Shown piece after piece: positions 1 through 64,000 of a stretch of DNA of 64,000 nucleotides (position 1 is its first letter; every line of letters starts with the position of its first letter). The DNA comes from Pyropia yezoensis. Its lineage: Eukaryota > Rhodophyta > Bangiophyceae > Bangiales > Bangiaceae. The stretch lies in contig CM020619.1 in NCBI GenBank assembly GCA_009829735.1, forward strand, positions 32,962,283-33,026,282, written 5' to 3'. The position numbers were made by a program, and so were the translations under genes. A model generated the notes under the pieces. The model had not been told where the DNA came from. It ran no database searches and worked only from the letters and a program-made list of their open reading frames with translations.

Positions 1-3000
1 TCAATTGGGACTCATGAGAGCCACCCAACACCGGATCGAGTTGAAGCCCGGTGCACCCCCTATACGCCAACAACCGTATAGGGGAGGACCCCGTTCAAGG
101 GCCCTCGTTAAGGAGCAAGTTGCTCGCATGGAGGCCCTCGATGTGATCGAGGCCAGCAACGCCGAGTGGGCGAGTCCGGTGGTTATCGTCCCCAAAGTTG
201 ATGGGACCCCCCGGTTTTGTATCGACTACCGTAAGCTCAACGAGAGCACGGTGAAGGACAGTTATCCCCTACCTAGGATGGATGACTGTCTGGACTGTCT
301 GGGGGAGGCAAACGTGTTCTCTACCCTGGACTGTAACGCGGGGTACTGGCAAATTCCCATTGCCCCGGAGGACAGGCATAAAACTACCTTTACCTGTCAC
401 TGTGGTACCTACCAGTGCAAACGCCTACCGTTTGGTCTGTGTAACGCACCGGCAACTTTCCAGCGCGCTATGGACATGATTCTGGCCGGAGTACGGTGGC
501 AGATCTGTCTTGTGTACCTAGACGATATCATTGTGTTCTCCCGAAGTCCGGAGGAACACATTGGCCATCTTGGCCAGGTGTTCAAGCTACTTGCTGACGC
601 CGGTGTGTCACTGAAGGCGAGTAAGTGCCACCTCTTTACTCAAGAGGTGGAGTACTTGGGACATGTTGTCCATCCGGGGCGTCTCAGTGTTAACGAGAAG
701 AGCTTGAGGGCCATTTGTAAGGCTCAGTACCCCCGGACCCAGACCCAGATGAGGAGCTTCCTCGGGATGTGTAACGTGTACCGACGTTTCACCAAGGGCT
801 TCGCCAAGGTGGCGAAGCCGTTGAATGAGCTAGTGAGCTCAACGCTACCGAAGAGCCTGCCTCCCCCAAGTCGGGTGGAGCAGGAATCCTTTGAGACTCT
901 TCGGGACCTTCTGCTGAAGCCCCCCATCTTGGCTATTCCCAGGTTGGGAGGCCACTACATCCTGGATGTGGACGCTAGCTACGACCAACTTGGTTGTGTG
1001 TTGCTTCAGCAGCAGCCGGACAAGGAGTACTTGCCGGTGGGATACTTTAGTAAGGGGCTGAACTCGGCCGAGAAGAACTACGGAGTCACCGAGTTGGAAG
1101 GACTCGCAGTGGTGTGGGCGGTGACGTCACTTCGTCACTACCTGGAGGGTGAGAAGTTCCTCATCCGCTGTGACCACCGCGCGTTGCAGTTCATCTTTAA
1201 GACGGACTGTACGAACACTCGTCTCAACCGGTGGAGGGTGCGACTGGCACCCTTCAACTTTGACATTGAATACCGACCTGGCAGGCAACATGCCCTTGCC
1301 GACGGCCTCTCTCGGGTACCTACCGAGGGGCTGGACACTAACCCAGTCGATGAGGACATCCCCATCGTGGGGGTAGTCACGCGCTCGGGTCAGGCGTTGA
1401 ACCCCGAGGCGCCAGGGAACAAGAAGTACTTGCCCCTGTCCCTGGACGAGGTGGTGAAGGCCCAGGCCGAGGATCCCTTCTGCAAGCCGCAGAGGGATAT
1501 ACTGGATACAGTGGTAGAGACGCGTTTCTTTCTGGTAGACGATGGCCTCCTCATGAGGAGGGGGGTATTCCAGGGGACCGAACAACTTGTCGTCCCCGCA
1601 TCCCTCAAGGACAGTATCCTTGAGAGGGAGCACAACGCTCCCACGGGTGGACACCTGGGGTCTAGTAAACTGTACCAGACCCTGAGGACCAGGTACTACT
1701 GGCCGTCCATGGTGGTGGACATCTACAGTTGGGTGGCTGCCTGCACAAGTTGTGCACAGAATCGTCTGATGGAACGGCGGCCTACTACGGCTATGCTATT
1801 GTTCCCGGCCAAGGAGCCCTTCGCCGCGTTGGCGATGGACATCCTTGGGCCACTGCCCGTGACCGAGGAGGGCAACCAGTACCTCCTGGTCATCTGTGAC
1901 CGCTTCACGAAACTTACGCGAGCGATCCCACTGGCAGAGATCACGGCCATGTCGGTCGTGTCAGCCTTCCTAGATCACTGGGTTGCCGCGTATGGCATCC
2001 CAGATAGTACACTATCGGACAATGGACCGCAATTTGCGTCCGTACTGTTTCAGGGAGTGCTGGATATGTTGGGGGTTAAGGCAAACTATGCCACCCCCTA
2101 CCACCCACAAACTAATGGGCAGGTGGAGCGTTTCAACGAAACTATTGTAAGGCAGCTGCGCCACTATGTGAGTGAGCACGTGAAGACGTGGGACCAATAC
2201 ATTTCTATCCTTACTACTGCCTACAATTCGCAGGTTCACTCATCTACAGGAGAAGTACCCCTCGCTTTTGTGACCCCCCGTCGCGTGCGGTCTATTGCCG
2301 TGCGGCGGTCGCTCCCAACTAGGGAGGATGGTGGCAGTACGCCTACTCCTACTGAGAGTAAGGCGGAGTTCTCCGCTAGGCTTGAAAACCTCATCCCTAA
2401 AGTCAGGGCTGAGATGGACAAAGCACAAAAGCGCTACAAGCGTACCTTTGACAAAAAGGTGCGCAATGCTAAACATGTCCCCGAGCAGGGTGACTGGGTG
2501 CTGGTACACTCGCACACCCCAACTGGGGGTAAGCTGGTATTCCAGACGAAGGGACCGTACCAGGTCCTTCGTACTGATGGGCGGCGCTTCACCATCGAAA
2601 GTGACGATGGGGTCCGCACAGTGAACGGACAGGACGTGGTCAAAGTTGCACCACCGCCTGCAGGCGACCCAGCTTGGGCACGTGCGTTGGAGTCGTGGCG
2701 CCTCCCCTCACTGCCTGCGGCCAAACAGGGCCCGCAGGAGTACGTGTTCGATAAGTTCATCGACCACGGATGGGATGAAGACACTGACCGCCTCATGTTG
2801 AGGGTGCGTTGGTTTGGCTACAAAGCCAAGGATGATACGTGGGAGTATGTGGAGGACCTTCCCGCTGAGAAGGTCCGGGCGTACTGTGCCCGGAATGAGA
2901 TAGACCCTAACAGCCCTCCCTCAACGTGAGGGAAGGCCGAGCAACAGTGCCACGAGAGTGCTTCAAGTCGAAGTGGTACGCAGAGTGGGTTTTAACTACA

Positions 3001-4738
3001 GCCCTAACCCTCACACTCTCACAACAAAGGCAGCTGCCAACTAGGCACGCATGCTAGACTCTCCCACTCCACGGCCCTCGCCCTCACGTGGAGGCGAGCG
3101 GCGAGACCCACGCCGATAACGGTCTCCACTTGTTGGAGGGGGCGGCGGCTCCAAGTCGGAGCCGTCGCGCCCCTCACGGTCGCGCAAGTGGCGCCGACCG
3201 TGGCCACTCTTCTGCCTGGTCTTGCGCGCAAGTTTGCGACGCAGACGCTGGACAGACTCCGTCTCCGACGGGGTAGAGGACTCCGAGACGGAGTAAGACA
3301 ACTCGTCTTCCGACACGGAGGGAGAGCGCCGAGAGTGCCGGCGACGACGGCGAGGAGGCGAGTATGCCCGGCTCGCGCGACGTTTGCCACGCCCAAGTGG
3401 GGCTGGCTGGGGCATAATAGCCCCAATACGAGCCAACTCGGCTGTCATAAACTCCGCCACCGACTCGCAACTCGCGGTCGCTACTGCAGTACGAACGCGC
3501 TCCTCAAGTTGAGGAGTCTCGGAACTCTGTAGGGTTGCGGTCGACGCGGCCAACCAGGAAATGGTGCGCACCAACGTGGTGATCATCATCTCTGAGGTAA
3601 GAGGCGTGGGCGGCAACACCAACTTGGGGTATACCGTCAGGAGGGTGGCCCCCAAGTTGGGGGACACCGGGGTGGAAGACTCCACGGCCACGCTGATCGG
3701 GATGTTCCCGTGAGGTTGGAAAGGAACAGGAGGAAGCGGAGGGGCCCGCCGAGGTGGCGGTACCCGGGTGTAACTGCGACCCCGACTTGGGGCCCCCGCA
3801 GTGGGTTGAGTCACGTGGTCATCATAGGACGGCACGGCCATAACTATGGGCTTGTCCGGGGGTGGCGCAGTGTGGCGATCCACCCCCGGGGCATACGGGT
3901 AGTCCCCGATGCCCAACCCCTCTCGTAGGACCACACGGCCGTCGTGAAGTTCACGAGCGACCCACACGAACTGGCGAAGTGCGCCATCGTCCTTGGGCCC
4001 ACGAGTGGGGCGGCGCAACTTGTGATCAATGCTCTCCCACTCGATAAACTTATGGAGCCGGAGCATCTCCTCAAGTAGAGTGAGTTGTCCTGATGAGCAC
4101 CCCTCAGCAACTAGCTGAGAGGTGAGCTGTTCCAAACCCTGGATGAGCCGGAGGGGGAGATGCCAGAGCATCCCCCGCCGCTGAACACAGCACACCCAGG
4201 TCGACATGACCTCGAGGAGCCACTGGGTGGCCAACATGGCCCACACCAGGTGATCAGGGGCAGCCGTCAACATGACGGAGCCGAAGCGGTCAAGCAACCG
4301 GGGCAACAACGCCGGGAACCCGTAGGGGACCTCAACTTGAGGCCACCACTCGGGCTTCTTCGGATAGTACTGCTCCTTACTGGCAGCAGACTGTTGAGGA
4401 TACTCAAGTTGAGCCGAGGTCACCAAGTAGGGACCTCGCCGGAAGTCTTTCTCCATCCGCACATCAAAGTGATGAGTGTGCGGATCGGCCTCGTGGAGGT
4501 ACGGTGGGCGAGTTGCCACAGCGTCCCACTTGAAGGTCGGCAAGTCGCCGGGACCCGGGACAGTTCCCCCGCGGTCCACCATGGCCTTGGCACGTTGGAC
4601 GTCTTCAACCTCCTCGTCGTCCAGGAAGGCAAACTGGTCCGTCCTGAAGCCGGCCGGGAACCCGACCCTACGGGGATACTTCTCCCGTAAGCGGTCCCAT
4701 ACCCGGCCCATCGCTGCGCCCAGTCGGCCACAGCGAAG
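1..4738. repeat. Left arm of a 4.7-kb inverted repeat
   Basis: Position x in this arm corresponds to position 10530-x in the right arm (5792-10529) with no net indel: pol stop 2929/7601, antisense-ORF stop 3041/7489, RT start 1/10529. Only scattered substitutions were seen. The arm reaches the window edge and should continue left into copy A's protease and gag. Confidence 0.9.
2..2929 (+). CDS. pol: Pol polyprotein of copy A, 5'-truncated by the window edge (RT-RNaseH-integrase-chromodomain)
   Basis: The open frame enters from the left edge and stops at 2927-2929; the first codons are internal, not a start. Domains in order: reverse transcriptase with the catalytic box YLDDIIVFS, RNase H (DVDASYDQLG, TELEG and RCDHRAL carrying the acidic residues), an HHCC zinc domain ending CTSCAQNR, and the integrase core with MDILGPLP, SDNGPQF and QVERFNET supplying D, D and E. 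A chromodomain-like tail (about residues 915-965, RVRWFGYKAKDDTWEYVEDLP) ends the protein, marking a chromovirus. The missing N-terminus should hold the protease and first RT blocks, as in copy B. No stop or frameshift is visible in the 2.9 kb present, so this copy may encode active enzymes. The protein would reverse-transcribe and integrate the element. Confidence 0.9.
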   Translation, partial: QLGLMRATQHRIELKPGAPPIRQQPYRGGPRSRALVKEQVARMEALDVIEASNAEWASPVVIVPKVDGTPRFCIDYRKLNESTVKDSYPLPRMDDCLDCLGEANVFSTLDCNAGYWQIPIAPEDRHKTTFTCHCGTYQCKRLPFGLCNAPATFQRAMDMILAGVRWQICLVYLDDIIVFSRSPEEHIGHLGQVFKLLADAGVSLKASKCHLFTQEVEYLGHVVHPGRLSVNEKSLRAICKAQYPRTQTQMRSFLGMCNVYRRFTKGFAKVAKPLNELVSSTLPKSLPPPSRVEQESFETLRDLLLKPPILAIPRLGGHYILDVDASYDQLGCVLLQQQPDKEYLPVGYFSKGLNSAEKNYGVTELEGLAVVWAVTSLRHYLEGEKFLIRCDHRALQFIFKTDCTNTRLNRWRVRLAPFNFDIEYRPGRQHALADGLSRVPTEGLDTNPVDEDIPIVGVVTRSGQALNPEAPGNKKYLPLSLDEVVKAQAEDPFCKPQRDILDTVVETRFFLVDDGLLMRRGVFQGTEQLVVPASLKDSILEREHNAPTGGHLGSSKLYQTLRTRYYWPSMVVDIYSWVAACTSCAQNRLMERRPTTAMLLFPAKEPFAALAMDILGPLPVTEEGNQYLLVICDRFTKLTRAIPLAEITAMSVVSAFLDHWVAAYGIPDSTLSDNGPQFASVLFQGVLDMLGVKANYATPYHPQTNGQVERFNETIVRQLRHYVSEHVKTWDQYISILTTAYNSQVHSSTGEVPLAFVTPRRVRSIAVRRSLPTREDGGSTPTPTESKAEFSARLENLIPKVRAEMDKAQKRYKRTFDKKVRNAKHVPEQGDWVLVHSHTPTGGKLVFQTKGPYQVLRTDGRRFTIESDDGVRTVNGQDVVKVAPPPAGDPAWARALESWRLPSLPAAKQGPQEYVFDKFIDHGWDEDTDRLMLRVRWFGYKAKDDTWEYVEDLPAEKVRAYCARNEIDPNSPPST

Positions 4739-5155
4739 AACAGTCAACCCCTCTTCATAAAGAGGCCAAGCGGGGTAAAACCACCGCCCCAAGGCCTCAC
4801 GCGGGACAACTTGTCCCGCCTCCGGGGGAGACCCCGCCGTCAACCCAAAGCCGGGTGACGCGGGAGTCCCATCCCCCGGCGCGATCGCGGAGCCCCCGCC
4901 GGAAGTCCCGGCGGGTGCTGCACCGTAGAAGGTGTCCTCCATGCGCTCGTCAAGAGAGTCCGTCTCCTCTCCCGGAGTCGCCATGACTCTCCCCAAGTTG
5001 GGGAGAGACGCTCTGGCTATCGCAGCACGAGACCCGCCTCGAGTTGAGGGGGACTCGGATCGTGGGTATACGGGTGGCCTCCCCAGCGTGGGGCGGCCCA
5101 GTGGAAGGTGAAAAGGAGGTGGTGGTGATGGTGAAGTGTGAACTGAGGAGAGCAA
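3041..5155 (-). CDS. Antisense ORF (aORF) of family 1, intact 704 codons
   Basis: A long ORF on the strand opposite to gag-pol, between the pol stop (2929) and the polypurine tract (about 5309-5322). Only 111 bp separate the two convergent ORF ends. The first Met is at 5155; an inner Met at 4984 (MATPGEETDS) is the alternative start. The protein has a Pro/Ser/Gly-rich N-terminus, a central region with no family I recognise (blocks RFGSVM, HLPLRLIQ, LHKFIEWESI), and a C-terminal Arg/Ser-rich tail (RRRRRHSRRSP, then Ser/Glu-rich) resembling an SR domain. The frame is shared with copies B and E. Plant Ty3/gypsy elements with antisense extra ORFs are known, but I cannot assign a function. Under the nesting model this intact frame is a chimera: residues encoded at 3041-4738 belong to copy A and those at 4739-5155 to copy B's flipped end. 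Confidence 0.75.
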   Translation of the reverse strand: MLSSVHTSPSPPPPFHLPLGRPTLGRPPVYPRSESPSTRGGSRAAIARASLPNLGRVMATPGEETDSLDERMEDTFYGAAPAGTSGGGSAIAPGDGTPASPGFGLTAGSPPEAGQVVPREALGRWFYPAWPLYEEGLTVLRCGRLGAAMGRVWDRLREKYPRRVGFPAGFRTDQFAFLDDEEVEDVQRAKAMVDRGGTVPGPGDLPTFKWDAVATRPPYLHEADPHTHHFDVRMEKDFRRGPYLVTSAQLEYPQQSAASKEQYYPKKPEWWPQVEVPYGFPALLPRLLDRFGSVMLTAAPDHLVWAMLATQWLLEVMSTWVCCVQRRGMLWHLPLRLIQGLEQLTSQLVAEGCSSGQLTLLEEMLRLHKFIEWESIDHKLRRPTRGPKDDGALRQFVWVARELHDGRVVLREGLGIGDYPYAPGVDRHTAPPPDKPIVMAVPSYDDHVTQPTAGAPSRGRSYTRVPPPRRAPPLPPVPFQPHGNIPISVAVESSTPVSPNLGATLLTVYPKLVLPPTPLTSEMMITTLVRTISWLAASTATLQSSETPQLEERVRTAVATASCESVAEFMTAELARIGAIMPQPAPLGRGKRRASRAYSPPRRRRRHSRRSPSVSEDELSYSVSESSTPSETESVQRLRRKLARKTRQKSGHGRRHLRDREGRDGSDLEPPPPPTSGDRYRRGSRRSPPREGEGRGVGESSMRA

Positions 5156-5308
5156 GCTGCCGAGTGGGCAAGCTTGAGGAGAGGGGCGGTCAACGTGACC
5201 GCCTCCACATCCGTGTTACGTACTCGATGGGGGACAGCAAGTCGCGCCCCCAACGCCGAGACGTGCGTTTACGCACCCCCTCACAGGGCCGACCGGGTCG
5301 GTCGGAAC

Positions 5309-5322
5309 TGAGGAGAGGGGAG
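5309..5322 (+). promoter_or_regulatory. Polypurine tract before the LTR
   Basis: A purine-rich run (TGAGGAGAGGGGAG) directly abuts the TGTGGCAG start of the LTR. It is the expected plus-strand primer and is conserved before the LTRs at 14705 and 47716. Confidence 0.6.
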
Positions 5323-5791
5323 TGTGGCAGTATTGACCCCCAGGTAGGGGGGCAACATGTGCCATGCAAGGGGCGGCAGGCCACTAGCCTGATCCGTTCC
5401 TCCCCCTGCATTTGGGTCCATATTCCCTAAGTTTGGGATAGTTAGCTTAGTAGTAAATCCAACTTGGATTTGAGGGTTTTCTGCATTTATCGTCTTGAAT
5501 TTTCGTGTGGCCCGGTGGGCAGGTGCTGGGGTGGGAGATTCTGAGTGGCGAGATTCTGAGTGGACCCTGGGGGGATAAGGGGAGGGACAGCGGGGCTTGG
5601 CCCTGCGTCCCCGTCCCGACCAAGAAACTGTTGGACCACACACCATCTTCTTGTTTGTCCGTGGGGGGTTTGCCCCACAACAGGGACAGAGTGTGTGCGA
5701 CTTGCACTTCTTCCGGTTCCCCCGACACGGGAGGCAGCCCTGGCACACCGCCCCAACTTGGGTGCCGTGTGTGCTTGTGGTTTTTGCCACA
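5323..5791 (+). repeat. Family-1 LTR (L1), 469 bp, + orientation
   Basis: It begins TGTGGCAG and ends TTTTTGCCACA, so the 7-bp ends TGTGGCA/TGCCACA are inverted repeats. At the sites I compared it agrees with the LTR at 13647-14115 against the LTR at 14705-15172 (for example CTTGTGG versus CTAGTGG near the 3' end). This pairs it with copy B's other LTR although its orientation is opposite. Confidence 0.9.
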
Positions 5792-7489
5792 CTTCGCTGT
5801 GGCCGACTTGGCGCAGCGATGGGCCGGGTATGGGACCGCCTACGGGAGAAGTATCCCCGTAGGGTCGGGTTCCCTGCCGGCTTCAGGACGGACCAGTTTG
5901 CCTTCCTGGACGATGAGGAGGTTGAGGACGTCCAACGTGCCAAGGCCATGGTGGACCGCGGGGGAACTGTCCCGGGTCCCGGCGACTTGCCGACCTTCAC
6001 GTGGGACGCTGTGGCAACTCGCCCACCGTACCTCCACGAGGCCGATCCGCACACTCATCACTTCGATGTGTGGATGGAGAAAGACTTCCGGCGAGGTCCC
6101 TACTTGGTGACCTCGGCTCAACTTGAGTATCCTCAACAGTCTGCTGCCAGTAAGGAGCAGTACTATCCGAAGAAGCCCGAGTGGTGGCCTCAAGTTGAGG
6201 TCCCCTACGGGTTCCCGGCGTTGTTGCCCCGGTTGCTTGACCGCTTCGGCTCCGTCATGTTGACGGCTGCCCCTGATCACCTGGTGTGGGCCATGTTGGC
6301 CACCCAGTGGCTCCTCGAGGTCATGTCGACCTGGGTGTGCTGTGTTCAGCGGCGGGGGATGCTCTGGCATCTCCCCCTCCGGCTCATCCAGGGTTTGGAA
6401 CAGCTCACCTCTCAGCTAGTTGCTGAGGGGTGCTCATCAGGACAACTCACTCTACTTGAGGAGATGCTCCGGCTCCATAAGTTTATCGAGTGGGAGAGCA
6501 TTGATCACAAGTTGCGCCGCCCCACTCGTGGGCCCAAGGACGATGGCGCACTTCGCCAGTTCGTGTGGGTCGCTCGTGAACTTCACGACGGCCGTGTGGT
6601 CCTACGAGAGGGGTTGGGCATCGGGGACTACCCGTATGCCCCGGGGGTGGATCGCCACACTGCGCCACCCCCGGACAAGCCCATAGTTATGGCCGTGCCG
6701 TCCTATGATGACCACGTGACTCAACCCACTGCGGGGGCCCCAAGTCGGGGTCGCAGTTACACCCGGGTACCGCCACCTCGGCGGGCCCCTCCGCTTCCTC
6801 CTGTTCCTTTCCAACCTCACGGGAACATCCCGATCAGCGTGGCCGTGGAGTCTTCCACCCCGGTGTCCCCCAACTTGGGGGCCACCCTCCTGACGGTATA
6901 CCCCAAGTTGGTGTTGCCGCCCACGCCTCTAACCTCAGAGATGATGATCACCACGTTGGTGCGCACCATTTCCTGGTTGGCCGCGTCGACCGCAACCCTA
7001 CAGAGTTCCGAGACTCCTCAACTTGAGGAGCGCGTTCGTACTGCAGTAGCGACCGCGAGTTGCGAGTCGGTGGCGGAGTTTATGACAGCCGAGTTGGCTC
7101 GTATTGGGGCTATTATGCCCCAGCCAGCCCCACTTGGGCGTGGCAAACGTCGCGCGAGCCGGGCATACTCGCCTCCTCGCCGTCGTCGCCGGCACTCTCG
7201 GCGCTCTCCCTCCGTGTCGGAAGACGAGTTGTCTTACTCCGTCTCGGAGTCCTCTACCCCGTCGGAGACGGAGTCTGTCCAGCGTCTGCGTCGCAAACTT
7301 GCGCGCAAGACCAGGCAGAAGAGTGGCCACGGTCGGCGCCACTTGCGCGACCGTGAGGGGCGCGACGGCTCCGACTTGGAGCCGCCGCCCCCTCCAACAA
7401 GTGGAGACCGTTATCGGCGTGGGTCTCGCCGCTCGCCTCCACGTGAGGGCGAGGGCCGTGGAGTGGGAGAGTCTAGCATGCGTGCCTAG
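5792..7489 (+). pseudogene. Antisense ORF of copy B, separated from its N-terminus
   Basis: This is the same coding sequence as the intact aORF (3041-5155), here on the + strand because copy B is reversed. The first 139 codons are cut off at 5792, where the sequence joins the end of LTR L1. Read-through from the LTR gives an open frame from 5597, but those first residues are LTR sequence. The rest is uninterrupted to the stop at 7487-7489, including the Arg/Ser-rich tail. Under the loop-inversion model the missing N-terminus is the flipped piece at 4739-5155. Codons 7190-7300, compared with copy E (45623-45733), differ at 13 bases, nine of them third positions, which supports translation of this frame in the family's past. 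Confidence 0.75.
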
Positions 7490-10400
7490 TTGGCAGCTGC
7501 CTTTGTTGTGAGAGTGTGAGGGTTAGGGCTGTAGTTAAAAGCCACTCTGCGTACCACTTCGACTTGAAGCACTCTCGTGGCACTGTTGTTCGGCCTTCCC
7601 TCACGTTGAGGGAGGGCTGCTAGGGTCTATCTCATTCCGGGCACAGTACGCCCGGACCTTCTCAGCGGGAAGGTCCTCCACATACTCCCACGTATCATCC
7701 TTGGCTTTGTAGCCAAACCAACGCACCCTCAACATGAGGCGGTCAGTGTCTTCATCCCATCCGTGGTCGATGAACTTATCGAACACGTACTCCTGCGGGC
7801 CCTGTTTGGCCGCAGGCAGTGAGGGGAGGCGCCACGACTCCAACGCACGTGCCCAAGCTGGGTCGCCTGCAGGCGGTGGTGCAACTTTGACCACGTCCTG
7901 TCCGTTCACTGTGCGGACCCCATCGTCACTTTCGATGGTGAAGCGCCGCCCATCAGTACGAAGGACCTGGTACGGTCCCTTCGTCTGGAATACCAGCTTA
8001 CCCCCAGTTGGGGTGTGCGAGTGTACCAGCACCCAGTCACCCTGCTCGGGGACATGTTTAGCATTGCGCACCTTTTTGTCAAAGGTACGCTTGTAGCGCT
8101 TTTGTGCTTTGTCCATCTCAGCCCTGACTTTAGGGATGAGGTTTTCAAGCCTAGCGGCGAACTCCGCCTTACTCTCAGTAGGAGTAGGCGTACTGCCACC
8201 ATCCTTCCTAGTTGGGAGCGACCGCCGCACGGCAATAGACCGCACGCGACGGGGGGTCACAAAAGCGAGGGGTACTTCTCCTGTAGATGAGTGAACCTGC
8301 GAATTGTAGGCAGTAGTAAGGATAGAAATGTATTGGTCCCACGTCTTCACGTGCTCACTCACATAGTGGCGCAGCTGCCTAACAATAGTTTCGTTGAAGC
8401 GCTCCACCTGCCCATTAGTTTGTGGGTGGTAGGGGGTGGCATAGTTTGCCTTAACCCCCAACATATCCAGCACTCCCTGAAACAGTACGGACGCAAATTG
8501 CGGTCCATTGTCCGATAGTGTACTATCTGGGATGCCATACGCGGCAACCCAGTGATCTAGGAAGGCTGACACGACCGACATGGCCGTGATCTCTGCCAGT
8601 GGGATCGCTCGCGTAAGTTTCGTGAAGCGGTCACAGATGACCAGGAGGTACTGGTTGCCCTCCTCGGTCACGGGCAGTGGCCCAAGGATGTCCATCGCCA
8701 ACGCGGCGAAGGGCTCCTTGGCCGGGAACAATAGCATAGCCGTAGTAGGCCGCCGTTCCATCAGACGATTCTGTGCACAACTTGTGCAGGCAGCCATCCA
8801 ACTGTAGATGTCCACCACCATGGACGGCCAGTAGTACCTGGTCCTCAGGGTCTGGTACAGTTTACTAGACCCCAGGTGTCCACCCGTGGGAGCGTTGTGC
8901 TCCCTCTCAAGGATACTGTCCTTGAGGGATGCGGGGACGACAAGTTGTTCGGTCCCCTGGAATACCCCCCTCCTCATGAGGAGGCCATCGTCTCCCAGAA
9001 AGAAACGCGTCTCTACCACTGTATCCAGTATATCCCTCTGCGGCTTGCAGAAGGGATCCTCGGCCTGGGCCTTCACCACCTCGTCCAGGGACAGGGGCAA
9101 GTACTTCTTGTTCCCTGGCGCCTCGGGGTTCAACGCCTGACCCGAGCGCGTGACTACCCCAACGATGGGGATGTCCTCATCGACTGGGTTAGTGTCCAGC
9201 CCCTCGGTAGGTACCCGAGAGAGGCCGTCGGCAAGGGCATGTTGCCTGCCAGGTCGGTATTCAATGTCAAAGTTGAAGGGTGCCAGTCGCACCCTCCACC
9301 GGTTGAGACGAGTGTTCGTACAGTCCGTCTTAAAGATGAACTGCAACGCGCGGTGGTCACAGCGGATGAGGAACTTCTCACCCTCCAGGTAGTGACGAAG
9401 TGACGTCACCGCCCACACCACTGCGAGTCCTTCCAACTCGGTGACTCCGTAGTTCTTCTCGGCCGAGTTCAGCCCCTTACTAAAGTATCCCACCGGCAAG
9501 TACTCCTTGTCCGGCTGCTGCTGAAGCAACACACAACCAAGTTGGTCGTAGCTAGCGTCCACATCCAGGATGTAGTGGCCTCCCAACCTGGGAATAGCCA
9601 AGATGGGGGGCTTCAGCAGAAGGTCCCGAAGAGTCTCAAAGGATTCCTGCTCCACCCGACTTGGGGGAGGCAGGTTCTTCGGTAGCGTTGAGCTCACTAG
9701 CTCATTCAACGGCTTCGCCACCTTGGCGAAGCCCTTGGTGAAACGTCGGTACACGTTACACATCCCGAGGAAGCTCCTCATCTGGGTCTGGGTCCGGGGG
9801 TACTGAGCCTTACGTATGGCCCTCAAGTTCTTATCGTTAACACTGAGACGCCCCGGACGGACAACATGTCCCTAGTACTCCACCTCTTGAGTAAAGAAGT
9901 GGCACCTACTCGCCTTCAGTGACACACCGGCGTCAGCAAGTAGCTTGAACACCTGGCCAAGATGGCCAATGTGTTCCTCCGGACTTCGGGAGAACACAAT
10001 GATATCGTCTAGGTACACAAGACAGATCTGCCACCGTACTCCGGCCAGAATCATGTCCATAGCGCGCTGGAAAGTTGCCGGTGCGTTACACAGACCAAAC
10101 GGTAGGCGTTTGCACTGGTAGGTACCACAGTGACAGGTAAAGGTATTTTTATGCCTGTCCTCCGGGGCAATGGGAATTTGCCAGTACCCCGCGTTACAGT
10201 CCAGGGTAGAGAACACGTTTGCCTCCCCCAGACAGTCCAGACAGTCATCCATCCTAGGTAGGGGATAACTGTCCTTCACCGTGCTCTCGTTGAGCTTACG
10301 GTAGTCGATACAAAACCGGGGTCCCCCATCAACTTTGGGGACTATAACCACCGGACTCGCCCACTCGGCGTTGCTGGCCTCGATCACATCGAGGGCCTCC

Positions 10401-10529
10401 ATGCGAGCAACTTGCTCCTTAACGAGGGCCCTTGAACGGGGTCCTCCCCTATACGGTTGTTGGCGTATAGGGGGTGCACCGGGCTTCAACTCGATCCGGT
10501 GTTGGGTGGCTCTCATGAGTCCCAATTGA
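5792..10529. repeat. Right arm of the 4.7-kb inverted repeat
   Basis: This is the reverse complement of 1-4738, contributed by copy B. The 1,053-bp spacer 4739-5791 forms the loop. It contains the N-terminal part of an antisense ORF plus one LTR in + orientation. Confidence 0.9.
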
Positions 10530-11584
10530 CCATCCCACAGCTTGTGATATTGGTCCAAGAGGCGTTCAACTTGAACCCTCAACCTGGGGGGAACACCCTC
10601 CATGTTCACATGGGGCCGAGGAGAGGTGGCCGACTTGGCTTGATGCTTCTCCTTTCCGGACTTCGGGTCGCTACTTGCGCCCGCGTTGAGGGTGACCGCT
10701 ACTACCGGTCCCTCATGTTGGTCGATATAGCCGAACTTGGCTCCCGACTTGAAGTACTTGGGAGTCGGGCTCAGGTTCATCACCTGGATCCTCCACGGGA
10801 CTCCGGCTTTGGAGTCCATCGTGCCAAGGGCAACATGCACTTGGTGCTTGCGAGCAAGACGGGGGTGAGGGTGCACCAACCCGTTCCCCGTAAAATCAGT
10901 TACAACATCAACGTGCGCCACCGAGTTGGGGGGCAACGTGACTTTGCGGGCTAAACGCAGGGTAGCAGTAAACCCTTCCCTCACCGAACAAACAGGCTTC
11001 GACAGTGAGACTGTCACAGGAGCCACAGACTTTCCCTTACCAAGGATGGGGATAGTCTCCCCATTCATCAACTTGACCCAGTACTCGGGGCCACAGATCA
11101 AAGGCACTTGTTTTACGACATAAGGGGTACCCAGAAGCAGGGGTACCGATATATTCTCAACTACACCATAGGTCACGTCGACCTCATGGGTCCCCAACCT
11201 AGTTGGTAGGGTCACGGCACCAACGATGGGAAGTACCCCACCATTGATGTCAATCATATGGTCAGCTTTGGACCTCCAGCGTTGGAGCTTCACCTCCTTT
11301 GGTAATAGCGACTTGCGTATCAAGGAGGCTCCTGACCCGGTATCAAGCACGATACGGGCACAACAGGCGCGGCCGGGGGCAAGTTGCACCCGTCCAGCCA
11401 CCTGGAAGTTCTCACCCGTCAGCACCGCGATGACCCGACGTGGGTTTACGTTCTTGGGGAGTCCTACCCGAGGTGGGCGAACTCCCTTAGGTCGCCGCAG
11501 TATCCGGCACGGTTGGTTCGTCCTCCTGGCCCACTTGGCCGAGGCTGCCGTTGTGAGCTTCGGACGACCAGCCCCAACGGTCAT
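7601..11584 (-). pseudogene. pol: Pol polyprotein of copy B, one nonsense codon
   Basis: A 1,327-codon frame (PR-RT-RNaseH-IN-chromodomain) interrupted only by TAG at 9872-9874, where copies A and E have a Leu codon just after EVEY. The aspartic protease motif is LDTGSGASLI. RT carries YLDDIIVFS, and the HHCC and D,D,E integrase motifs match copy A. The start ATG (11584-11582) overlaps the gag stop TGA (11583-11581) as ATGA. There is no gag-pol fusion frame, so pol translation probably depends on termination-reinitiation. With the stop, the copy would make a product truncated inside RT, so it is probably defective in cis but could be mobilised by other copies. Confidence 0.9.
11581..11584 (-). 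promoter_or_regulatory. gag-pol ATGA overlap
   Basis: The pol ATG and the gag TGA share two bases, so pol is in the -1 frame relative to gag. The same overlap is kept in copy E at 41339-41342. Such overlaps permit ribosomes to terminate and restart; no slippery heptamer was noticed at this junction. Confidence 0.6.
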
Positions 11585-13551
11585 TCGTTTCCCGCCGACT
11601 TGGCGTCCGAATCTGAGGGCGGGGAGGAAGACGACGAGTCCGAGGACGACGAGTCCGCCTCCTCCGCCGAGGGTGTGGCGACCGCGACGACCGGTCGAGA
11701 CCCACCCTCGCGGCGTGAACGTACTTCGTTCGTAGCCGACTTTTTACTCGCATTCCTAACAAGTTGTTGGATGCGTTTACTCAACTTGGGGCAATCATAT
11801 GCCCAGTGTCCATCGGAGTTGCAGTTCCAACACCGATGGTCAGTTCCCGGAGGGGTCTTCCCAACTGGGGAAGACGAAGAGGTACCCTGGGAAGTTTCCA
11901 CGGCAGCTACCACCCTCTCCTTGCGGATTCGGCGTGCCTCTCTCAACTCTCTGGCCTGGCGCGCCTCCTCCCGTTCCTTGGCCAACTCGGCCTGACGCTC
12001 CTGGCGTTGTTCCTCCCGCAACTTGCGGTAGGCCTCGCCTCTGCGATAGGCGAACCTGGCCAACTCGGCCAGGGTCGCCCGGGCAGTGTTATGCTCCCGG
12101 GTCTCCATCCGGACTGACCAATGGAGTCCCTCCACAAACCGACTCTTCACCACAGCTTGTGGATGAAGAAACCCACAAAGATTGTTGAGCTTACGGACTC
12201 GCTCCGCAAAGGACAACTCGTCCTCCGCCTCTTCCTGATGGGCTTGCGTAAACTCCTCCACTTGAGAAGCCAACGCTGCCTCATCAACCATGGCTCTCAA
12301 CAACCAGTTGACGAGCTCCAAATAGGACGTCACCTCCCCAGCGCCTCCACTTGAGGAGCTGGGCATGACGGACATAAGTTCTGTCCGTAGGTCGCCCTTC
12401 GTAAACTCCTGTAGCATGTAAAAAGCCATGCCATCACTTATGGCATTGTCGTCACAGGCTTTTTTGAAACGACGTAGGAACTCAAAGACACGGAGGGGGG
12501 GAGTTCCGTCCCACTCCGCTTTGTGCCCAAAAGAATGAAGTGCATTCTTCTTGGCACGGCCCATGGCTCGGGCCTGGTCAGGACCATACGCCACCGACTT
12601 GTTGTGGAGAGCGTAGGTCTCACAGTCAAAGATCCTCTGGTAGACCGGGTTGGCTACCTGGATCTTGGGCGGCACCCCACGTTGAGGGAACAGCCGCTGT
12701 GGCACTGGGGTAAGTTCACTCTCAGTGCCTGTAGTCCGGCGCGGCGCGCTTGGTGTAGCCGCCGGCGTTTCCGGGGGGAACTCCCCCATGAAGGGCGTAC
12801 GCCCCACCGAGTATGGTGTGGCTCCCTCGTTGGGAGTCACAGGTGTCGCCCCCAGTTCGGGGCGACCCGAGAAAGGCGTGGGGAGGGATTCCCCCTCCGC
12901 CTGTGGGCTCGAAAGCCCCAATCCGGTCTGGACATTAAGGTCATCTGGCAAACTCGCCACAATCTGATTCAGAATAGTATTCGTCATCGTGACCACCAGG
13001 TCCGGCAAAGTCTGCCGCAACACATTGGTCGCCTCCCGACGGACAGTTTCCGCGAGGAGTGGATTGACGACTCCAGTTGAGTCTCGGTCCGCCTCCGGGA
13101 GTCCACCTGAGGGGTAACCACGTTCCTCAGGAGTCTCAACCGGGGGCATGAGCGCGAGCCCATCGCCGACCAACGGAGGTCCACCGTCCTCCGAAAGCCT
13201 AGTTGGCGACGACTCCAAGCCAAAGTTGGCTCCAACCCGAGTGGAACCCGCGGGGACAGTCCTCACCCCTTGGGACGTTCCCGTTGAGTATACCACGCGG
13301 TGGCCAGACTTCGGCCTACCCACATCAGAAGTGTCACCCGAGTGAACTCCCGACTGAGTCGGGGTGGCCTGTTGCCCGCCCGTACTTCCAGTCCTGCTGG
13401 CTTGAGGGACCTCTAGTCCCTCTGCGACCCCAGGTAGACCCACCTGTGTCTCACCAGTATTCAAAGGCACTGAAGTACGTGCGTCACCCGTGTACTCCCC
13501 GGACGACGGGGGGTCCGAGCTAGCCATGTTGGCTGACGATCCGTATGACAC
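11581..13551 (-). CDS. gag: Gag polyprotein of copy B
   Basis: A 656-residue protein. The N-terminal 270 residues are Pro/Thr/Gly-rich and low in complexity. The capsid-like region (about 300-480) contains the block VFEFLRRFKKACDDNAIS. A charged, probably coiled-coil stretch of Arg/Glu/Ala repeats (about 530-570) follows. A CCHC zinc knuckle, CWNCNSDGHWAYDC (C-x2-C-x4-H-x4-C), lies near residue 590, and an acidic Ser-rich tail ends the protein. Gag would form the virus-like particle and bind the genomic RNA. Two Met codons, at 13551 and 13527, are candidate starts and both are kept in copy E. The gene lies 95 bp downstream of the LTR and overlaps pol by four bases. Confidence 0.9.
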   Translation of the reverse strand: MSYGSSANMASSDPPSSGEYTGDARTSVPLNTGETQVGLPGVAEGLEVPQASRTGSTGGQQATPTQSGVHSGDTSDVGRPKSGHRVVYSTGTSQGVRTVPAGSTRVGANFGLESSPTRLSEDGGPPLVGDGLALMPPVETPEERGYPSGGLPEADRDSTGVVNPLLAETVRREATNVLRQTLPDLVVTMTNTILNQIVASLPDDLNVQTGLGLSSPQAEGESLPTPFSGRPELGATPVTPNEGATPYSVGRTPFMGEFPPETPAATPSAPRRTTGTESELTPVPQRLFPQRGVPPKIQVANPVYQRIFDCETYALHNKSVAYGPDQARAMGRAKKNALHSFGHKAEWDGTPPLRVFEFLRRFKKACDDNAISDGMAFYMLQEFTKGDLRTELMSVMPSSSSGGAGEVTSYLELVNWLLRAMVDEAALASQVEEFTQAHQEEAEDELSFAERVRKLNNLCGFLHPQAVVKSRFVEGLHWSVRMETREHNTARATLAELARFAYRRGEAYRKLREEQRQERQAELAKEREEARQARELREARRIRKERVVAAVETSQGTSSSSPVGKTPPGTDHRCWNCNSDGHWAYDCPKLSKRIQQLVRNASKKSATNEVRSRREGGSRPVVAVATPSAEEADSSSSDSSSSSPPSDSDAKSAGNE

Positions 13552-13625
13552 GGTCCAAGACCACCGTTCCTCTGAGACAGAGGGCCCCCTACACCCGGGT
13601 GCACCCGGAGGTAAAGTTTACCTCT

Positions 13626-13644
13626 GTCCCCTGCTGCTCCACCA
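13626..13644 (-). promoter_or_regulatory. Primer-binding site of copy B
   Basis: TGGTGGAGCAGCAGGGGAC begins two bases after the LTR end. Its first 18 bases fit a tRNA 3' end (CCA, discriminator A, acceptor CTGCTCC, T-stem CCCTG) up to position 59, the usual stop before modified A58. The identical 19-mer occurs in family F at 50821-50839. I could not name the tRNA. Confidence 0.75.
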
Positions 13645-13646
13645 AA

Positions 13647-14115
13647 TGTGGCAAAAACCACAAGCACACACGGCACCCAAGTTGGGGCGGTGTGCCAGGG
13701 CTGCCTCCCGTGTCGGGGGAACCGGAAGAAGTGCAAGTCGCACACACTCTGTCCCTGTTGTGGGGCAAACCCCCCACGGACAAACAAGAAGATGGTGTGT
13801 GGTCCAACAGTTTCTTGGTCGGGACGGGGACGCAGGGCCAAGCCCCGCTGTCCCTCCCCTTATCCCCCCAGGGTCCACTCAGAATCTCGCCACTCAGAAT
13901 CTCCCACCCCAGCACCTGCCCACCGGGCCACACAAAAATTCAAGACGATAAATGCAGAAAACCCTCAAATCCAAGTTGGATTTACTACTAAGCTAACTAT
14001 CCCAAACTTAGGGAATATGGACCCAAATGCAGGGGGAGGAACGGATCAGGCTAGTGGCCTGCCGCCCCTTGCATGGCACGTGTTGCCCCCCTACCTGGGG
14101 GTCAATACTGCCACA
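13647..14115 (-). repeat. Family-1 LTR (L2), 469 bp, minus orientation; 5' LTR of copy B
   Basis: On the minus strand it begins TGTGGCAG at 14115 and ends GCCACA at 13647, and is followed by the PBS. Immediately outside it is the right copy of the CGAAG duplication (14116-14120). Confidence 0.9.
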
Positions 14116-14537
14116 CGAAGAACAGTCAGCCCCTCCTCATAGAGAGGCCAAGCGGGGTAAAACCACCGCCCCAAGGCCTCACGCGGGACAACTTGTCCCG
14201 CCTCCGGGGGAGACCCCGCCGTCAACCCAAAGCCGGGTGACGCGGGAGTCCCGTCCCCCGGAGCGATCGCGGAGCCCCCGCCGGAAGTCCCGGCGGGTGC
14301 TGCCCCGTAGGAGGTGTCCTCCATGCGCTCGTCAAGAGAGTCCGTCTCCTCTCCCGGAGTCGCCATGGCTCTCCCCAAGCTGGGGAGAGACGCTCTGGCT
14401 ATCGCAGCACGAGACCCGCCTCGAGTTGAGGGGGACTCGGATCGTGGGTATACGAATGGCCTCCCCAGCGTGGGGCGGCCCAGTGGAAGGTGAAGGGGAG
14501 GTGGTGGTGATGGTGAAGTGTGAACTGAGGAGAGCAA
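14116..14537 (-). pseudogene. N-terminal piece of copy A's antisense ORF
   Basis: These codons match residues 1 to about 139 of the intact aORF (MLSSVHTSPSPPPP start; MATPGEE and SLDERMEDTS blocks). The frame is cut at 14116 by the insertion of copy B, and the part encoding the rest of copy A's protein is at 3041-4738. The 14116 join begins with CGAAG, the right target-site duplication. Confidence 0.8.
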
Positions 14538-14704
14538 GCTGCCGAGTGGGCAAGCTTGAGGAGAGGGGCGGTCAACGTGACCGCCTCCACATCCGTGTTA
14601 CGTACTCGATGGGGGACAGCAAGTCGCGCCCCCAACACCGAGACGTGCGTTTACGCGCCCCCTCACAGGGCCGACCGGGTCGGTCGGAACTGAGGAGAGG
14701 GGAG

Positions 14705-15172
14705 TGTGGCAGTATTGACCCCCAGGTAGGGGGGCAACATGTGCCATGCAAGGGGCGGCAGGCCACTAGCCTGATCCGTTCCTCCCCCTGCATTTGGGTC
14801 CATATTCCCTAAGTTTGGGATAGTTAGCTTAGTAGTAAATCCAACTTGGATTTGAGGGTTTTCTGCATTTATCGTCTTGAATTTTCGTGTGGCCCGGTGG
14901 GCAGGTGCTGGGGTGGGAGATTCTGAGTGGCGAGATTCTGAGTGGACCCTGGGGGGATAAGGGGAGGGACAGCGGGGTTGGCCCTGCGTCCCCGTCCCGA
15001 CCAAGAAACTGTTGGACCACACACCATCTTCTTGTTTGTCCGTGGGGGGTTTGCCCCACAACAGGGACAGAGTGTGTGCGACTTGCACTTCTTCCGGTTC
15101 CCCCGACACGGGAGGCAGCCCTGGCACACCGCCCCAACTTGGGTGCCGTGTGTGCTAGTGGTTTTTGCCACA
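14705..15172 (+). repeat. Family-1 LTR (L3), 468 bp; 3' LTR of copy A
   Basis: Starts TGTGGCAG directly after a purine-rich run and ends TGCCACA. It has a 1-bp deletion (CGGGGTTGG for CGGGGCTTGG) and other private changes relative to L1 and L2, consistent with belonging to the older, outer copy. Confidence 0.9.
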
Positions 15173-15839
15173 GGCACCTGTGCGTGCGATACAGGCGGGA
15201 AAACAATCGCTCATCCGAGGGTAAGCGTGGTGGGGGTGGCAGCGCTGGGGTCGACGACGACGAGGTCGACGACGCTGGGGTCCTCGATGGCAGGTCCGCT
15301 AATGGTCCCCGATTTTGGGCCCCCTTGCTCTCTTGGTAATTCCATTCCAATCGATTGCACTGTATGCAGAACGATCGTGCAGAGTGGCGACTGAGTTCGT
15401 GAATCAAGACGGTCGCGATGCTCCCAGTTATGTGGCAGGGTGCCATATAACTGGGACGCTTACAACCGGGTCATGACTGTACCATGCACGACCAACGATG
15501 CCGGATAAATCTAGTAGCCCAAGTATCTCATTGGGTATCCTAGTCGGGCCTCGCCCACCACGGGCGGCTGCTGGCCTGCCGTTAGTGACCGCCTCTAACG
15601 ACAGGCCAGGAGCCGCCCATCTCTCGCCAATGGATTGCGGTGCTTAGCACGAACCGGGGCGGGTGCCACGTCGGTTGAGAGTTTTGTTACGTGTCGACGG
15701 GTTTGTCCAGCCGGTTTGTTGCCTTTTACAACTGTAGAGATGCAGTTGAAGGCCTGAAGCCTCATGTATTGTAATTGCCTGAGCAAGTCGGGAAGCATCG
15801 CACAATTGCGTACACACCTGACCCCTACTCTGTCGCCAC
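15173..15839. other. Intergenic DNA with one strong hairpin
   Basis: No coding frame is supported. The notable feature is the hairpin at 15423-15455: two 15-nt arms pair with one G-T mismatch around a GGG loop. A diverged relative is at 22392-22419. Confidence 0.5.
15423..15455. repeat. 15-bp-stem hairpin, dispersed repeat copy 1
   Basis: The left arm begins CCCAGTTAT and the right arm ends ATAACTGGG; the inner TGGCA pairs with TGCCA. The following bases (ACGC, TTACAACCGG) resemble those after the second copy at 22411-22432. Confidence 0.6.
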
Positions 15840-15889
15840 AAGTCGTCCCTTGTCCCCTACTGTTCCCTACTCTGTCGCCACCGACGCGA

Positions 15890-16141
15890 CCCCTGCCGCC
15901 CACCGAATCGGCGCTGCCCCCCCCGCTGCCGCCGAGGCCACTGGCTAGCCGCCGCAGGCCGCCGCTGCCGCCACCGCCGTTGCCGGCTGGCGACGGGCCC
16001 CCGGCCCCTACCGCCGCCGGCTAGCAGCCGCCCCTCCGCCGCGACCGCTCCCGGCCGGCCGCCGCCAGCACTGCAGCCAGCTGGCCAAGGCCCCCCAGCT
16101 GCTGCCGCCCGCTTGCCGCCGCCGCCGCCGACGCTACCGCT

Positions 16142-16192
<51 letters not shown>

Positions 16193-16800
16193 TCTTGGCT
16201 GCCCGCGGCGGCAGCGGCGGCGCGGCCATCGCCGCGGCCGCCGCCGCGGGCTAGTCCCTGTCCACCTCCCACCACAACCGCCGCCCCCGGCTGGCCGTCG
16301 GCTGGCTGCAGCCAGCCCGTCGCCGCCGCCAGCCCCGCCAGCTGGCCACTCTTCGCCTACCGCTACTGCCGCCGCCGCTGCCGCCTTCGCCGCTGCCGCC
16401 GCTACCGCCGCGGCCGCCGCCGCCACCGTTGCCGCCGCCGCGGCCAATGCCACCGCCGGCCAGTCTCTGTTCGCCCGGCGCAGGCACCGGCGCCGGTGCC
16501 GGCGCCACTGCTGCGGCTGCCTTCGCCGGTTCGACCCCGCCTGCACCCCGCCGCTGCCGCCGCCGCAGGCTGGACATCGGCTGGCCGCTGCCCCACCACC
16601 GCCCCCGCCAGCTACTCCATCTGGCGGCTCCCCGCCCGGCGCTGCCTCCGCTGCCGCCGCCGCAGCCGCCGCCGCCGCTGCTGCCGCCGCCGCCGCCTCC
16701 GTCGCTATCGCCGCAGGTCCCGCCGCGGCGGCCGCCGCTGCCGGTACCATCGCGGCCGACGCCGCCGCCGTGACCGTCAGCGGGCAGCTCCCAGACCGGG
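15890..16800. repeat. CCG/GCC trinucleotide-rich low-complexity tract
   Basis: Nearly all of this segment is built from CCG/GCC triplets, with an almost pure run at about 16115-16190. Open frames exist on both strands but give poly-Ala, poly-Gly or poly-Pro/Arg and carry no domain, so I do not call a gene. Confidence 0.85.
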
Positions 16801-17686
16801 GCAGCCGCCGCCGTCGGCTGGCGGCTGCCCAAAGTGCTTCTCAAGGAGCTTTCTATTGCTCCAGGTACGTCTCCGACCGCCACGTCACTTTCAACTCCGA
16901 GAAACAATATTAACTACATACAGTAGATTTATGTGCAAATATGTAATTCTTCAACGTGAATGTTGTAATTAATGACGGATACGTTGTACTATATGGAGTA
17001 TCTAGGCGGATATAAATATTCAAGATTAAAAAAAAGTTCGTTGGTCGTGCATGGTATATGGGGCGCGATGGCCACCCTGCTTGCCATCTGCACCTCCGCC
17101 ACGGCCGTCGACGGCCACCCCCCCCCGGCCATCCGCCAGACCATGACGGCCGCCGGCGTGACCACCCTACAGGACGCCGAAAACCTCCGTGCCACACTCC
17201 TACAGGCCCTCGCTGCCGCCCGCGTCCGCCCCCAGCACGTAACCGGTGGCGCCGTGGCGTGCGGTGCGTCGGCGAGCAGCGCGGCCCGCTGCCAGGGTGC
17301 CTCCCCGACGTGCGCAACGCCGCCCGTCGCAGGCCGCCGCCCGTGCGGCCTGGTCATCACGCTCGGGTGGACTGGGACGCGGGGGCGCCGCGGGCGGGCG
17401 TGCCCGGGTGCGTGCCCCCCCGCAGCGAGGGCGGGGGGGGCACGGGCGGCTTCGTGCATCATGACCCTACCCGGCCGCAACCCGCGCCGGAGTGCCTGTG
17501 TGGCACGCTATGGTGTGGCGGCAATCAAGCAGAGGCGCGCCCCTGCCCACTAGTAACTTGCTTGCAAGAGAACCGCACCCACCCGCACACCCACCCACAT
17601 GGCGGAACCTAAATAAGACACAGACGCACCCTCACGCCCCTCCCACCTCCTCACCAGCCACCGGATCATGGGCGGGACCAGAGGCG
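16801..17686. other. AT-rich island and GC-rich flank without a supported gene
   Basis: 16900-17040 is unusually AT-rich for the window. It is followed by a GC-rich open stretch on the + strand to 17553 with a hydrophobic start (MATLLAICTSATA). It lacks recognisable motifs and both strands are open, so it is left uncalled. Confidence 0.4.
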
Positions 17687-19090
17687 CTATCCAGACCGGA
17701 TGACCCGCAACGCCGCAACCCCCTTCTCGACGAAGTCCTTTTGTAGGATGTGCGCCTTGAGCGTAGATGAGATGGTCTCGACCCCCCCCGCCGCGGTGAT
17801 GCGCTCTTTGGCCGTCTCCCCCGTGTGGGCAATCTCAAACACCATGTCAATCGCCGCTGCCTGGATGCCAAACACCGCGCGGTACTCAATCATGGATGAC
17901 AGCACGGCCTCAATGCCGCCTGCGCTCATCACCTGCGTCGCGTGCCAGTCGTCCAGGAGGGTCATGGCGCGCAGGAGCTCCACCGAGTTCACATGAATTG
18001 CCTGAACACCGCGGAAGCGCCGCATGGCACGAAGCACCACCTCCACGCCGCGCAGCTCCGACACCTGCCGCTCATTCTCTTCATTGCCAACCGCAATGTT
18101 GCGTAGTGCAGCGCACGACTGCTCCTGCACACTGCAATCGTCCTTGAAGGTGAGCATCGCGCCAATCAGAGCCTTGATGCCACCAAGCGACCCAATGGTC
18201 GCCTTGTTATCCTCGTGGTCAAGCGCCAGGTTGCGCAGCGCGAGCGCCCCCCACAGGTGCACGATGGTCACCTTCCGGTGCCGCTTCATAGCTCGGAGAA
18301 TGGCTTTGAGGCCGCCCGCCTTGACAATGCTCGCCTTGTTGTCTGGATTGTCGTACCCCACGTTGGCAAGAAAAGCACAGCCGTGACTCTGGACCGTGAC
18401 TGACTCGGGAAACGTCTTCATCGCCGCTATAGTCACCTCGATGCCGAAAAACTGGCCAATGATACACCGGTTTTGCGAGTCTGGCGTCAGGTTCAGTAGT
18501 GACTCAATTGCCGCCGCCTGCACCGCCTCTACGGTCTTGTGTTGGAGCATTGAGTGGACGACCAGCTGGATGCCCTTGAGCTCCCCAATCTTGGATTGCA
18601 CGTCCGCAGCTTTCCGGGCGAGCTTGACGAGCATCAGGCATGCAACCTTTTGCACGTTGGCCTCCGAGCCGTGGCGGAGCATGACATTAAAGACGAGCTC
18701 CAGGCCGCCCGAGCCAACAATCTGAAGCCGCGTCGACTCGCGCAGCCGCTCCCCCGACACGTGCGTCTCAATCGCTGCCGCCGCCGTCGCGATGAGGTCC
18801 GCGTTGCCCGCTAGTCCATCCCGCAACGCAATAAGCAGGCCAACCACGTCGCCGAGCTCCCGCATGTTCTCAATGCCCCGCAGACTGGCGTCCATGTACA
18901 CCTTGGACAACTCCCGCTTCACCTCCTTCCCAGCCTCAGCGGTGGGGGCGGGTGGCGCATCAGCACCAGCATCGCCGCCCGCCGCAATCCCCGCCACCGC
19001 CGTATCCCCGCCATGGCCACCGGGCTTGGAAGGCCCTACCGGGGAGGCGAGCGAAGTTCCATGAACCCCAATTGGGGAAAGGCCCTCCAT
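17687..19090 (-). CDS. Armadillo-repeat protein
   Basis: A 467-residue protein from ATG 19090-19088 to TAG 17689-17687. The open frame reaches 19216, but the upstream residues are low in complexity and the 19090 Met is the better start. After a Gly/Ala/Pro-rich N-terminus of about 100 residues, at least eight units of about 42 residues follow. Each has a short glycine turn then a hydrophobic helix: GGLELVFNVML, GIQLVVHSML, GIEVTIAAMK, GGLKAILRAMK, GGIKALIGAML, GVEVVLRAMR, GGIEAVLSSMI, GGVETISSTLK. Leu/Ala/Asn-rich helices such as ALRNLALDHEDN and ALRNIAVGNEEN are typical ARM sequences. ARM solenoids bind protein partners; no further domain indicates which. No signal peptide or membrane segment is visible. 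The coding part appears intronless. Confidence 0.85.
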   Translation of the reverse strand: MEGLSPIGVHGTSLASPVGPSKPGGHGGDTAVAGIAAGGDAGADAPPAPTAEAGKEVKRELSKVYMDASLRGIENMRELGDVVGLLIALRDGLAGNADLIATAAAAIETHVSGERLRESTRLQIVGSGGLELVFNVMLRHGSEANVQKVACLMLVKLARKAADVQSKIGELKGIQLVVHSMLQHKTVEAVQAAAIESLLNLTPDSQNRCIIGQFFGIEVTIAAMKTFPESVTVQSHGCAFLANVGYDNPDNKASIVKAGGLKAILRAMKRHRKVTIVHLWGALALRNLALDHEDNKATIGSLGGIKALIGAMLTFKDDCSVQEQSCAALRNIAVGNEENERQVSELRGVEVVLRAMRRFRGVQAIHVNSVELLRAMTLLDDWHATQVMSAGGIEAVLSSMIEYRAVFGIQAAAIDMVFEIAHTGETAKERITAAGGVETISSTLKAHILQKDFVEKGVAALRVIRSG

Positions 19091-20474
19091 CAACGACAGC
19101 GGTAGGTGGGACAGCTCCGACCGGCAGACCGATGAGCCGCCTCCCGGTCTTAGTGGGCAACGGGGGTTCCCACCAAGGTCGTTGTGGCAAGGGGGACCGG
19201 TGGAACAGACGAGCAACTTGCCCAGCGGGGAGGGAGAGAAGAGTAGCAGCAGAGAAGGGGAAGCTTGCCACTACGACGATGCACCAGGGGATGAAGGCCC
19301 GGGCTTGACAGACGCGCGTGGAAGTGGCAGCGGCGCGTGGAAGAAGGTGCCTCCCCATGCACCTCCAGAGCCGGCAGCCGGGCTCACGCTGCCAGCACTC
19401 CAGGCAGTGCCAATGAGCAGCCCAGCCAAAGCAGGCTCCCCCCACCCCCACCCCCCCGCGGCTGTATCAGAGGTCCTTGAAGCGGATGGCAGTCGCCGCT
19501 GTCAAGACAGGTACCGGGTAGAAACAAGAAGAAAAAAAGCGATGGGGGAGGAGGGCGTGGACACCCCTGCTGCAGGTATACCCCGGGGAATGTCAGCAGA
19601 AGAAGGCCCCAAAGAAAGATGACAGTGTACCTAGCAGAAGTGTTGCGCGACGCCCGTCGTCGCCACGGCAGCAGCCGCCGCGAATGGGCAGCGCGCGTCG
19701 GAGGAGGGGGGACCGCAGGCGCGTGCCAGCCACCGACAGGGTCAGGGGCTCCACGGGCCCAAACGGGGGCGGGGGGGGGCATCAACGCCCTTGCGGCAGC
19801 GGCGCCCAACGACCAGGAGGGGAGTGGCCCGCTCACCCCCCCGGCGACACTCGCCGGCCGGCGAGGGAGGCGGCGACACGGGCAGGCGCCGTGTTCGCAG
19901 CTCCCGCCCCCATCCTCACCCCCCCAACCTGGGGAGAGACTGCTTGACAGCTCATGCCCACCGCCGCGGCAACGATGCCGCACCCGCTGGGAGGGGAGGA
20001 GATAAGTTTCGTGGGGCTTCCTGGACGCCGCCGTCCTCGCGCGCTCGTCTTGTTCATGAGCGAGCACGTTGTGTACACCGCGGCCACCGTGCGCCTGGCG
20101 ACAGAGGTCCGACAATTCTCCAGGCACGTCTGGTCATCTATCAATTGGACTCCTGTGGTTCGCAGACAAGTCCAACGGCCTTTCCCACGGGAATTGGACG
20201 AGTTTTCGAATGAAGTGATTTGGGCGACCTCGGCGCGCCCCCGAGAGAGCCCCCGTGACTCCACGGCCTCCACGACCGGACCAGCCCGCCTTCCCATGCA
20301 CCTTCCCGGCCATTGCGCCGCGGGCCAACCGCCGCCCACGCTGGTGGCAGCGGGGCAGTCCATCGCGACCTGCCCATTCCTTTTCCACCAGACGCCGGGC
20401 GCCTACACCTGCTCTCCGAGGTTTTTTTTTGTTTTCCTTTCGCCCGTCGTTCGCCTATACCCCCTCTGTTTGTC
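19091..20474. other. Intergenic region between divergent genes
   Basis: Lies between the 5' ends of the ARM-repeat gene (-) and the UPF0301 gene (+), so it should hold both promoters. Several overlapping GC-rich open frames on both strands have no domains. A T-rich stretch at 20421-20450 precedes the UPF0301 start. No TATA box was convincing. Confidence 0.4.
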
Positions 20475-22040
20475 ATGGCCGCGTTCGTGGCAACCCCCGG
20501 GGCGGCGGCAACGGCGACCATTCCCCGTTGTCCGCCCCGGCTACGCGTCGGCCGCGGCGTTGCCCTTGGTGCGTCGGCCCCCCCTCGCCTCCGTCGCGGG
20601 GCGGCCCTGACCTGCCCGCCGGCGAGGCGTCGGCTCGCGACAGTGGTGGCATCCGCCGACGGGACAGCCGCAGAGGCCGGCGGTGGCGGAGCGGATGACG
20701 ACGCGGCCGACGCGTCGGCGCATCGGCTAAATAGTGACGGTCGCATCGGCGATGGTGAGGCCGGGGTGGGCGATGCTGACGCTGTCGCTGTGCCGAAGGA
20801 CGCTGACGGTGTGGCCGGGGTCACGGCGGGGGCCGCAGCGACCGGGGCGCCATCAGGAGCGGCGTCGGAGGTTGCGTCAGGGACCGCGGCGGTAACCAGC
20901 ACCCACGACGCTGAGGATAATTGGCGCCGCTTTCGTGCTGCGCTCGTCTGTGGTGGTGAAACCGCGTTTGAGGCACGCTGCGAGGAGCACCCTCTCGGGC
21001 TTTGGGTGCACGCGCTGGCGTCCCCTGAGGTCGGGGCTCTGCTCGTCACTCACCCCGCGGTGGTTACCCCAGATGCGCCGTACATGGACCAGGGTGTTGT
21101 CTTCCTCACTGCCCACACCCCCCCAGACATGGACGATGACGTCGGCGGTGGCGGTGGTGGGCCAGCTGAGCCGGCTGCTGGCGGCGGGGCGCGCCGCTCC
21201 CCCCCCCCCCCCATGGCAGACCTGGACGCCCCTGGAGGCGGGGACAGCTGGGGCCTACTCCTCAATCGCCCTCTGGCGGCGAGCCTCGGCGACCTCGCTG
21301 GCCACCCGCTGGTGCGCCGCGCGCTGACCGCCGCGGGGGCAGGCGCGCCCGCCGATGTTGATGCCCTGGCGGGGGTGCCCCTTTACCGGGGCGGCGGTGA
21401 CTCTGCGCCAGTCGTGCTGGCGCCGCCGGCGCGGCCGCGGGGGCCGTCGCCGACACCGCCCCCACCGTCCGCAGCGCCGCCGCCCATGGCCGCCAGTGGG
21501 GCTGGTGGCTTTTCCTCGCCGCCCCGTGTGCCGACGGATGCGGTGACGCCCCCCCCCCCTGGCCCGTCGTGGGGGGGACCCTCCGCGGCTGCCGCGTCCG
21601 AGTCGTGGCGCCCTGGCGTGCCGCCGCCGTCGGCTGCTGCCGCCTTTTTCGCGGACGGCGACATGGGCGGCGGCACGCCCGCGCTACCCGCCCCGCTGGT
21701 GCTCTCTCTCCTCACTCACCACCCATCCATCCCCCACACCCACCCCATTATACCGGGCGTTTATGCTGGTGCCGGTCGGGCGGTGGCGGCTGCGGCTGCA
21801 GCGGTACGTGCTGGGGACGTGGACCCGGCGGACTTGCGGCTGTTTTTGGGGGCCGTCCGCTGGCGACGACAGCGGTTGCGTGAGGCGGTAGAGGCGGGGG
21901 AGGTGTTTGTGGCGGCCGCCGCGGGGGGGGTGGTGACAAAGCAATGTCTGGGCCTGCCCACGCCCCTCTGGCGGGAGGTGATGGAGGCAATGGGTGAGCC
22001 CTTCCGTAGGCTTAGCCGCCAAGCATATGGGGAGCTCTGA
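20475..22040 (+). CDS. UPF0301/AlgH-domain protein, probably plastid-targeted
   Basis: A 521-residue protein. The ATG at 20475 (GTCATGG context) is chosen because it begins an Ala/Arg/Pro-rich, acid-poor leader (MAAFVATPGAAATATIPR) typical of plastid transit peptides; the frame is open further upstream. After an acidic Ala/Gly linker the conserved family blocks appear in order: LLVTHP, DQGVVFLTAH, SWGLLLNRPL, LYRGGG, LSLLTHHP, IIPGVYAGA, then an acidic LRLFLGAVRW segment and a C-terminal PTPLWREVMEAMG. Bacterial AlgH/YqgE proteins are about 190 residues. Here a Pro/Gly/Ala-rich insert of about 110 residues separates the LYRGGG and LSLLTHHP blocks. Members are found in bacteria and photosynthetic eukaryotes; the biochemical role is unsettled. 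The coding part appears intronless. Confidence 0.85.
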   Translation: MAAFVATPGAAATATIPRCPPRLRVGRGVALGASAPPRLRRGAALTCPPARRRLATVVASADGTAAEAGGGGADDDAADASAHRLNSDGRIGDGEAGVGDADAVAVPKDADGVAGVTAGAAATGAPSGAASEVASGTAAVTSTHDAEDNWRRFRAALVCGGETAFEARCEEHPLGLWVHALASPEVGALLVTHPAVVTPDAPYMDQGVVFLTAHTPPDMDDDVGGGGGGPAEPAAGGGARRSPPPPMADLDAPGGGDSWGLLLNRPLAASLGDLAGHPLVRRALTAAGAGAPADVDALAGVPLYRGGGDSAPVVLAPPARPRGPSPTPPPPSAAPPPMAASGAGGFSSPPRVPTDAVTPPPPGPSWGGPSAAAASESWRPGVPPPSAAAAFFADGDMGGGTPALPAPLVLSLLTHHPSIPHTHPIIPGVYAGAGRAVAAAAAAVRAGDVDPADLRLFLGAVRWRRQRLREAVEAGEVFVAAAAGGVVTKQCLGLPTPLWREVMEAMGEPFRRLSRQAYGEL

Positions 22041-23013
22041 GGGGTGCCAGCCGGTGGGGACCGTGAATGTTGTGAAGGGAAGGCGAGGTTAATAACAAGC
22101 TGCCCATCTGGGAGAAGGGGAGTGGCGTACACGAGCAGTTGTGGCAAGGAGCCGACCGCGGGGTGGGAGAGGACGATCTTGGGATGAAGCACACCAGGTC
22201 TGCCTTGCGTTTCCTCGTGAAGAGGGGTTAACAAAGTAATCATCGATTCTGGCGTGGAACGGGTGGTAAATTTCGTTTGTACTCTGCTTCCCGAATTTTG
22301 TAAATGAGGTTTAACGCGTCCACCAATGAGGTGCCTTCTTGGGACAAGACGGGCTCTCAGACCGTCCTGCTCCCTCGTGCGAGGGAAATCTCCCAGTGAC
22401 CCCCTGTCATATAACTGGGGCGCATATAACCGGATACAGACTGTAGTCTCTCTCGAATGCAAGACACCCTTTAGGACAACCGTAAGCCGCAAAACCCCAA
22501 TCTAGATACGCCCGCTGATTGGACAACGAACTCGATCGAGTGCCGACATCTGCGATGATCGTACCATACAGGCCGGTCGCCTTACAGTCAGTCCCCGACC
22601 TTATACCACCCCGTATAAGTCCAGGTGGGCCTATATGTATAACGAAGTGGCCGACAGTCTTCCACAGTCGTTCAGAGCAGCGAGAGAGGCGTGGTCGGCT
22701 TTTCTGGAGCGATTGATTGGCGAGCACGCACCTGGCGTCACGGTGCCGGCAGCTGTAATGCTTGCCATAGCGGTGGGACATCATCGGGGAATGACTGTAC
22801 TTTCGTTCTTACATACAGTAGTCGCCGTGGCCAAGAAAGGATGTGACAAGAGTGGAGAAAGACTGTCTGCTAGCTCAAGCCTCTTTGGCTACTATCCAGG
22901 ATGTGTAGAGGCCTCGCCTGCGTCCTTGACTTGTCGTGCAAGCTGAGTGCCCCGCCGCTTCGCTGGTGTGCGAACTGCCGGCGCCGCCGCCCGGCTGGCT
23001 GCTGCCCGTGGCA
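22041..23013. other. Intergenic DNA with a second copy of the hairpin repeat
   Basis: A relative of the 15423 hairpin lies at 22392-22419, followed by GCGCATATAACCGG. A short + strand frame (22635-22946) has no recognisable domain. 23013 abuts the COX20-like start. Confidence 0.4.
22392..22419. repeat. Hairpin repeat copy 2
   Basis: CCCAGT pairs with ACTGGG, and an inner TGAC pairs with GTCA. The right flank resembles that of the 15423-15455 hairpin, in the same orientation. Confidence 0.45.
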
Positions 23014-24198
23014 ATGGCGGAACCCCCTCGTGAGCCGGGGGCCACGGCCGAGCACAACGCGGTGGACACGGCTGCCGCCGTCACCGCCGTCTCGGCTGGA
23101 CCCCCGGATGTAGCCGGCGTTGCGGCGCCGGGTGGCGCGACGCCGGTCGCCAATGGTGATGACCCGTTTGGCTTTCTTGTTGAGCTCCACCGGGTGCCCT
23201 GCTTCCGGGAGTCTGTGTTGTATGGCGGTGGGGGGGGAGCGCTGCTGGGTGCTCTCCATTGGCAGCGGACCCGTACGTTCCCGACAGGTGGCGCTCGTTC
23301 CCCTTGGACGGGAGGTGGTGCAGCTTTGGTGAATAGGAAGGGGGAGGCCGTCCTGAGAGAGAGGGTGGGGGGGGGGGCCTGGGGGGAGCAAGTGCACGCC
23401 TTGCATCGTGGGTGTGTTTTTCTCTTTCATCCTCGTCAAATTCTGTTGCTGATCCCCCATGTTTTTGTTTTCTTCCTTGTCCGGTTGCGCACGTCTGCTT
23501 TTCCCCCCCGGTCATCTGCGGGCTCACCGTGAGGGATGGCACAGGCAACGGTGAACGCGCGACGGACGTGGCTGTCAAGGCATCGTTGTTGTTTGCGTCT
23601 GCTTACTGGTGCGTTCCCGGCCCCTGCCGGGAGGGCGGTGGGTAGTGGAAGGACTAGCGCCGCGCACGGCGAGGCGGAAGGGTGATGTTCAGTCTCTGGT
23701 GGGCATCCGGGGTGCCCCTCCTGCTCCCTGGAGCCTGGAAACCTGGCACCCTCTACTGACAGGCACGTCTCCCTCGTATGTGTCGCGCGTGTGCCTTGTC
23801 CTTTTCCCTTCTCTCTCGGCCGCACCACGGCGAAACCAATCACCCCCCCCCTTCCTTTCCCCACGCGCTGCGCCCTCGCACCGCGCCCGTCCGAGTGCGT
23901 TCTTGGTTCCTTTATTAACCACGCCGTCGTCGACCGCGGTGGCAGGCTCATGTGTCGCCGCAACTACCGCGCCCAGCGGGCGGCGGTGCGCACCAGCATT
24001 GACGCGGTCGGCCGGGTGGCGGCGGAGGGGGTGGCGCTCAAGGAGCGGCTGGGGCTGGCCCCACCGGGGCTGGCACCCTCGGCAACGACGGCCGAGCGGA
24101 GGCGGAGCGAGGGGGAAAGCGGTGAGGGGGCGGGTGTGTTTGGGCCGCGGCAACCCCCCGCGCCCCCCGCGGCGGGAGGCGGGGTGGGGCACGCATAG
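23014..24198 (+). CDS. COX20: COX20 (FAM36A)-like cytochrome c oxidase assembly factor, three exons
   Basis: Predicted exons are 23014-23272, 23545-23608 and 23946-24198, giving 191 residues. Intron 1 starts GTACGT and ends ACAG; intron 2 starts GTGCGT and ends GCAG. Both joins keep the frame. Exon 1 carries the family hallmark HRVPCFRESVLYGG (compare the PCARES-type motif of COX20) followed by a glycine-rich first membrane segment. Exon 2 supplies the second membrane segment (VAVKASLLFASAYW). Exon 3 begins with the basic MCRRNYRAQR block that follows TM2 in known members. COX20 is an inner-mitochondrial-membrane chaperone that stabilises newly made COX2. The N-terminus (75 Ala/Gly/Pro-rich residues) and the acidic/Pro-rich C-terminus are longer than in animals. 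Splicing is inferred from sequence only. Confidence 0.82.
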
Positions 24199-24620
24199 GG
24201 GGGACCCGTGGTGGCTGGGTCGAGATACCCCAAGCTGGGGGGTTCGGGCCAGGCTTTCCCACGACTGTGCAGGTGGTGGTGCTCTGGTGCACAAAGGGTG
24301 CCTTACAATGGAGATAGACTGTACAGGGTTTGCCCATGTGGAGGCGCGCTATGAAACGAGCCCGGAAGCGGCCTGCAAGAGCCTGAGTGGTTGCTAGCGT
24401 GTCGAGTCTGGAGTAGCTGGTGTGCGGCGTGTCACGCCGACACGCCTGGCAAAAAGGGGCGCGTGTTACACAACCCTACAACCCAGCCCATCTGCAGGTT
24501 TGTTGTTCTTGTAAACAGTGAAACCCTACACAAGCACACGGAAGGAAGCTGAGCAGAGACGCATGCGAGTGGGCGTGAGAAGAACGGGGGCGGCCTAGCC
24601 AGCAACGCCCTACCTTACGT
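24199..24620. other. Short region between convergent genes
   Basis: It separates the 3' ends of the COX20-like gene (+) and the lectin gene (-). No open frame or repeat of note; it should contain both 3' UTRs. Confidence 0.4.
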
Positions 24621-26276
24621 TCAAAGCTTTCGACGGGCGCTCCCCGGTGTCGACAGGTCTGGGGAGCTCTTAGCAATGACCCACACGAGCCCGCCCACCA
24701 CAGCCTGGGAGAGCAGGAAGAGCACCACCCGCAGCAGTCGTGCCGAGACAGAGCTTTGCTTCTCCTGCGCCACCCGTACGTCCTCGTGAGAGTCCGACAG
24801 GCTGGACAACACCTCCCCGTGAGAGCGCCGGAGCTCTTCAATCGTGTAGTGCAGGGTTTCAACGGCGGCCTCGGCCTGCCGCAGCTCATTCTCAAAGAAC
24901 GTGGAGGTGCCACGGAGCTCGGTGGACATGCGCGACATCCGTGACAGTGACGAGGAGACGGCCTGGAACCGGGTCGACTGGCTGGTGGCCTCGTCCAGCA
25001 GCTCCAGGATGACTTTCTTGATTGTATCCAACCGGGATATCGTCGCCTTGTCCGCTGACGCGTCGACCGTGGAGGAGGTCAGGTCGGTGAGGGCCTCGCG
25101 GAGCTCAGCAACCTTGTGGTCCAACGCTGCGTCAAGCTTGACATGGCTGTCCAGCTCGTGATGGATCCCCCCAAACTCATGGTCGCTCGAGTGGCCGCCG
25201 GAGGCCGGCGGTGGGTGGTCTGCGCTCCCGTGCGCTGGGGAGTCATGCGAGTCATGCCCGCCCCGCGACGGGGGCCCGTGGTCATCGGCTGGGTGCGCCT
25301 TGTCGTCGTACCCGGGGTGCGCCTCCCGGCCGTACTCGTGGTCATCATAGTGGTCCTCGTGGCCGCCCATGTCCCCATGCGTGCCGATGTGGTGGCCCGC
25401 CACCATCTGCACCCCCATCACGTCGTGGGTGGCAAAGTAGTGGCCCGTCTCGGCAGACACGGCAAATATGCCATTGCCTGTAAAGCCTAGCCGCACCCCC
25501 GTAGCAGAAAAGCAGTCGTACCGATGGTTGAAGCCGTGGGCTGTCGACAAAGCCACCCGAAGCACCTCGCCCTGCAGCGACACGTACATACGAGTTGGCT
25601 TGTTGATCTCTACGTGGCACCCCTGCGTCAGCTGCGTCGTCTTTCCGTCGGTGCTGGCATCCCAGCCTACCGTCCCATCATTGACATAGGCATACACGTA
25701 GGGGGTGCGACTGGAACGGCTGTTGGCAAACGTGTCGACCACCACGCCGAGGCCCATAAACTTGTTCGATATGCCCATCGATGGCCCCACGTCGGGGACG
25801 TCGCGGAGGAGCCAAAACGCAAACCCGTCGGCGGCTTCCCGGGACGCGGGTGCCGTCTTGATCTCAAAATCCACGTACCCATTAAAGTCGTTGCTGTCCG
25901 CGTGGACCGTGTTGTACAGGATGCCCGCGCGGCCTTGCAGGGCGGGCGTCAGCCGCACCACGTCCCGCCCCGTGTCGAGGTGGGAGGTGAGAATGGTGCC
26001 CCCCTTGACCTCCCAGTGCATCAGGGGCTCCTCGGTGGATGACTCAAACGGGTGCCCAAAAGAGTGCCAGTAGTCGCCTCGCCCGACGAGGGGGAACGTA
26101 GCCGGCGAGGCGGCCTGCGCCGCCACTCTCATCCGCGACGGTGCGGCCCCCACCACCACCGCCAGCCCCAACGCGCCGGCACGCAGGGCGGCACTGGCCC
26201 ACCCTCTCCGATGACTCGACAGTGGGGGCACCGCCGGCGGCGAGGGGCACCGCCCCCTGTCGCCGCCGCCGCCCAT
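24621..26276 (-). CDS. L-type lectin-domain membrane protein (ERGIC-53/VIP36-like)
   Basis: A 551-residue protein if started at ATG 26276 (MGGGGDRGR); an in-frame ATG at 26327 adds 17 residues. A hydrophobic signal segment (ALRAGALGLAVVVGAA) precedes the L-type lectin domain, about residues 60-290, with HWEVKGGTILTS, LTPALQGRAGILYN, ADGFAFWLLRD and GLGVVVDTFANS. The Asp in ADGFAFW and the Asp/Asn in VVDTFAN fit the carbohydrate and calcium ligands of the family. A His/Asp-rich linker, a long predicted coiled coil, one membrane segment (VVLFLLSQAVVGGLVWVIA) and a short tail ending RRKL follow. Family members are cargo receptors for N-glycoproteins in the early secretory pathway. The terminal RR pair at -4/-3 could act like a dilysine retrieval signal (inference). 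The upstream open frame is Arg-rich and probably untranslated. Confidence 0.87.
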   Translation of the reverse strand: MGGGGDRGRCPSPPAVPPLSSHRRGWASAALRAGALGLAVVVGAAPSRMRVAAQAASPATFPLVGRGDYWHSFGHPFESSTEEPLMHWEVKGGTILTSHLDTGRDVVRLTPALQGRAGILYNTVHADSNDFNGYVDFEIKTAPASREAADGFAFWLLRDVPDVGPSMGISNKFMGLGVVVDTFANSRSSRTPYVYAYVNDGTVGWDASTDGKTTQLTQGCHVEINKPTRMYVSLQGEVLRVALSTAHGFNHRYDCFSATGVRLGFTGNGIFAVSAETGHYFATHDVMGVQMVAGHHIGTHGDMGGHEDHYDDHEYGREAHPGYDDKAHPADDHGPPSRGGHDSHDSPAHGSADHPPPASGGHSSDHEFGGIHHELDSHVKLDAALDHKVAELREALTDLTSSTVDASADKATISRLDTIKKVILELLDEATSQSTRFQAVSSSLSRMSRMSTELRGTSTFFENELRQAEAAVETLHYTIEELRRSHGEVLSSLSDSHEDVRVAQEKQSSVSARLLRVVLFLLSQAVVGGLVWVIAKSSPDLSTPGSARRKL

Positions 26277-26327
26277 TTCCAACCACCCGCCGCTCGTGTG
26301 CGACCTATACCGGCATCGCTGCCGCAT

Positions 26328-27276
26328 GGCAACGCCCCGCAGCACAGCAGCACACAAGGAAGGGGGACAAGGGTTAGGGGGATCGGTCGGCGACGGCAAC
26401 CGGCGGCGGCAGCGGGGGCAGAAGCGGCGGCGGCGGCGGCGGCGGTAGGAGCGGCGGTGGCGGCGGCAGGAGCGGCGGCGGAGGCGGCAGAATCGGCGGA
26501 GGCGGCAGGAGCAGAGGCACCGGCAGGCCCAACGCCGAAGACCACGGGATGAAACCGTCGAAGGCCGCGGGCGTAGAGGAAGAGGACGTGGCCGCGGCCG
26601 GCGGCGCCGCGATGGCCCGGTGACGGCTGGCGGGACGAGCGTCAAAAAGCAGGCAGCAAAAAAAACAGAAAAAAAGGGAGAGGGTGCACCGGCAGCAACA
26701 ACACTACACACAATGGTGTCAACGTCAAGGGGGGAGGGCGACACGTCCAGCGGTGGCGTCGTCAAGCACCGGGACAGGTCTGCCGTACCGTGACCCCGCG
26801 CACGATCACCACGGCGTCCTCACCACCGGCGCGGGGCCGAGAAGGTAGAGTCGCGGCCGGTGGTGCTTGGTCCCCGACAGCACCCCAGCTGGCATCTGGC
26901 CACGGAAGCGAAAACACTGGCCGACTGACAGTAGCATGGCCATCAGGTGGCCTCCCAGATTGAGGCCCGTTTGCAGGACCGCTTCGTATCAGGGTTGTCA
27001 CGAGAAAAACGTATACGTTCAATTTTATTAATCTATAGATTAATCTATAGATTAGTCTCTCTGGGGCTCTGCACTTTTAGATTAATCAAGTACAATTCCT
27101 GTATCGATACCACATACATTCCAGATTTCTGAGGAAATTGCGGCTACAATTGTTCGACTGAAACTGGCTGTTGTCTCACCTGAACCCTTCTCCTCATCGC
27201 ACAAAAGTCCCCCCTCGGAGGGCCAGCGGGCCAACAGTCTCGGAGTCACGGGGTGGCTCCCAGTGACACAAGGAAC
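26328..27276. other. Non-coding flank of the lectin gene with GGC tract and AT-rich island
   Basis: 26400-26520 is a GGC/GCA trinucleotide-rich tract in the likely 5' region of the lectin gene. 27010-27090 is AT-rich with the unit TTAATCTATAGA repeated. No gene is supported. Confidence 0.5.
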
Positions 27277-27603
27277 TCATTCTTCCTCCAGCCCATCCAT
27301 ACCGCGCCCGCCCTCACCCACACTATCGGTTGCACCACCACTCTCCCCATCCTCTGCAGCAACTGAACCAAAGAAGTCAATGTCGTCCTCGCTCATGCTG
27401 ACGCCGTCCAGGAGCTCGAGGTTCATGTGCACAAACATCAGCTTGGCCACCTTGTCATGGGTCAACCTGTTCCGGATGAGGGAGTGGATAGACTTCTGCG
27501 TTGAGGACCTCTCCACAGCGCAGGATGACGGCACCATGCCCGCGAGCGCCTTCCCAACCTTGCGCAGGGCGGGCGTGGCCCCCCGCCGCCAACTGGTCCT
27601 CAT
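27277..27603 (-). pseudogene. hAT transposase C-terminal dimerisation fragment
   Basis: The minus-strand frame reads SCAVERSSTQKSIHSL, then RNRLTHDKVAKLMFVHMN, then an acidic tail (MSEDDIDFFG) and a stop. The order Ser-x-x-x-Glu-Arg, Arg-Asn-Arg-Leu, then a hydrophobic block ending in Asn is characteristic of the hAT C-terminal dimerisation domain. No hAT catalytic region is nearby. The fragment touches the low-complexity end of the neighbouring pogo-type transposase in another frame, so it is a relic. Confidence 0.6.
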
Positions 27604-29471
27604 TGTCCCCCCGCACGCCCCGCTCCTCCTCCGTCAAGAGGCGGCCGCCACCCGCCCGCGCTGACACCGGGGGGGTGCTGCTGGCCGCTGGCGCCCACCT
27701 GTTGTCGCTACTACCGCCCCCTGGGACGGCCCGGCTGCTCCCACTGCCCGGCTTCCCCTTCCCTTTGCTCGGGCCGCCATTGCGGCTGCCCCTCTCCGAG
27801 GATGCGCCACCACCGCTGCTACCCGCTGCCTTGCCGACCGTCGTCTTGGCCGACGCCGCGGCCTTGCGGCGCTTGAGTGCCTCCTCCTTCTTCCTGTCCA
27901 TCGCGACGCGCTTCTCTTCCTTCGCCGCGCAGGCCTCTGCCTGCTTCATTGCCGCTGCAGCGCGCCTGGCGGCCAAGGCCGCGGTGTCAGCAGCTTTCTT
28001 CTCTTTCATCTTGCGAGTGCGCTCCTCCCGCGCCGCCGCCTTCTCGTTGGCAACCTCCTCACGCTTGGCGGTTGCCTCGGCGCGCTTGATCTTACCGTCT
28101 TCCTTGTCCTTTTCTTTCTTCTCGCGGTCATTCTGGTGCTTGGCCAACCATTTGCGGTTGTCCTTGTCCATGAACACCGCCTGGGTTGTCCTGAGGGTCC
28201 CGCGCTCCCACTTGAGCTCATTGCGCTCACTGGCGACCGCCGGCGCCAGCCGCGAGGCGAGCAGTGTGAGGGAGTGCTTGACCTCTTTGGTGCGCTTGTC
28301 GGAGTCACTCACCGTGATGTGGTTTTGCAGCTTAGCTGGGTTCCACGGCTCGACACCCGTGGCCTCAAAGGAGGCACGGATGAGGGTAGAAGTAAACGCC
28401 TTTTTGTACGCTCGAGATAGACAGGACATGGCCTCAAAGATGCCCATCGTTCCAGCCTTGTTGTTGGAGACGTTCAATGCCTTGCCGCCGCTCGCTAGCT
28501 CTTCCCGCGCCGAGCGCGTGAACGGCTGGAAGACAGTGACTTCAAGCTGCTGCGTGGCGTGCGTAGAGTTGGCCGGCAGGAAGAAGACCTCCACGCTGAT
28601 GCGCGCCAAGGCATCCAGGGCCTCGTGGCCAATGTGCGCCCTGCTCCCGTCAATGATGAGCACCTTGGCCTCGTCCGGCAGCAGGGTAGAGAACACATTC
28701 TCCGCCATGGCAGTGCACCACGACATCCATGTGCCCCCGTCCATGCCCGCCGGGGTCCGGTACATGAGCAGGGAGTTTGAGGGGCGAGGTCGTTCAAAAC
28801 TTCCAGCTTCCGCCTGAATCCCCCACCGGGCGACGCTTCTTAAGATGCCCCTCTTGGCCCTTCACGATGACCGTGAGGGGGAGGCGGCCGCCGTCCGCCG
28901 CCGTGACGGGCATAATCGTGAGGAACTGGGCGTCCGCGGCGACCCCGGGGACGATGACCTTGGTCCCCTTGGAGCCCGCCGCCGCCAAGTAACGTGTCTG
29001 GCGCGCGCCCCCCAGCAGCTTTTTCACGTTGATTCCACACTCGTCGCAGTTGAACAAGCTCTCGTTTGAGACGTTCTTCTCCTCGCGCACCTGCTTCAAC
29101 AGAGCGAGCATCCGGGCCATGTTCTCTGGGTTGGTCGGCGCTGCCCGCACCGCCTCCAGCGACTTGCCGGCCATCTTGCGCACGAGGGGGTGCCGCGTCA
29201 AAAAAAAACCGCATCCACGCTGGCCCCGGCTTTCCTTCTTTAAAAACCAACCGAGCGGCGTCCTTACGAGCCGCACTACGTCGCAGTTGACGTTGACCTG
29301 CACCGAGGCCCACACGTCCCGCTCGCGCAGAGGCGCCCCGCGTGCGCACCGTCGCAAAATCCCGGTCTCGATGGTCCTCTCCTCCGCCTGCGTCAAGACG
29401 GTCGGGCGCCCTCGGCGAGCCGCCCCACGTCGCCCGTTCTTGGCGCGAGAGACGAGTGCATGTTGTAGCAT
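27455..29471 (-). pseudogene. CENP-B/pogo (DDE_1) type transposase, frameshifted
   Basis: Two frames cover one protein: 29471-28794 and 28765-27455, with a frameshift near 28800-28820. The first part has an HTH of CENP-B type (GRPTVLTQAEERTIETGILR), then the first catalytic block FNCDECGINV. The second part has IIDGSRAHIG (second Asp), LPANSTHATQQLEVTVFQP where the third acidic position is Glu instead of the usual Asp of QPLD, and a long Lys/Arg/Glu/Ala coiled-coil tail that becomes Gly/Ser-rich low-complexity sequence. Tc1/mariner-superfamily transposases of this type cut and paste at TA sites. With its frameshift this copy cannot make an intact enzyme unless the shift is a sequencing error. 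Terminal repeats were not found by eye. Confidence 0.75.
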
Positions 29472-29559
29472 AATACATAATCACCGTTCGGCTTACCTAA
29501 ATGGTAGGTACTCGTAATGAGATGCGAATAAAAGCCCAAATCTGGCCCGAGTTGTCAGG

Positions 29560-29641
29560 GATTTCGCCCGGTTGCCTAGTGGTTTGAGCGGGCCATTCCG
29601 CTTACTTCTCGAGGGCCCGGGTTCGATTCCGACTCTCCGAT
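29560..29641 (+). ncRNA. tRNA-like Pol III promoter element (tRNA relic or SINE head)
   Basis: TTGCCTAGTGG at 29572-29582 matches the A box (TRGCNNAGTGG) except at one base, and GGTTCGATTCC at 29620-29630 is a perfect B box, 37 bp downstream. A cloverleaf could not be completed: the T-stem pairs at only two positions and no acceptor partner for the 3' side was found. It is therefore a tRNA-derived element rather than a functional tRNA gene. Confidence 0.45.
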
Positions 29642-30316
29642 GTGTACTTCTTCGTTATTCCAGTCATGTGAGCACCCCAGAGAATTGGAAGCGTGGCCCA
29701 CCGTCATCTCCTTGGCCCGCAAGCGGGGCAGCCAGCCAGACAGAAGGGCCTCCTGCTCGGCGCTGAGACCGCGAGCAGGTCTCGCCACAGCGCCTTGAAG
29801 CGACGCCGTAGCCTCCGTAGCCGACTTTCGGCGACGGGAGGGACCCGCCTCGCTCACCATGGCCGCCGCCTGTGGCGCAGAGCCCCAGACGGTCGGAGAA
29901 AGCGCATCGTGCGCGGTATGAGAGGGTCGGGGGGGGGGTGCCGGACTTTTTGTGGGTCACTTCTGAGTGCTCTGAGGGCGCTGGGGTGCGCAAACCGGGA
30001 GTGAGAAGGATGGCCTTGTAGTGCGACGAGGCGTGCTCGGTGGGGCAGCAGACGTCCTGACGGCGCCCACCGGCAAAAGTATTGATCTTCGGCAGGCACG
30101 TAGCACATAACCCGAAAGAGGACAACACTGGCTCCCCGCCACGTCCTTCATGAGCCAGAGTCGGGCAAGCGCAGGTCCCGTTTTAGGCCTGGACGTGGAC
30201 GCATCGGACCAGAAACAATATTGTTTCCGCCGCAGAGTCCATGGCTGCCTCAACCAAGGTCAAAATGGACGCTGTAAGGAGCGTCCATGATTAACACCCC
30301 TGTTCTTGATTTGCAG

Positions 30317-30545
30317 ACCCCCCCCGGTATGAGGGGATCTTCGACGCGATTGGCGACGACCCGTCCCTTGTGCGGGGGCTCGCCCGCTCCATGGCGCTGA
30401 CGCTCAAAGTCTTTTTCGAGGCCATCCGCTCGGTGGGCGTGTCGGCGATAACGGGGGAGGGGCTGCCGGCGCTCCTCGCCGCCATTGGTGACGCGGCCGC
30501 CGAGTACGAGCGAGAGGTGGCGCCCGAGGTGGCCGACGGCACGGC
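30317..30545 (+). pseudogene. Orphan GPN1-like GTPase exon
   Basis: A 3' splice site (TTTGCAG) at 30310-30316 is followed by an open frame reading YEGIFDAIGDDPSLVRGLAR, then VGVSAITGEGLPALLAAIG and EYEREVAPEV. These match the C-terminal half of GPN1/XAB1 (RSMSLVLDEF, VGVSAVLGTGL and EYEREYRPEY blocks in known proteins, quoted from family knowledge). The P-loop exon (GxxGxGKT/S) and the GPN motif were not found on the + strand between 26 and 30.3 kb. After residue 75 or so the frame becomes poly-Ala/Arg. It is either the last conserved exon of a gene with a very long upstream intron or a displaced fragment. Confidence 0.55.
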
Positions 30546-31712
30546 TGCCGCCGCGGCAGCCGCGGCGGCGCGGCGGGAGGGGGACCCCGCCTCCTTCCGC
30601 CGCGACCACCGTGGGGAGGGGGGGGGGCGGTGGCGGCGGCGGCCGGGGGGGCGGGGGAGAGGGGGGGGGGGGCGCCGCGGCTGCCGCGTACCGACGGGGA
30701 CAATGACGAGGAGGGCGGCGGGGGGGGCGCCTGTGGCGTCGGGGGGGCCAAGGCGAGCGTCGGCGTTTGGAGCGTGGGCGCCGCTGCCGCCGCGCCATAG
30801 ACCCTCGCGGCGGGCGTGCCGACGGGGGCGGGGGGGGGGGGGGGGGGGGGGCTGGTGTGCTCTCTGTGTCGCCCCCCGGTTGTGGGATGGGCACTACCGC
30901 GGCGTCGCAGCGGCCGCGGCGGCGGCGGTGGCGGCGGCGGCGGCGGCGGCGGCGCTCACGGGGTGGGGTGGCAAGCAGCGCCGCCCGCCGCGGCGAGCCG
31001 CCCACGGCGCGGCGGCGGCGATGAAAAAAGAAAACGTAGGGAGATGTCACCGCTGCTCCGCAGGAGGCACGCGCTCCCCCCTTCATGGCCGCAGCCACAC
31101 CCCATGCGCAGTGGAGAGCGGGTCTGCGCCGCCGGCCTGCGGTGGCCGCGACGGTCGGCCCCCTCCAGCGGGGAGTGCCGCCCACCACGGAGCCAAGGCG
31201 CAGACGCGCCGCGGCAGCTGCCGCGCCCCCCCGCCCACCCCACCGTCACTGCCCCCCCCGGCGGTGCTCCCCCCCTCCCCCCCACCCGCGCCCCTCCCCC
31301 CAGCGGCGCCCCCCTCTCTTTCCCTCTCGATCCGTGGCCGTGTCCCGGTCGGCGGCGGCCCCTCCCCCCGCGCCGACGCGATGGTGGCCTCCCCCCCGCG
31401 CCGCCCTTTGAGCCGCCGCCCCCCCCCCCCCCTCCCCGCCGCCCCCGAACCGCCCGCCGTCACGGCCGTGCAGGCGTTGGCCCCTTTCTCGGCGGCTCTT
31501 TTCAGGGCGTCTATACCAACTTTGCCGCCCACGACCTACGGGCAGCGCCGCGCCGCCCGCCGGACGGCGGCGTCGGCCGCCGCCGCCGCCGCCACAGCCG
31601 CCGCCACCGTCGACGCCGCCCCGGTGTCGCTCGTCGGATACGATGACCCGGTGCGCGGTGGCGTGGCGGCGGCGGTGGTGTCGTCGAGTGGGGGGGGGGG
31701 CGGGGGGGGGGC
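30546..31712. repeat. Extremely GC-rich low-complexity DNA with poly-G/C runs
   Basis: Long runs of G (30820-30850, 31690-31710) and C, and GGC triplets (30910-30955). Long frames on both strands are composition artefacts (Arg/Pro/Gly/Ala only). Confidence 0.8.
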
Positions 31713-32282
31713 GTGGTATAAATCTCGATCCTCTCATACACGTGTCAATATCCCTCGGGGGAAAGGGACAGGTAACACAGAAAGGGGAACTACGAGAGTG
31801 CTATGCCTGTTGCCTCACGTGCCTGCTCGCAGCGCAAACAGATACGCACGGTAGTGCACACGGGGAAGAGGAAGGCAAACGCGCAGTTGTCTTTTTCCTG
31901 AGAGCGCGGGCCAAGGGCGCCTCGCTGTCCCTCTTAACGTGCATCTGGCGGAGCTTCAGAACGATAGCCAGGTAGCCCCCCCCTACCCCCGAGTGGCCCC
32001 GACCCGAGTCTTACCTCGTCAGGTCGGGGGCCACAATCACTACTAATTCTATTCCCACTCACTAATCTCACACTAAAATTCTCTCAAATGAAGTCCCTCA
32101 CCAATATGCAAAAACCCATTAGAAGTCCCTCCCTCACGTGTGGATAGCGTAGTCCACCGCATCCCAGTGCCGGGCACGGGCCACGGCCGCCAACCATCAC
32201 CACACGGCGGGCGTGTTCTGCCACCTGGTGCCCTCTGGTTGCCATCCCGGGTCGGCGCCAAGTCGGGGCCAGGGATGCTACA
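31713..32282 (+). repeat. 570-bp direct repeat, copy 1
   Basis: Aligns with 36331-36900 over exactly 570 bp without an indel and with roughly 20 substitutions. It begins GTGGTATAAA (TATA-like, 31717-31722) and ends ATGCTACA. The TG...CA limits resemble an LTR, but no PBS follows this copy and no polypurine tract or TSD is seen, so it is called only a repeat. Confidence 0.8.
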
Positions 32283-34640
32283 GGGGGGGGGGTTGGGCGG
32301 CGGGGGTGGGGTTGGGGTGGGGGTGGGGGTGGGGATTGCCGATGCCCCTGTAGCGTGCGCGGCGGACAATGCGGCGTGGGAGGAGGGGTTGGGAAGGGGG
32401 CGGGGGGCGGGGGGGGGGGGGGGGGGGATGGTTGTCTTGGTGGTCCCACCCCCGGCAGCGGCGGGCGGGGGCGGCACGGGCGGCCGCCGCGTGGCGCACG
32501 CGGCGGCCGCCACCGCTGTCGCTGCCGCCGCGCCGGCTGAGCCGGCCGGCACGTGCCTCCGCCGCCGCCGACGGCTGGGGACGGCCGCTGGCGCGGAGGA
32601 GCCGGAGGTGGGAGGGGAGGGCGTGGCGAACCGCGCCCAACGCCGACGGCGGCGGACCCGTGGGTGCAGTGAGCGGCGCCGCCACGGTGGCGGCGGCGGT
32701 GATAGCGGCGGCGGCGGCGGCGCGAGCAGCAGTAGCGGCGGCGGCAGCAGCGGCGGCAGCGGGGCGGTGGCGGAGCTGGTGAGGGCACCGGGTGGTGGGG
32801 ACGCGACGCGGGTGCGCGGCGGCGCGGCTCTTTCTACTGTGGTGCGTCGCCCTCCGCACCGCGCCCCCGACGGGGACCTGTTCGCCGCCGCCGCGGGGCG
32901 GCGGCGGCCCTCTCTTTTCGTCTTCTGTTCCCACCTTCTCAGGGTGGCGCCGGCAGGCGCGCAGCCACCGCCTGGACGCCGCCGCCGCAGAGCCGCTACA
33001 TACGGCGAAACTGCTGTGCTGTTGCAGCAGGCAGTCCACTCAGTGGCGCCGCCGGCCGCGACCCCCCAACGGCGCTGACGCTGCGTGACGGACGTGCGCG
33101 CTCGTGGCGAGCCCGCTCCCCGGCGGCGGCCTGGGGCGGCACGGCGCGGCGGACGCGCGGGGCGGCCGCAGCGCCCGCAGCCGCCGCCGCGGTCGGCGGG
33201 CGCACCGGCAGCGCCCACGGCGCGGGGGCCTCGACGGACGCCAGCTCGGTGCTGCGCGCGGGCCACCGCCGACGGCGCGGCCATGACGTCGGTGGACCCG
33301 CGCGCGGCAGCGCGCTGCCCGACACGTCGTCTGCGCTGCCCGCTGCCGCCGCCGCTCCGCCGGCGCGGCCGCCGCCGGGTGGGGCGTGCCGCGTGACGGG
33401 GCACGGGGGGGGGGGGGCGGAGGGCTGGCGGGGGCTCGGCACGGCGACGGCGCGGTGGGGGGCACCCGCCGCCGTGGCGGATGTGGCGGCGCTGGTGCGG
33501 GTGACGGTGCTGCGATGCACGGACTTCGGCGCCGGCAACGGCGGCGGCAGCGGCAGTGGCGGTGGCAGTGGCAGTGGCAGCGGCAGAGGCAGCGACAGAG
33601 GCGACGGGCCGCCCCCGGTGGTTGCGTTGCGGCGCTCTCCGCCGTCCGAGGCGATGGTGCCCCCCCCTGCAGGCGCCGGTCTGGCGTAGCGCCGTCTGCT
33701 GCCATCCCCCCTGGCACAGGCCCGCTTGGGCGCGCGGTCCGGCGCGGCCACCTCCGCGGCGGAGTGGGTGGACTCCCTTCTGGCGCCCGCGGGGCGAGGC
33801 AGCGCCTGCAGCGGCGCGGCTCGGCTCGACGCGCCCAAGAGCCGCGGTGCTGGCGCCGTGTGTCTGTCCCTTGTGGGGGGCCGCACGGCGGGTTTGCGTG
33901 CGCGTGCGCCGCGGTGTTGCGGGGGCAAACTGTCTCCGCTTGGGACGCGTACTGTTGAGGCGTCCACGCCGACTGGTTTGGCCGGCGTCCTGCCCGGAAT
34001 GACCAGCGGCGGCCGCGGCGGGGCGGGCGCCTGCAGCAGCGGCAGCGGCAGTGGTGGCAGCAGCGGCAGTGGCGGCTGCAGCGGCAGAGCCTGCGGTCTC
34101 CGCGGCAGCAATCTGCGTCGGCCCCCTGTCGCTGCCCACGTGCGGCCTGCCGTTGTGCCCGCTGGGCTGGTGGCGGCGACTACGCGCGTGTGCCCGGCGG
34201 CCCTGGGGGGCCACTGAGTACGTACCGCGCGCGGTTCCCCACGGTGCGTGCCGCGTCGGCGCGGGCGCCGGTGGCGGGGGGCGATCGAGGCGGAAACGGT
34301 TGGGGGGGGGGGGGGGGTGCGCGGCGCAGCGGAGAAGGCGTCGGGTGTCGCCTCAACGCTCGCGGCGGCGGGTAAGGCTGGGCGAGTGGAGGGGGGCGGA
34401 GGCCGACGGCTGGGGGGGACAGAGCAGCTGGTTGGCACGCTCGCTGTCGGCGGGTGGCGTCTTCTTCTTCACGTCCTTCACGCCTGCGCCCGACCGTGTG
34501 AGGCGGTGTGCACGCCCGATCCGCTCGGTGACCTTGCCGGGCCAGCTGGAGGCGGGAACACCCAAGGCGGTACGGCCCTTCCGCGCTCTCTTCCCCCACC
34601 CCTTCCTCTCACGACCCCCCCTCTCTTGAGGCCATTCGCG
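32283..34640. repeat. GC-rich low-complexity DNA
   Basis: Dominated by GGC/GCA triplets and G-runs, for example 32400-32430 and 33535-33610. A 713-codon minus-strand frame and other open frames here are low complexity and not supported as genes. Confidence 0.8.
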
Positions 34641-35046
34641 CGGAACGGCACGATCCAACAGGCAGGTAGACGAGTTTACCCCAAGGAGTGTGTGTTCGGC
34701 GAGGCCGCTAGTCTCGTCAAGCACCTTGCACACCGCAAGCGCACCCTTGGAACGACAGAGCACGCACACAGCGCATCATAAACGACCCACCAGGACAGAC
34801 GGCGTGATTCTTGCCTCTAATCTCCACCGAGCCCCCAAACATCATCACATCGGCGAGCGGATCCGTATGACGGATGCCCCCAAGTACGGGGTAGCCGCGC
34901 TAAGAAAAATTTTCTGGCCCGCGATATCGCAGACCAGGAATGCCACTGGCCAGATCGAGGCCGTCCTGATTGTATGCGGTGCCGCTCTTCAAGATGAGCC
35001 GCTTGAGGATAAACCGACAGGGTGACGCGGCCAGGGAGCTCGGGAG
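34641..35046. other. Mixed-composition region downstream of the LRR-like gene
   Basis: Composition returns to moderate GC. No domain-bearing frame was found; it may be the 3' flank of the LRR-like gene on the minus strand. Confidence 0.3.
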
Positions 35047-36296
35047 CTACACCAACAGGTCCGCTATCGTCTCAAGGCGAGCACATCTAGCTGAGAACTT
35101 GTCCTCTAATGTGCACTCTAGGAAGCGGATGGGAGGGTCGAAGCCAACAAGGGTGCGGGAGAGTACCTCCAGACTGGGCGGCACGTCCCAGGCGGCCGGC
35201 ATGGGCCCCCAACCTGCCAACGCAATTGCCAGATCCGTCACGCTCAGCGTCAACTGCAGCAGAATCAGAGACCGCAGTGGGCTAACACAGACAAATACAT
35301 CCATCGTCGAAGCAGGACTGCCCGGCAGTATGATGTGCTTGAAGCTGCTGCCAGCGCGCGGGTCACCACACAGGGTCATCACATCGAGAAGAGTCATCTC
35401 CTTCCCGCGGCAGTCCAGTGTGGATGGCAGCCGCTCGCACCCGAGGACGGCGGCGACCTCCTGCCGCGTTTGACCGCGCCCCTGGTGCTCGCCCCACCGC
35501 ATGCGCAGGGCCGTCATGGAACGTCCTTGCAGCATCGGCGCCAGCCACTCGCGGCTGGTCAGCAGATGGCCGTCCCCGTTGTCAATGTCCAAGCTGGACA
35601 GGAGCGAGAGGCCCCCACCGGCCAAAGTGCACGCTTCCGCGACGGCTGTGTCCGGCTGAGCGTCGCCCACCCAGGAGAGGGTCGTCAGTGCGGGACACGA
35701 GGCCGCAATCGCCGCCGCATCGGCGGCGACTCAGCCACGAGGAATGCCCAGTTGAGCTCCGTCAGCGCGGGCAGCTTCCCAGCAGTAGTGAAGAGGGCCG
35801 CCGTCCCGCCTGATACCCAGTGGCCATCCGCCGTGAGGCGTTCCAGCGTTGCCGCCGTCGCCCGCATGGCCGTCGACATGTAGTCGTAGGCATAGGGCAG
35901 GTGGAGCATGGCCTTGACGGTCAGATCCCGCAGCGCCGGGAAGTTCGCTGGTGTTGCGCCTGCCAGCGCGGCGGTGGCCACTCCCGTAGTCGTCATGCGC
36001 TCCAAGCGGACCGCCACGAGGGCCCGTCCGACGGCCTTCCACACACGCTCCCGTTCCGCAATAGGCTCGATCCGATCCTGGGCCTGAGAGCGCAGCCACT
36101 GGCCCACGAGCCGCACCTCGCGAAGGCTTCCTGCGCGACGCAGAATGTCCCTCAGGGAGGGCCACCGGGAATCAAGTGGCCACTCGTCGCACCCTTTCTC
36201 GTAAAAGCAGTCGAATCCTTCCCGCCTCTCGCACTCATCCATGTCGATCCAATCGACATGAGCGCAAGGGAGCAGGCGGTGCATGAGAGGGAGCAC
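35047..36296 (-). pseudogene. LRR-like (possibly F-box/LRR) protein, one frameshift
   Basis: Two minus-strand frames, 36296-35685 and 35670-35047, read as one protein if a 1-base shift near 35730 is allowed: the first frame ends out of phase with an LRR that continues in the second. Leucine-rich units are visible (WPSLRDILRRAGSLREVRLV, FPALRDLTVKAMLHL, LPALTELNWAFLVA, and in the second frame CPALTTLSWVG, LSLLSSLDIDNGDG, PPSLEVLSR). The N-terminus (HRLLPCAHVDWIDMDECERR) may be a degenerate F-box region but is not diagnostic. The gene sits between the two 570-bp direct repeats. Either a broken host gene or a sequencing error; function unknown. Confidence 0.5.
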
Positions 36297-36330
36297 ACGC
36301 TACGAAACATGCGCCCGCGGCATGGTCGCT

Positions 36331-36900
36331 GTGGTATAAAACTCGATCCTCTCAGACACGTGTCAGTATCCCTCGGGGGAAAGGGACAGGTAACACAGAA
36401 AGGGGAACTACGAGAGTGCTATGCCTGTTGCCTCACGTGCCTGCTCGCAGAGCGAACAGATATGCACGGTAGTGCACACGGGGAAGAGGAAGGCAAACGC
36501 GCAGTTGTCTTTTTCCTGAGAGCGCGGGCCAAGGGCGCCTCGCTGTCCCCCGTAACGCGCATCTGGGGGAGCCTCGGCACGTTAGCCAGGTAGCCCCCCC
36601 CTACCCCCGAGTGGCCCCGACCCGAGTCTTACCTCGTCAGGTCGGGGGCCACAATCACTACTAATTCTATTCCCACTCACTAATCTCACACTAAAATTCT
36701 CTCAAATGAAGTCCCTCACCAATATGCAAAAACCCATTAGAAGTCCCTCTCTCACGTGTGGATAGCGTAGTCCACCGCATCCCAGTGCCGGGCACGGGCC
36801 ACAGCCGCCAACCATCACCACACGGCGGGCGTGTTCTGCCACCTGGTGCCCTCTGGTCGCCATCCCGGGTCGACGCCAAGTCGAGGCCAGGGATGCTCCA
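36331..36900 (+). repeat. 570-bp direct repeat, copy 2
   Basis: Same orientation and length as 31713-32282; begins GTGGTATAAAA, ends ATGCTCCA. It starts 35 bp beyond the first codon of the minus-strand LRR-like gene. Confidence 0.8.
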
Positions 36901-38133
36901 GTCGCCAGGGCGAGCTGCCGCAGGCAGCGGCGCGTTGCCGGCAAGCCGACGCTCAACAGCACAGGCAATTTCCGGGCCCGCGGAGTCTTCCTTGTCTCTT
37001 GCTCTCGCCACCATTGGCGGAGAATCTCGCCGAGGGTGTCGTAGTCCAAATGAAACAGTCCTAGCCGACGCCTGGCCGCGGAGGTGTCGCCAACGCGGCG
37101 CCAGACCCGGCGTTCGCAGCAAGGAGGGGGCGCCACAGCTTCTAAGCGTGGATGGGGGGGCATCATTGTGAGCGGGAGGGGGGTCAAGATGGTTGGGGGC
37201 GGGGATCTGCAGCGTACGGGAAAGCCGCACGGCTGGTGGCGCTCGTCTAGGCTTGTCGCGGCATGCAAGCCCCGCGCGTGGGGACCTATGTAAAATACAG
37301 CTGCGGGCGCGCTGGGCCGCCGTGAGCGACAGCCGCCTGCGCTCGTTTGTGCACCGCCTGAGCTGGACTCGTTTACGCAGCTCCCAGCCCGCGCAGTGGG
37401 GCTCAAGGCAGGACCACGAGCAAGCGAGGTCCTGGCCCCAAACCTTGCTTTTAGCGACGTTGAGTTTGCATCGCGGGCGCAAGCAAGATTCCTGAGATTG
37501 CTGCGCAGCGCAACTTCTTGCAGGGCACAACAAGAGGACAATCTAGGTCGGCCGTGCTCTTCGGCACGAGCGAAAAATCTCCTGTGACTGATCCTTACTC
37601 TTTCCCCGCTACTGTCCAATAGAACGGCCCGGATGACTCCGCTGTCACGATAGAGAACACATGACTGGTCGCAGTTCCAAACGGATTGCTGGGAGAATTT
37701 TGGTCCTGCTCTCGGGGCATCCTGCAGTGGGATACAGACCTGCATCGTCCGTTGGTGGTGGGTGCAGTGCTTGCTGTGCAGAACAGATCCCAGATGTAAC
37801 TTTTTCCATCGTCGCGCTTCCCGCGCGGCTGGGAACGCGGTTCGCCCGATGAGCATTCCGAACCCATTTTCATCAAGAGTAGCCGCGTGCTCACCCTATG
37901 GGTGCCCAGGTCGTCAACTCGAGCCCCTTGGGCGCGCGGAGGAGCAACGCCTCTAATCGCGCACTCCTTCTTCACCGACAAACCGCTCTTCAGGACTCCT
38001 GTCTCCCCCTGAGGGGGATTCTGTTCGTTATCAGACAGCACTACAATGACGGTCCCTTGGGGAAGACAGAGCAGAACCCCAGACAGAGTAAGAAGAAGGA
38101 GCAGACCCCTTTGGCCAGATGGAACCTAGTCCC
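36901..38133 (-). other. Decayed region, possibly the internal part of an LTR element
   Basis: Minus-strand open frames (38041-37595 and 37856-36900) lie directly inside a PBS-like site at 38134-38152, as a gag would, but no gag or pol motif can be recognised. Left as undetermined. Confidence 0.3.
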
Positions 38134-38804
38134 CTCCCCCACTGATCCACCAAATGTAACGGTTTTACGTACCTTAGGCGCGTAGCACCCAGAACACACA
38201 GAGAAACAACTCAAAAATAATGCGGTGAGACGGGAGAGAGACACTAAACCGCCGACCGCCTGGCTGTAGCACGCGGGGATCCGCGACCAGGACGACAGTG
38301 TTTAAGCACACGAAGTTTGTTTTTTTCAAAGAGGGAGGCAACGCGCATCCCCACGCACACTATTACCCTTTCTCACGAGCACCCAGCAACCCTCCGTACA
38401 GGGCCACGAGCGGGCCAATCAAAACCCTCAATCATGACCGGAGAGCTCCCTCCCCCACGGATCATTCCTGCTAGCGGGGCAGGAATCCCAAAGTTACGGG
38501 GGAGACGAGCCACGCCAGACATCGGTGCCAACACTCAATATCTCCTCAAGCTCACAATCACTCAAAATACATGCTCGCAATCCAGACCCCAAATGCATGC
38601 CATCCCGGATCATTGACCAAAGGCCAATTCCGGTCGGCGAAAAATCCCATACACTAGGAATCCCAATATGGGCCCCAGAACAAGTGGCGACCCGGACCCA
38701 TCTCAATAGGAGGGAACCAATCGGAGGCCAGAAAAATCTCAAGGGGCCAAGTCGGCCCCATCCTCCTCGCTATTGTGCGTCCCGTAAGAAGTGGACGTGC
38801 ACAG
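38134..38804 (-). mobile_element. LTR-end remnant with PBS of a third LTR family
   Basis: On the minus strand a sequence ending CGTTACA (38155) is followed after two bases by TGGTGGATCAGTGGGGGAG (38152-38134). This matches the family-1/F primer site at 15 of 18 positions with the same 2-base spacing. The LTR body would run right from 38155, but its outer end was not found; copy E begins at 38805 and may have truncated it. Confidence 0.45.
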
Positions 38805-39276
38805 TGTGGCAGTATTGACCCCCAGGTAGGGGGGGGCAGCACGTGCCATGCAAGGGGCGGCAGGCCACTAGCCTGACCCGTTCCTCCTCCTGCATTTGGG
38901 TCCGTATTCCCTAAGTTTGGGATAGTTAGCTTAGTAGTAAATCCAACTTGGATTTGAGGGTTTTCTGCATTTATCGTCTTGAATTTTCGTGTGGCCCGGT
39001 GGGCAGGTGCTGGGGTGGGAGATTCTGAGTGGCGAGATTCTGAGGGGACCCTGGGGGGATAAGGGGAGGGACAGCGGGGCTTGGCCCTGCTTCCCCGTCC
39101 CGACCAAGAAACTGTTGGACCACACACCATCTTCTTGTTTGTGCGTGGGGGGGATTGCCCCACAACAGGGATAGAGTGTGTGCGGCTTGCACTTCTTCCG
39201 GTTCCCCCGACACGGGTGGCAGCCCTTGTACACCGCCCCAACTTGGGTGTCGCGTGTGTGAGAGGTTTTTGCCACA
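38805..39276 (+). repeat. Family-1 LTR, 472 bp; 5' LTR of copy E
   Basis: Begins TGTGGCAG and ends TTTTTGCCACA. It differs from the 3' LTR of E at multiple sites (for example AGCACGTGCC for AACACGTGCC), which indicates an older insertion than copy B. Confidence 0.9.
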
Positions 39277-39278
39277 TT

Positions 39279-39297
39279 TGGTGGAGCGGCATGGGAC
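39279..39297 (+). promoter_or_regulatory. Primer-binding site of copy E, two substitutions
   Basis: TGGTGGAGCGGCATGGGAC, two bases after the LTR, matches the family primer site at 17 of 19 positions. Confidence 0.65.
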
Positions 39298-39371
39298 AGG
39301 GGTAAACTCTACCTCCGGGTGCACCCGGGTGTAGGGGGCCCTCTGTCTCAGAGGAACGGTGGACTTGGACC

Positions 39372-41342
39372 GTGTCATACGGAACGTCAACCAACATGGC
39401 TAGCTCGGACCCCCCGTCGTCTGGGGAGTACACGGGCGACGCACGTACTTCAGTGCCTTCGAATACTGGTGAGACACAGGTGGGTTTACCTGGGGTCGCA
39501 GAGAGACTAGAGGTCCCTCAAGCCAGCAGGACTGGAAGTGCGGGCGGGCAACAGGCCACCCCGACTCAGTCGGGAGTTCACTCGGGTGACACTTCTGATG
39601 TGGGTGGGCCGAGGTCTGGCCACCGTGTGGTAAGCTCAACGGGAACGTCCCAAGGGGTGACGACTGTCCCCGCGGGCTCCACTCGGGTTGGAGCCAACTT
39701 TGGCTTGGAGCCGTCTCCAACTAGGCTTTCGGAGGACGGCGGGCCTCCGTTGGTCGGCGTTGGGCTTGCGCCCATGCCCCCGGTTGAGACCCCTGAGGAT
39801 CGTGGTTACCCCTCAGGTGGACTCCCGGAGGCGGACCGAGACTCAACTGGAGTCGACAATCCACTCCTTGCGGAAACTGTCCGTCGGGAGGCGACCAATG
39901 TGTTGCGGCTGACTTTGCCGGACCTGGTGGTCACTATGACGAACACTATTCTGAATCAGATTGTGGCGAGTTTGCCAGATGGCCTTAATGTCCAGACCGG
40001 ATTGGGGCTTTCGAGCCCGCAGGCGCAGGGGGAATCCCTCCTGACGCCTATCCTGGGTCGCCCCGAACAGGGGGCGACCCCTGTGACTCCCAACGAGGGA
40101 GCCACACCATTCTCGGTGGGGCGTACGCCCTTCACGGGGGAGTTCCCCTCGGAAACGCCGGCGGCTACACCACGCTAGCCGCGGCAGACAGCATGCACTG
40201 CGGGTCAACTTACGCCAGTGCCTCAGCGGCTTTTCCCTCAACGTGAGGTGCCGCCCAAGATCCAGGTAGCCAACCCGGTCTACCAGAGGATCTTTGACTG
40301 TAAGACCTACGCCCTCCACAACAAGTCTGTGGCGTATGGTCCTATTCAGGCCCGAGCTTTGGGCCGTGCCAAGAAGAATGCACTTCACTCTTTTGGGCAC
40401 AAAGCGGAGTGGGATGGAACTTCCCCCCTCCGTGTCTTTGAGTTCCTCCGTCGTTTCACAAAAGCCTGTGACGACAATGCCATAAGTGAAGGCATGGCTT
40501 TCTATATGCTACAGGAGTTTACGAAGGGCGACCTCAAGACAGAACGTATGTCCGTCATGCCCAGTGTCTCAAGTGGAGGCGCTGGTGAGGTGACGTCCTA
40601 TTTGGAGCTCGTCAACTGGTTGTTGAGAGCCATGGTTGATGAAGCAGCGTTGGCTTCTCAAGTTGAGGAGTTTACCCAAGCTCACCAGGAAGAGGCTGAG
40701 GACGAGTTGTACTTTGCGGAGCGAGTTCGTAAGCTCAACAATCTTTGTAGGTTTCTTCATCCACAAGCTGTGGTGAAGAGTCGGTTTTTGGAGGGACTCC
40801 ATTGGTCATTCCGGATGGAGACCCGGGAGCATAACACTGCCCGGGCGACCCTGGCCGAGTTGGCTAGGTTCGCCAACCGCAGAGGTGCGGCCTACCGCAA
40901 GTTGCGGGAGGAACAACGCCAGGAGCGTCAGGCCGAGTTGGCCAAGGAACGCGAGGAGGCGCGCGAGGCCCGAGAGTTGAGAGAGGCACGCCGAATCCGC
41001 AAGGAAAGGGTAGTAGCTGCCGTGGGAACTTCCCAAGGTACCTCATCGGCTTCCCAAGTCGGAAAGACCCCTCCGGGAACTGACCATCGGTGTTGGAACT
41101 GCAACTCCGATGGACACTGGGCATATGATTGCCCCAAGTTGAGTAAACGCATTCAACAACTTGTTAGGAATGCGAGTAAGAAGTCGGCTGCGAACGAAGT
41201 ACGTTCACGCCGCGAGGGGGGACCTCGACCGGTGATGGCGGTCGCCACACCCTCGGCGGAGGGGGCGGACACGTCGTCCTCGGACTCGTCGTCTTCCCCT
41301 TCGCCCTCAGACTAAGACGCCAAGTCGGCGGGAAACGAATGA
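39372..41342 (+). pseudogene. gag: gag of copy E with premature stops
   Basis: Same 1,971-bp frame as gag of copy B. A TAG at 40176-40178 splits it after the Pro/Thr-rich N-terminal part, and a TAA at 41313-41315 removes the last ten residues. The capsid region and the CCHC zinc knuckle (CWNCNSDGHWAYDC) remain in the second segment. The expected stop TGA (41340-41342) still overlaps the pol ATG. Start codons at 39372 and 39396 correspond to the two candidates of copy B. Confidence 0.88.
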
Positions 41343-44300
41343 CCGTTGGAGCTGGCCGTCCGAAGCTCACAACGGCAGCCTCGGCCAAATGGGTCAAGAG
41401 GACGAACCAACCCTGCCGGATACTGCGGCGACCTAAGGGAGTCCGCCCACCTCGGGTAGGACTCCCCAAGAACGTAAACCCACGTCGGGTCATCGCGGTG
41501 CTGACGGGTGAGAACTTTCAGGTGGCTGGACGGGTGCAACTAGCCCCCGGCCGTGCCTGTTGTGCCCGTATCGTACTTGATACCGGGTCAGGAGCTTCCT
41601 TGATACGCAAGTCGCTATTACCAAAGGAGATGAAGCTCCAACACAGGAAGTCTAAAGCTGCCCACCTCATCGACATCAATGGTGGGGTACTTCCCATCGT
41701 TGGTGCCGTGACCCTACCAACTAGGCTGGGAACTCATGAGGTCGACGTGACCTATGGAGTAGTCGAGAATACATCGGTACCCCTGCTTCTGGGTACCCCT
41801 TATGTTGTATCACAAGTGCCTTTGATTTGTGGCCCTGAGTATTGGGTCAAGTTGATGAATGGGGAGACCATCCCCATCCTTGGTAAGGGAAAGTCTGTGG
41901 CTCCTGTGACAGTCTCACAGTCGAAGCCTGTTTGCTCTGTGAGAGAACGGTTTACTGCTACCCTGCGTTTAGCCCATAAAGTCATGTTGCCCCCCAACTT
42001 GGTGGCGCACGTTGACGTTGTAACTGATTATACGGGGAACGGGTTCGCGCACCCTCACCCCCGTCTTGCTCGCAAGCACCAAGTGCATGTTGCCCTTGGC
42101 ACGATGGACTCCAAAGCCGGGGTTCCGTGGAGGATCCAGGTGATGAACCTGAGCTCGTCGCCCAAGTACTTCAAGTCGGGAGCCAAGTTCGGCTATATCG
42201 ACCAATATGAGGGACCGGTAGTAGCGGTCACCCTCAATGCGGGCGCGAGTAGCGACCCGAAGTCCGAGAAGGAGAAGCACCCAGCCAAGTCGTCCGCCTC
42301 TCCTCGGCTCCATGTCAACATGGAGAGTGTTCCACCCAGGTCGAGGGTTCAAGTTGAACGCCTCTTGGACCAATATCACAAGTTGTGGGATGGTCAATTG
42401 GGACTCATGAGAGCCACCCAACACCGGATCGAGTTGAAACCCGGTGCACTCCCTATACGCCAACAACCGTATAGGGGAGGGCCCCGTTCAAGGGCCCTCG
42501 TTAAGGAGCAAGTCGCTCGCATGGAGGCCTTCGATGTGATCGAGGCCAGCAACGCCGAGTGGGCGAGTCCGGTGGTTATCGTCCCCAAAGTTGATGGGAC
42601 CCCCCGGTTCTGTATCGACTACCGTAAGCTCAACGAGAGCACGGTGAAGGACAGTTATCCCCTACCTAGGATGGACGACTGCTTGGACTCTCTGGGGGAG
42701 GCAAACGTGTTTTCTACCCTAGACTGTAACGCGGGGTACTGGCAAATTCCCATTGCCCCGGAAGACAGGCATAAAACTACCTGTACCTGTCACTGTGGTA
42801 CCTACCAGTGCAAGCGACTCCCGTTTGGACTGTGTAACGCGCCGGCAACTTTCTAGCGCGCTATGGACATGATTCTGGCCGGAGTACGGTTGCAGATCTG
42901 TTTCGTGTACCTAGACGATATCATTGTGTTCTCCCGAAGTCCGGAGGTGCACATTGGCCATCTTGGCCAGGTGTTCAAGCTACTTGCTGACGCCGGTGTG
43001 TCACTGAAGGCGAGTGAGTTCCACCTCTTCACTCAAGAAATGGAGTACTTGGGACATGTTGTCCGCCCGGGGCGCCTCAGTGTCAACGAGAAGAACCTGA
43101 GGGCCATCCGTAAGGCTCAGTACCCCCGGACCCAGACCCAGATGAGGTGCTTCCTCGGGATGTGTAACGTGTACCGACGTTTCACCAAAGGCTTCCCCAA
43201 GGTGGCGAAGCCGCTGAATGAGCTAGTTAGCTCAACGCTACCGAAGCACCTGCCTCCCCCAAGTCGGGTGGAGCAAGAATCCTTTGAGAGTCTTCGGGAC
43301 CTTCTCCTGAAGCCCCCTATCTTGGCTATTCCCAGGTTGGGAGGCCACTACATCCTGGATGTGGACGCTAGCTACGACCAACTTGGTTGTGTGTTGCTTC
43401 AGCAGCAGCCGGATAAGGAGTACTTGCCGGTGGGATACTTCAGCAAGGGGCTGAACTCGGCTGAGAAGAACTACGGAGTCACCGAGTTGGAAGGACTCGC
43501 AGTGGTGTGGGCGGTGACGTCACTTCGTCACTACCTAGAGGGTGAGAAGTTCCTCATCCGCTGAGACCACCGCGCGTTGCAGTTCATCGTCAAGACGGAT
43601 TGCACGAACACTCGTCTCAACCGGTGGAGGGTGCGACTGGCACCCTCCAACTTTGATATTGAGTACCGACCTGGCAGGCAACATGTCCTTGCCGACGGCC
43701 TTTCTCGGGTACCTACCGAGGAGCTGGACACTAACCCAGTCGATGAGGACATCCCCATCGGGGGGGTAGTCACGCGCTCGGGTCAGGCATTGGACCCCGA
43801 GGCGCCAGGGAACAAGAAGTACTTGCCCCTGTCCCTAGACGAGGTGGTGAAGGCCCAGGCCGAGGACCCCTTCTGCAAGTCTCAGAGGGATACGCTGGAT
43901 ACGGTGGCGGAGACACGGTTCTTTATCGGAGACGATGGCCTCCTCTTGAGGAGGGAGGTATTCCAGGGGACCGAACAACTTGTCGTCCCCGCATCCCTCA
44001 AGGACAGAATTCTTGAGAGGGAGCATGACGCTCCCACAGGTGGACACCTGGGGTCTAGTAATCTGTACCAGACCCTGAGGACCAGGTACTACTGGCCGTC
44101 CATGGTGGTGGACATCTACAGTTGGGTGGCTGCCTGCAAAAGTTGCGCGCAGAACCGTCTGATGGAACGGGGGCCTACTACGGCTATGTTACTGCTCCCG
44201 GCCAAGGAGCCCTTTGCCGCGTTGGCAATGGACATCCTTGGGCCACTGCCAGTGACCGAGGAGGGCAACCAGTACCTTCTAGTCATTTGCGATCGCTTCA

Positions 44301-45322
44301 CGAAACTTACGCGAGCGATCCCTCTGGCAGAGATCACGGCCATGTCGGTCGTGTCAGCCTTCCTAGATCACTGGGTTGCCGCGTATGGCATCCCGGACAG
44401 TACACTATCGGACAATGGACCGCAATTTGCGCCCGTACTGTTTCAGGGAGTGCTGGATATGTTGGGGGTTAAGGCAAACTATGCCACCCCCTACCACCCA
44501 CAAACTAATGGGCAGGTGGAGCGCTTCAACAAAACTATTGTTCGGCAGCTGCGCCACTATGTGTGTGAGCATGTGAAAACGTGGGACCAATACATTTCTA
44601 TTCTTACGACTGCCTACAATTCGCTGGTTCACTCATCTACCGGAGAAGTACCCCTCGCTTTTGTGACCCCCCGTCGCGTGCGGTCTATCGCCGTGCGGCG
44701 GCCGCTCCCAACTAGGGAGGATGGTGGCAGTACGCCTACTCCTACTGAGAGTAAGGCGGAGTTCGCTGCTAGGCTTGAAAAGCTCATCCCTAAAGTCAGG
44801 GCTGAGATGGACAAAGCGTAAAAGCGCTATAAGCGTACTTTCGACAAAAAAGTGCGCAATGCTAAGCATGTCCCCGAGCAGGGTGACTGGGTACTGGTTC
44901 ACTCACGCACCCCAACTGGGGGTAAGTTGGTATTCCAGACGAAGGGGCCGTACCAGGTCCTTCGTACTGATGGGCGGCGGTTCACCATCGAAAGTGACGA
45001 TGGGGTCCGCACAGTAGACGGACAGGACGTGGTCAAAGTTGCGCCACCGCCTGCAGACGACCCAGCTTGGGCGCGTGCGCTGGAAGCGTGGCGCCTGGCC
45101 TCGCTGCCTGCGGCCAATCATGGCCCGCAGGAGTACGTGTTCGATAAGTTCATCGACCACGGATGGGATGAGGACACTAACCGCCTCATGTTGAGGGTAC
45201 GTTGGTTCGGCTATAAGGCCAAAGATGATACGAGCGAATATGTGGAGGACCTTCCCGCTGAGAAGGTCCGGGCATATTGCGCCCGGAATGATATAGACCC
45301 TAACAGCCCCACCTCAACGTGA
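41339..45322 (+). pseudogene. pol: pol of copy E with three nonsense codons
   Basis: The frame equals that of copy B in length and order (protease LDTGSGASLI, RT YLDDIIVFS, RNase H, HHCC and D,D,E integrase, chromodomain). Stops interrupt it at 42854-42856 (Gln codon to TAG), 43562-43564 (Cys codon to TGA, destroying the RNase H RCDHR motif) and 44819-44821 (Gln codon to TAA). There are no frameshifts. The copy cannot encode a complete polyprotein. Confidence 0.9.
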
Positions 45323-45433
45323 GGGAAGGCCGAGTAACAGTGCCAAGAGCGTGCTTCAAGTCGAAGTGGTACGCAGAGTGGCTTTTAACTACAGCCCTAA
45401 CCCTCACACTCTCACAACAACGGCCGCTGCCAA

Positions 45434-47548
45434 CTAGGCATGCATGCTAGACTCTCCAACCCCACGGCCCTCGCCCTCACGAGGAGGCGAGCGGCGAGAC
45501 CCACGGCGATAACGCTCCCCACCAGTCGGCGGGGCCGGCGGCTCCAAGTCCGAACCGTCGCGCCTCTGACGTTCGCGCAAGTGGCGACCACCGCGGCTAC
45601 CCTTCTGCTTGGTCTTGCGCGCAAGTTGGCGACGCAGACGCTGGACCGACTCCGACTCTGATGGAGTAGAGGACTCCGAGACGGAATAAGACAACTCGTC
45701 GTCCAATACGTAGGGAGAGCGCCGCGAGTGTCGGCGACGATGGCCAGGGCGCGAGTATGCCCGGCTCGGCCGACGTTTGCCACGCCCAAGTGGGGCTGGC
45801 TGGGGCACAATAGCCCAGATGCGAGCCAACTCGGCCGTCATAAACTCCGCCACCGACTCGCAACTCGCGGTCGCCACCGCAGTACGAACGTGCTCCTCAA
45901 GTTGAGGAGTTTCGGAAACTTGAAGGGTTGCGGTCGACGCGGCCAACCAAGAAATGGTGCGAACCAACGTGGTCATCATCATCTCTGAGGTCAGAGGCGT
46001 GGCCGGTAACACCAACTTGGGGTAAACCGTCAGAAGAGTGGCCCCCAAGTTGGGGGACACCGGGGTGGACGACTCAACGGCCACGCTGATGAGGATGTCC
46101 CCGTGCGGCTGGTAGGGGATAGGAGGAAGCGGAGGGGCACGCCGAGGTGGCGGTGCCCGAGCGTAACTGCGACTTCTACTCTGGGCCCTCGCAGTGGGTT
46201 GAGTCATATGGTCATCGTGAGAGGGCACGGCCATATTTATGGCCTTGTCCGGGGGCGGCGCAGTGTGGCGATCCACCCCCGGGGCCTGCGGTTAGTCCCC
46301 GATGCCCAGCCCCTCTCGTAGTACCACACGGCCGTCGTGAAGTTCACGAGCGACCCATACGAACTGGCGAAGTGCGCCATCGTCCTTGGGCCCTCGGGTG
46401 GGGCGGCGCGACTTGTGCTCGATGCTCTTCCAATCGATGAACTTGTGGAGGCGGAGCATCTCCTCAAGTAGAGTGAGTTGTCCTGATGAGCACCCCTCAG
46501 CAACTAGCTGAGGGGTGAGCTGTTCCAAACCTTGGATAAGCCGAAGGGGAAGATGCCAGAGCATCCCCCGCCGCTGGACACAAGACACCCAGGTCGACAT
46601 GACCTCGAGGAGCCACTGGGCTGCCAAGATGGCCCACACCAGGTGATCCGGGCTAGCCGTCAACATGACGGAGCCGAAGTGGTCGAGTAACCGTGGTAGC
46701 AATGCAGGGAACCCGTAGGGGACCTCAACTTGAGGCCATCACTCGGGCTTCTTGGGGTAGTACTGCTCCTTACTAGCAGCGGACTGCTGCAGAAACTCAA
46801 GTTGAGCCGAGGTCACCAAGTAGGGACCTCGCCGGAAGTCCTTCTCCATCCGCACATCAAAGTGATGAGTGTGCGGATCGGCCTCGTGAAGGTACAGGGG
46901 GCGAGTTGCCACTGCGTCCCAAGTAAAGGTCGGCAAGTCGCCGGGACCCGGGATGGTTCCCCCGCGGTCAACCATGGCCTTGGCCCGCTGTACGTCTTCG
47001 ATTTCGTCATCGTCCAGGAAGGCAAACTGGTCCGTCCTGAAGCCGGCAGGGAACCCGACCCTACGGGGATACTTCTCCCGAAGGCGGTCCCATACCCAAC
47101 TCATCGCTGCGCCAAGTCGGCCACAGCGAAGAACAGTCAACCCCTCCTCATGTAGAGGCCACGCGGGGTAAAACCACGGCCCCAAGGCCTCACGTGGGAC
47201 GACGCGGCCCGCCTCCGGGGGAGATCCCGCCGCCAACCAAAAGCTGGGTGACGCGGGAGTCCCATCCCCCGGAGCGATCGCGGAGCCCCCGCCGGAAGTC
47301 CCGGCGGGCGCTGCACCGTAGGAGGTGTCCTCCATACGTTCATCAAGAGAGTCAGTCTCCACCCCCGGGGTCACCATGGCTCTCCCAAAGTTAGGGAGAG
47401 ACGCCCTGGATGCAGCGGCACGAGACCCGCCACGAGTTGAAGGGGGCTCGGATCGTAGGTAGATGGGTGGCCTCCCCAGCGTGGGGCGGCCAAGGGGAAG
47501 GTGAAGGGGATGTGTTGGTGATGGTGAAGGGAGAACCGGGGAGAGCAA
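45434..47548 (-). pseudogene. Antisense ORF of copy E with two nonsense codons
   Basis: The 2,115-bp antisense frame is colinear with the intact 704-codon aORF at 3041-5155. It is split by a Trp-to-stop change (TGG to TGA) just before 46739 and a Tyr-to-stop change (TAC to TAA) just before 46292. Conserved stretches include the SLDERMEDTS block, RFGSVM-type (HFGSVM here), HLPLRLIQ, and the Arg/Ser tail with DELSYSVSESSTPS. Compared with copy B over 37 codons (45623-45733) there are 13 differences, nine at third positions, arguing that the protein was selected before this copy decayed. It lies between the pol stop (45322) and the polypurine tract at 47702-47715. Confidence 0.8.
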
Positions 47549-47715
47549 GCTGCCGAGTGGGCAAGCTTGAGGAGAGGGGCGGTCAACGTGACCGCCTCCA
47601 CGTCCACGTTACGTACTCGAGGGGGGACAGCAAGTCGCGCCCTCAACGCCGAGACGTGCGTTTACGCGCCCACTCACAGGGCCGACCGGGTCGGTCGGAA
47701 CTGAGGAAAGGGGAG

Positions 47716-48184
47716 TGTGGCAGTATTGACCCCCAGGTAGGGGTGCAACACGTGCCATGCAAGAAGCGGCAGGCCACTAGCCTGACCCGTTCCTCCCCCT
47801 GCATTTGGGTCCGTATTCCCTAAGTTTGGGATAGTTAGCTTAGTAGTAAATCCAACTTGGATTTGAGGGTTTTCTGCATTTATCGTTTTGAATTTTCGTG
47901 TGGCCCGGTGGGCAGGTGCTGGGGTGGGAGATTCTGAGTGGCGAGATTCTGAGGGGACCCTGGGGGGATAAGGGGAGGGACAGCGGGGCTTGGCCCTGCT
48001 TCCCCGTCCCGACCAAGAAACTGTTGGACCACACACCATCTTCTTGTTTGTCAGTGCGGGAATTGCCCCACAACAGGGATGGAGTGTGCGCGACTTGCGC
48101 TTCTTCAGGTTTCCTCGACACGGTAGGCAGCCCTTGTGCACCGCCCCAACTTGGGTGTCGCGTGTGCGAGAGGTTTTTGCCACA
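47716..48184 (+). repeat. Family-1 LTR, 469 bp; 3' LTR of copy E
   Basis: Begins TGTGGCAG after a purine-rich run and ends GCCACA. It is nearly identical to the LTR at 49914-50382 and is followed by the same PBS and leader. Confidence 0.9.
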
Positions 48185-48587
48185 TTTGGTGGAGCAGCAG
48201 GGGACAGAGATAAACTTTACCTCCGGGTGCACCCGGGTATAAGGGGCCCTCTTTGAGCAATATGGTTGACCGTATTGTGACGCTGTGACCCTATATTAGG
48301 GGGCTACCTCTAACCATTAACTTTCAATTTGGGAGTCCGTACTGGTCACGGTATCTATAAGTTACGTATGATAAGGGGAGGGACAGCGGGGCTTGGCCCT
48401 GCTTCCCCGTCCCGACCAAGAAACTGTTAGACCACACACCGTCTTCTTGTTTGTCCGTGGGGGGATTGCCCCACAACAGGGATAGAGTGCGTGGGACTTG
48501 CACTTCTTTCGGTTCCCCCGACACGGGAGGCAGCCCTTGTGCACCGCCCCAACTTGGGTGTCGCGTGTGCGAGAGGTTTTTGCCACA
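48185..48587 (+). repeat. Mosaic: family-1 PBS/leader, F-LTR piece, family-1 LTR piece
   Basis: 48185-48252 is a family-1 PBS and leader; 48253-48370 is the first 118 bp of the family-F LTR; from about 48371 to 48587 is the 3' part of a family-1 LTR ending TGCCACA. The first two parts repeat the arrangement at 50383-50568. Confidence 0.8.
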
Positions 48588-49913
48588 AGAGGGGGCTGCA
48601 AAATCCTGCGCAAGAGGAAAGCACCCGGAATGCAAGAAATCGGTGGTCCCTCTTTAGACCCCACTGCGCCGTGTGAGCGTGGATGTCGGGATTGATCCCG
48701 GACCTGCAGGTGCGCACGGTGCCTCCGACAACGGTGACACGATGGAGGGCTGTCTTGGCACCGTCGATTGTGTGCAGCACATGCCACGGTAGGGCCGATC
48801 ATCTAGAGGAGGTCGCCCACGGATCTCGTCGGGCCGCGTGGGGGGGTCTCGTGATATCCGTCTGACACCAGTTTTTCACAACTCGGGAATGAGAGATGCT
48901 TGCGAGGCTGGTTTTTTCTCGAGAAAAATATGAGCGGACTCCTGAGCACCTCAGCAGCTCTGCCGTCTTGTGCGTTTCTCCAGGCGATGGGTGGTTCTTT
49001 ATAAAGAAAGGTACCCTCCTGTGGGGGGGGACACCAGTTTTTCACAACTCAGTTTCTATATCAGAACAGCCCCAAGAGGGACCCCTTACAGTGAAACCCC
49101 AAATAAACTTGATTGTATTTGCACTCGTGGCCTATCGCATCCCGTTCGTCGACCAATGATCTCTCAGAGATCGTGAGGCCAACTGCGAGGACCGGCGCTA
49201 CCTCTTCACAGATCCCACTGCAGGATGTGCGGGCGGCTCCCACCGCCCAATGGTCGCCATCACTGCCAGCACTCTTCCATTGGCAACCTGTTGGGAGCGC
49301 TTCCGTCGAGTGTTCCACACCACAAGCTGCGCCCACGAACCCGGCCCACAGAGGAACTCTCTCCCGTGACCTTCCGTCCCAGTGGACCTTCCAGCGCTGG
49401 GCCAACCAATATCCACCCAATCCTCCCACCAACCCCCACCACACCCCCCACCGCCACCCCCCCCTCCATCCCGCCGCTCTCGACATCGGGCGCACTCCTG
49501 CCCTACCCCGTGTCGCGCCGCTCTGAAATATATTTGCAAGACGGCCTCGCTCATGGATGAACAGGCCAGCCCTTCGGCTCTAAATCGCGGTCAGGACCGT
49601 TCCACCCCCCCCCCTTCCCCCTCACAACAGCAACCTCGAGAGAATGCTGTCTCCAGTGGAGACAATCGTCCTGGTGGACACCTGATGGCTACGCTCTGTC
49701 ACTCGAGCCCCCCCCCCCCTGCCCGCAAAACAAACACATCGCCATCTGGGTCGCGTCTCGGCCAGCCACTCTCCTGGCCTCGCGTGGCGGCAGTACGGGT
49801 GTCCGCATGCCGCCGCCTGCGAGGCGGCGGTGTGCCTTCGCAGGAGACGGAGGGGTGTGGCCAACAGCCCTCAGCCAGCAGCCCGCGTCACTCGCCGCAT
49901 CGGCGGCCACGTC
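48588..49913. other. Left part of transposon H with terminal-repeat motifs; no gene
   Basis: Contains the motif TGACACCAGTTTTTCACAA at 48863-48881 and GACACCAGTTTTTCACAACTC at 49030-49050. Both are matched in inverse orientation at 62142-62180. Open frames at 49100-49550 have no recognisable domain; they may be remains of the transposon's 3' region. Confidence 0.45.
48863..48881 (+). repeat. Candidate terminal inverted repeat of transposon H (left)
   Basis: TGACACCAGTTTTTCACAA, matched on the other strand at 62162-62180. The match extends outward through ATCCGTC and, with a small gap, TCTCGTGA. A second copy lies at 49030. Confidence 0.6.
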
Positions 49914-50382
49914 GGTGGCAGTATTCACACCCAGGTAGGCGTGCAACACGTGCCATGCAAGAAGCGGCAGGCCACTAGCCTGACCCGTTCCTCCCCCTGC
50001 ATTTGGGTCCGTATTCCCTAAGTTTGGGATAGTTAGCTTAGTAGTAAATCCAACTTGGATTTGAGGGTTTTCTGCATTTATCGTTTTGAATTTTCGTGTG
50101 GCCCGGTGGGCAGGTGCTGGGGTGGGAGATTCTGAGTGGCGAGATTCTGAGGGGACCCTGGGGGGATAAGGGGAGGGACAGCGGGGCTTGGCCCTGCTTC
50201 CCCGTCCCGACCAAGAAACTGTTGGACCACACACCATCTTCTTGTTTGTCAGTGCGGGAATTGCCCCACAACAGGGATGGAGTGTGTGCGACTTGCGCTT
50301 CTTCAGGTTTCCTCGACACGGTAGGCAGCCCTTGTGCACCGCCCCAACTTGGGTGTCGCGTGTGCGAGAGGTTTTTGCCACA
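49914..50382 (+). repeat. Family-1 LTR (469 bp) followed by PBS and leader
   Basis: The 5' end is altered (GGTGGCAG) but the 3' end is TTTTTGCCACA. The PBS TGGTGGAGCAGCAGGGGAC follows at 50385-50403, then leader sequence to about 50450 where family F begins. No gag follows; this is the truncated 5' end of a family-1 copy into which F is joined. Confidence 0.85.
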
Positions 50383-50450
50383 TTTGGTGGAGCAGCAGGG
50401 GACAGAGATAAACTTTACCTCCGGGTGCACCCGGGTATAAGGGGCCCTCT

Positions 50451-50819
50451 TTGAGCAATATGGTTGACCGTATTGTGACGCTGTGACCCTATATTAGGGG
50501 GCTACCTCTAACCATTAACTTTCAATTTGGGAGTCCGTACTGGTCACGGTATCTATAAGTTACGTATGACCAGAGGGACCTGCATCTTGGGGTGGAGGGT
50601 AGTTAGTGGTGTCTCCGAGGGTTTATAACGAGGGGGCCGGCGGCGAATCCACCGCCGGCCAAGGTAGAACAACAAACCCCTCCCATTTGGGCTCCCATCT
50701 TGGTCCCGTGGCTTGCGCTCCAAGGACAGCAACCTTGGCCTCCCGGTGACGTTAGTGCCGATCCCCCTTGGTGAGTGTTCCCTGAGAGTGGACGTGAAGC
50801 GGATACCTATTGTGCTACA
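50451..50819 (+). repeat. 5' LTR of copy F
   Basis: Aligns with 59400-59762. The first bases are altered (TTGAGCA for TGTAGCA), the end is TGCTACA. It has a short extra segment (GCTGTGAC) near the 5' end relative to the 3' LTR. Confidence 0.8.
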
Positions 50820-50820
50820 T

Positions 50821-50839
50821 TGGTGGAGCAGCAGGGGAC
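50821..50839 (+). promoter_or_regulatory. Primer-binding site of copy F
   Basis: TGGTGGAGCAGCAGGGGAC, one base after the LTR, identical over 19 bases to the family-1 site at 13626-13644 and 50385-50403. Confidence 0.8.
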
Positions 50840-51038
50840 GGGTTTCCGTCACCCTTGTGGTGACGCCGTCTTCGGCCCTGGCACACGGATCGGGATACGG
50901 TCCTTTTCTTGTACTCGTGGTGCTGCGATCTGGTTGATTGTTTTGAGTGGTTGCGTTTGACTTCGATCTACGGTTACTCTGCCCCAACAACCCCCTCGCT
51001 CTCTTATTCGTGGTGACCGTTACGTCGGTTGACTGATT

Positions 51039-51820
51039 GTGACTGTGTCTACCCAAGAGACGGGGAACGTTCAAGATGACAGATCGGCGTCGACGCCGAC
51101 CCCGGAGCTGAACCCGGGAACCGGGATCGGTAACCCGATCGACAACATTGAGACGCCGATGCTGTCCGGCGCCGGATCGACGTTTTGTACGGCACGTACG
51201 GCCGGGGGCGGCGGACCGCCGCGACTGTCTTCTGCCGGCCTCACGCCGCCGCCACCTTCACCAGGGGACTCTCTGATGGCATCATTGGCTCGCAACGAGG
51301 CCCGGTTAACCGGGCTCGACGCCCGTCAAGAGCGTACGGAGGACGCAATGGCTGTGCTGATGTCAGCACGCCACACGACGGTACCCCGTCGTGTTCCTCC
51401 CACACCGGTACGGTTCGAACCGACCGGACTACTCTCGGAGTCCACCAGGGTCGACCCCGGTGTTGCTACTCCTGGACAACCCCCGGACACGGCGGGTTAT
51501 GGATCCGACTCGTCGGCCGAGTTGGAACGTAGCTATACGGAGCGCTACGCTCGGAGCACCCAGAGCGGGCTCTGCGGACATGGTCCGGCGGATGCATGCT
51601 GTGCGGAGACCCCCAACACTGGGTGTCCCCATGCCCGCTCATCCCGGAGGAGTCTCGACGGGCAGCGGCGCAAGGCAAGGCATCCATTGGGGATTATCCC
51701 GCCAGAGGCCCGGCACCGGGTAGGCAGCAAGCTCCAGGAGGATTGCTGGCAGTCGAGGAGGCACCTCCTCTCCCGGATATCCCGGAAGATAGTACCCGGC
51801 CGAGTACGGGAAACGAGTAA
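51039..51820 (+). pseudogene. gag: gag of copy F, frameshifted and probably internally deleted
   Basis: From the ATG at 51039 a Pro/Thr/Ser-rich N-terminal part with an EARLTGLDARQERTEDA helix runs to about 51540. A CCHC zinc knuckle (CMLCGDPQHWVSPC, C-x2-C-x4-H-x4-C) is encoded in another frame at about 51593-51634, followed by a tail ending in a stop at 51818-51820. The capsid domain expected between them is absent, so the gene has lost it through deletion with a frameshift. At 782 bp it is far shorter than gag of family 1 (1,971 bp). Such a gag cannot build particles unaided. Confidence 0.7.
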
Positions 51821-51987
51821 GAGGAAGGACGACACGGGGTCGCTGGGGTAACCCTAGCAAGCCACCCCGGACTGCCGCGGGGAAAGCCCCGCGGAGAGCG
51901 TGGTTTAGCCGACGCCGCATCAACCGCCGGGTACACCTTCCGGCTCCGACGACACGGCGTCAGGGGATTGATGACCAACCTCCAAGG

Positions 51988-54900
51988 TTGGGAGGAAAGG
52001 ACGGGAAGCCCCGTCACTTGGAACCAGGCAAGGGCCCTGTTCAGGATGCCCGAGCTACACCGGATATCGGTGTAGGCCACGTACTGTTCACCTTGGAGAA
52101 ATTCAAGGTATCAGCCACACTGGGGGTTGACCCCCAGTCGACCCGATCGTATTACTCTGTACTGGATACAGGGGCTGGACCTAACCTGATACGGGAGGAT
52201 ACCCTCCCGGACAAGTGGCTCCCGCGAGTCAGAGTTGCTCGGGGACCCACGATCAAGGATGCGAATGGTCGTCTTATTCGTACGACCGCAGCGATGTCGC
52301 TGCGGGTCACCATCGGGGAGCTCACGACGGAAGTTGACTTCCTGGTGTGTGAGACTCTATCTGTGCACTGCATACTGGGGTGCACCTTCATCAACTTTCA
52401 CGTTGATGCAGTCCGGCCGGGCCGGAGGACCGTCGAGCTGCAAGAGGCCGACGGAACGAAGCGAGGACAGACAGCTATCGTCAGGGACCTGACGCTAAAA
52501 GGGATCCACGTTAACGTGGCTGAGGTATACGCCAGCGTAGAACCGAAAACACTCCGGCTGGCCAAGCGGACTCGCTTTGAGCCGTTATCGGAGACCGTTC
52601 TCCCGGTTAACTGTGACCTCGCAGGCATCTGCAGAGTCCAGTCCAACCTACGAACCTACAAGCGCCATGGGTTGACCATGGCCAACGGTATCGTAGACCT
52701 CCCAGCGGGGGGGTCATCACTGCTTGTGATGGCGAACTATCGCCGTAAGGCAGTCACCCTTCCGAAAGGATTTATCCTCGGGATTGCCGAGCTCTACGAA
52801 GGAGACATCCTTACCCCTGACAAGGAAGGTCAAGTGGAACCACTTGAGCTACTGGCGGTCGCCGAGACCACCGAGCTGCAGCAACCCGATAACGGGAAGC
52901 CTAACCCATCAACAGCTCCGGCGGACATTCCGCCAAAGGACCAAGACGCCTTGAAGGCACTGGCCGAGGCTGACCTCAACCATCTTCCCCCTTCGGTAGC
53001 TGAAGGGGTACGACGGATGTTAAGAAAGCATGACGTCATGTGGACCGGCGGGGCGCTGGGTACCATTGGGGCAACCAACACCGTTTAGACCTCGTACCAG
53101 GTGCACGACCAGCGCGGTCGCAACCGCATCGCGCAGGACCTATGCAACGAGAGGTCATTGATGGAGAAGTGAAGAAGATGAGCGAAGCTATGGTGATCCG
53201 ACCTTCGATGTCGGAGTGGGGCGCCCCAGTCGTTATCGTACCGAAGAAGGATCAAACCCCTCGGTTTTGCATCGATTATCGACGCCTCAACTTGGTTACC
53301 AAGAAAGACTCATACCCGTTACCAAGGATGGACGAGTGTATCGATTTCCTGGGGGAAGCCACAGTGTTTACCACTATCGACTGCAATGCCGGGTACTGGC
53401 AGATCCCAGTTGCGGAGAAGGATATCCCCAAAACGGCGTTCGTCTGTCACAGTGGCGTGTACGAGTTCTTAAGGATGCCCTTCGGATTGTCCAACGCCCC
53501 CGCCACATTCCAGCGGGCCATCGACATTATACTGTCGGGAGGCAAGTGGCGTAACTGCCTGGTGTACCTGGACGATGTCATCGTCTTCTCGCGTAACATG
53601 GATGACCATGTGCAACATGTCGACGAGGTACTCACCCTCTTGTGGAACGCCGGGGTGACCCTGCGCCTCAAGAAGTGCGCCTTCTTTCAACAGACCGTCG
53701 AGTATCTGGGTCACCAGATCACACCAGGTAAACTGGGAGTGCTCGAAGCCAATACCCGGGCACTCCGGGATGCGCGATACCTAACCACCCAGACACAGCT
53801 GAAAAGCTTCCTGGAGATGTGCAACGTATACCGACGGTTCGTCAAGGACTTCGCTCGTATAGCCAAACCGTTAACGGTTCTGACGAGCAGCGCCTTGCCA
53901 AAGGTACTCCAACCTCCCTCGCCCAGCGAGGGAGAGGCATTCGAGCTGCTCAAGCAAGCCCTGCTAGCCCCACCCGTGCTTGCGTTGCCGCATAGACGCG
54001 GGACCTTCGTCATCGACGTCGATGCCTGCGATACCCAAGTGGGATGCACCCTGTTACAGGGAGAGACCATCATCGGTACCGATAATGCTATCCCGGACCT
54101 ACATCCGGTGGGGTACTTCAACCGGACACTCAACCCGGCTGAGCGTAACTATAGTGCCACCGAGCGCGAGTGCCTCGGAGTCATATGTGCAGCGCAACTG
54201 CTCCGGTCATACCTGGAAGGTTCCACGTTCATCGTGAGGTCCGACCACGAACCTTTACGATGGCTTCTCAACCTTGGTGACAAGGATTCCGACAGCCACG
54301 GTCGGCTAGCCCGGTGGAGGCTGAAGATGGCCGAGCACAACTACCGGACCATATATAAGGCCGGCTCTACCCATTATCTGGGGGACGCGCTGTCGCGACT
54401 CGATACACCTAGCGGGGATACCCGACAGGTGGACGAGGACATCCCGGTTGTACCGGTTTGCATGGTAGGTAATGCCACCCAAGGTATGGTTGACCATACC
54501 ATGGCACACCTTGCAAGCCCATTGACCCTCGCGGACTTCCGCGAGGCACAGGCCAATAACGATGACTGTAAACGCCATCGTGCTAACCTCCTGGCCGGCA
54601 CGGCCGGCATCTTCTCCGAGAACGAGGAAGGCCTCATATACCGGCGGGCACCCGCCGATGGACGGCATGAAGTCGTGGTTCCCGTGTCCCTAGGACAAGC
54701 CGTCATGGAACGAGAACACGAGAACCCCACAGCCGGACACCCGGGGGGTTCACGCATGTTCGCAGCAATGCGAAGGTTCTTCTACTGGCCAGCAATGGCG
54801 GTTGACGTAATCAACCACGTCCGGGGATGCTACCCGTGTGCACGGAATCGCATGAGTCTTCATAAGCGGGCATCCGCTATGAAACTGTTCCCCCCGGATG

Positions 54901-55994
54901 GACCCAACGAGAAAGTCGCTATCGAAGAACTCGGGCCGCTTCCGGTAACGGAAGAAGGGAACAGGTACATCCTGGTCAAGTCGGACCGCTTTACGAAGCT
55001 GTCACGGGCAGTAGCAATCCCGAACGATACGGCCTACACCATCATGAACGCAGTGGTTGACCACTGGATCAGTGCTTACGGAGTAATGAAGCAACTCCTC
55101 TCCGATAACGGAGCAAACCTTACGTCAGTATTCTGCACTAAAGTCCTGGGCATGTTCGGTATCGAACCCCGTCGGGCATCCGACTACCACCCGCAATCCA
55201 ACGGGCAGGTGGAGCAGTTCAACCGCACCATCGTCAAGATGCTCCAATGCTATGTGGCAGAGCACACGAAGACGTGGGACAGGCTTCTGTCCGTCTTGAC
55301 CCCGGCATAAAATGCCAGGCCCCACCGGAGTACCAGCATTGCCCCACTGGAATGGGTCATGCCGATGGGCGTCGGTAACCTGACGCTGCCACCGGGCAGA
55401 TGCACTCGGTATGATATACCGAAGGGCCGACCGGCCGAACGGATCCACTTAGCTTGGTTGGCCAAGCTATCGTGGATGATGCCCAAGCTCAAGGGTGCCA
55501 TTGACCGTACACAACTTCGATACAAGAAGAACTTTGACGCCCGGCTACGGGTACGCAACGCAACCCTGGTAACAGGTGACTGGGTCTACATCAGACACCA
55601 GAAGTTCCGAGGGAACAAGCTTATGCAACCGATCAAGGGACCGTACCAGATCTTACACAGAGATGATCACTCTGTCATCCTGCAATCCGATACGGAGATA
55701 CAACGCATCAACCTCAATGATGTGACACCTGCTCCGAAGCCGGAACAGCCTCAGCCGGTACCGGCTGGGTTGCTACATGAAGCTCTAACAACCCACCGGT
55801 CAGATGACCCGGTGGGACCGGATGGGATTCCATACCAAGTAGAGAGCGTGGTCGGACACACCGACCCGGACCTACCAGGACCCTGGTACGTCAAGGTGAT
55901 GTGGGTCGGATACGACTCACCCACCTGGGAACAGGCGGCGAACTTTCCCCGCCAACTTCTCATGCTTTACATGAGGCGACGACGCCTACTGTAA
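51988..55994 (+). pseudogene. pol: pol of copy F, one frameshift and one nonsense codon
   Basis: Protease (LDTGAGPNLI) occupies the first frame, 51988-53088. A 1-base loss near 53080 shifts the frame, and RT (YLDDVIVFS), RNase H (VIDVDACDTQVG, RSDHEPLRW), the HHCC domain and integrase follow in 53040-55310. A TAA at 55308-55310 replaces a Tyr codon, after which the same frame continues to 55994 with a chromodomain (VGYDSPTWEQAANFP). The integrase block IEELGPLPV carries Glu where family 1 has the first catalytic Asp (MDILGPLPV); the SDNGANL Asp and QVEQFNRT Glu are kept. Both the broken frame and the missing Asp argue that F is immobile on its own. Confidence 0.88.
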
Positions 55995-56445
55995 CAACCC
56001 AACAGACACCGACTTCGGCTGTTGGGGGGTGAGGCTTATACCTACCAAGTAGGGTGTCACATGGATTCGGCAAGACTTAGGTTCACTAAGTGGGAGCGGA
56101 CTTAGGCACACTAAGTAAGCGACTGACTTTTACAATTTTACTTGAAGGAGATGACTAACTCCGATAATTTCGAAGTAACCTGCGGCTTACACCAATGTAA
56201 ACCTTCATCCATGGGGCAAGTGACGGACCAAGGAAGGTTGACCTTCATGAGTATTCACCAACCAGGATGGGTTGGGGGGCGCGAGAAAGAACCGAGGCAG
56301 GCCACGGCTAAGTCAGACGGGGTACTCCCCAAAGGCAGGCATTGGTATCACGCAAACGCCCCAGCGGGGGATGAGTTTATACTCACTACTACCCGGCCAC
56401 CATAAGGGTCACCGGGTCCCTCTCCCTCACAAACAATAGCACTCC
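55995..56445. other. pol-aORF interval of copy F with two hairpins
   Basis: Lies between the convergent 3' ends of pol (+) and the antisense ORF (-). ACTTAG/CTAAGT hairpins with 5-nt loops occur at 56075-56091 and 56100-56116. They could serve 3'-end formation for one or both transcripts (inference). No coding frame of note. Confidence 0.45.
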
Positions 56446-58914
56446 TCAGTGGGTAGACCCGCTGCCCGAGGGAGGCCACTCCCGCGTAAGCGCGTACACC
56501 TCCATGCTCCACCGGTCGGCAATCTCGCGACGGTCAATCGCCCGAGTTACCTCGGTGCATAGCTGGACGAGGGTGGGGCGGCCAGCCTTCACGTCCTCCA
56601 GAGCTCTCTGGAGGCGGTCCAGCACGCCACCGAAGCAACGCGCGGACCCAACCAGCGCAGCGCCTGGGGGGATATCCCCCCAGCTAACAGAGAGACCCTG
56701 CCGCATCTCGCGGGCGATGAGGGCGTCAACGCCCTCATACCAGAGACGGGGACCCCCGTCACGCATGACAGGGGCGGAAGGTGACACTGGCGCAGCCAGA
56801 GGAGCCACAGGAGCCGACACGGCTACCACCGGAGCCGGTGGCGCCTGATACGAGGCCCGGTAGGACCCCACTGAAGGGGCTCCACCGTAAACCCGGCGGG
56901 GCTCCGCCCGAGGACGGGACACCTCACGCCCCCCACCCGCAGAGTCCCACTCTCGGGGACGACGGCCAACCGCCACCGGTATCGGGTTACCGAACCACGG
57001 GGCGAGGATCTGAAGAGGGTCATGGATAACCATGGGAATACCCAGGTCAGGAACAGCCTCGGTGGACGCCCACCCACGGCAATTGGGCTCACCCGGCTGA
57101 GTACGCCGGATACGCAACGAGTGACGAGGCAAGGGGGCAGCCCCTGCCTGCGGGTCCCGGTACGGGGGAAGGGCCAACACCCCAGCCCAGTTCACGGCAT
57201 CGTGAACGGCCAGCAGGGCCTCGAACTCCCGGGCCAACCCGGTCTTGGCAGCTATCATGTCCACGCCCAGCTGCCCGATATGCCGACGGACACCCGTCGG
57301 AAGATGAGACAGGCGCCCCTGCCGGCGGACGGACAGCAAGAAGGAGGAAGTCTGCCCGAAGGTAACCTCAAGGGTAAAGGTCCCCTGCAACGGGTGGACC
57401 GGCCGAGATGCCAACACACTCCCGAAGTATCGGAGACAGGAGCCGGTGTCAAACCGGAAAGCAGGGGCGGGTTCACACCCCTCCTGCCACAGAGGCGGGC
57501 ACACGGGAGTGTACACCGGCGCGTGACCGTTACCGGTCTGCAACGCACACGTTATATCGGTGCGGAACGCATCCGCCATGACACCATGGTTGCGTCGCCA
57601 ACTAGACGCCGACTTCAACCCCGCCATAGGCGGGTACGGAGCCGTCAACGTCAGATACGGGGATACCCCCGGGAAGTACTCAAACCCGGGATACCGGCCG
57701 GTATCGCCCACCGTCCCCCCAAACGCCACCGGCTCCGCCGCCGCCGCAACCCCCCGAGCACTAGCCGGGTAGTCAACCTCCCGCGGCAACGCGGGGGCAA
57801 CCAAGTCGCATACCCCGAAGGCGAAGTCGAGGAAGACTTCACCCCGCCCCACCCGGGTGCGCCAGAGCTGCGCACGCCGGTCGTCCGGCTGACTCAGGAC
57901 CCAATGATGTTCCACCCGGACCGCGTTCGGCTGGTTGACCAGCCGCACCAACTCCCGCTCCCAACTCGGGTCCACTTTGACGCGCCGGGAGGACTCCCCA
58001 CGGTGACGCGGCTGGTGGAAGTCCATCCGCATCCGCCCAGCGGAGTCCATAAACTCCTGCACAGTGAAGCCTCGAACCCGAGCCACCAAGTCAGACATCG
58101 ACATGGCGGGTTGACCCGCCGCCAAGGCGACGCCGCCACCCAACGGAGCAACCCGGGCGGGACCAGGAAGAATCGGGGGCGCCGGGGGAAGCCCCACCGG
58201 CAGATGGGCCGGTGCCGTAGGCGCACGGGGCCGAGGAGGAAGAAGAAGGGCGGGCGCCCGCTCGGAGTAGCTCCCGGAGTCCACCGCCATCGGGGAAGAC
58301 ACGTCTTGACCACCAATCACCCGCGGCACCGCGGGCAGAGCATCGCCGGCACCCGGGCCCGACGTGGGCACCACGGGGACGAAAGGGGTAGACCCGTTAC
58401 CCGCCGCCACGGACACACCACCAACCGGGCGGGCACCCGCACCATCTTGACCCGCCGTCCCGGCCGAGGTGCCGCTACGACCGTCCGACACACCGGCGGC
58501 GCCGTCGTGAGGCAGAGCCGCGCCGGCACCGGCGGCAAGAGCCATCTGGGTCGCCGGAGGAGTAGGAGTAGGGGCAGCCGCTACATGCGGTGGACCGCCA
58601 CCCGACGGAGCCGTCGTGCCGCTGCACACGGACGACAATCCGCCCGGCGCGCCTTCCGGGGCCACACGGACGGTTACCCGGTCGTCTTCGTCCGACGAGC
58701 TCGCCAGGAAGCCCTCGGCAGCGGTGGCGGAGACGGGAACGTCGTCCTGCATCACCTCCTCCTCCTCAAGCAGGAGGTCGTCCTCGCCCCCGGGTACCTG
58801 GGGGTCCGACATGGTGGAGCCGGGGTAGCAGGGGCGCCCTGTGCCAACAAGCCGCAGCCGGCTCGACCCGGTAAAACGAACGCTCGCGCGGACGAGCCAG
58901 GGAAGCGCGGACAC
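56446..58914 (-). CDS. Antisense ORF (aORF) of family 2, intact 822 codons
   Basis: A long uninterrupted frame on the strand opposite to gag-pol, between the pol stop (55994) and the polypurine tract (about 59388), the same place and orientation as in family 1. The first Met is at 58914; an inner one at 58812 (MSDPQVPGGEDD) starts an acidic stretch and may be the true start. After a Pro/Ala/Gly-rich N-terminal third there is a globular region of about 400 residues, then a C-terminal helical part. It shares ordered blocks with the family-1 protein: FGSV, then GRLSHLP (GMLWHLP in family 1), an IGQL helix, and HDAVNWAGV (HKFIEWESI in family 1); upstream, GGTVGDTG (GGTVPGPG). It lacks the Arg/Ser tail. 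This frame stays open although gag and pol of the same copy are broken. No known domain recognised. Confidence 0.75.
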   Translation of the reverse strand: MSALPWLVRASVRFTGSSRLRLVGTGRPCYPGSTMSDPQVPGGEDDLLLEEEEVMQDDVPVSATAAEGFLASSSDEDDRVTVRVAPEGAPGGLSSVCSGTTAPSGGGPPHVAAAPTPTPPATQMALAAGAGAALPHDGAAGVSDGRSGTSAGTAGQDGAGARPVGGVSVAAGNGSTPFVPVVPTSGPGAGDALPAVPRVIGGQDVSSPMAVDSGSYSERAPALLLPPRPRAPTAPAHLPVGLPPAPPILPGPARVAPLGGGVALAAGQPAMSMSDLVARVRGFTVQEFMDSAGRMRMDFHQPRHRGESSRRVKVDPSWERELVRLVNQPNAVRVEHHWVLSQPDDRRAQLWRTRVGRGEVFLDFAFGVCDLVAPALPREVDYPASARGVAAAAEPVAFGGTVGDTGRYPGFEYFPGVSPYLTLTAPYPPMAGLKSASSWRRNHGVMADAFRTDITCALQTGNGHAPVYTPVCPPLWQEGCEPAPAFRFDTGSCLRYFGSVLASRPVHPLQGTFTLEVTFGQTSSFLLSVRRQGRLSHLPTGVRRHIGQLGVDMIAAKTGLAREFEALLAVHDAVNWAGVLALPPYRDPQAGAAPLPRHSLRIRRTQPGEPNCRGWASTEAVPDLGIPMVIHDPLQILAPWFGNPIPVAVGRRPREWDSAGGGREVSRPRAEPRRVYGGAPSVGSYRASYQAPPAPVVAVSAPVAPLAAPVSPSAPVMRDGGPRLWYEGVDALIAREMRQGLSVSWGDIPPGAALVGSARCFGGVLDRLQRALEDVKAGRPTLVQLCTEVTRAIDRREIADRWSMEVYALTREWPPSGSGSTH

Positions 58915-59387
58915 CCGCGCTTATGACCACACAGCTCAGCACGAGCGATACGGCAGCGCGGGACGACCCGCGCCAGACGAGCTACGAGGACGCTCCACCC
59001 AGGCACCTGGATCGAGGCCACGCCCCCCCACAGGGGGTAATCAAGGGGAGTCACCCCCAACCGCCCCCACGCAAGGCGGGCAGCCCCCGCCCCCCCCTCA
59101 ATCGTCCCGCGAGAGGGGCCCCCCGACCACCAGACGCCTGGTGGCGGATCCGCTTGCACCACCCCTCGGAAAGGGGGGTCGTGAACAACAGCCCGCATCG
59201 GGAATTCAACGGTCCGGAAAACGGATCGTGTGTGTACCACACAAAGGGGGGCACCCCCCTCAGACAACCTCGAAAAGGGGTGTCTGTCGCGACAGGGCGC
59301 AAAGCCCCACCCGACTGGTAAACGGTCACGCGACCCACTGACATTCGGAAACCGGAATGCAACTCGACCCGAGGACGGGCCGAATCT
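58915..59387. other. Region between aORF start and polypurine tract of copy F
   Basis: Should contain the promoter and leader of the antisense transcript. Short + strand frames (for example 58841-59341) are Pro/Arg-rich without domains. No clear TATA box. Confidence 0.35.
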
Positions 59388-59399
59388 AAGGGGGGGATA

Positions 59400-59762
59400 T
59401 GTAGCAATATGGTTGGCCGTATTGTGACCCTATTATTAGGGGGGCTACCTCTAACCATTAACTTTCAATTTGGGAGTCCGTACTGGTCACGGTATCTATA
59501 AGTTACGTATGACCAGAGGGACCTGCATCTTGGGGTGGAGGGTAGTTAGTGGTGTCTCCGAGGGTTTATAACGAGGGGGCCGGCGGCGAATCCACCGCCG
59601 GCCAAGGTAGAACAACAAACCCCTCCCATTTGGGCTCCCATCTTGGTCCCGTGGCTTGCGCTCCAAGGACAGCAACCTTGGCCTCCCGGTGACGTTGGTG
59701 CCGATCCCCCTTGGTGAGTGTTCCCTGAGAGTGGACGTGCAGCAGATACCTATTGTGCTACA
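59400..59762 (+). repeat. 3' LTR of copy F, 363 bp
   Basis: Begins TGTAGCA after the purine run, ends TGCTACA, and abuts transposase coding sequence of transposon H at 59763. Confidence 0.9.
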
Positions 59763-61096
59763 TCGTGCCATGTCCTTCCGCGCCACGGGCGCAAGTTTCG
59801 AGACCAACAGAGGGATGTCCACATCTGGCGCGAGGGGCTCGTCTGCACCCTTACACAGGTCCTCCCAGGAGACAACAGTCGGGTCGAGGGGCCACATGCC
59901 CACCCGTCGGAACGCCGACACCAGGGCGTCCACCGTCAGGGCGTCCGACGCCGCGCGTCCAATGGACTTGACCAACTCGATAGTCGTGAACGGCCGGCCG
60001 TCGGCAAGGCACGCGAGGGCGAGCTCTCGCACACGCGACCGCACCTTCGGCTGGTAGCGCCCAAAGGCGCTGGGGGTGTCCAGAGCCTGCAAAATGTCAG
60101 ACATCTTGGCCGGTTCAGCGATGACGTGCACATTCGCGCGCAAAAGCGTGAGCAGGCCGCCGGGCGAAAGGTGCACCTTCGCCCCTTCGACCGCCAGTAG
60201 CTTCGCCTCCTTGGGGTAGTACGACCGCAGAAAGGTGGCAATATGTTCGACGTACACGTCGAACACGCTTTTGTCGAACCCTGGCGGGGTCCGCCGCCAC
60301 GCCACAGCGGAGTCGTTCAAAAACGAAGCCAGGTGTACGGTGCACACCTTCCCGTGCGGGTCCGTGACACGCACGAACGCGTGACCCGGGGTGGCGCCCT
60401 CCACCACGATAAAATGGGGAGCCACTGTACCGGCTGCTGACACGGTAAATGCCGCCGTGCACGCGCCCGCCCCGGACGCGAAGTGTGGCATCACCACCTC
60501 CGGTTTGGTCATGCCCACAGGTCCCAGGATCCTTGCAGGGCTGTTGCCCGCCGACTCTCGAGCCTTGATGTGCGTCTCTTCCATGTTCCATCCCTGACGC
60601 GGTGACGCAATCCGCAGATCACGGTACATCAGGGACAGGGTGGCGTACCAGTGGGCCACAGTCTCGGGACGCGCGTTGCGTGCCCGACCCTCCTCAATCG
60701 TCCCCGCGCGGTATTCCCGCAGCTCTGGCCAGCGCTTCAGGAAAGTAGTCATGAATCCCCTGCCGGGCGTGGTGGTGCCGTGGAAGTACCGCCGCGCAGT
60801 CTCCTGCCGCCTGAGGAACAAACTTGCGACGTATTCTCCGCACACGCGCAGGAAGGCGTCACGAGAGAGACCACGGCCGATGACAGCGTTGATACGGATG
60901 TACTTTACCAACACCTGCTCCTCTTTGCAGTAAAAAACGGCTGGGGTCCACGCCTTAAACGGTTACCGTCTGTGAGAATGAAGTAGCGCGCCTTGTTGTA
61001 GCTCATACCAAACCGGCGCGCGAATGCCGCCGTCGTTAGGTCGCCTGCCTTGACCTGCTCCAACGCAGCCATCTTGACCTCGTGATCTTGTCCCAT
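59763..61096 (-). pseudogene. CENP-B/pogo (DDE_1) type transposase of transposon H, frameshifted and truncated
   Basis: It starts at ATG 61096 (MGQDHEVKMAALEQVKAG), an HTH of psq/CENP-B type continuing FARRFGMSYNKARYFI. A 1-base shift near 60930 separates it from the larger frame beginning EEQVLVKYIRINAVIGRG, the second HTH. The catalytic core follows: NMEETHIKA, LAVEGAKVHL and QALDTPSAFGRY. Known members have Asp at the first two positions (DE and VDG); here both are Glu, while the third Asp (ALD) is kept. The coding sequence is cut at 59763 by the 3' LTR of copy F, so the last residues are missing. It belongs to the same superfamily as the relic at 27455-29471 but is a different lineage. 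Not expected to be active. Confidence 0.75.
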
Positions 61097-61129
61097 CCTT
61101 GCGGTAGCCGGCGGGGGCTCAGCAGCAGG

Positions 61130-61640
61130 ACCGACGGAGCAGGACGGGATGGGGTGCCCCGACCAATCAGGGTGGGGGTAGAGGGCTCCGTCCAGGCAGG
61201 GGCACGGCAAGAGGGGGAAGGATGGGGTTCCCCGACCGAATAGAGGAAGGGGGCGGCGGTCCGACCGAGCAGGGCCGCAGCTAGGGGGGGAGGGGATGGG
61301 GTACCCCGACCCAACAGAGGAAAGAGGCCGCGGTCCGACCGAGCAGGACCGCAGCCAGGAGGCAGGGGGGGGGGGTACCCCGACCCAACAGGGGAGGGGG
61401 GAGGCCGTCCGACAGAGAAGGACCGCAGCCAAGGAGGATGGGATGGGGATCCCCGACCCAGCAGGGGAGGGGGGCGGCCGTCCGACCCAGTAGGACCGCA
61501 GCAAGGGGGGGAGGAGAAGGAGTACCTCGACCCAACAGGGGAGGGGCGGCGGGTACCCGACTGAGAAGGTCCGCGGCCAGGTAGGGAGGATATGGGGTGC
61601 TTGTACCAGGCAGGAAGGGGGCAGTGGGGGTCGCACCGGG
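61130..61640. repeat. Minisatellite with a unit of about 70-75 bp
   Basis: Six to seven imperfect units sharing CCCCGACCCAACAG, GGCCGTCCGACC and GGACCGCAGCCA segments. It lies between the transposase start and the right end of H, in the position of a subterminal repeat array. Frames through it give Pro/Ser/Gly-rich peptides without domains. Confidence 0.75.
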
Positions 61641-62141
61641 CAGGTCTTCTCCCTGTTACCTGCCTGGTGCGAGGCGTCAGCGCGGCAGCGGCGTCTCTGA
61701 CGCGGCCGGAACTTTGCATAGGGGCAGAGGAGCCATCCCTGCCCCTGCAGGGTAGTGGAGAAGAGCGGTGCATCCAGGGGAGGGGGGGAAGACGGAGAGT
61801 AGGCGGGGAGGTAGGCGTATGCGGCGGCGGGAAGCGCGGGGCGCGCCGCTCAATCAGTCAGATGGGCCCCCAGACGAAGTATTTGGATTGTAATTCTCTC
61901 TTTGAGACCCGCCTTTTTTCTACTCAGCGGGGCGTGGCGCGGCGAAGAGCCCGCCTCGTTGGGCCTTCTTTACATCACTGGAGAGCCCATGAGTTGGCGC
62001 GTCCATCCGTGTGACTCACCGTTTGCCTTCATGCCCGCTTCTATTTTTGGCGTGAGTCGATGCGCAGCTGGTGCTTGTTTTTTCCCGTGCTCACATCGAT
62101 TTTGCTATGTAAACACTGTGTGTTTTCTATATAACCGGAAG
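61641..62141. other. Right flank of transposon H, no gene
   Basis: Mixed composition with an AT-richer part (62000-62140) before the terminal motifs. Nothing else recognised. Confidence 0.35.
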
Positions 62142-62180
62142 TTGTGAAAAACTGGTGTCACTTGTGAAAAACTGGTGTCA
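62142..62180 (-). repeat. Right terminal motifs of transposon H, tandem pair
   Basis: TTGTGAAAAACTGGTGTCA at 62142-62160 and again at 62162-62180, the reverse complement of the left motifs at 48863 and (inner part) 49030. Confidence 0.6.
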
Positions 62181-62199
62181 GACGGATAGGTCACGAGAT

Positions 62200-62300
62200 C
62201 GGGCGTGCCCCAGGTGCCGGGCGTGCCCCAGCTGGTGCAGGTGCCGGGCGTGCCCCAGCTGGTGCAGGTGCCGGGCGTGCCCCACGTGCGAGGCGTGCCG
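62200..62300. repeat. 27-bp tandem repeat, nearly three units
   Basis: Units containing GTGCCGGGCGTGCCCC followed by AGCTGGTGCAG repeat head to tail, then degrade. Located just outside the right end of transposon H. Confidence 0.7.
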
Positions 62301-62753
62301 CCTGTGCGGCCGGGCCGGGCGTGCCGGGCGAGCTAAGGCGGGCGCTATGCGCCTCCCCCCCCGCCCCCCCTTCTCCACCCCCTCCCCCGCACTGACCCTG
62401 CGCACCAGGCGCCACAAGAGTGGTTCTCTGGCCCGACAGAGGCGGCGAGGGCCGCTCTAGGCGTCTGCACCCCCCATGGGGCGGGGGGGGGGGGGGGCGA
62501 GAGAGGAGCGTCGTCGTCCGACGAGGCACACAAGACCCGCACCGTTACGGTGGCCGCGGACGGCTTACGGAGCGGGACACAAGACAAGAAGAAAGAAAAA
62601 AGAGACGAGACCAAAGTCAAAGCAAACCGCGCGTAGCACGAACGGGCGGTGCCCCGTGCACCCCACCGCACGGGCTGCCGCCACGTCACGGGGCGCCGCG
62701 TGTCCGCGCCGCCCGTGCCGCCCGTGCCGCCCCTGGCCGCCACCCGCGGCCGC
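62301..62753. other. 3' flank of the serine protease gene
   Basis: GC-rich with G- and C-runs. No gene is supported; it should contain the 3' UTR of the minus-strand protease gene. Confidence 0.35.
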
Positions 62754-63080
62754 TCAGCCGAGGTGCGTCTCCAGCCATGACTTGTACTCGGACACGCGGG
62801 TGTACCTGCATGGTGGGGGGGGGTCGGGTGGAAGGCAGGCAGGCAGGCAAGGGTGGTGGGGGGGGGGATGGGTGGGAAGGGGGTGGGGGGGGTGAGGAGG
62901 GGGGTGTACCGATGCATCCTCGCCACCCAGACGGATAAGAAAGAGGAAGAAAGAGGAAGAAAGAGAGTAAGAAACAAGCCGACACGAACGGGGCCATTGA
63001 ATTGGTCTGCGGGGCACCAACAGGCGCATCCGCCGACGAGGCTGGTGCCCTGTGCGGCGCTGCCGCTGCGGGCGGCGGCG

Positions 63081-63116
<36 letters not shown>

Positions 63117-63959
63117 GCGGCGGCAGCGGCGGCAGCGGCGGCGACGGGTGACGCCGGCGGCAGCAGACACGTACCATTCGGGCGCCTCGACGGGGCACGC
63201 GTTGCCCTGGCTGTCGGCGTGGCCAAAAGAGAGGACGCCATAGAGCACCCACCTCGGCCGCTGCCCCCTGCCGCGGGTGGCGACCGCGCGGAAGAGCGGG
63301 CCTGGGGGGATGGGTGGGTGGGGGGGTGGCGGGCGGTCGTTCCGCCCGGTGCGTGCAGCGCAGGGGTGGCCGCCACACGCGTGCCGCCCGTGGGGTGGGG
63401 TGGCGCGCCCGGCGGCGGGCGGGAAACACACCACGCGTCAGTACATGCAACCGTCCGTCCCACCCGGCAAGCCAGCGGGAGCCGTGGGGGTCGGATGCGC
63501 CTCCCCGCACCTCCCCCCCAGCCCGCCTCCCACCCCCCCCCCCCCCTTTCGTTTGAAAAAAAATAGAAATCTCCCAAACGTACCCCCCGAGTCCCCCGAG
63601 CAGCTGCTCGTCTCGTCCCCCAACGACGCGCAGATCATGCGGGCGTCGTCAATGCCCACGGTGGCGAGCCCCCGGGCGGTCAGGTAGGCCACGCAGTCGG
63701 CGGTGGGGGCGACGCGCATGCGGGTGGTGGCGAGCTCCGCCGCCACCACCCCGCCTCCCGACCCAGACGTCAGCCCCCAGCCGGTGAGGGACACCTCCGT
63801 CCCCGCCGCCGGCGCGCCGCGCGCGCCGTTGAGCGTCACGGGGTACACGCCGGCACGGCGGAGCTCCCGGGGGGGGGGCATGCCCCGCAGGGTGACGACG
63901 GCCAGGTCGTTTTCCAGCGTCACCGTGTTGTACCCGGGGTGGGGGACCACCGACTGGAT
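62754..63959 (-). CDS. Trypsin-like (S1) serine protease, last three exons, 5' end outside window
   Basis: Predicted exons on the minus strand: 63959-63584, 63301-63175 and 62805-62754 (TGA 62756-62754). Introns are GTACGT...CCAG and GTACGT...GCAG, and both joins keep the frame. A further 3' splice site precedes 63959 (TTGCAG at 63965-63960), so the exon with the catalytic His lies beyond the right edge. The first exon has ENDLAVVTL with the catalytic Asp, LTGWGL, and CSGDSGG with the catalytic Ser split by the intron before GPLF. The second has the VLYGVLSFGH strand and a Cys. The last encodes YTRVSEYKSWLETHLG, the usual C-terminal helix. The S1 fold suggests a secreted or vacuolar endopeptidase; substrate unknown. 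The middle of the second intron is a CGG-triplet tract (63070-63140). Confidence 0.85.
63070..63140. repeat. CGG trinucleotide tract in a protease intron
   Basis: A near-pure CGG/CAG triplet run inside the intron 63174-62806. It opens long Arg/Ala frames on both strands that are not genes. Confidence 0.8.
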
Positions 63960-64000
63960 CTGCAAGGCAGCAAAGCGGGCAAGGGAATGGCAGGAGGGGG

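What the first reader, a model, noticed from the sequence alone, without database searches (positions are those of the whole stretch)
56446..58914. Two different chromovirus families carry an antisense third ORF, and the two proteins look homologous
Seen directly: family 1 (3041-5155 and copies at 5792-7489 and 45434-47548) and family 2 (56446-58914) both have a 2.1-2.5-kb ORF on the strand opposite to gag-pol, between the pol stop and the polypurine tract. The proteins share ordered blocks at similar spacing: GGTVPGPG/GGTVGDTG, RFGSVM/YFGSVL, GMLWHLP/GRLSHLP, a Gln-Leu helix, HKFIEWESI/HDAVNWAGV. Known: antisense additional ORFs occur in some plant Ty3/gypsy elements (for example Grande1, RIRE2), without an agreed function. 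Inference: this is an old component of an algal chromovirus lineage, expressed from its own promoter near the 3' LTR. No domain I know matches it.
Basis: partly seen in the sequence, partly recalled or inferred. Interest (0 to 1): 0.9.

Follow-up and report, generated by a model that had tools for sequence, protein, structure and literature searches.

The report
Antisense accessory gene in seaweed retrotransposons
Related retrotransposons in the nori seaweed genome carry an extra protein gene written backwards behind their normal genes; it is a real gene kept by selection, no known relatives were found, and its job is still unknown.

Summary
Confirmed and extended. The window's genome has contigs matching the Pyropia yezoensis chromosomes in size. 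The antisense ORFs are protein genes, not shadows of composition. In their own frame differences pile up at third codon positions (70.5% in family 1, 48.4% in family 2), with dN/dS 0.14 and 0.40. The overlapping sense ORF 57022-58926 is closed in 23 of 24 copies.

The two proteins are homologous: BLASTP E=2e-9; hhalign score 43.8 against at most 22.5 in 40 column shuffles; only the antisense frame pair matches significantly. I found a third family, closest to family 1 by pol, with the same antisense gene (846 aa; E=1e-43 to family 1, 4e-6 to family 2). Near-copies apart, I found no relative in Pfam, NCBIfam, PDB, viral or prokaryote contigs, or capped searches of 5.8 billion proteins.

Antisense accessory ORFs are known in plant Ty3 elements, so this is a new variant of a known kind. 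A second surprise: the three families are rich in short palindromes with family-specific core words (family 1: CAAGTTG, 60 in the window against 6.6 expected).

The parts
50454..50817 (+). 5' LTR of the family-2 element (limits approximate)
   Evidence: near-identical to the 3' LTR over 50498-50817; blastn from 50454 to the copy's own 3' LTR, 96% (L001)
51033..51851 (+). gag remnant of family 2; this copy lacks an internal stretch at ~51593 that other copies have
   Evidence: 40 of 41 places match only to about window 51593 and stop there, the 41st being the window itself; L018 gag reads on in a longer frame
51793..53088 (+). protease region of family 2
   Evidence: gag-asp_proteas PF13975 E=4.6e-7
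53034..55310 (+). RT, RNase H, integrase of family 2
   Evidence: PF00078, PF17917, PF17921; PF00665 below its cut-off
55311..55994 (+). integrase C-terminal part of family 2, pol stop at 55994
   Evidence: tblastn in 22 of 24 distinct family-2 loci, opposite in strand to the antisense gene in all 22
56446..58914 (-). antisense accessory gene, family 2 (822 aa from GTG; 788 aa from ATG at 58812)
57055..57963 (-). stretch used as the core of the family-2 antisense protein (residues 318-620); the part shared with families 1 and 3 lies within it
57022..58926 (+). overlapping sense-strand ORF: a shadow, not a gene
   Evidence: closed by 1-5 stops in 23 of 24 copies, open only in the window copy; its frame has dN/dS 1.1 ('- 0' row); no Pfam match
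59400..59760 (+). 3' LTR of family 2, preceded by the polypurine stretch AAGGGGGGGATA
   Evidence: and the sequence itself
5..2929 (+). pol of family 1 (cut by the window start)
   Evidence: RT, RNase H, integrase and a weak chromodomain match; 50% identical to family 2 pol
3041..5155 (-). antisense accessory gene, family 1 (704 aa from TTG; 647 aa from ATG at 4984)
5322..5794 (+). 3' LTR of this family-1 element (limits approximate)
   Evidence: inverted match to 13644-14116
5579..7489 (+). 5'-truncated family-1 antisense gene copy (on + because this element copy lies on -)
   Evidence: tblastn residues 107-675 at 5663-7399
11581..13551 (-). gag of the inverted family-1 copy: CCHC zinc knuckle, so gag is encoded in sense and the antisense gene is an extra
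   Evidence: PF00098 E=2.1e-5
45434..47548 (-). family-1 antisense gene copy broken by two in-frame stops
   Evidence: three ORF pieces
4987..5007 (.). example of a family-1 palindrome with the CAA-S-TTG core; such sites are dispersed through the element

Best explanation
A lineage of Ty3-type LTR retrotransposons in this red alga carries, besides sense gag and pol, a third protein gene on the opposite strand between the pol stop and the 3' LTR. SHOWN by sequence: it is protein-coding, under purifying selection, present in three families, and diverges in step with pol; gag is a separate sense gene. INFERRED: it is transcribed from its own promoter in the 0.3-0.6 kb between its start and the 3' LTR. 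INFERRED: its product is a nuclear accessory protein (acidic N-terminus, long flexible linker, one conserved core; in family 1 a strongly basic Arg/Ser tail) that acts on the element's own nucleic acid to favour its expression or replication. Candidate targets are the family-specific palindromes spread along the same elements. The stated confidence weighs the gene itself (about 0.95) and the role (about 0.35) together.
For: Coding: codon-position bias and dN/dS 0.144 (family 1, 10 copies), 0.398 (family 2, 24 copies), beside pol 0.176 (15 copies) and integrase C-term 0.229 (21 copies); in family 3, 23 of 36 differences between two copies are at third positions. The stretch behind the gene's stop is among the most diverged. 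Homology in the antisense frame only. Fixed place and orientation: 22 of 24 family-2 loci, 8 of 8 family-1 loci; for family 3, 5 of 8 integrase hits matched at profile positions 1-57 have the gene nearby, all 5 on the opposite strand. Protein divergence follows pol: families 1-3 pol 66%, antisense protein 29% over 454 aa; families 1-2 pol 50%, protein 24% over 230 aa; families 2-3 pol 46%, protein 25% over 249 aa. Gag is separate and sense. Basic tail in family 1 and no strong hydrophobic segment. Palindrome excess and family-specific words in the three families.
Against: Third-position excess is missing in the linker windows of family 2, and two windows in the 3' LTR show a similar phase share by chance. 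Family 2's dN/dS of 0.40 is weaker than its pol. Palindromes: family-1 ones show no extra conservation between two copies, no covariation beyond controls was seen in family 2, and window 15173-38800 outside these families also has a milder hairpin excess (74 against 41.5, shuffle maximum 59).
Confidence: 0.55

Rival explanations
1. The open antisense frame is a by-product of high G+C and of coding on the sense strand.
For: The region is 68% G+C and a 634-aa sense ORF overlaps it.
Against: That sense ORF is closed in 23 of 24 family-2 copies; the in-register sense frame has 10.4 stops per family-1 copy. The antisense frame has third-position excess, low dN/dS and cross-family protein similarity.
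Confidence: 0.02
2. The antisense transcript matters rather than the protein: it pairs with genomic RNA and regulates it, as proposed for some plant elements.
For: Any transcript of this gene would be complementary to 2-2.5 kb of the genomic RNA; the review PMC7264820 raises this option.
Against: Amino-acid sequence, not just RNA, is conserved within and between families. It may act as well as the protein.
Confidence: 0.1
3. An Env-like protein for cell-to-cell spread.
For: Position behind pol is where env lies in retroviruses (PMC7264820).
Against: Antisense orientation; best 19-residue hydropathy is 1.44 and 1.34. Signal peptides were not tested by a program.
Confidence: 0.04
4. A second structural protein or a packaging helper that binds the dispersed hairpins in the sense genomic RNA.
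For: Family 1 has an Arg-rich tail; family-2 tetraloops TTGA (7) and GCAC (5) lead on the sense strand, and GTTGAC in gag-pol is +8/-0.
Against: Gag with a CCHC knuckle is present in sense. Strand bias is not general: family-2 GGTTGA in gag-pol is +8/-8, GTTGAC in the gene half +3/-3, and family-1 core words are about equal on both strands. Compensatory changes do not exceed slid controls.
Confidence: 0.15
5. A host or foreign gene captured by the lineage and kept for a host-like function.
For: No relative was seen behind the pol of the one distant Ty3 element looked at (L037), so it may have been gained in the common ancestor of three families; but only about 0.86 kb behind that pol is visible before another element starts, so absence is not established.
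Against: No relative outside these elements in Pfam, NCBIfam, PDB, protein clusters or viral and prokaryote contigs, apart from near-copies P0004-P0006. The protein searches scored only about 8000 candidates each.
Confidence: 0.1

Closest known systems
Antisense additional ORFs (aORF-3R) of plant Ty3/gypsy elements: Grande gene23, RIRE2, Retand ORF4 (PMC7264820, parts 1-2 of 3 read; PMC11963269, abstract and passages seen)
   Same: Same place (between pol and 3' LTR), same orientation, conserved like other element proteins, function unknown.
   Different: Different protein: no TRP28 (PF04195) match. Host is a red alga. Retand is described as non-chromovirus, whereas family 1 here has a weak chromodomain match.
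VANC anti-silencing proteins of Arabidopsis VANDAL transposons (PMC5735166, passages seen)
   Same: Element-encoded accessory protein that diverges between families; each family carries its own over-represented short word.
   Different: The VANC21 motif is not palindromic, is arrayed in one orientation and lies mainly in noncoding tandem repeats. Here the words are palindromic, dispersed and (11 of 14 in the first family-1 element) in coding DNA, on both strands. No binding or demethylation data.
HTLV-1 antisense protein HBZ (named in PMC11963269, passages seen)
   Same: Antisense gene of a retroelement.
   Different: No sequence comparison made; the analogy is one of position and strand only.

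Membership tests
Antisense aORF-3R of Ty3/gypsy elements | ORF antisense to gag-pol between pol stop and 3' LTR | tested here: met
Antisense aORF-3R of Ty3/gypsy elements | present in most copies of the family | tested here: inconclusive
   pol end and gene side by side in 22 of 24 family-2 and 8 of 8 family-1 loci, but the loci were found through the antisense protein, so copies without it would be missed
Antisense aORF-3R of Ty3/gypsy elements | conserved as a protein about as well as other element proteins | tested here: met
   dN/dS 0.14 (family 1) and 0.40 (family 2) beside 0.18 for family-2 pol; family 1 as strong, family 2 weaker
Antisense aORF-3R of Ty3/gypsy elements | own promoter and antisense transcript (reported for Grande) | not testable with these tools
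   no transcript data held
Retand-type aORF with TRP28 | Pfam PF04195 | tested here: not met
   no match up to E 10 for the 6 members of A2 and for the family-3 protein
Chromovirus | chromodomain at the integrase C-terminus | tested here: inconclusive
   family 1 PF00385 E=7.4e-4, 19.8 bits, below the 25.1 cut-off; family 2 none at E<=0.1, though by eye its C-terminus resembles one
Ty3/gypsy LTR element | protease, RT, RNase H and integrase, in this order, between LTRs | tested here: met
VANC-like anti-silencing system | family-specific over-represented short DNA word | tested here: met
   CAAGTTG 60 in the window against 6.6 expected, 58 of 60 inside family-1 stretches; best shown for family 1, weaker for families 2 and 3
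VANC-like anti-silencing system | words in noncoding tandem arrays in one orientation | tested here: not met
   both strands, dispersed, mostly coding
VANC-like anti-silencing system | protein binds the word and removes silencing | not testable with these tools
   needs a bench assay
Env-like protein | membrane segment | tested here: not met
   hydropathy maxima 1.44 and 1.34 over 19 residues for families 2 and 1
Gag | zinc knuckle in this ORF | tested here: not met
   no match in the antisense proteins; a gag with a knuckle is separate, in sense

The most novel reading that the evidence does not exclude
The antisense protein and the dispersed palindromes form one self-recognition system: each family's protein reads its own palindromic word (family 1 CAA-S-TTG, family 3 CGA-S-TCG, family 2 a GTTGAC-type core), and protein and word change together as families split, marking the element's own DNA or RNA for activation, protection or packaging. 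This would be the first such system in an LTR retrotransposon that I know of (recalled; not searched in full).
Probability: 0.15. Interest if true: 0.88.

Novelty: new variant of a known kind. Interest (0 to 1): 0.64.

Why it matters
Antisense accessory genes of Ty3 elements have long been known in plants without a function (PMC7264820). Here is a protein without detectable relatives in the same place in a red alga, in at least dozens of copies per family, with selection strength that can be measured and with three diverged families to compare. That suggests the same solution arose more than once, and the family-specific palindromes give a concrete binding hypothesis that one in vitro experiment can test. 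The genome paper puts 48% of P. yezoensis in repeats, mainly LTR elements, and predicted genes on the repeat-masked genome (PMC7423979, passages), so such genes are probably missing from its annotation.

Tried and rejected
Shadow ORF: rejected by six-frame codon analysis. Antisense ORF as the missing gag: considered because the window copy of family 2 has little gag; rejected when other copies (L015, L018) and family 1 showed gag in sense, and the window copy proved internally deleted. RNA covariation: double compensatory changes in 24 family-2 copies did not exceed slid controls (7 cells against 3-14), so the hairpins are not supported by covariation. Palindrome conservation: supported in the family-2 gene (third-position divergence 0.050 inside, 0.096 outside, reached by 14 of 2000 shifts) but not in family 1 (0.174 inside, 0.141 outside; 1736 of 2000 shifts). 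Controls: L038 was first taken as an element without the gene; it turned out to be a third family whose gene is truncated in that copy. L037 is left, but only about 0.86 kb behind its pol is visible before a family-2 fragment begins, so 'no gene' is not established there; some same-strand integrase hits with such 1186-aa frames lie 5.7-6.2 kb apart, which would leave little room for the gene (inference). My notebook says more flatly that L037 has none; this report corrects it. The C-terminal helical stretch looked alike in three families by eye, but isolated stretches do not beat shuffles (913, 204 and 72 of 1000 reach the score), so I claim homology for the core only. Env: no membrane segment. 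Searches without a relative: viral contigs, prokaryote genome contigs, PDB (nothing better than E 0.33), NCBIfam for families 1 and 2. Rfam and tRNA scans of the window were empty.
Full report
WHERE THIS IS. The Pyropia yezoensis paper gives scaffolds of 29.4, 34.3 and 43.6 Mb for its three chromosomes (PMC7423979, passages). I take the host to be this red alga (nori); the match is by size only.

OBSERVATION. The ORFs exist as stated. 56446-58914 (-) is 822 codons from GTG with a more likely ATG at residue 35, followed by an acidic stretch; 3041-5155 (-) is 704 codons from TTG with a likely ATG at residue 58, again acidic. The other window copies of family 1 are a truncated one, one broken by two stops, and a fragment. 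A 634-aa ORF overlaps the family-2 gene on the sense strand, so the first question was which strand codes.

CODING STRAND. In 24 distinct family-2 loci the antisense frame has 48.4% of differences at third positions and dN/dS 0.398; over the gene's length the five other frames have 6.3 (the in-register sense frame, dN/dS 1.12) and 16-22 stops per copy. Under the 634-aa sense ORF itself, 23 of 24 copies have 1-5 sense stops; only the window copy is open. The antisense frame carries 0.42 stops per copy, but 19 of these 24 copies are stop-free and 16 were chosen so. In 10 family-1 copies (the eight best hits, L020 and the window copy at 45434) the antisense frame has 70.5% of differences at third positions and dN/dS 0.144; the five other frames have 10-24 stops per copy. 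The same method gives 0.176 for family-2 pol (15 copies) and 0.229 for the integrase C-terminus (21 copies). One reverse-strand frame of each set also shows a lowered ratio (0.50, 0.24, 0.27, 0.34), as expected where third positions coincide; each is closed by stops. The estimates are Nei-Gojobori sums over all pairs, without correction for relatedness or CpG. Along family 2 most windows inside the ORF show the third-position excess, but the first window and the linker (58464-58315) do not, and two windows in the 3' LTR show a similar phase share (52 and 49%), which I take as chance; the 300 bases behind the gene's stop are more diverged (0.12-0.14 against 0.05-0.10 in the gene). Dropping the observed changes at random gives 68 stops in 23 copies (47-91) against 10 seen. 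In the unpicked list of 55 scored copies I count 50 stops and 23 copies without any; that list holds the best-scoring copies only.

HOMOLOGY. BLASTP of the two proteins gives E=2e-9, 24% over 230 aa, with composition adjustment. Profile-profile alignment of the cores scores 43.8 (probability 81%, E=1.3e-5); 40 column shuffles reach at most 22.5 and the reversed profile 11.5. Of all six-by-six frame pairs only antisense by antisense is significant (E=2e-7, next 0.42).

A THIRD FAMILY. To find controls I searched the genome for the integrase zinc domain PF17921 and fetched two elements, L037 and L038. L037 (pol 29-32% identical to the others) shows no antisense relative, but only about 0.86 kb behind its pol is visible before a family-2 fragment starts, so absence is not established. 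L038 looked empty too, but its pol is 66% identical to family 1, and behind it lies a 274-aa antisense ORF next to tandem repeats. Searching with that ORF gave 144 places, many in frames of 665, 846 or 900 aa. One such copy, L039, encodes 846 aa stop to stop, with E=1e-43 to family 1 (29% over 454 aa) and 4e-6 to family 2. Core scores are far above 1000 shuffles: families 1-3 399 (maximum 67), 1-2 111 (68), 2-3 91 (57). Two family-3 copies differ at 9, 4 and 23 first, second and third positions. A core query gives 137 places, fragments included, with one 52% relative and 12 rows at 36-38%; at least one of these 12 is a family-1 copy listed and six have its frame length of 724. The FGSV, HLP and H-W blocks are kept in all three families; the GGTV block is not kept in family 3.

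ANATOMY. Gag is encoded in sense: family 1 has a 656-aa gag with a CCHC knuckle (PF00098), and family-2 gag frames are visible in L015 and L018. The window copy of family 2 lost an internal gag stretch. In 22 of 24 family-2 loci and 8 of 8 family-1 loci the integrase end lies beside the antisense gene on the opposite strand; two family-2 loci (L006, L020) lack it. For family 3, of 8 integrase hits matched at profile positions 1-57 (taken as this family because L038 is one of them), 5 have the gene nearby, all opposite, and 3 do not. Gaps between pol stop and antisense stop are 112, 452 and 131 bases. The protein has an acidic N-terminus, a Pro/Gly/Ala/Ser linker (long in family 2), a core of about 250 residues and a variable C-terminus, strongly basic in family 1. 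No membrane helix stands out. No Pfam match for either protein at E<=0.1 or for family 3 at E<=10; in a scan of the 6 members of A2 up to E 10, one member hits DUF6214 at E=0.014, which I take as chance. No NCBIfam match for families 1 and 2; PDB best E 0.33.

RELATIVES ELSEWHERE. Three searches of 5.8 billion proteins found only three near-copies (P0004-P0006, 84-95% identical). Viral and prokaryote contigs gave nothing. No other algal genome is held here.

SECOND OBSERVATION: PALINDROMES. Reading the family-1 sequence I noticed CAAGTTG again and again. It occurs 60 times in the window against 6.6 expected (largest shuffle 13), 58 of them in family-1 stretches; 20 in the 9.4-kb copy at 38808-48184 against 1.2, on both strands about equally. 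Many sit in perfect palindromes with different arms. Hairpins with arms of 6 or more and loops of 3-6, observed against expected: family 2 gag-pol 54 against 7.3 and gene half 34 against 6.1; family-1 first element 16 against 3.4 and 22 against 4.0; family-1 copy C 19 against 7.6 and 14 against 3.5; L038 20 against 4.8; L037 6 against 3.7; window 15173-38800 74 against 41.5 (maximum 59); window 59761-64000 11 against 7.2. So the excess is strongest in these families but not confined to them. Family 2 favours even centres, family 1 odd ones. Family 3 favours CGASTCG and CGASTCA. The words of families 1 and 3 differ by a symmetric change in both half-sites. In family 2 the top word, GGTTGAC (11 against 1.6), is not clearly beyond the top word of L037 (6 against 0.57). 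Against a simple reading: no covariation beyond controls, and conservation inside palindromes in family 2 but not family 1. A 0.9-kb piece of the family-2 gene folds better than 20 shuffles on both strands (z -3.3 and -3.1).

INTERPRETATION. The gene is a third gene of this lineage, probably present before the three families split. Its spread, conservation and separate strand argue for a trans-acting accessory role. The mechanism I think most likely is a nuclear protein acting on the element's own nucleic acid; the palindromes are candidate targets. That step is inference, at about one chance in three for the general role and 0.15 for the specific self-recognition reading.

LITERATURE. [quoted passage not shown] In Retand 97% of clusters encode TRP28 (PMC11963269, abstract and passages). 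I saw no report of such a gene in red algae in the searches (listings and abstract beginnings only; open-licence papers only) or in passages of the Ectocarpus transposon paper PMC12477816. The VANC comparison rests on passages of PMC5735166.

VERDICT. Observation confirmed; homology and antiquity within the genome confirmed and extended; promoter and function open. New variant of a known kind.

Noticed in passing
window 1-15172, 38808-48587, 49915-50450 (family-1 stretches): Dispersed 7-base word CAAGTTG/CAACTTG, often at the centre of perfect palindromes with variable arms: 60 in the window against 6.6 expected, 58 of them in these stretches.
   Followed up: partly
window 50454-59760 (family 2): Large excess of short perfect hairpins, mainly even-centred; tetraloops TTGA 7 times and GCAC 5 times on the sense strand.
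   Followed up: partly
L038 and L039 (family 3): Own enriched words CGASTCG and CGASTCA, differing from family 1's word by a symmetric change.
   Followed up: partly
window 15173-38800: A milder hairpin excess (74 against 41.5 expected, shuffle maximum 59) outside these element families, with G+C-rich cores.
   Followed up: no
window 51593: Internal gag deletion in the window copy of family 2: the other 40 of 41 places match only up to about this point.
   Followed up: yes
L038:3942-5560: Family-3 antisense gene truncated in this copy, with tandem repeats where other copies have its core.
   Followed up: partly
window 59496-60962 (-): 488-aa stop-to-stop frame running into the family-2 3' LTR that by eye resembles a DDE transposase; no family search was made.
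   Followed up: no
window 1-15172: Family-1 elements lie head to head as a near-perfect inverted repeat (1-4738 and 5792-10529, 99%), with further LTR pieces at 14704-15172.
   Followed up: no
G000, PF17921 matches: Several other Ty3 families with long pol frames (for example 1186 and 1255 aa), some on one strand at about 6-7 kb spacing.
   Followed up: no
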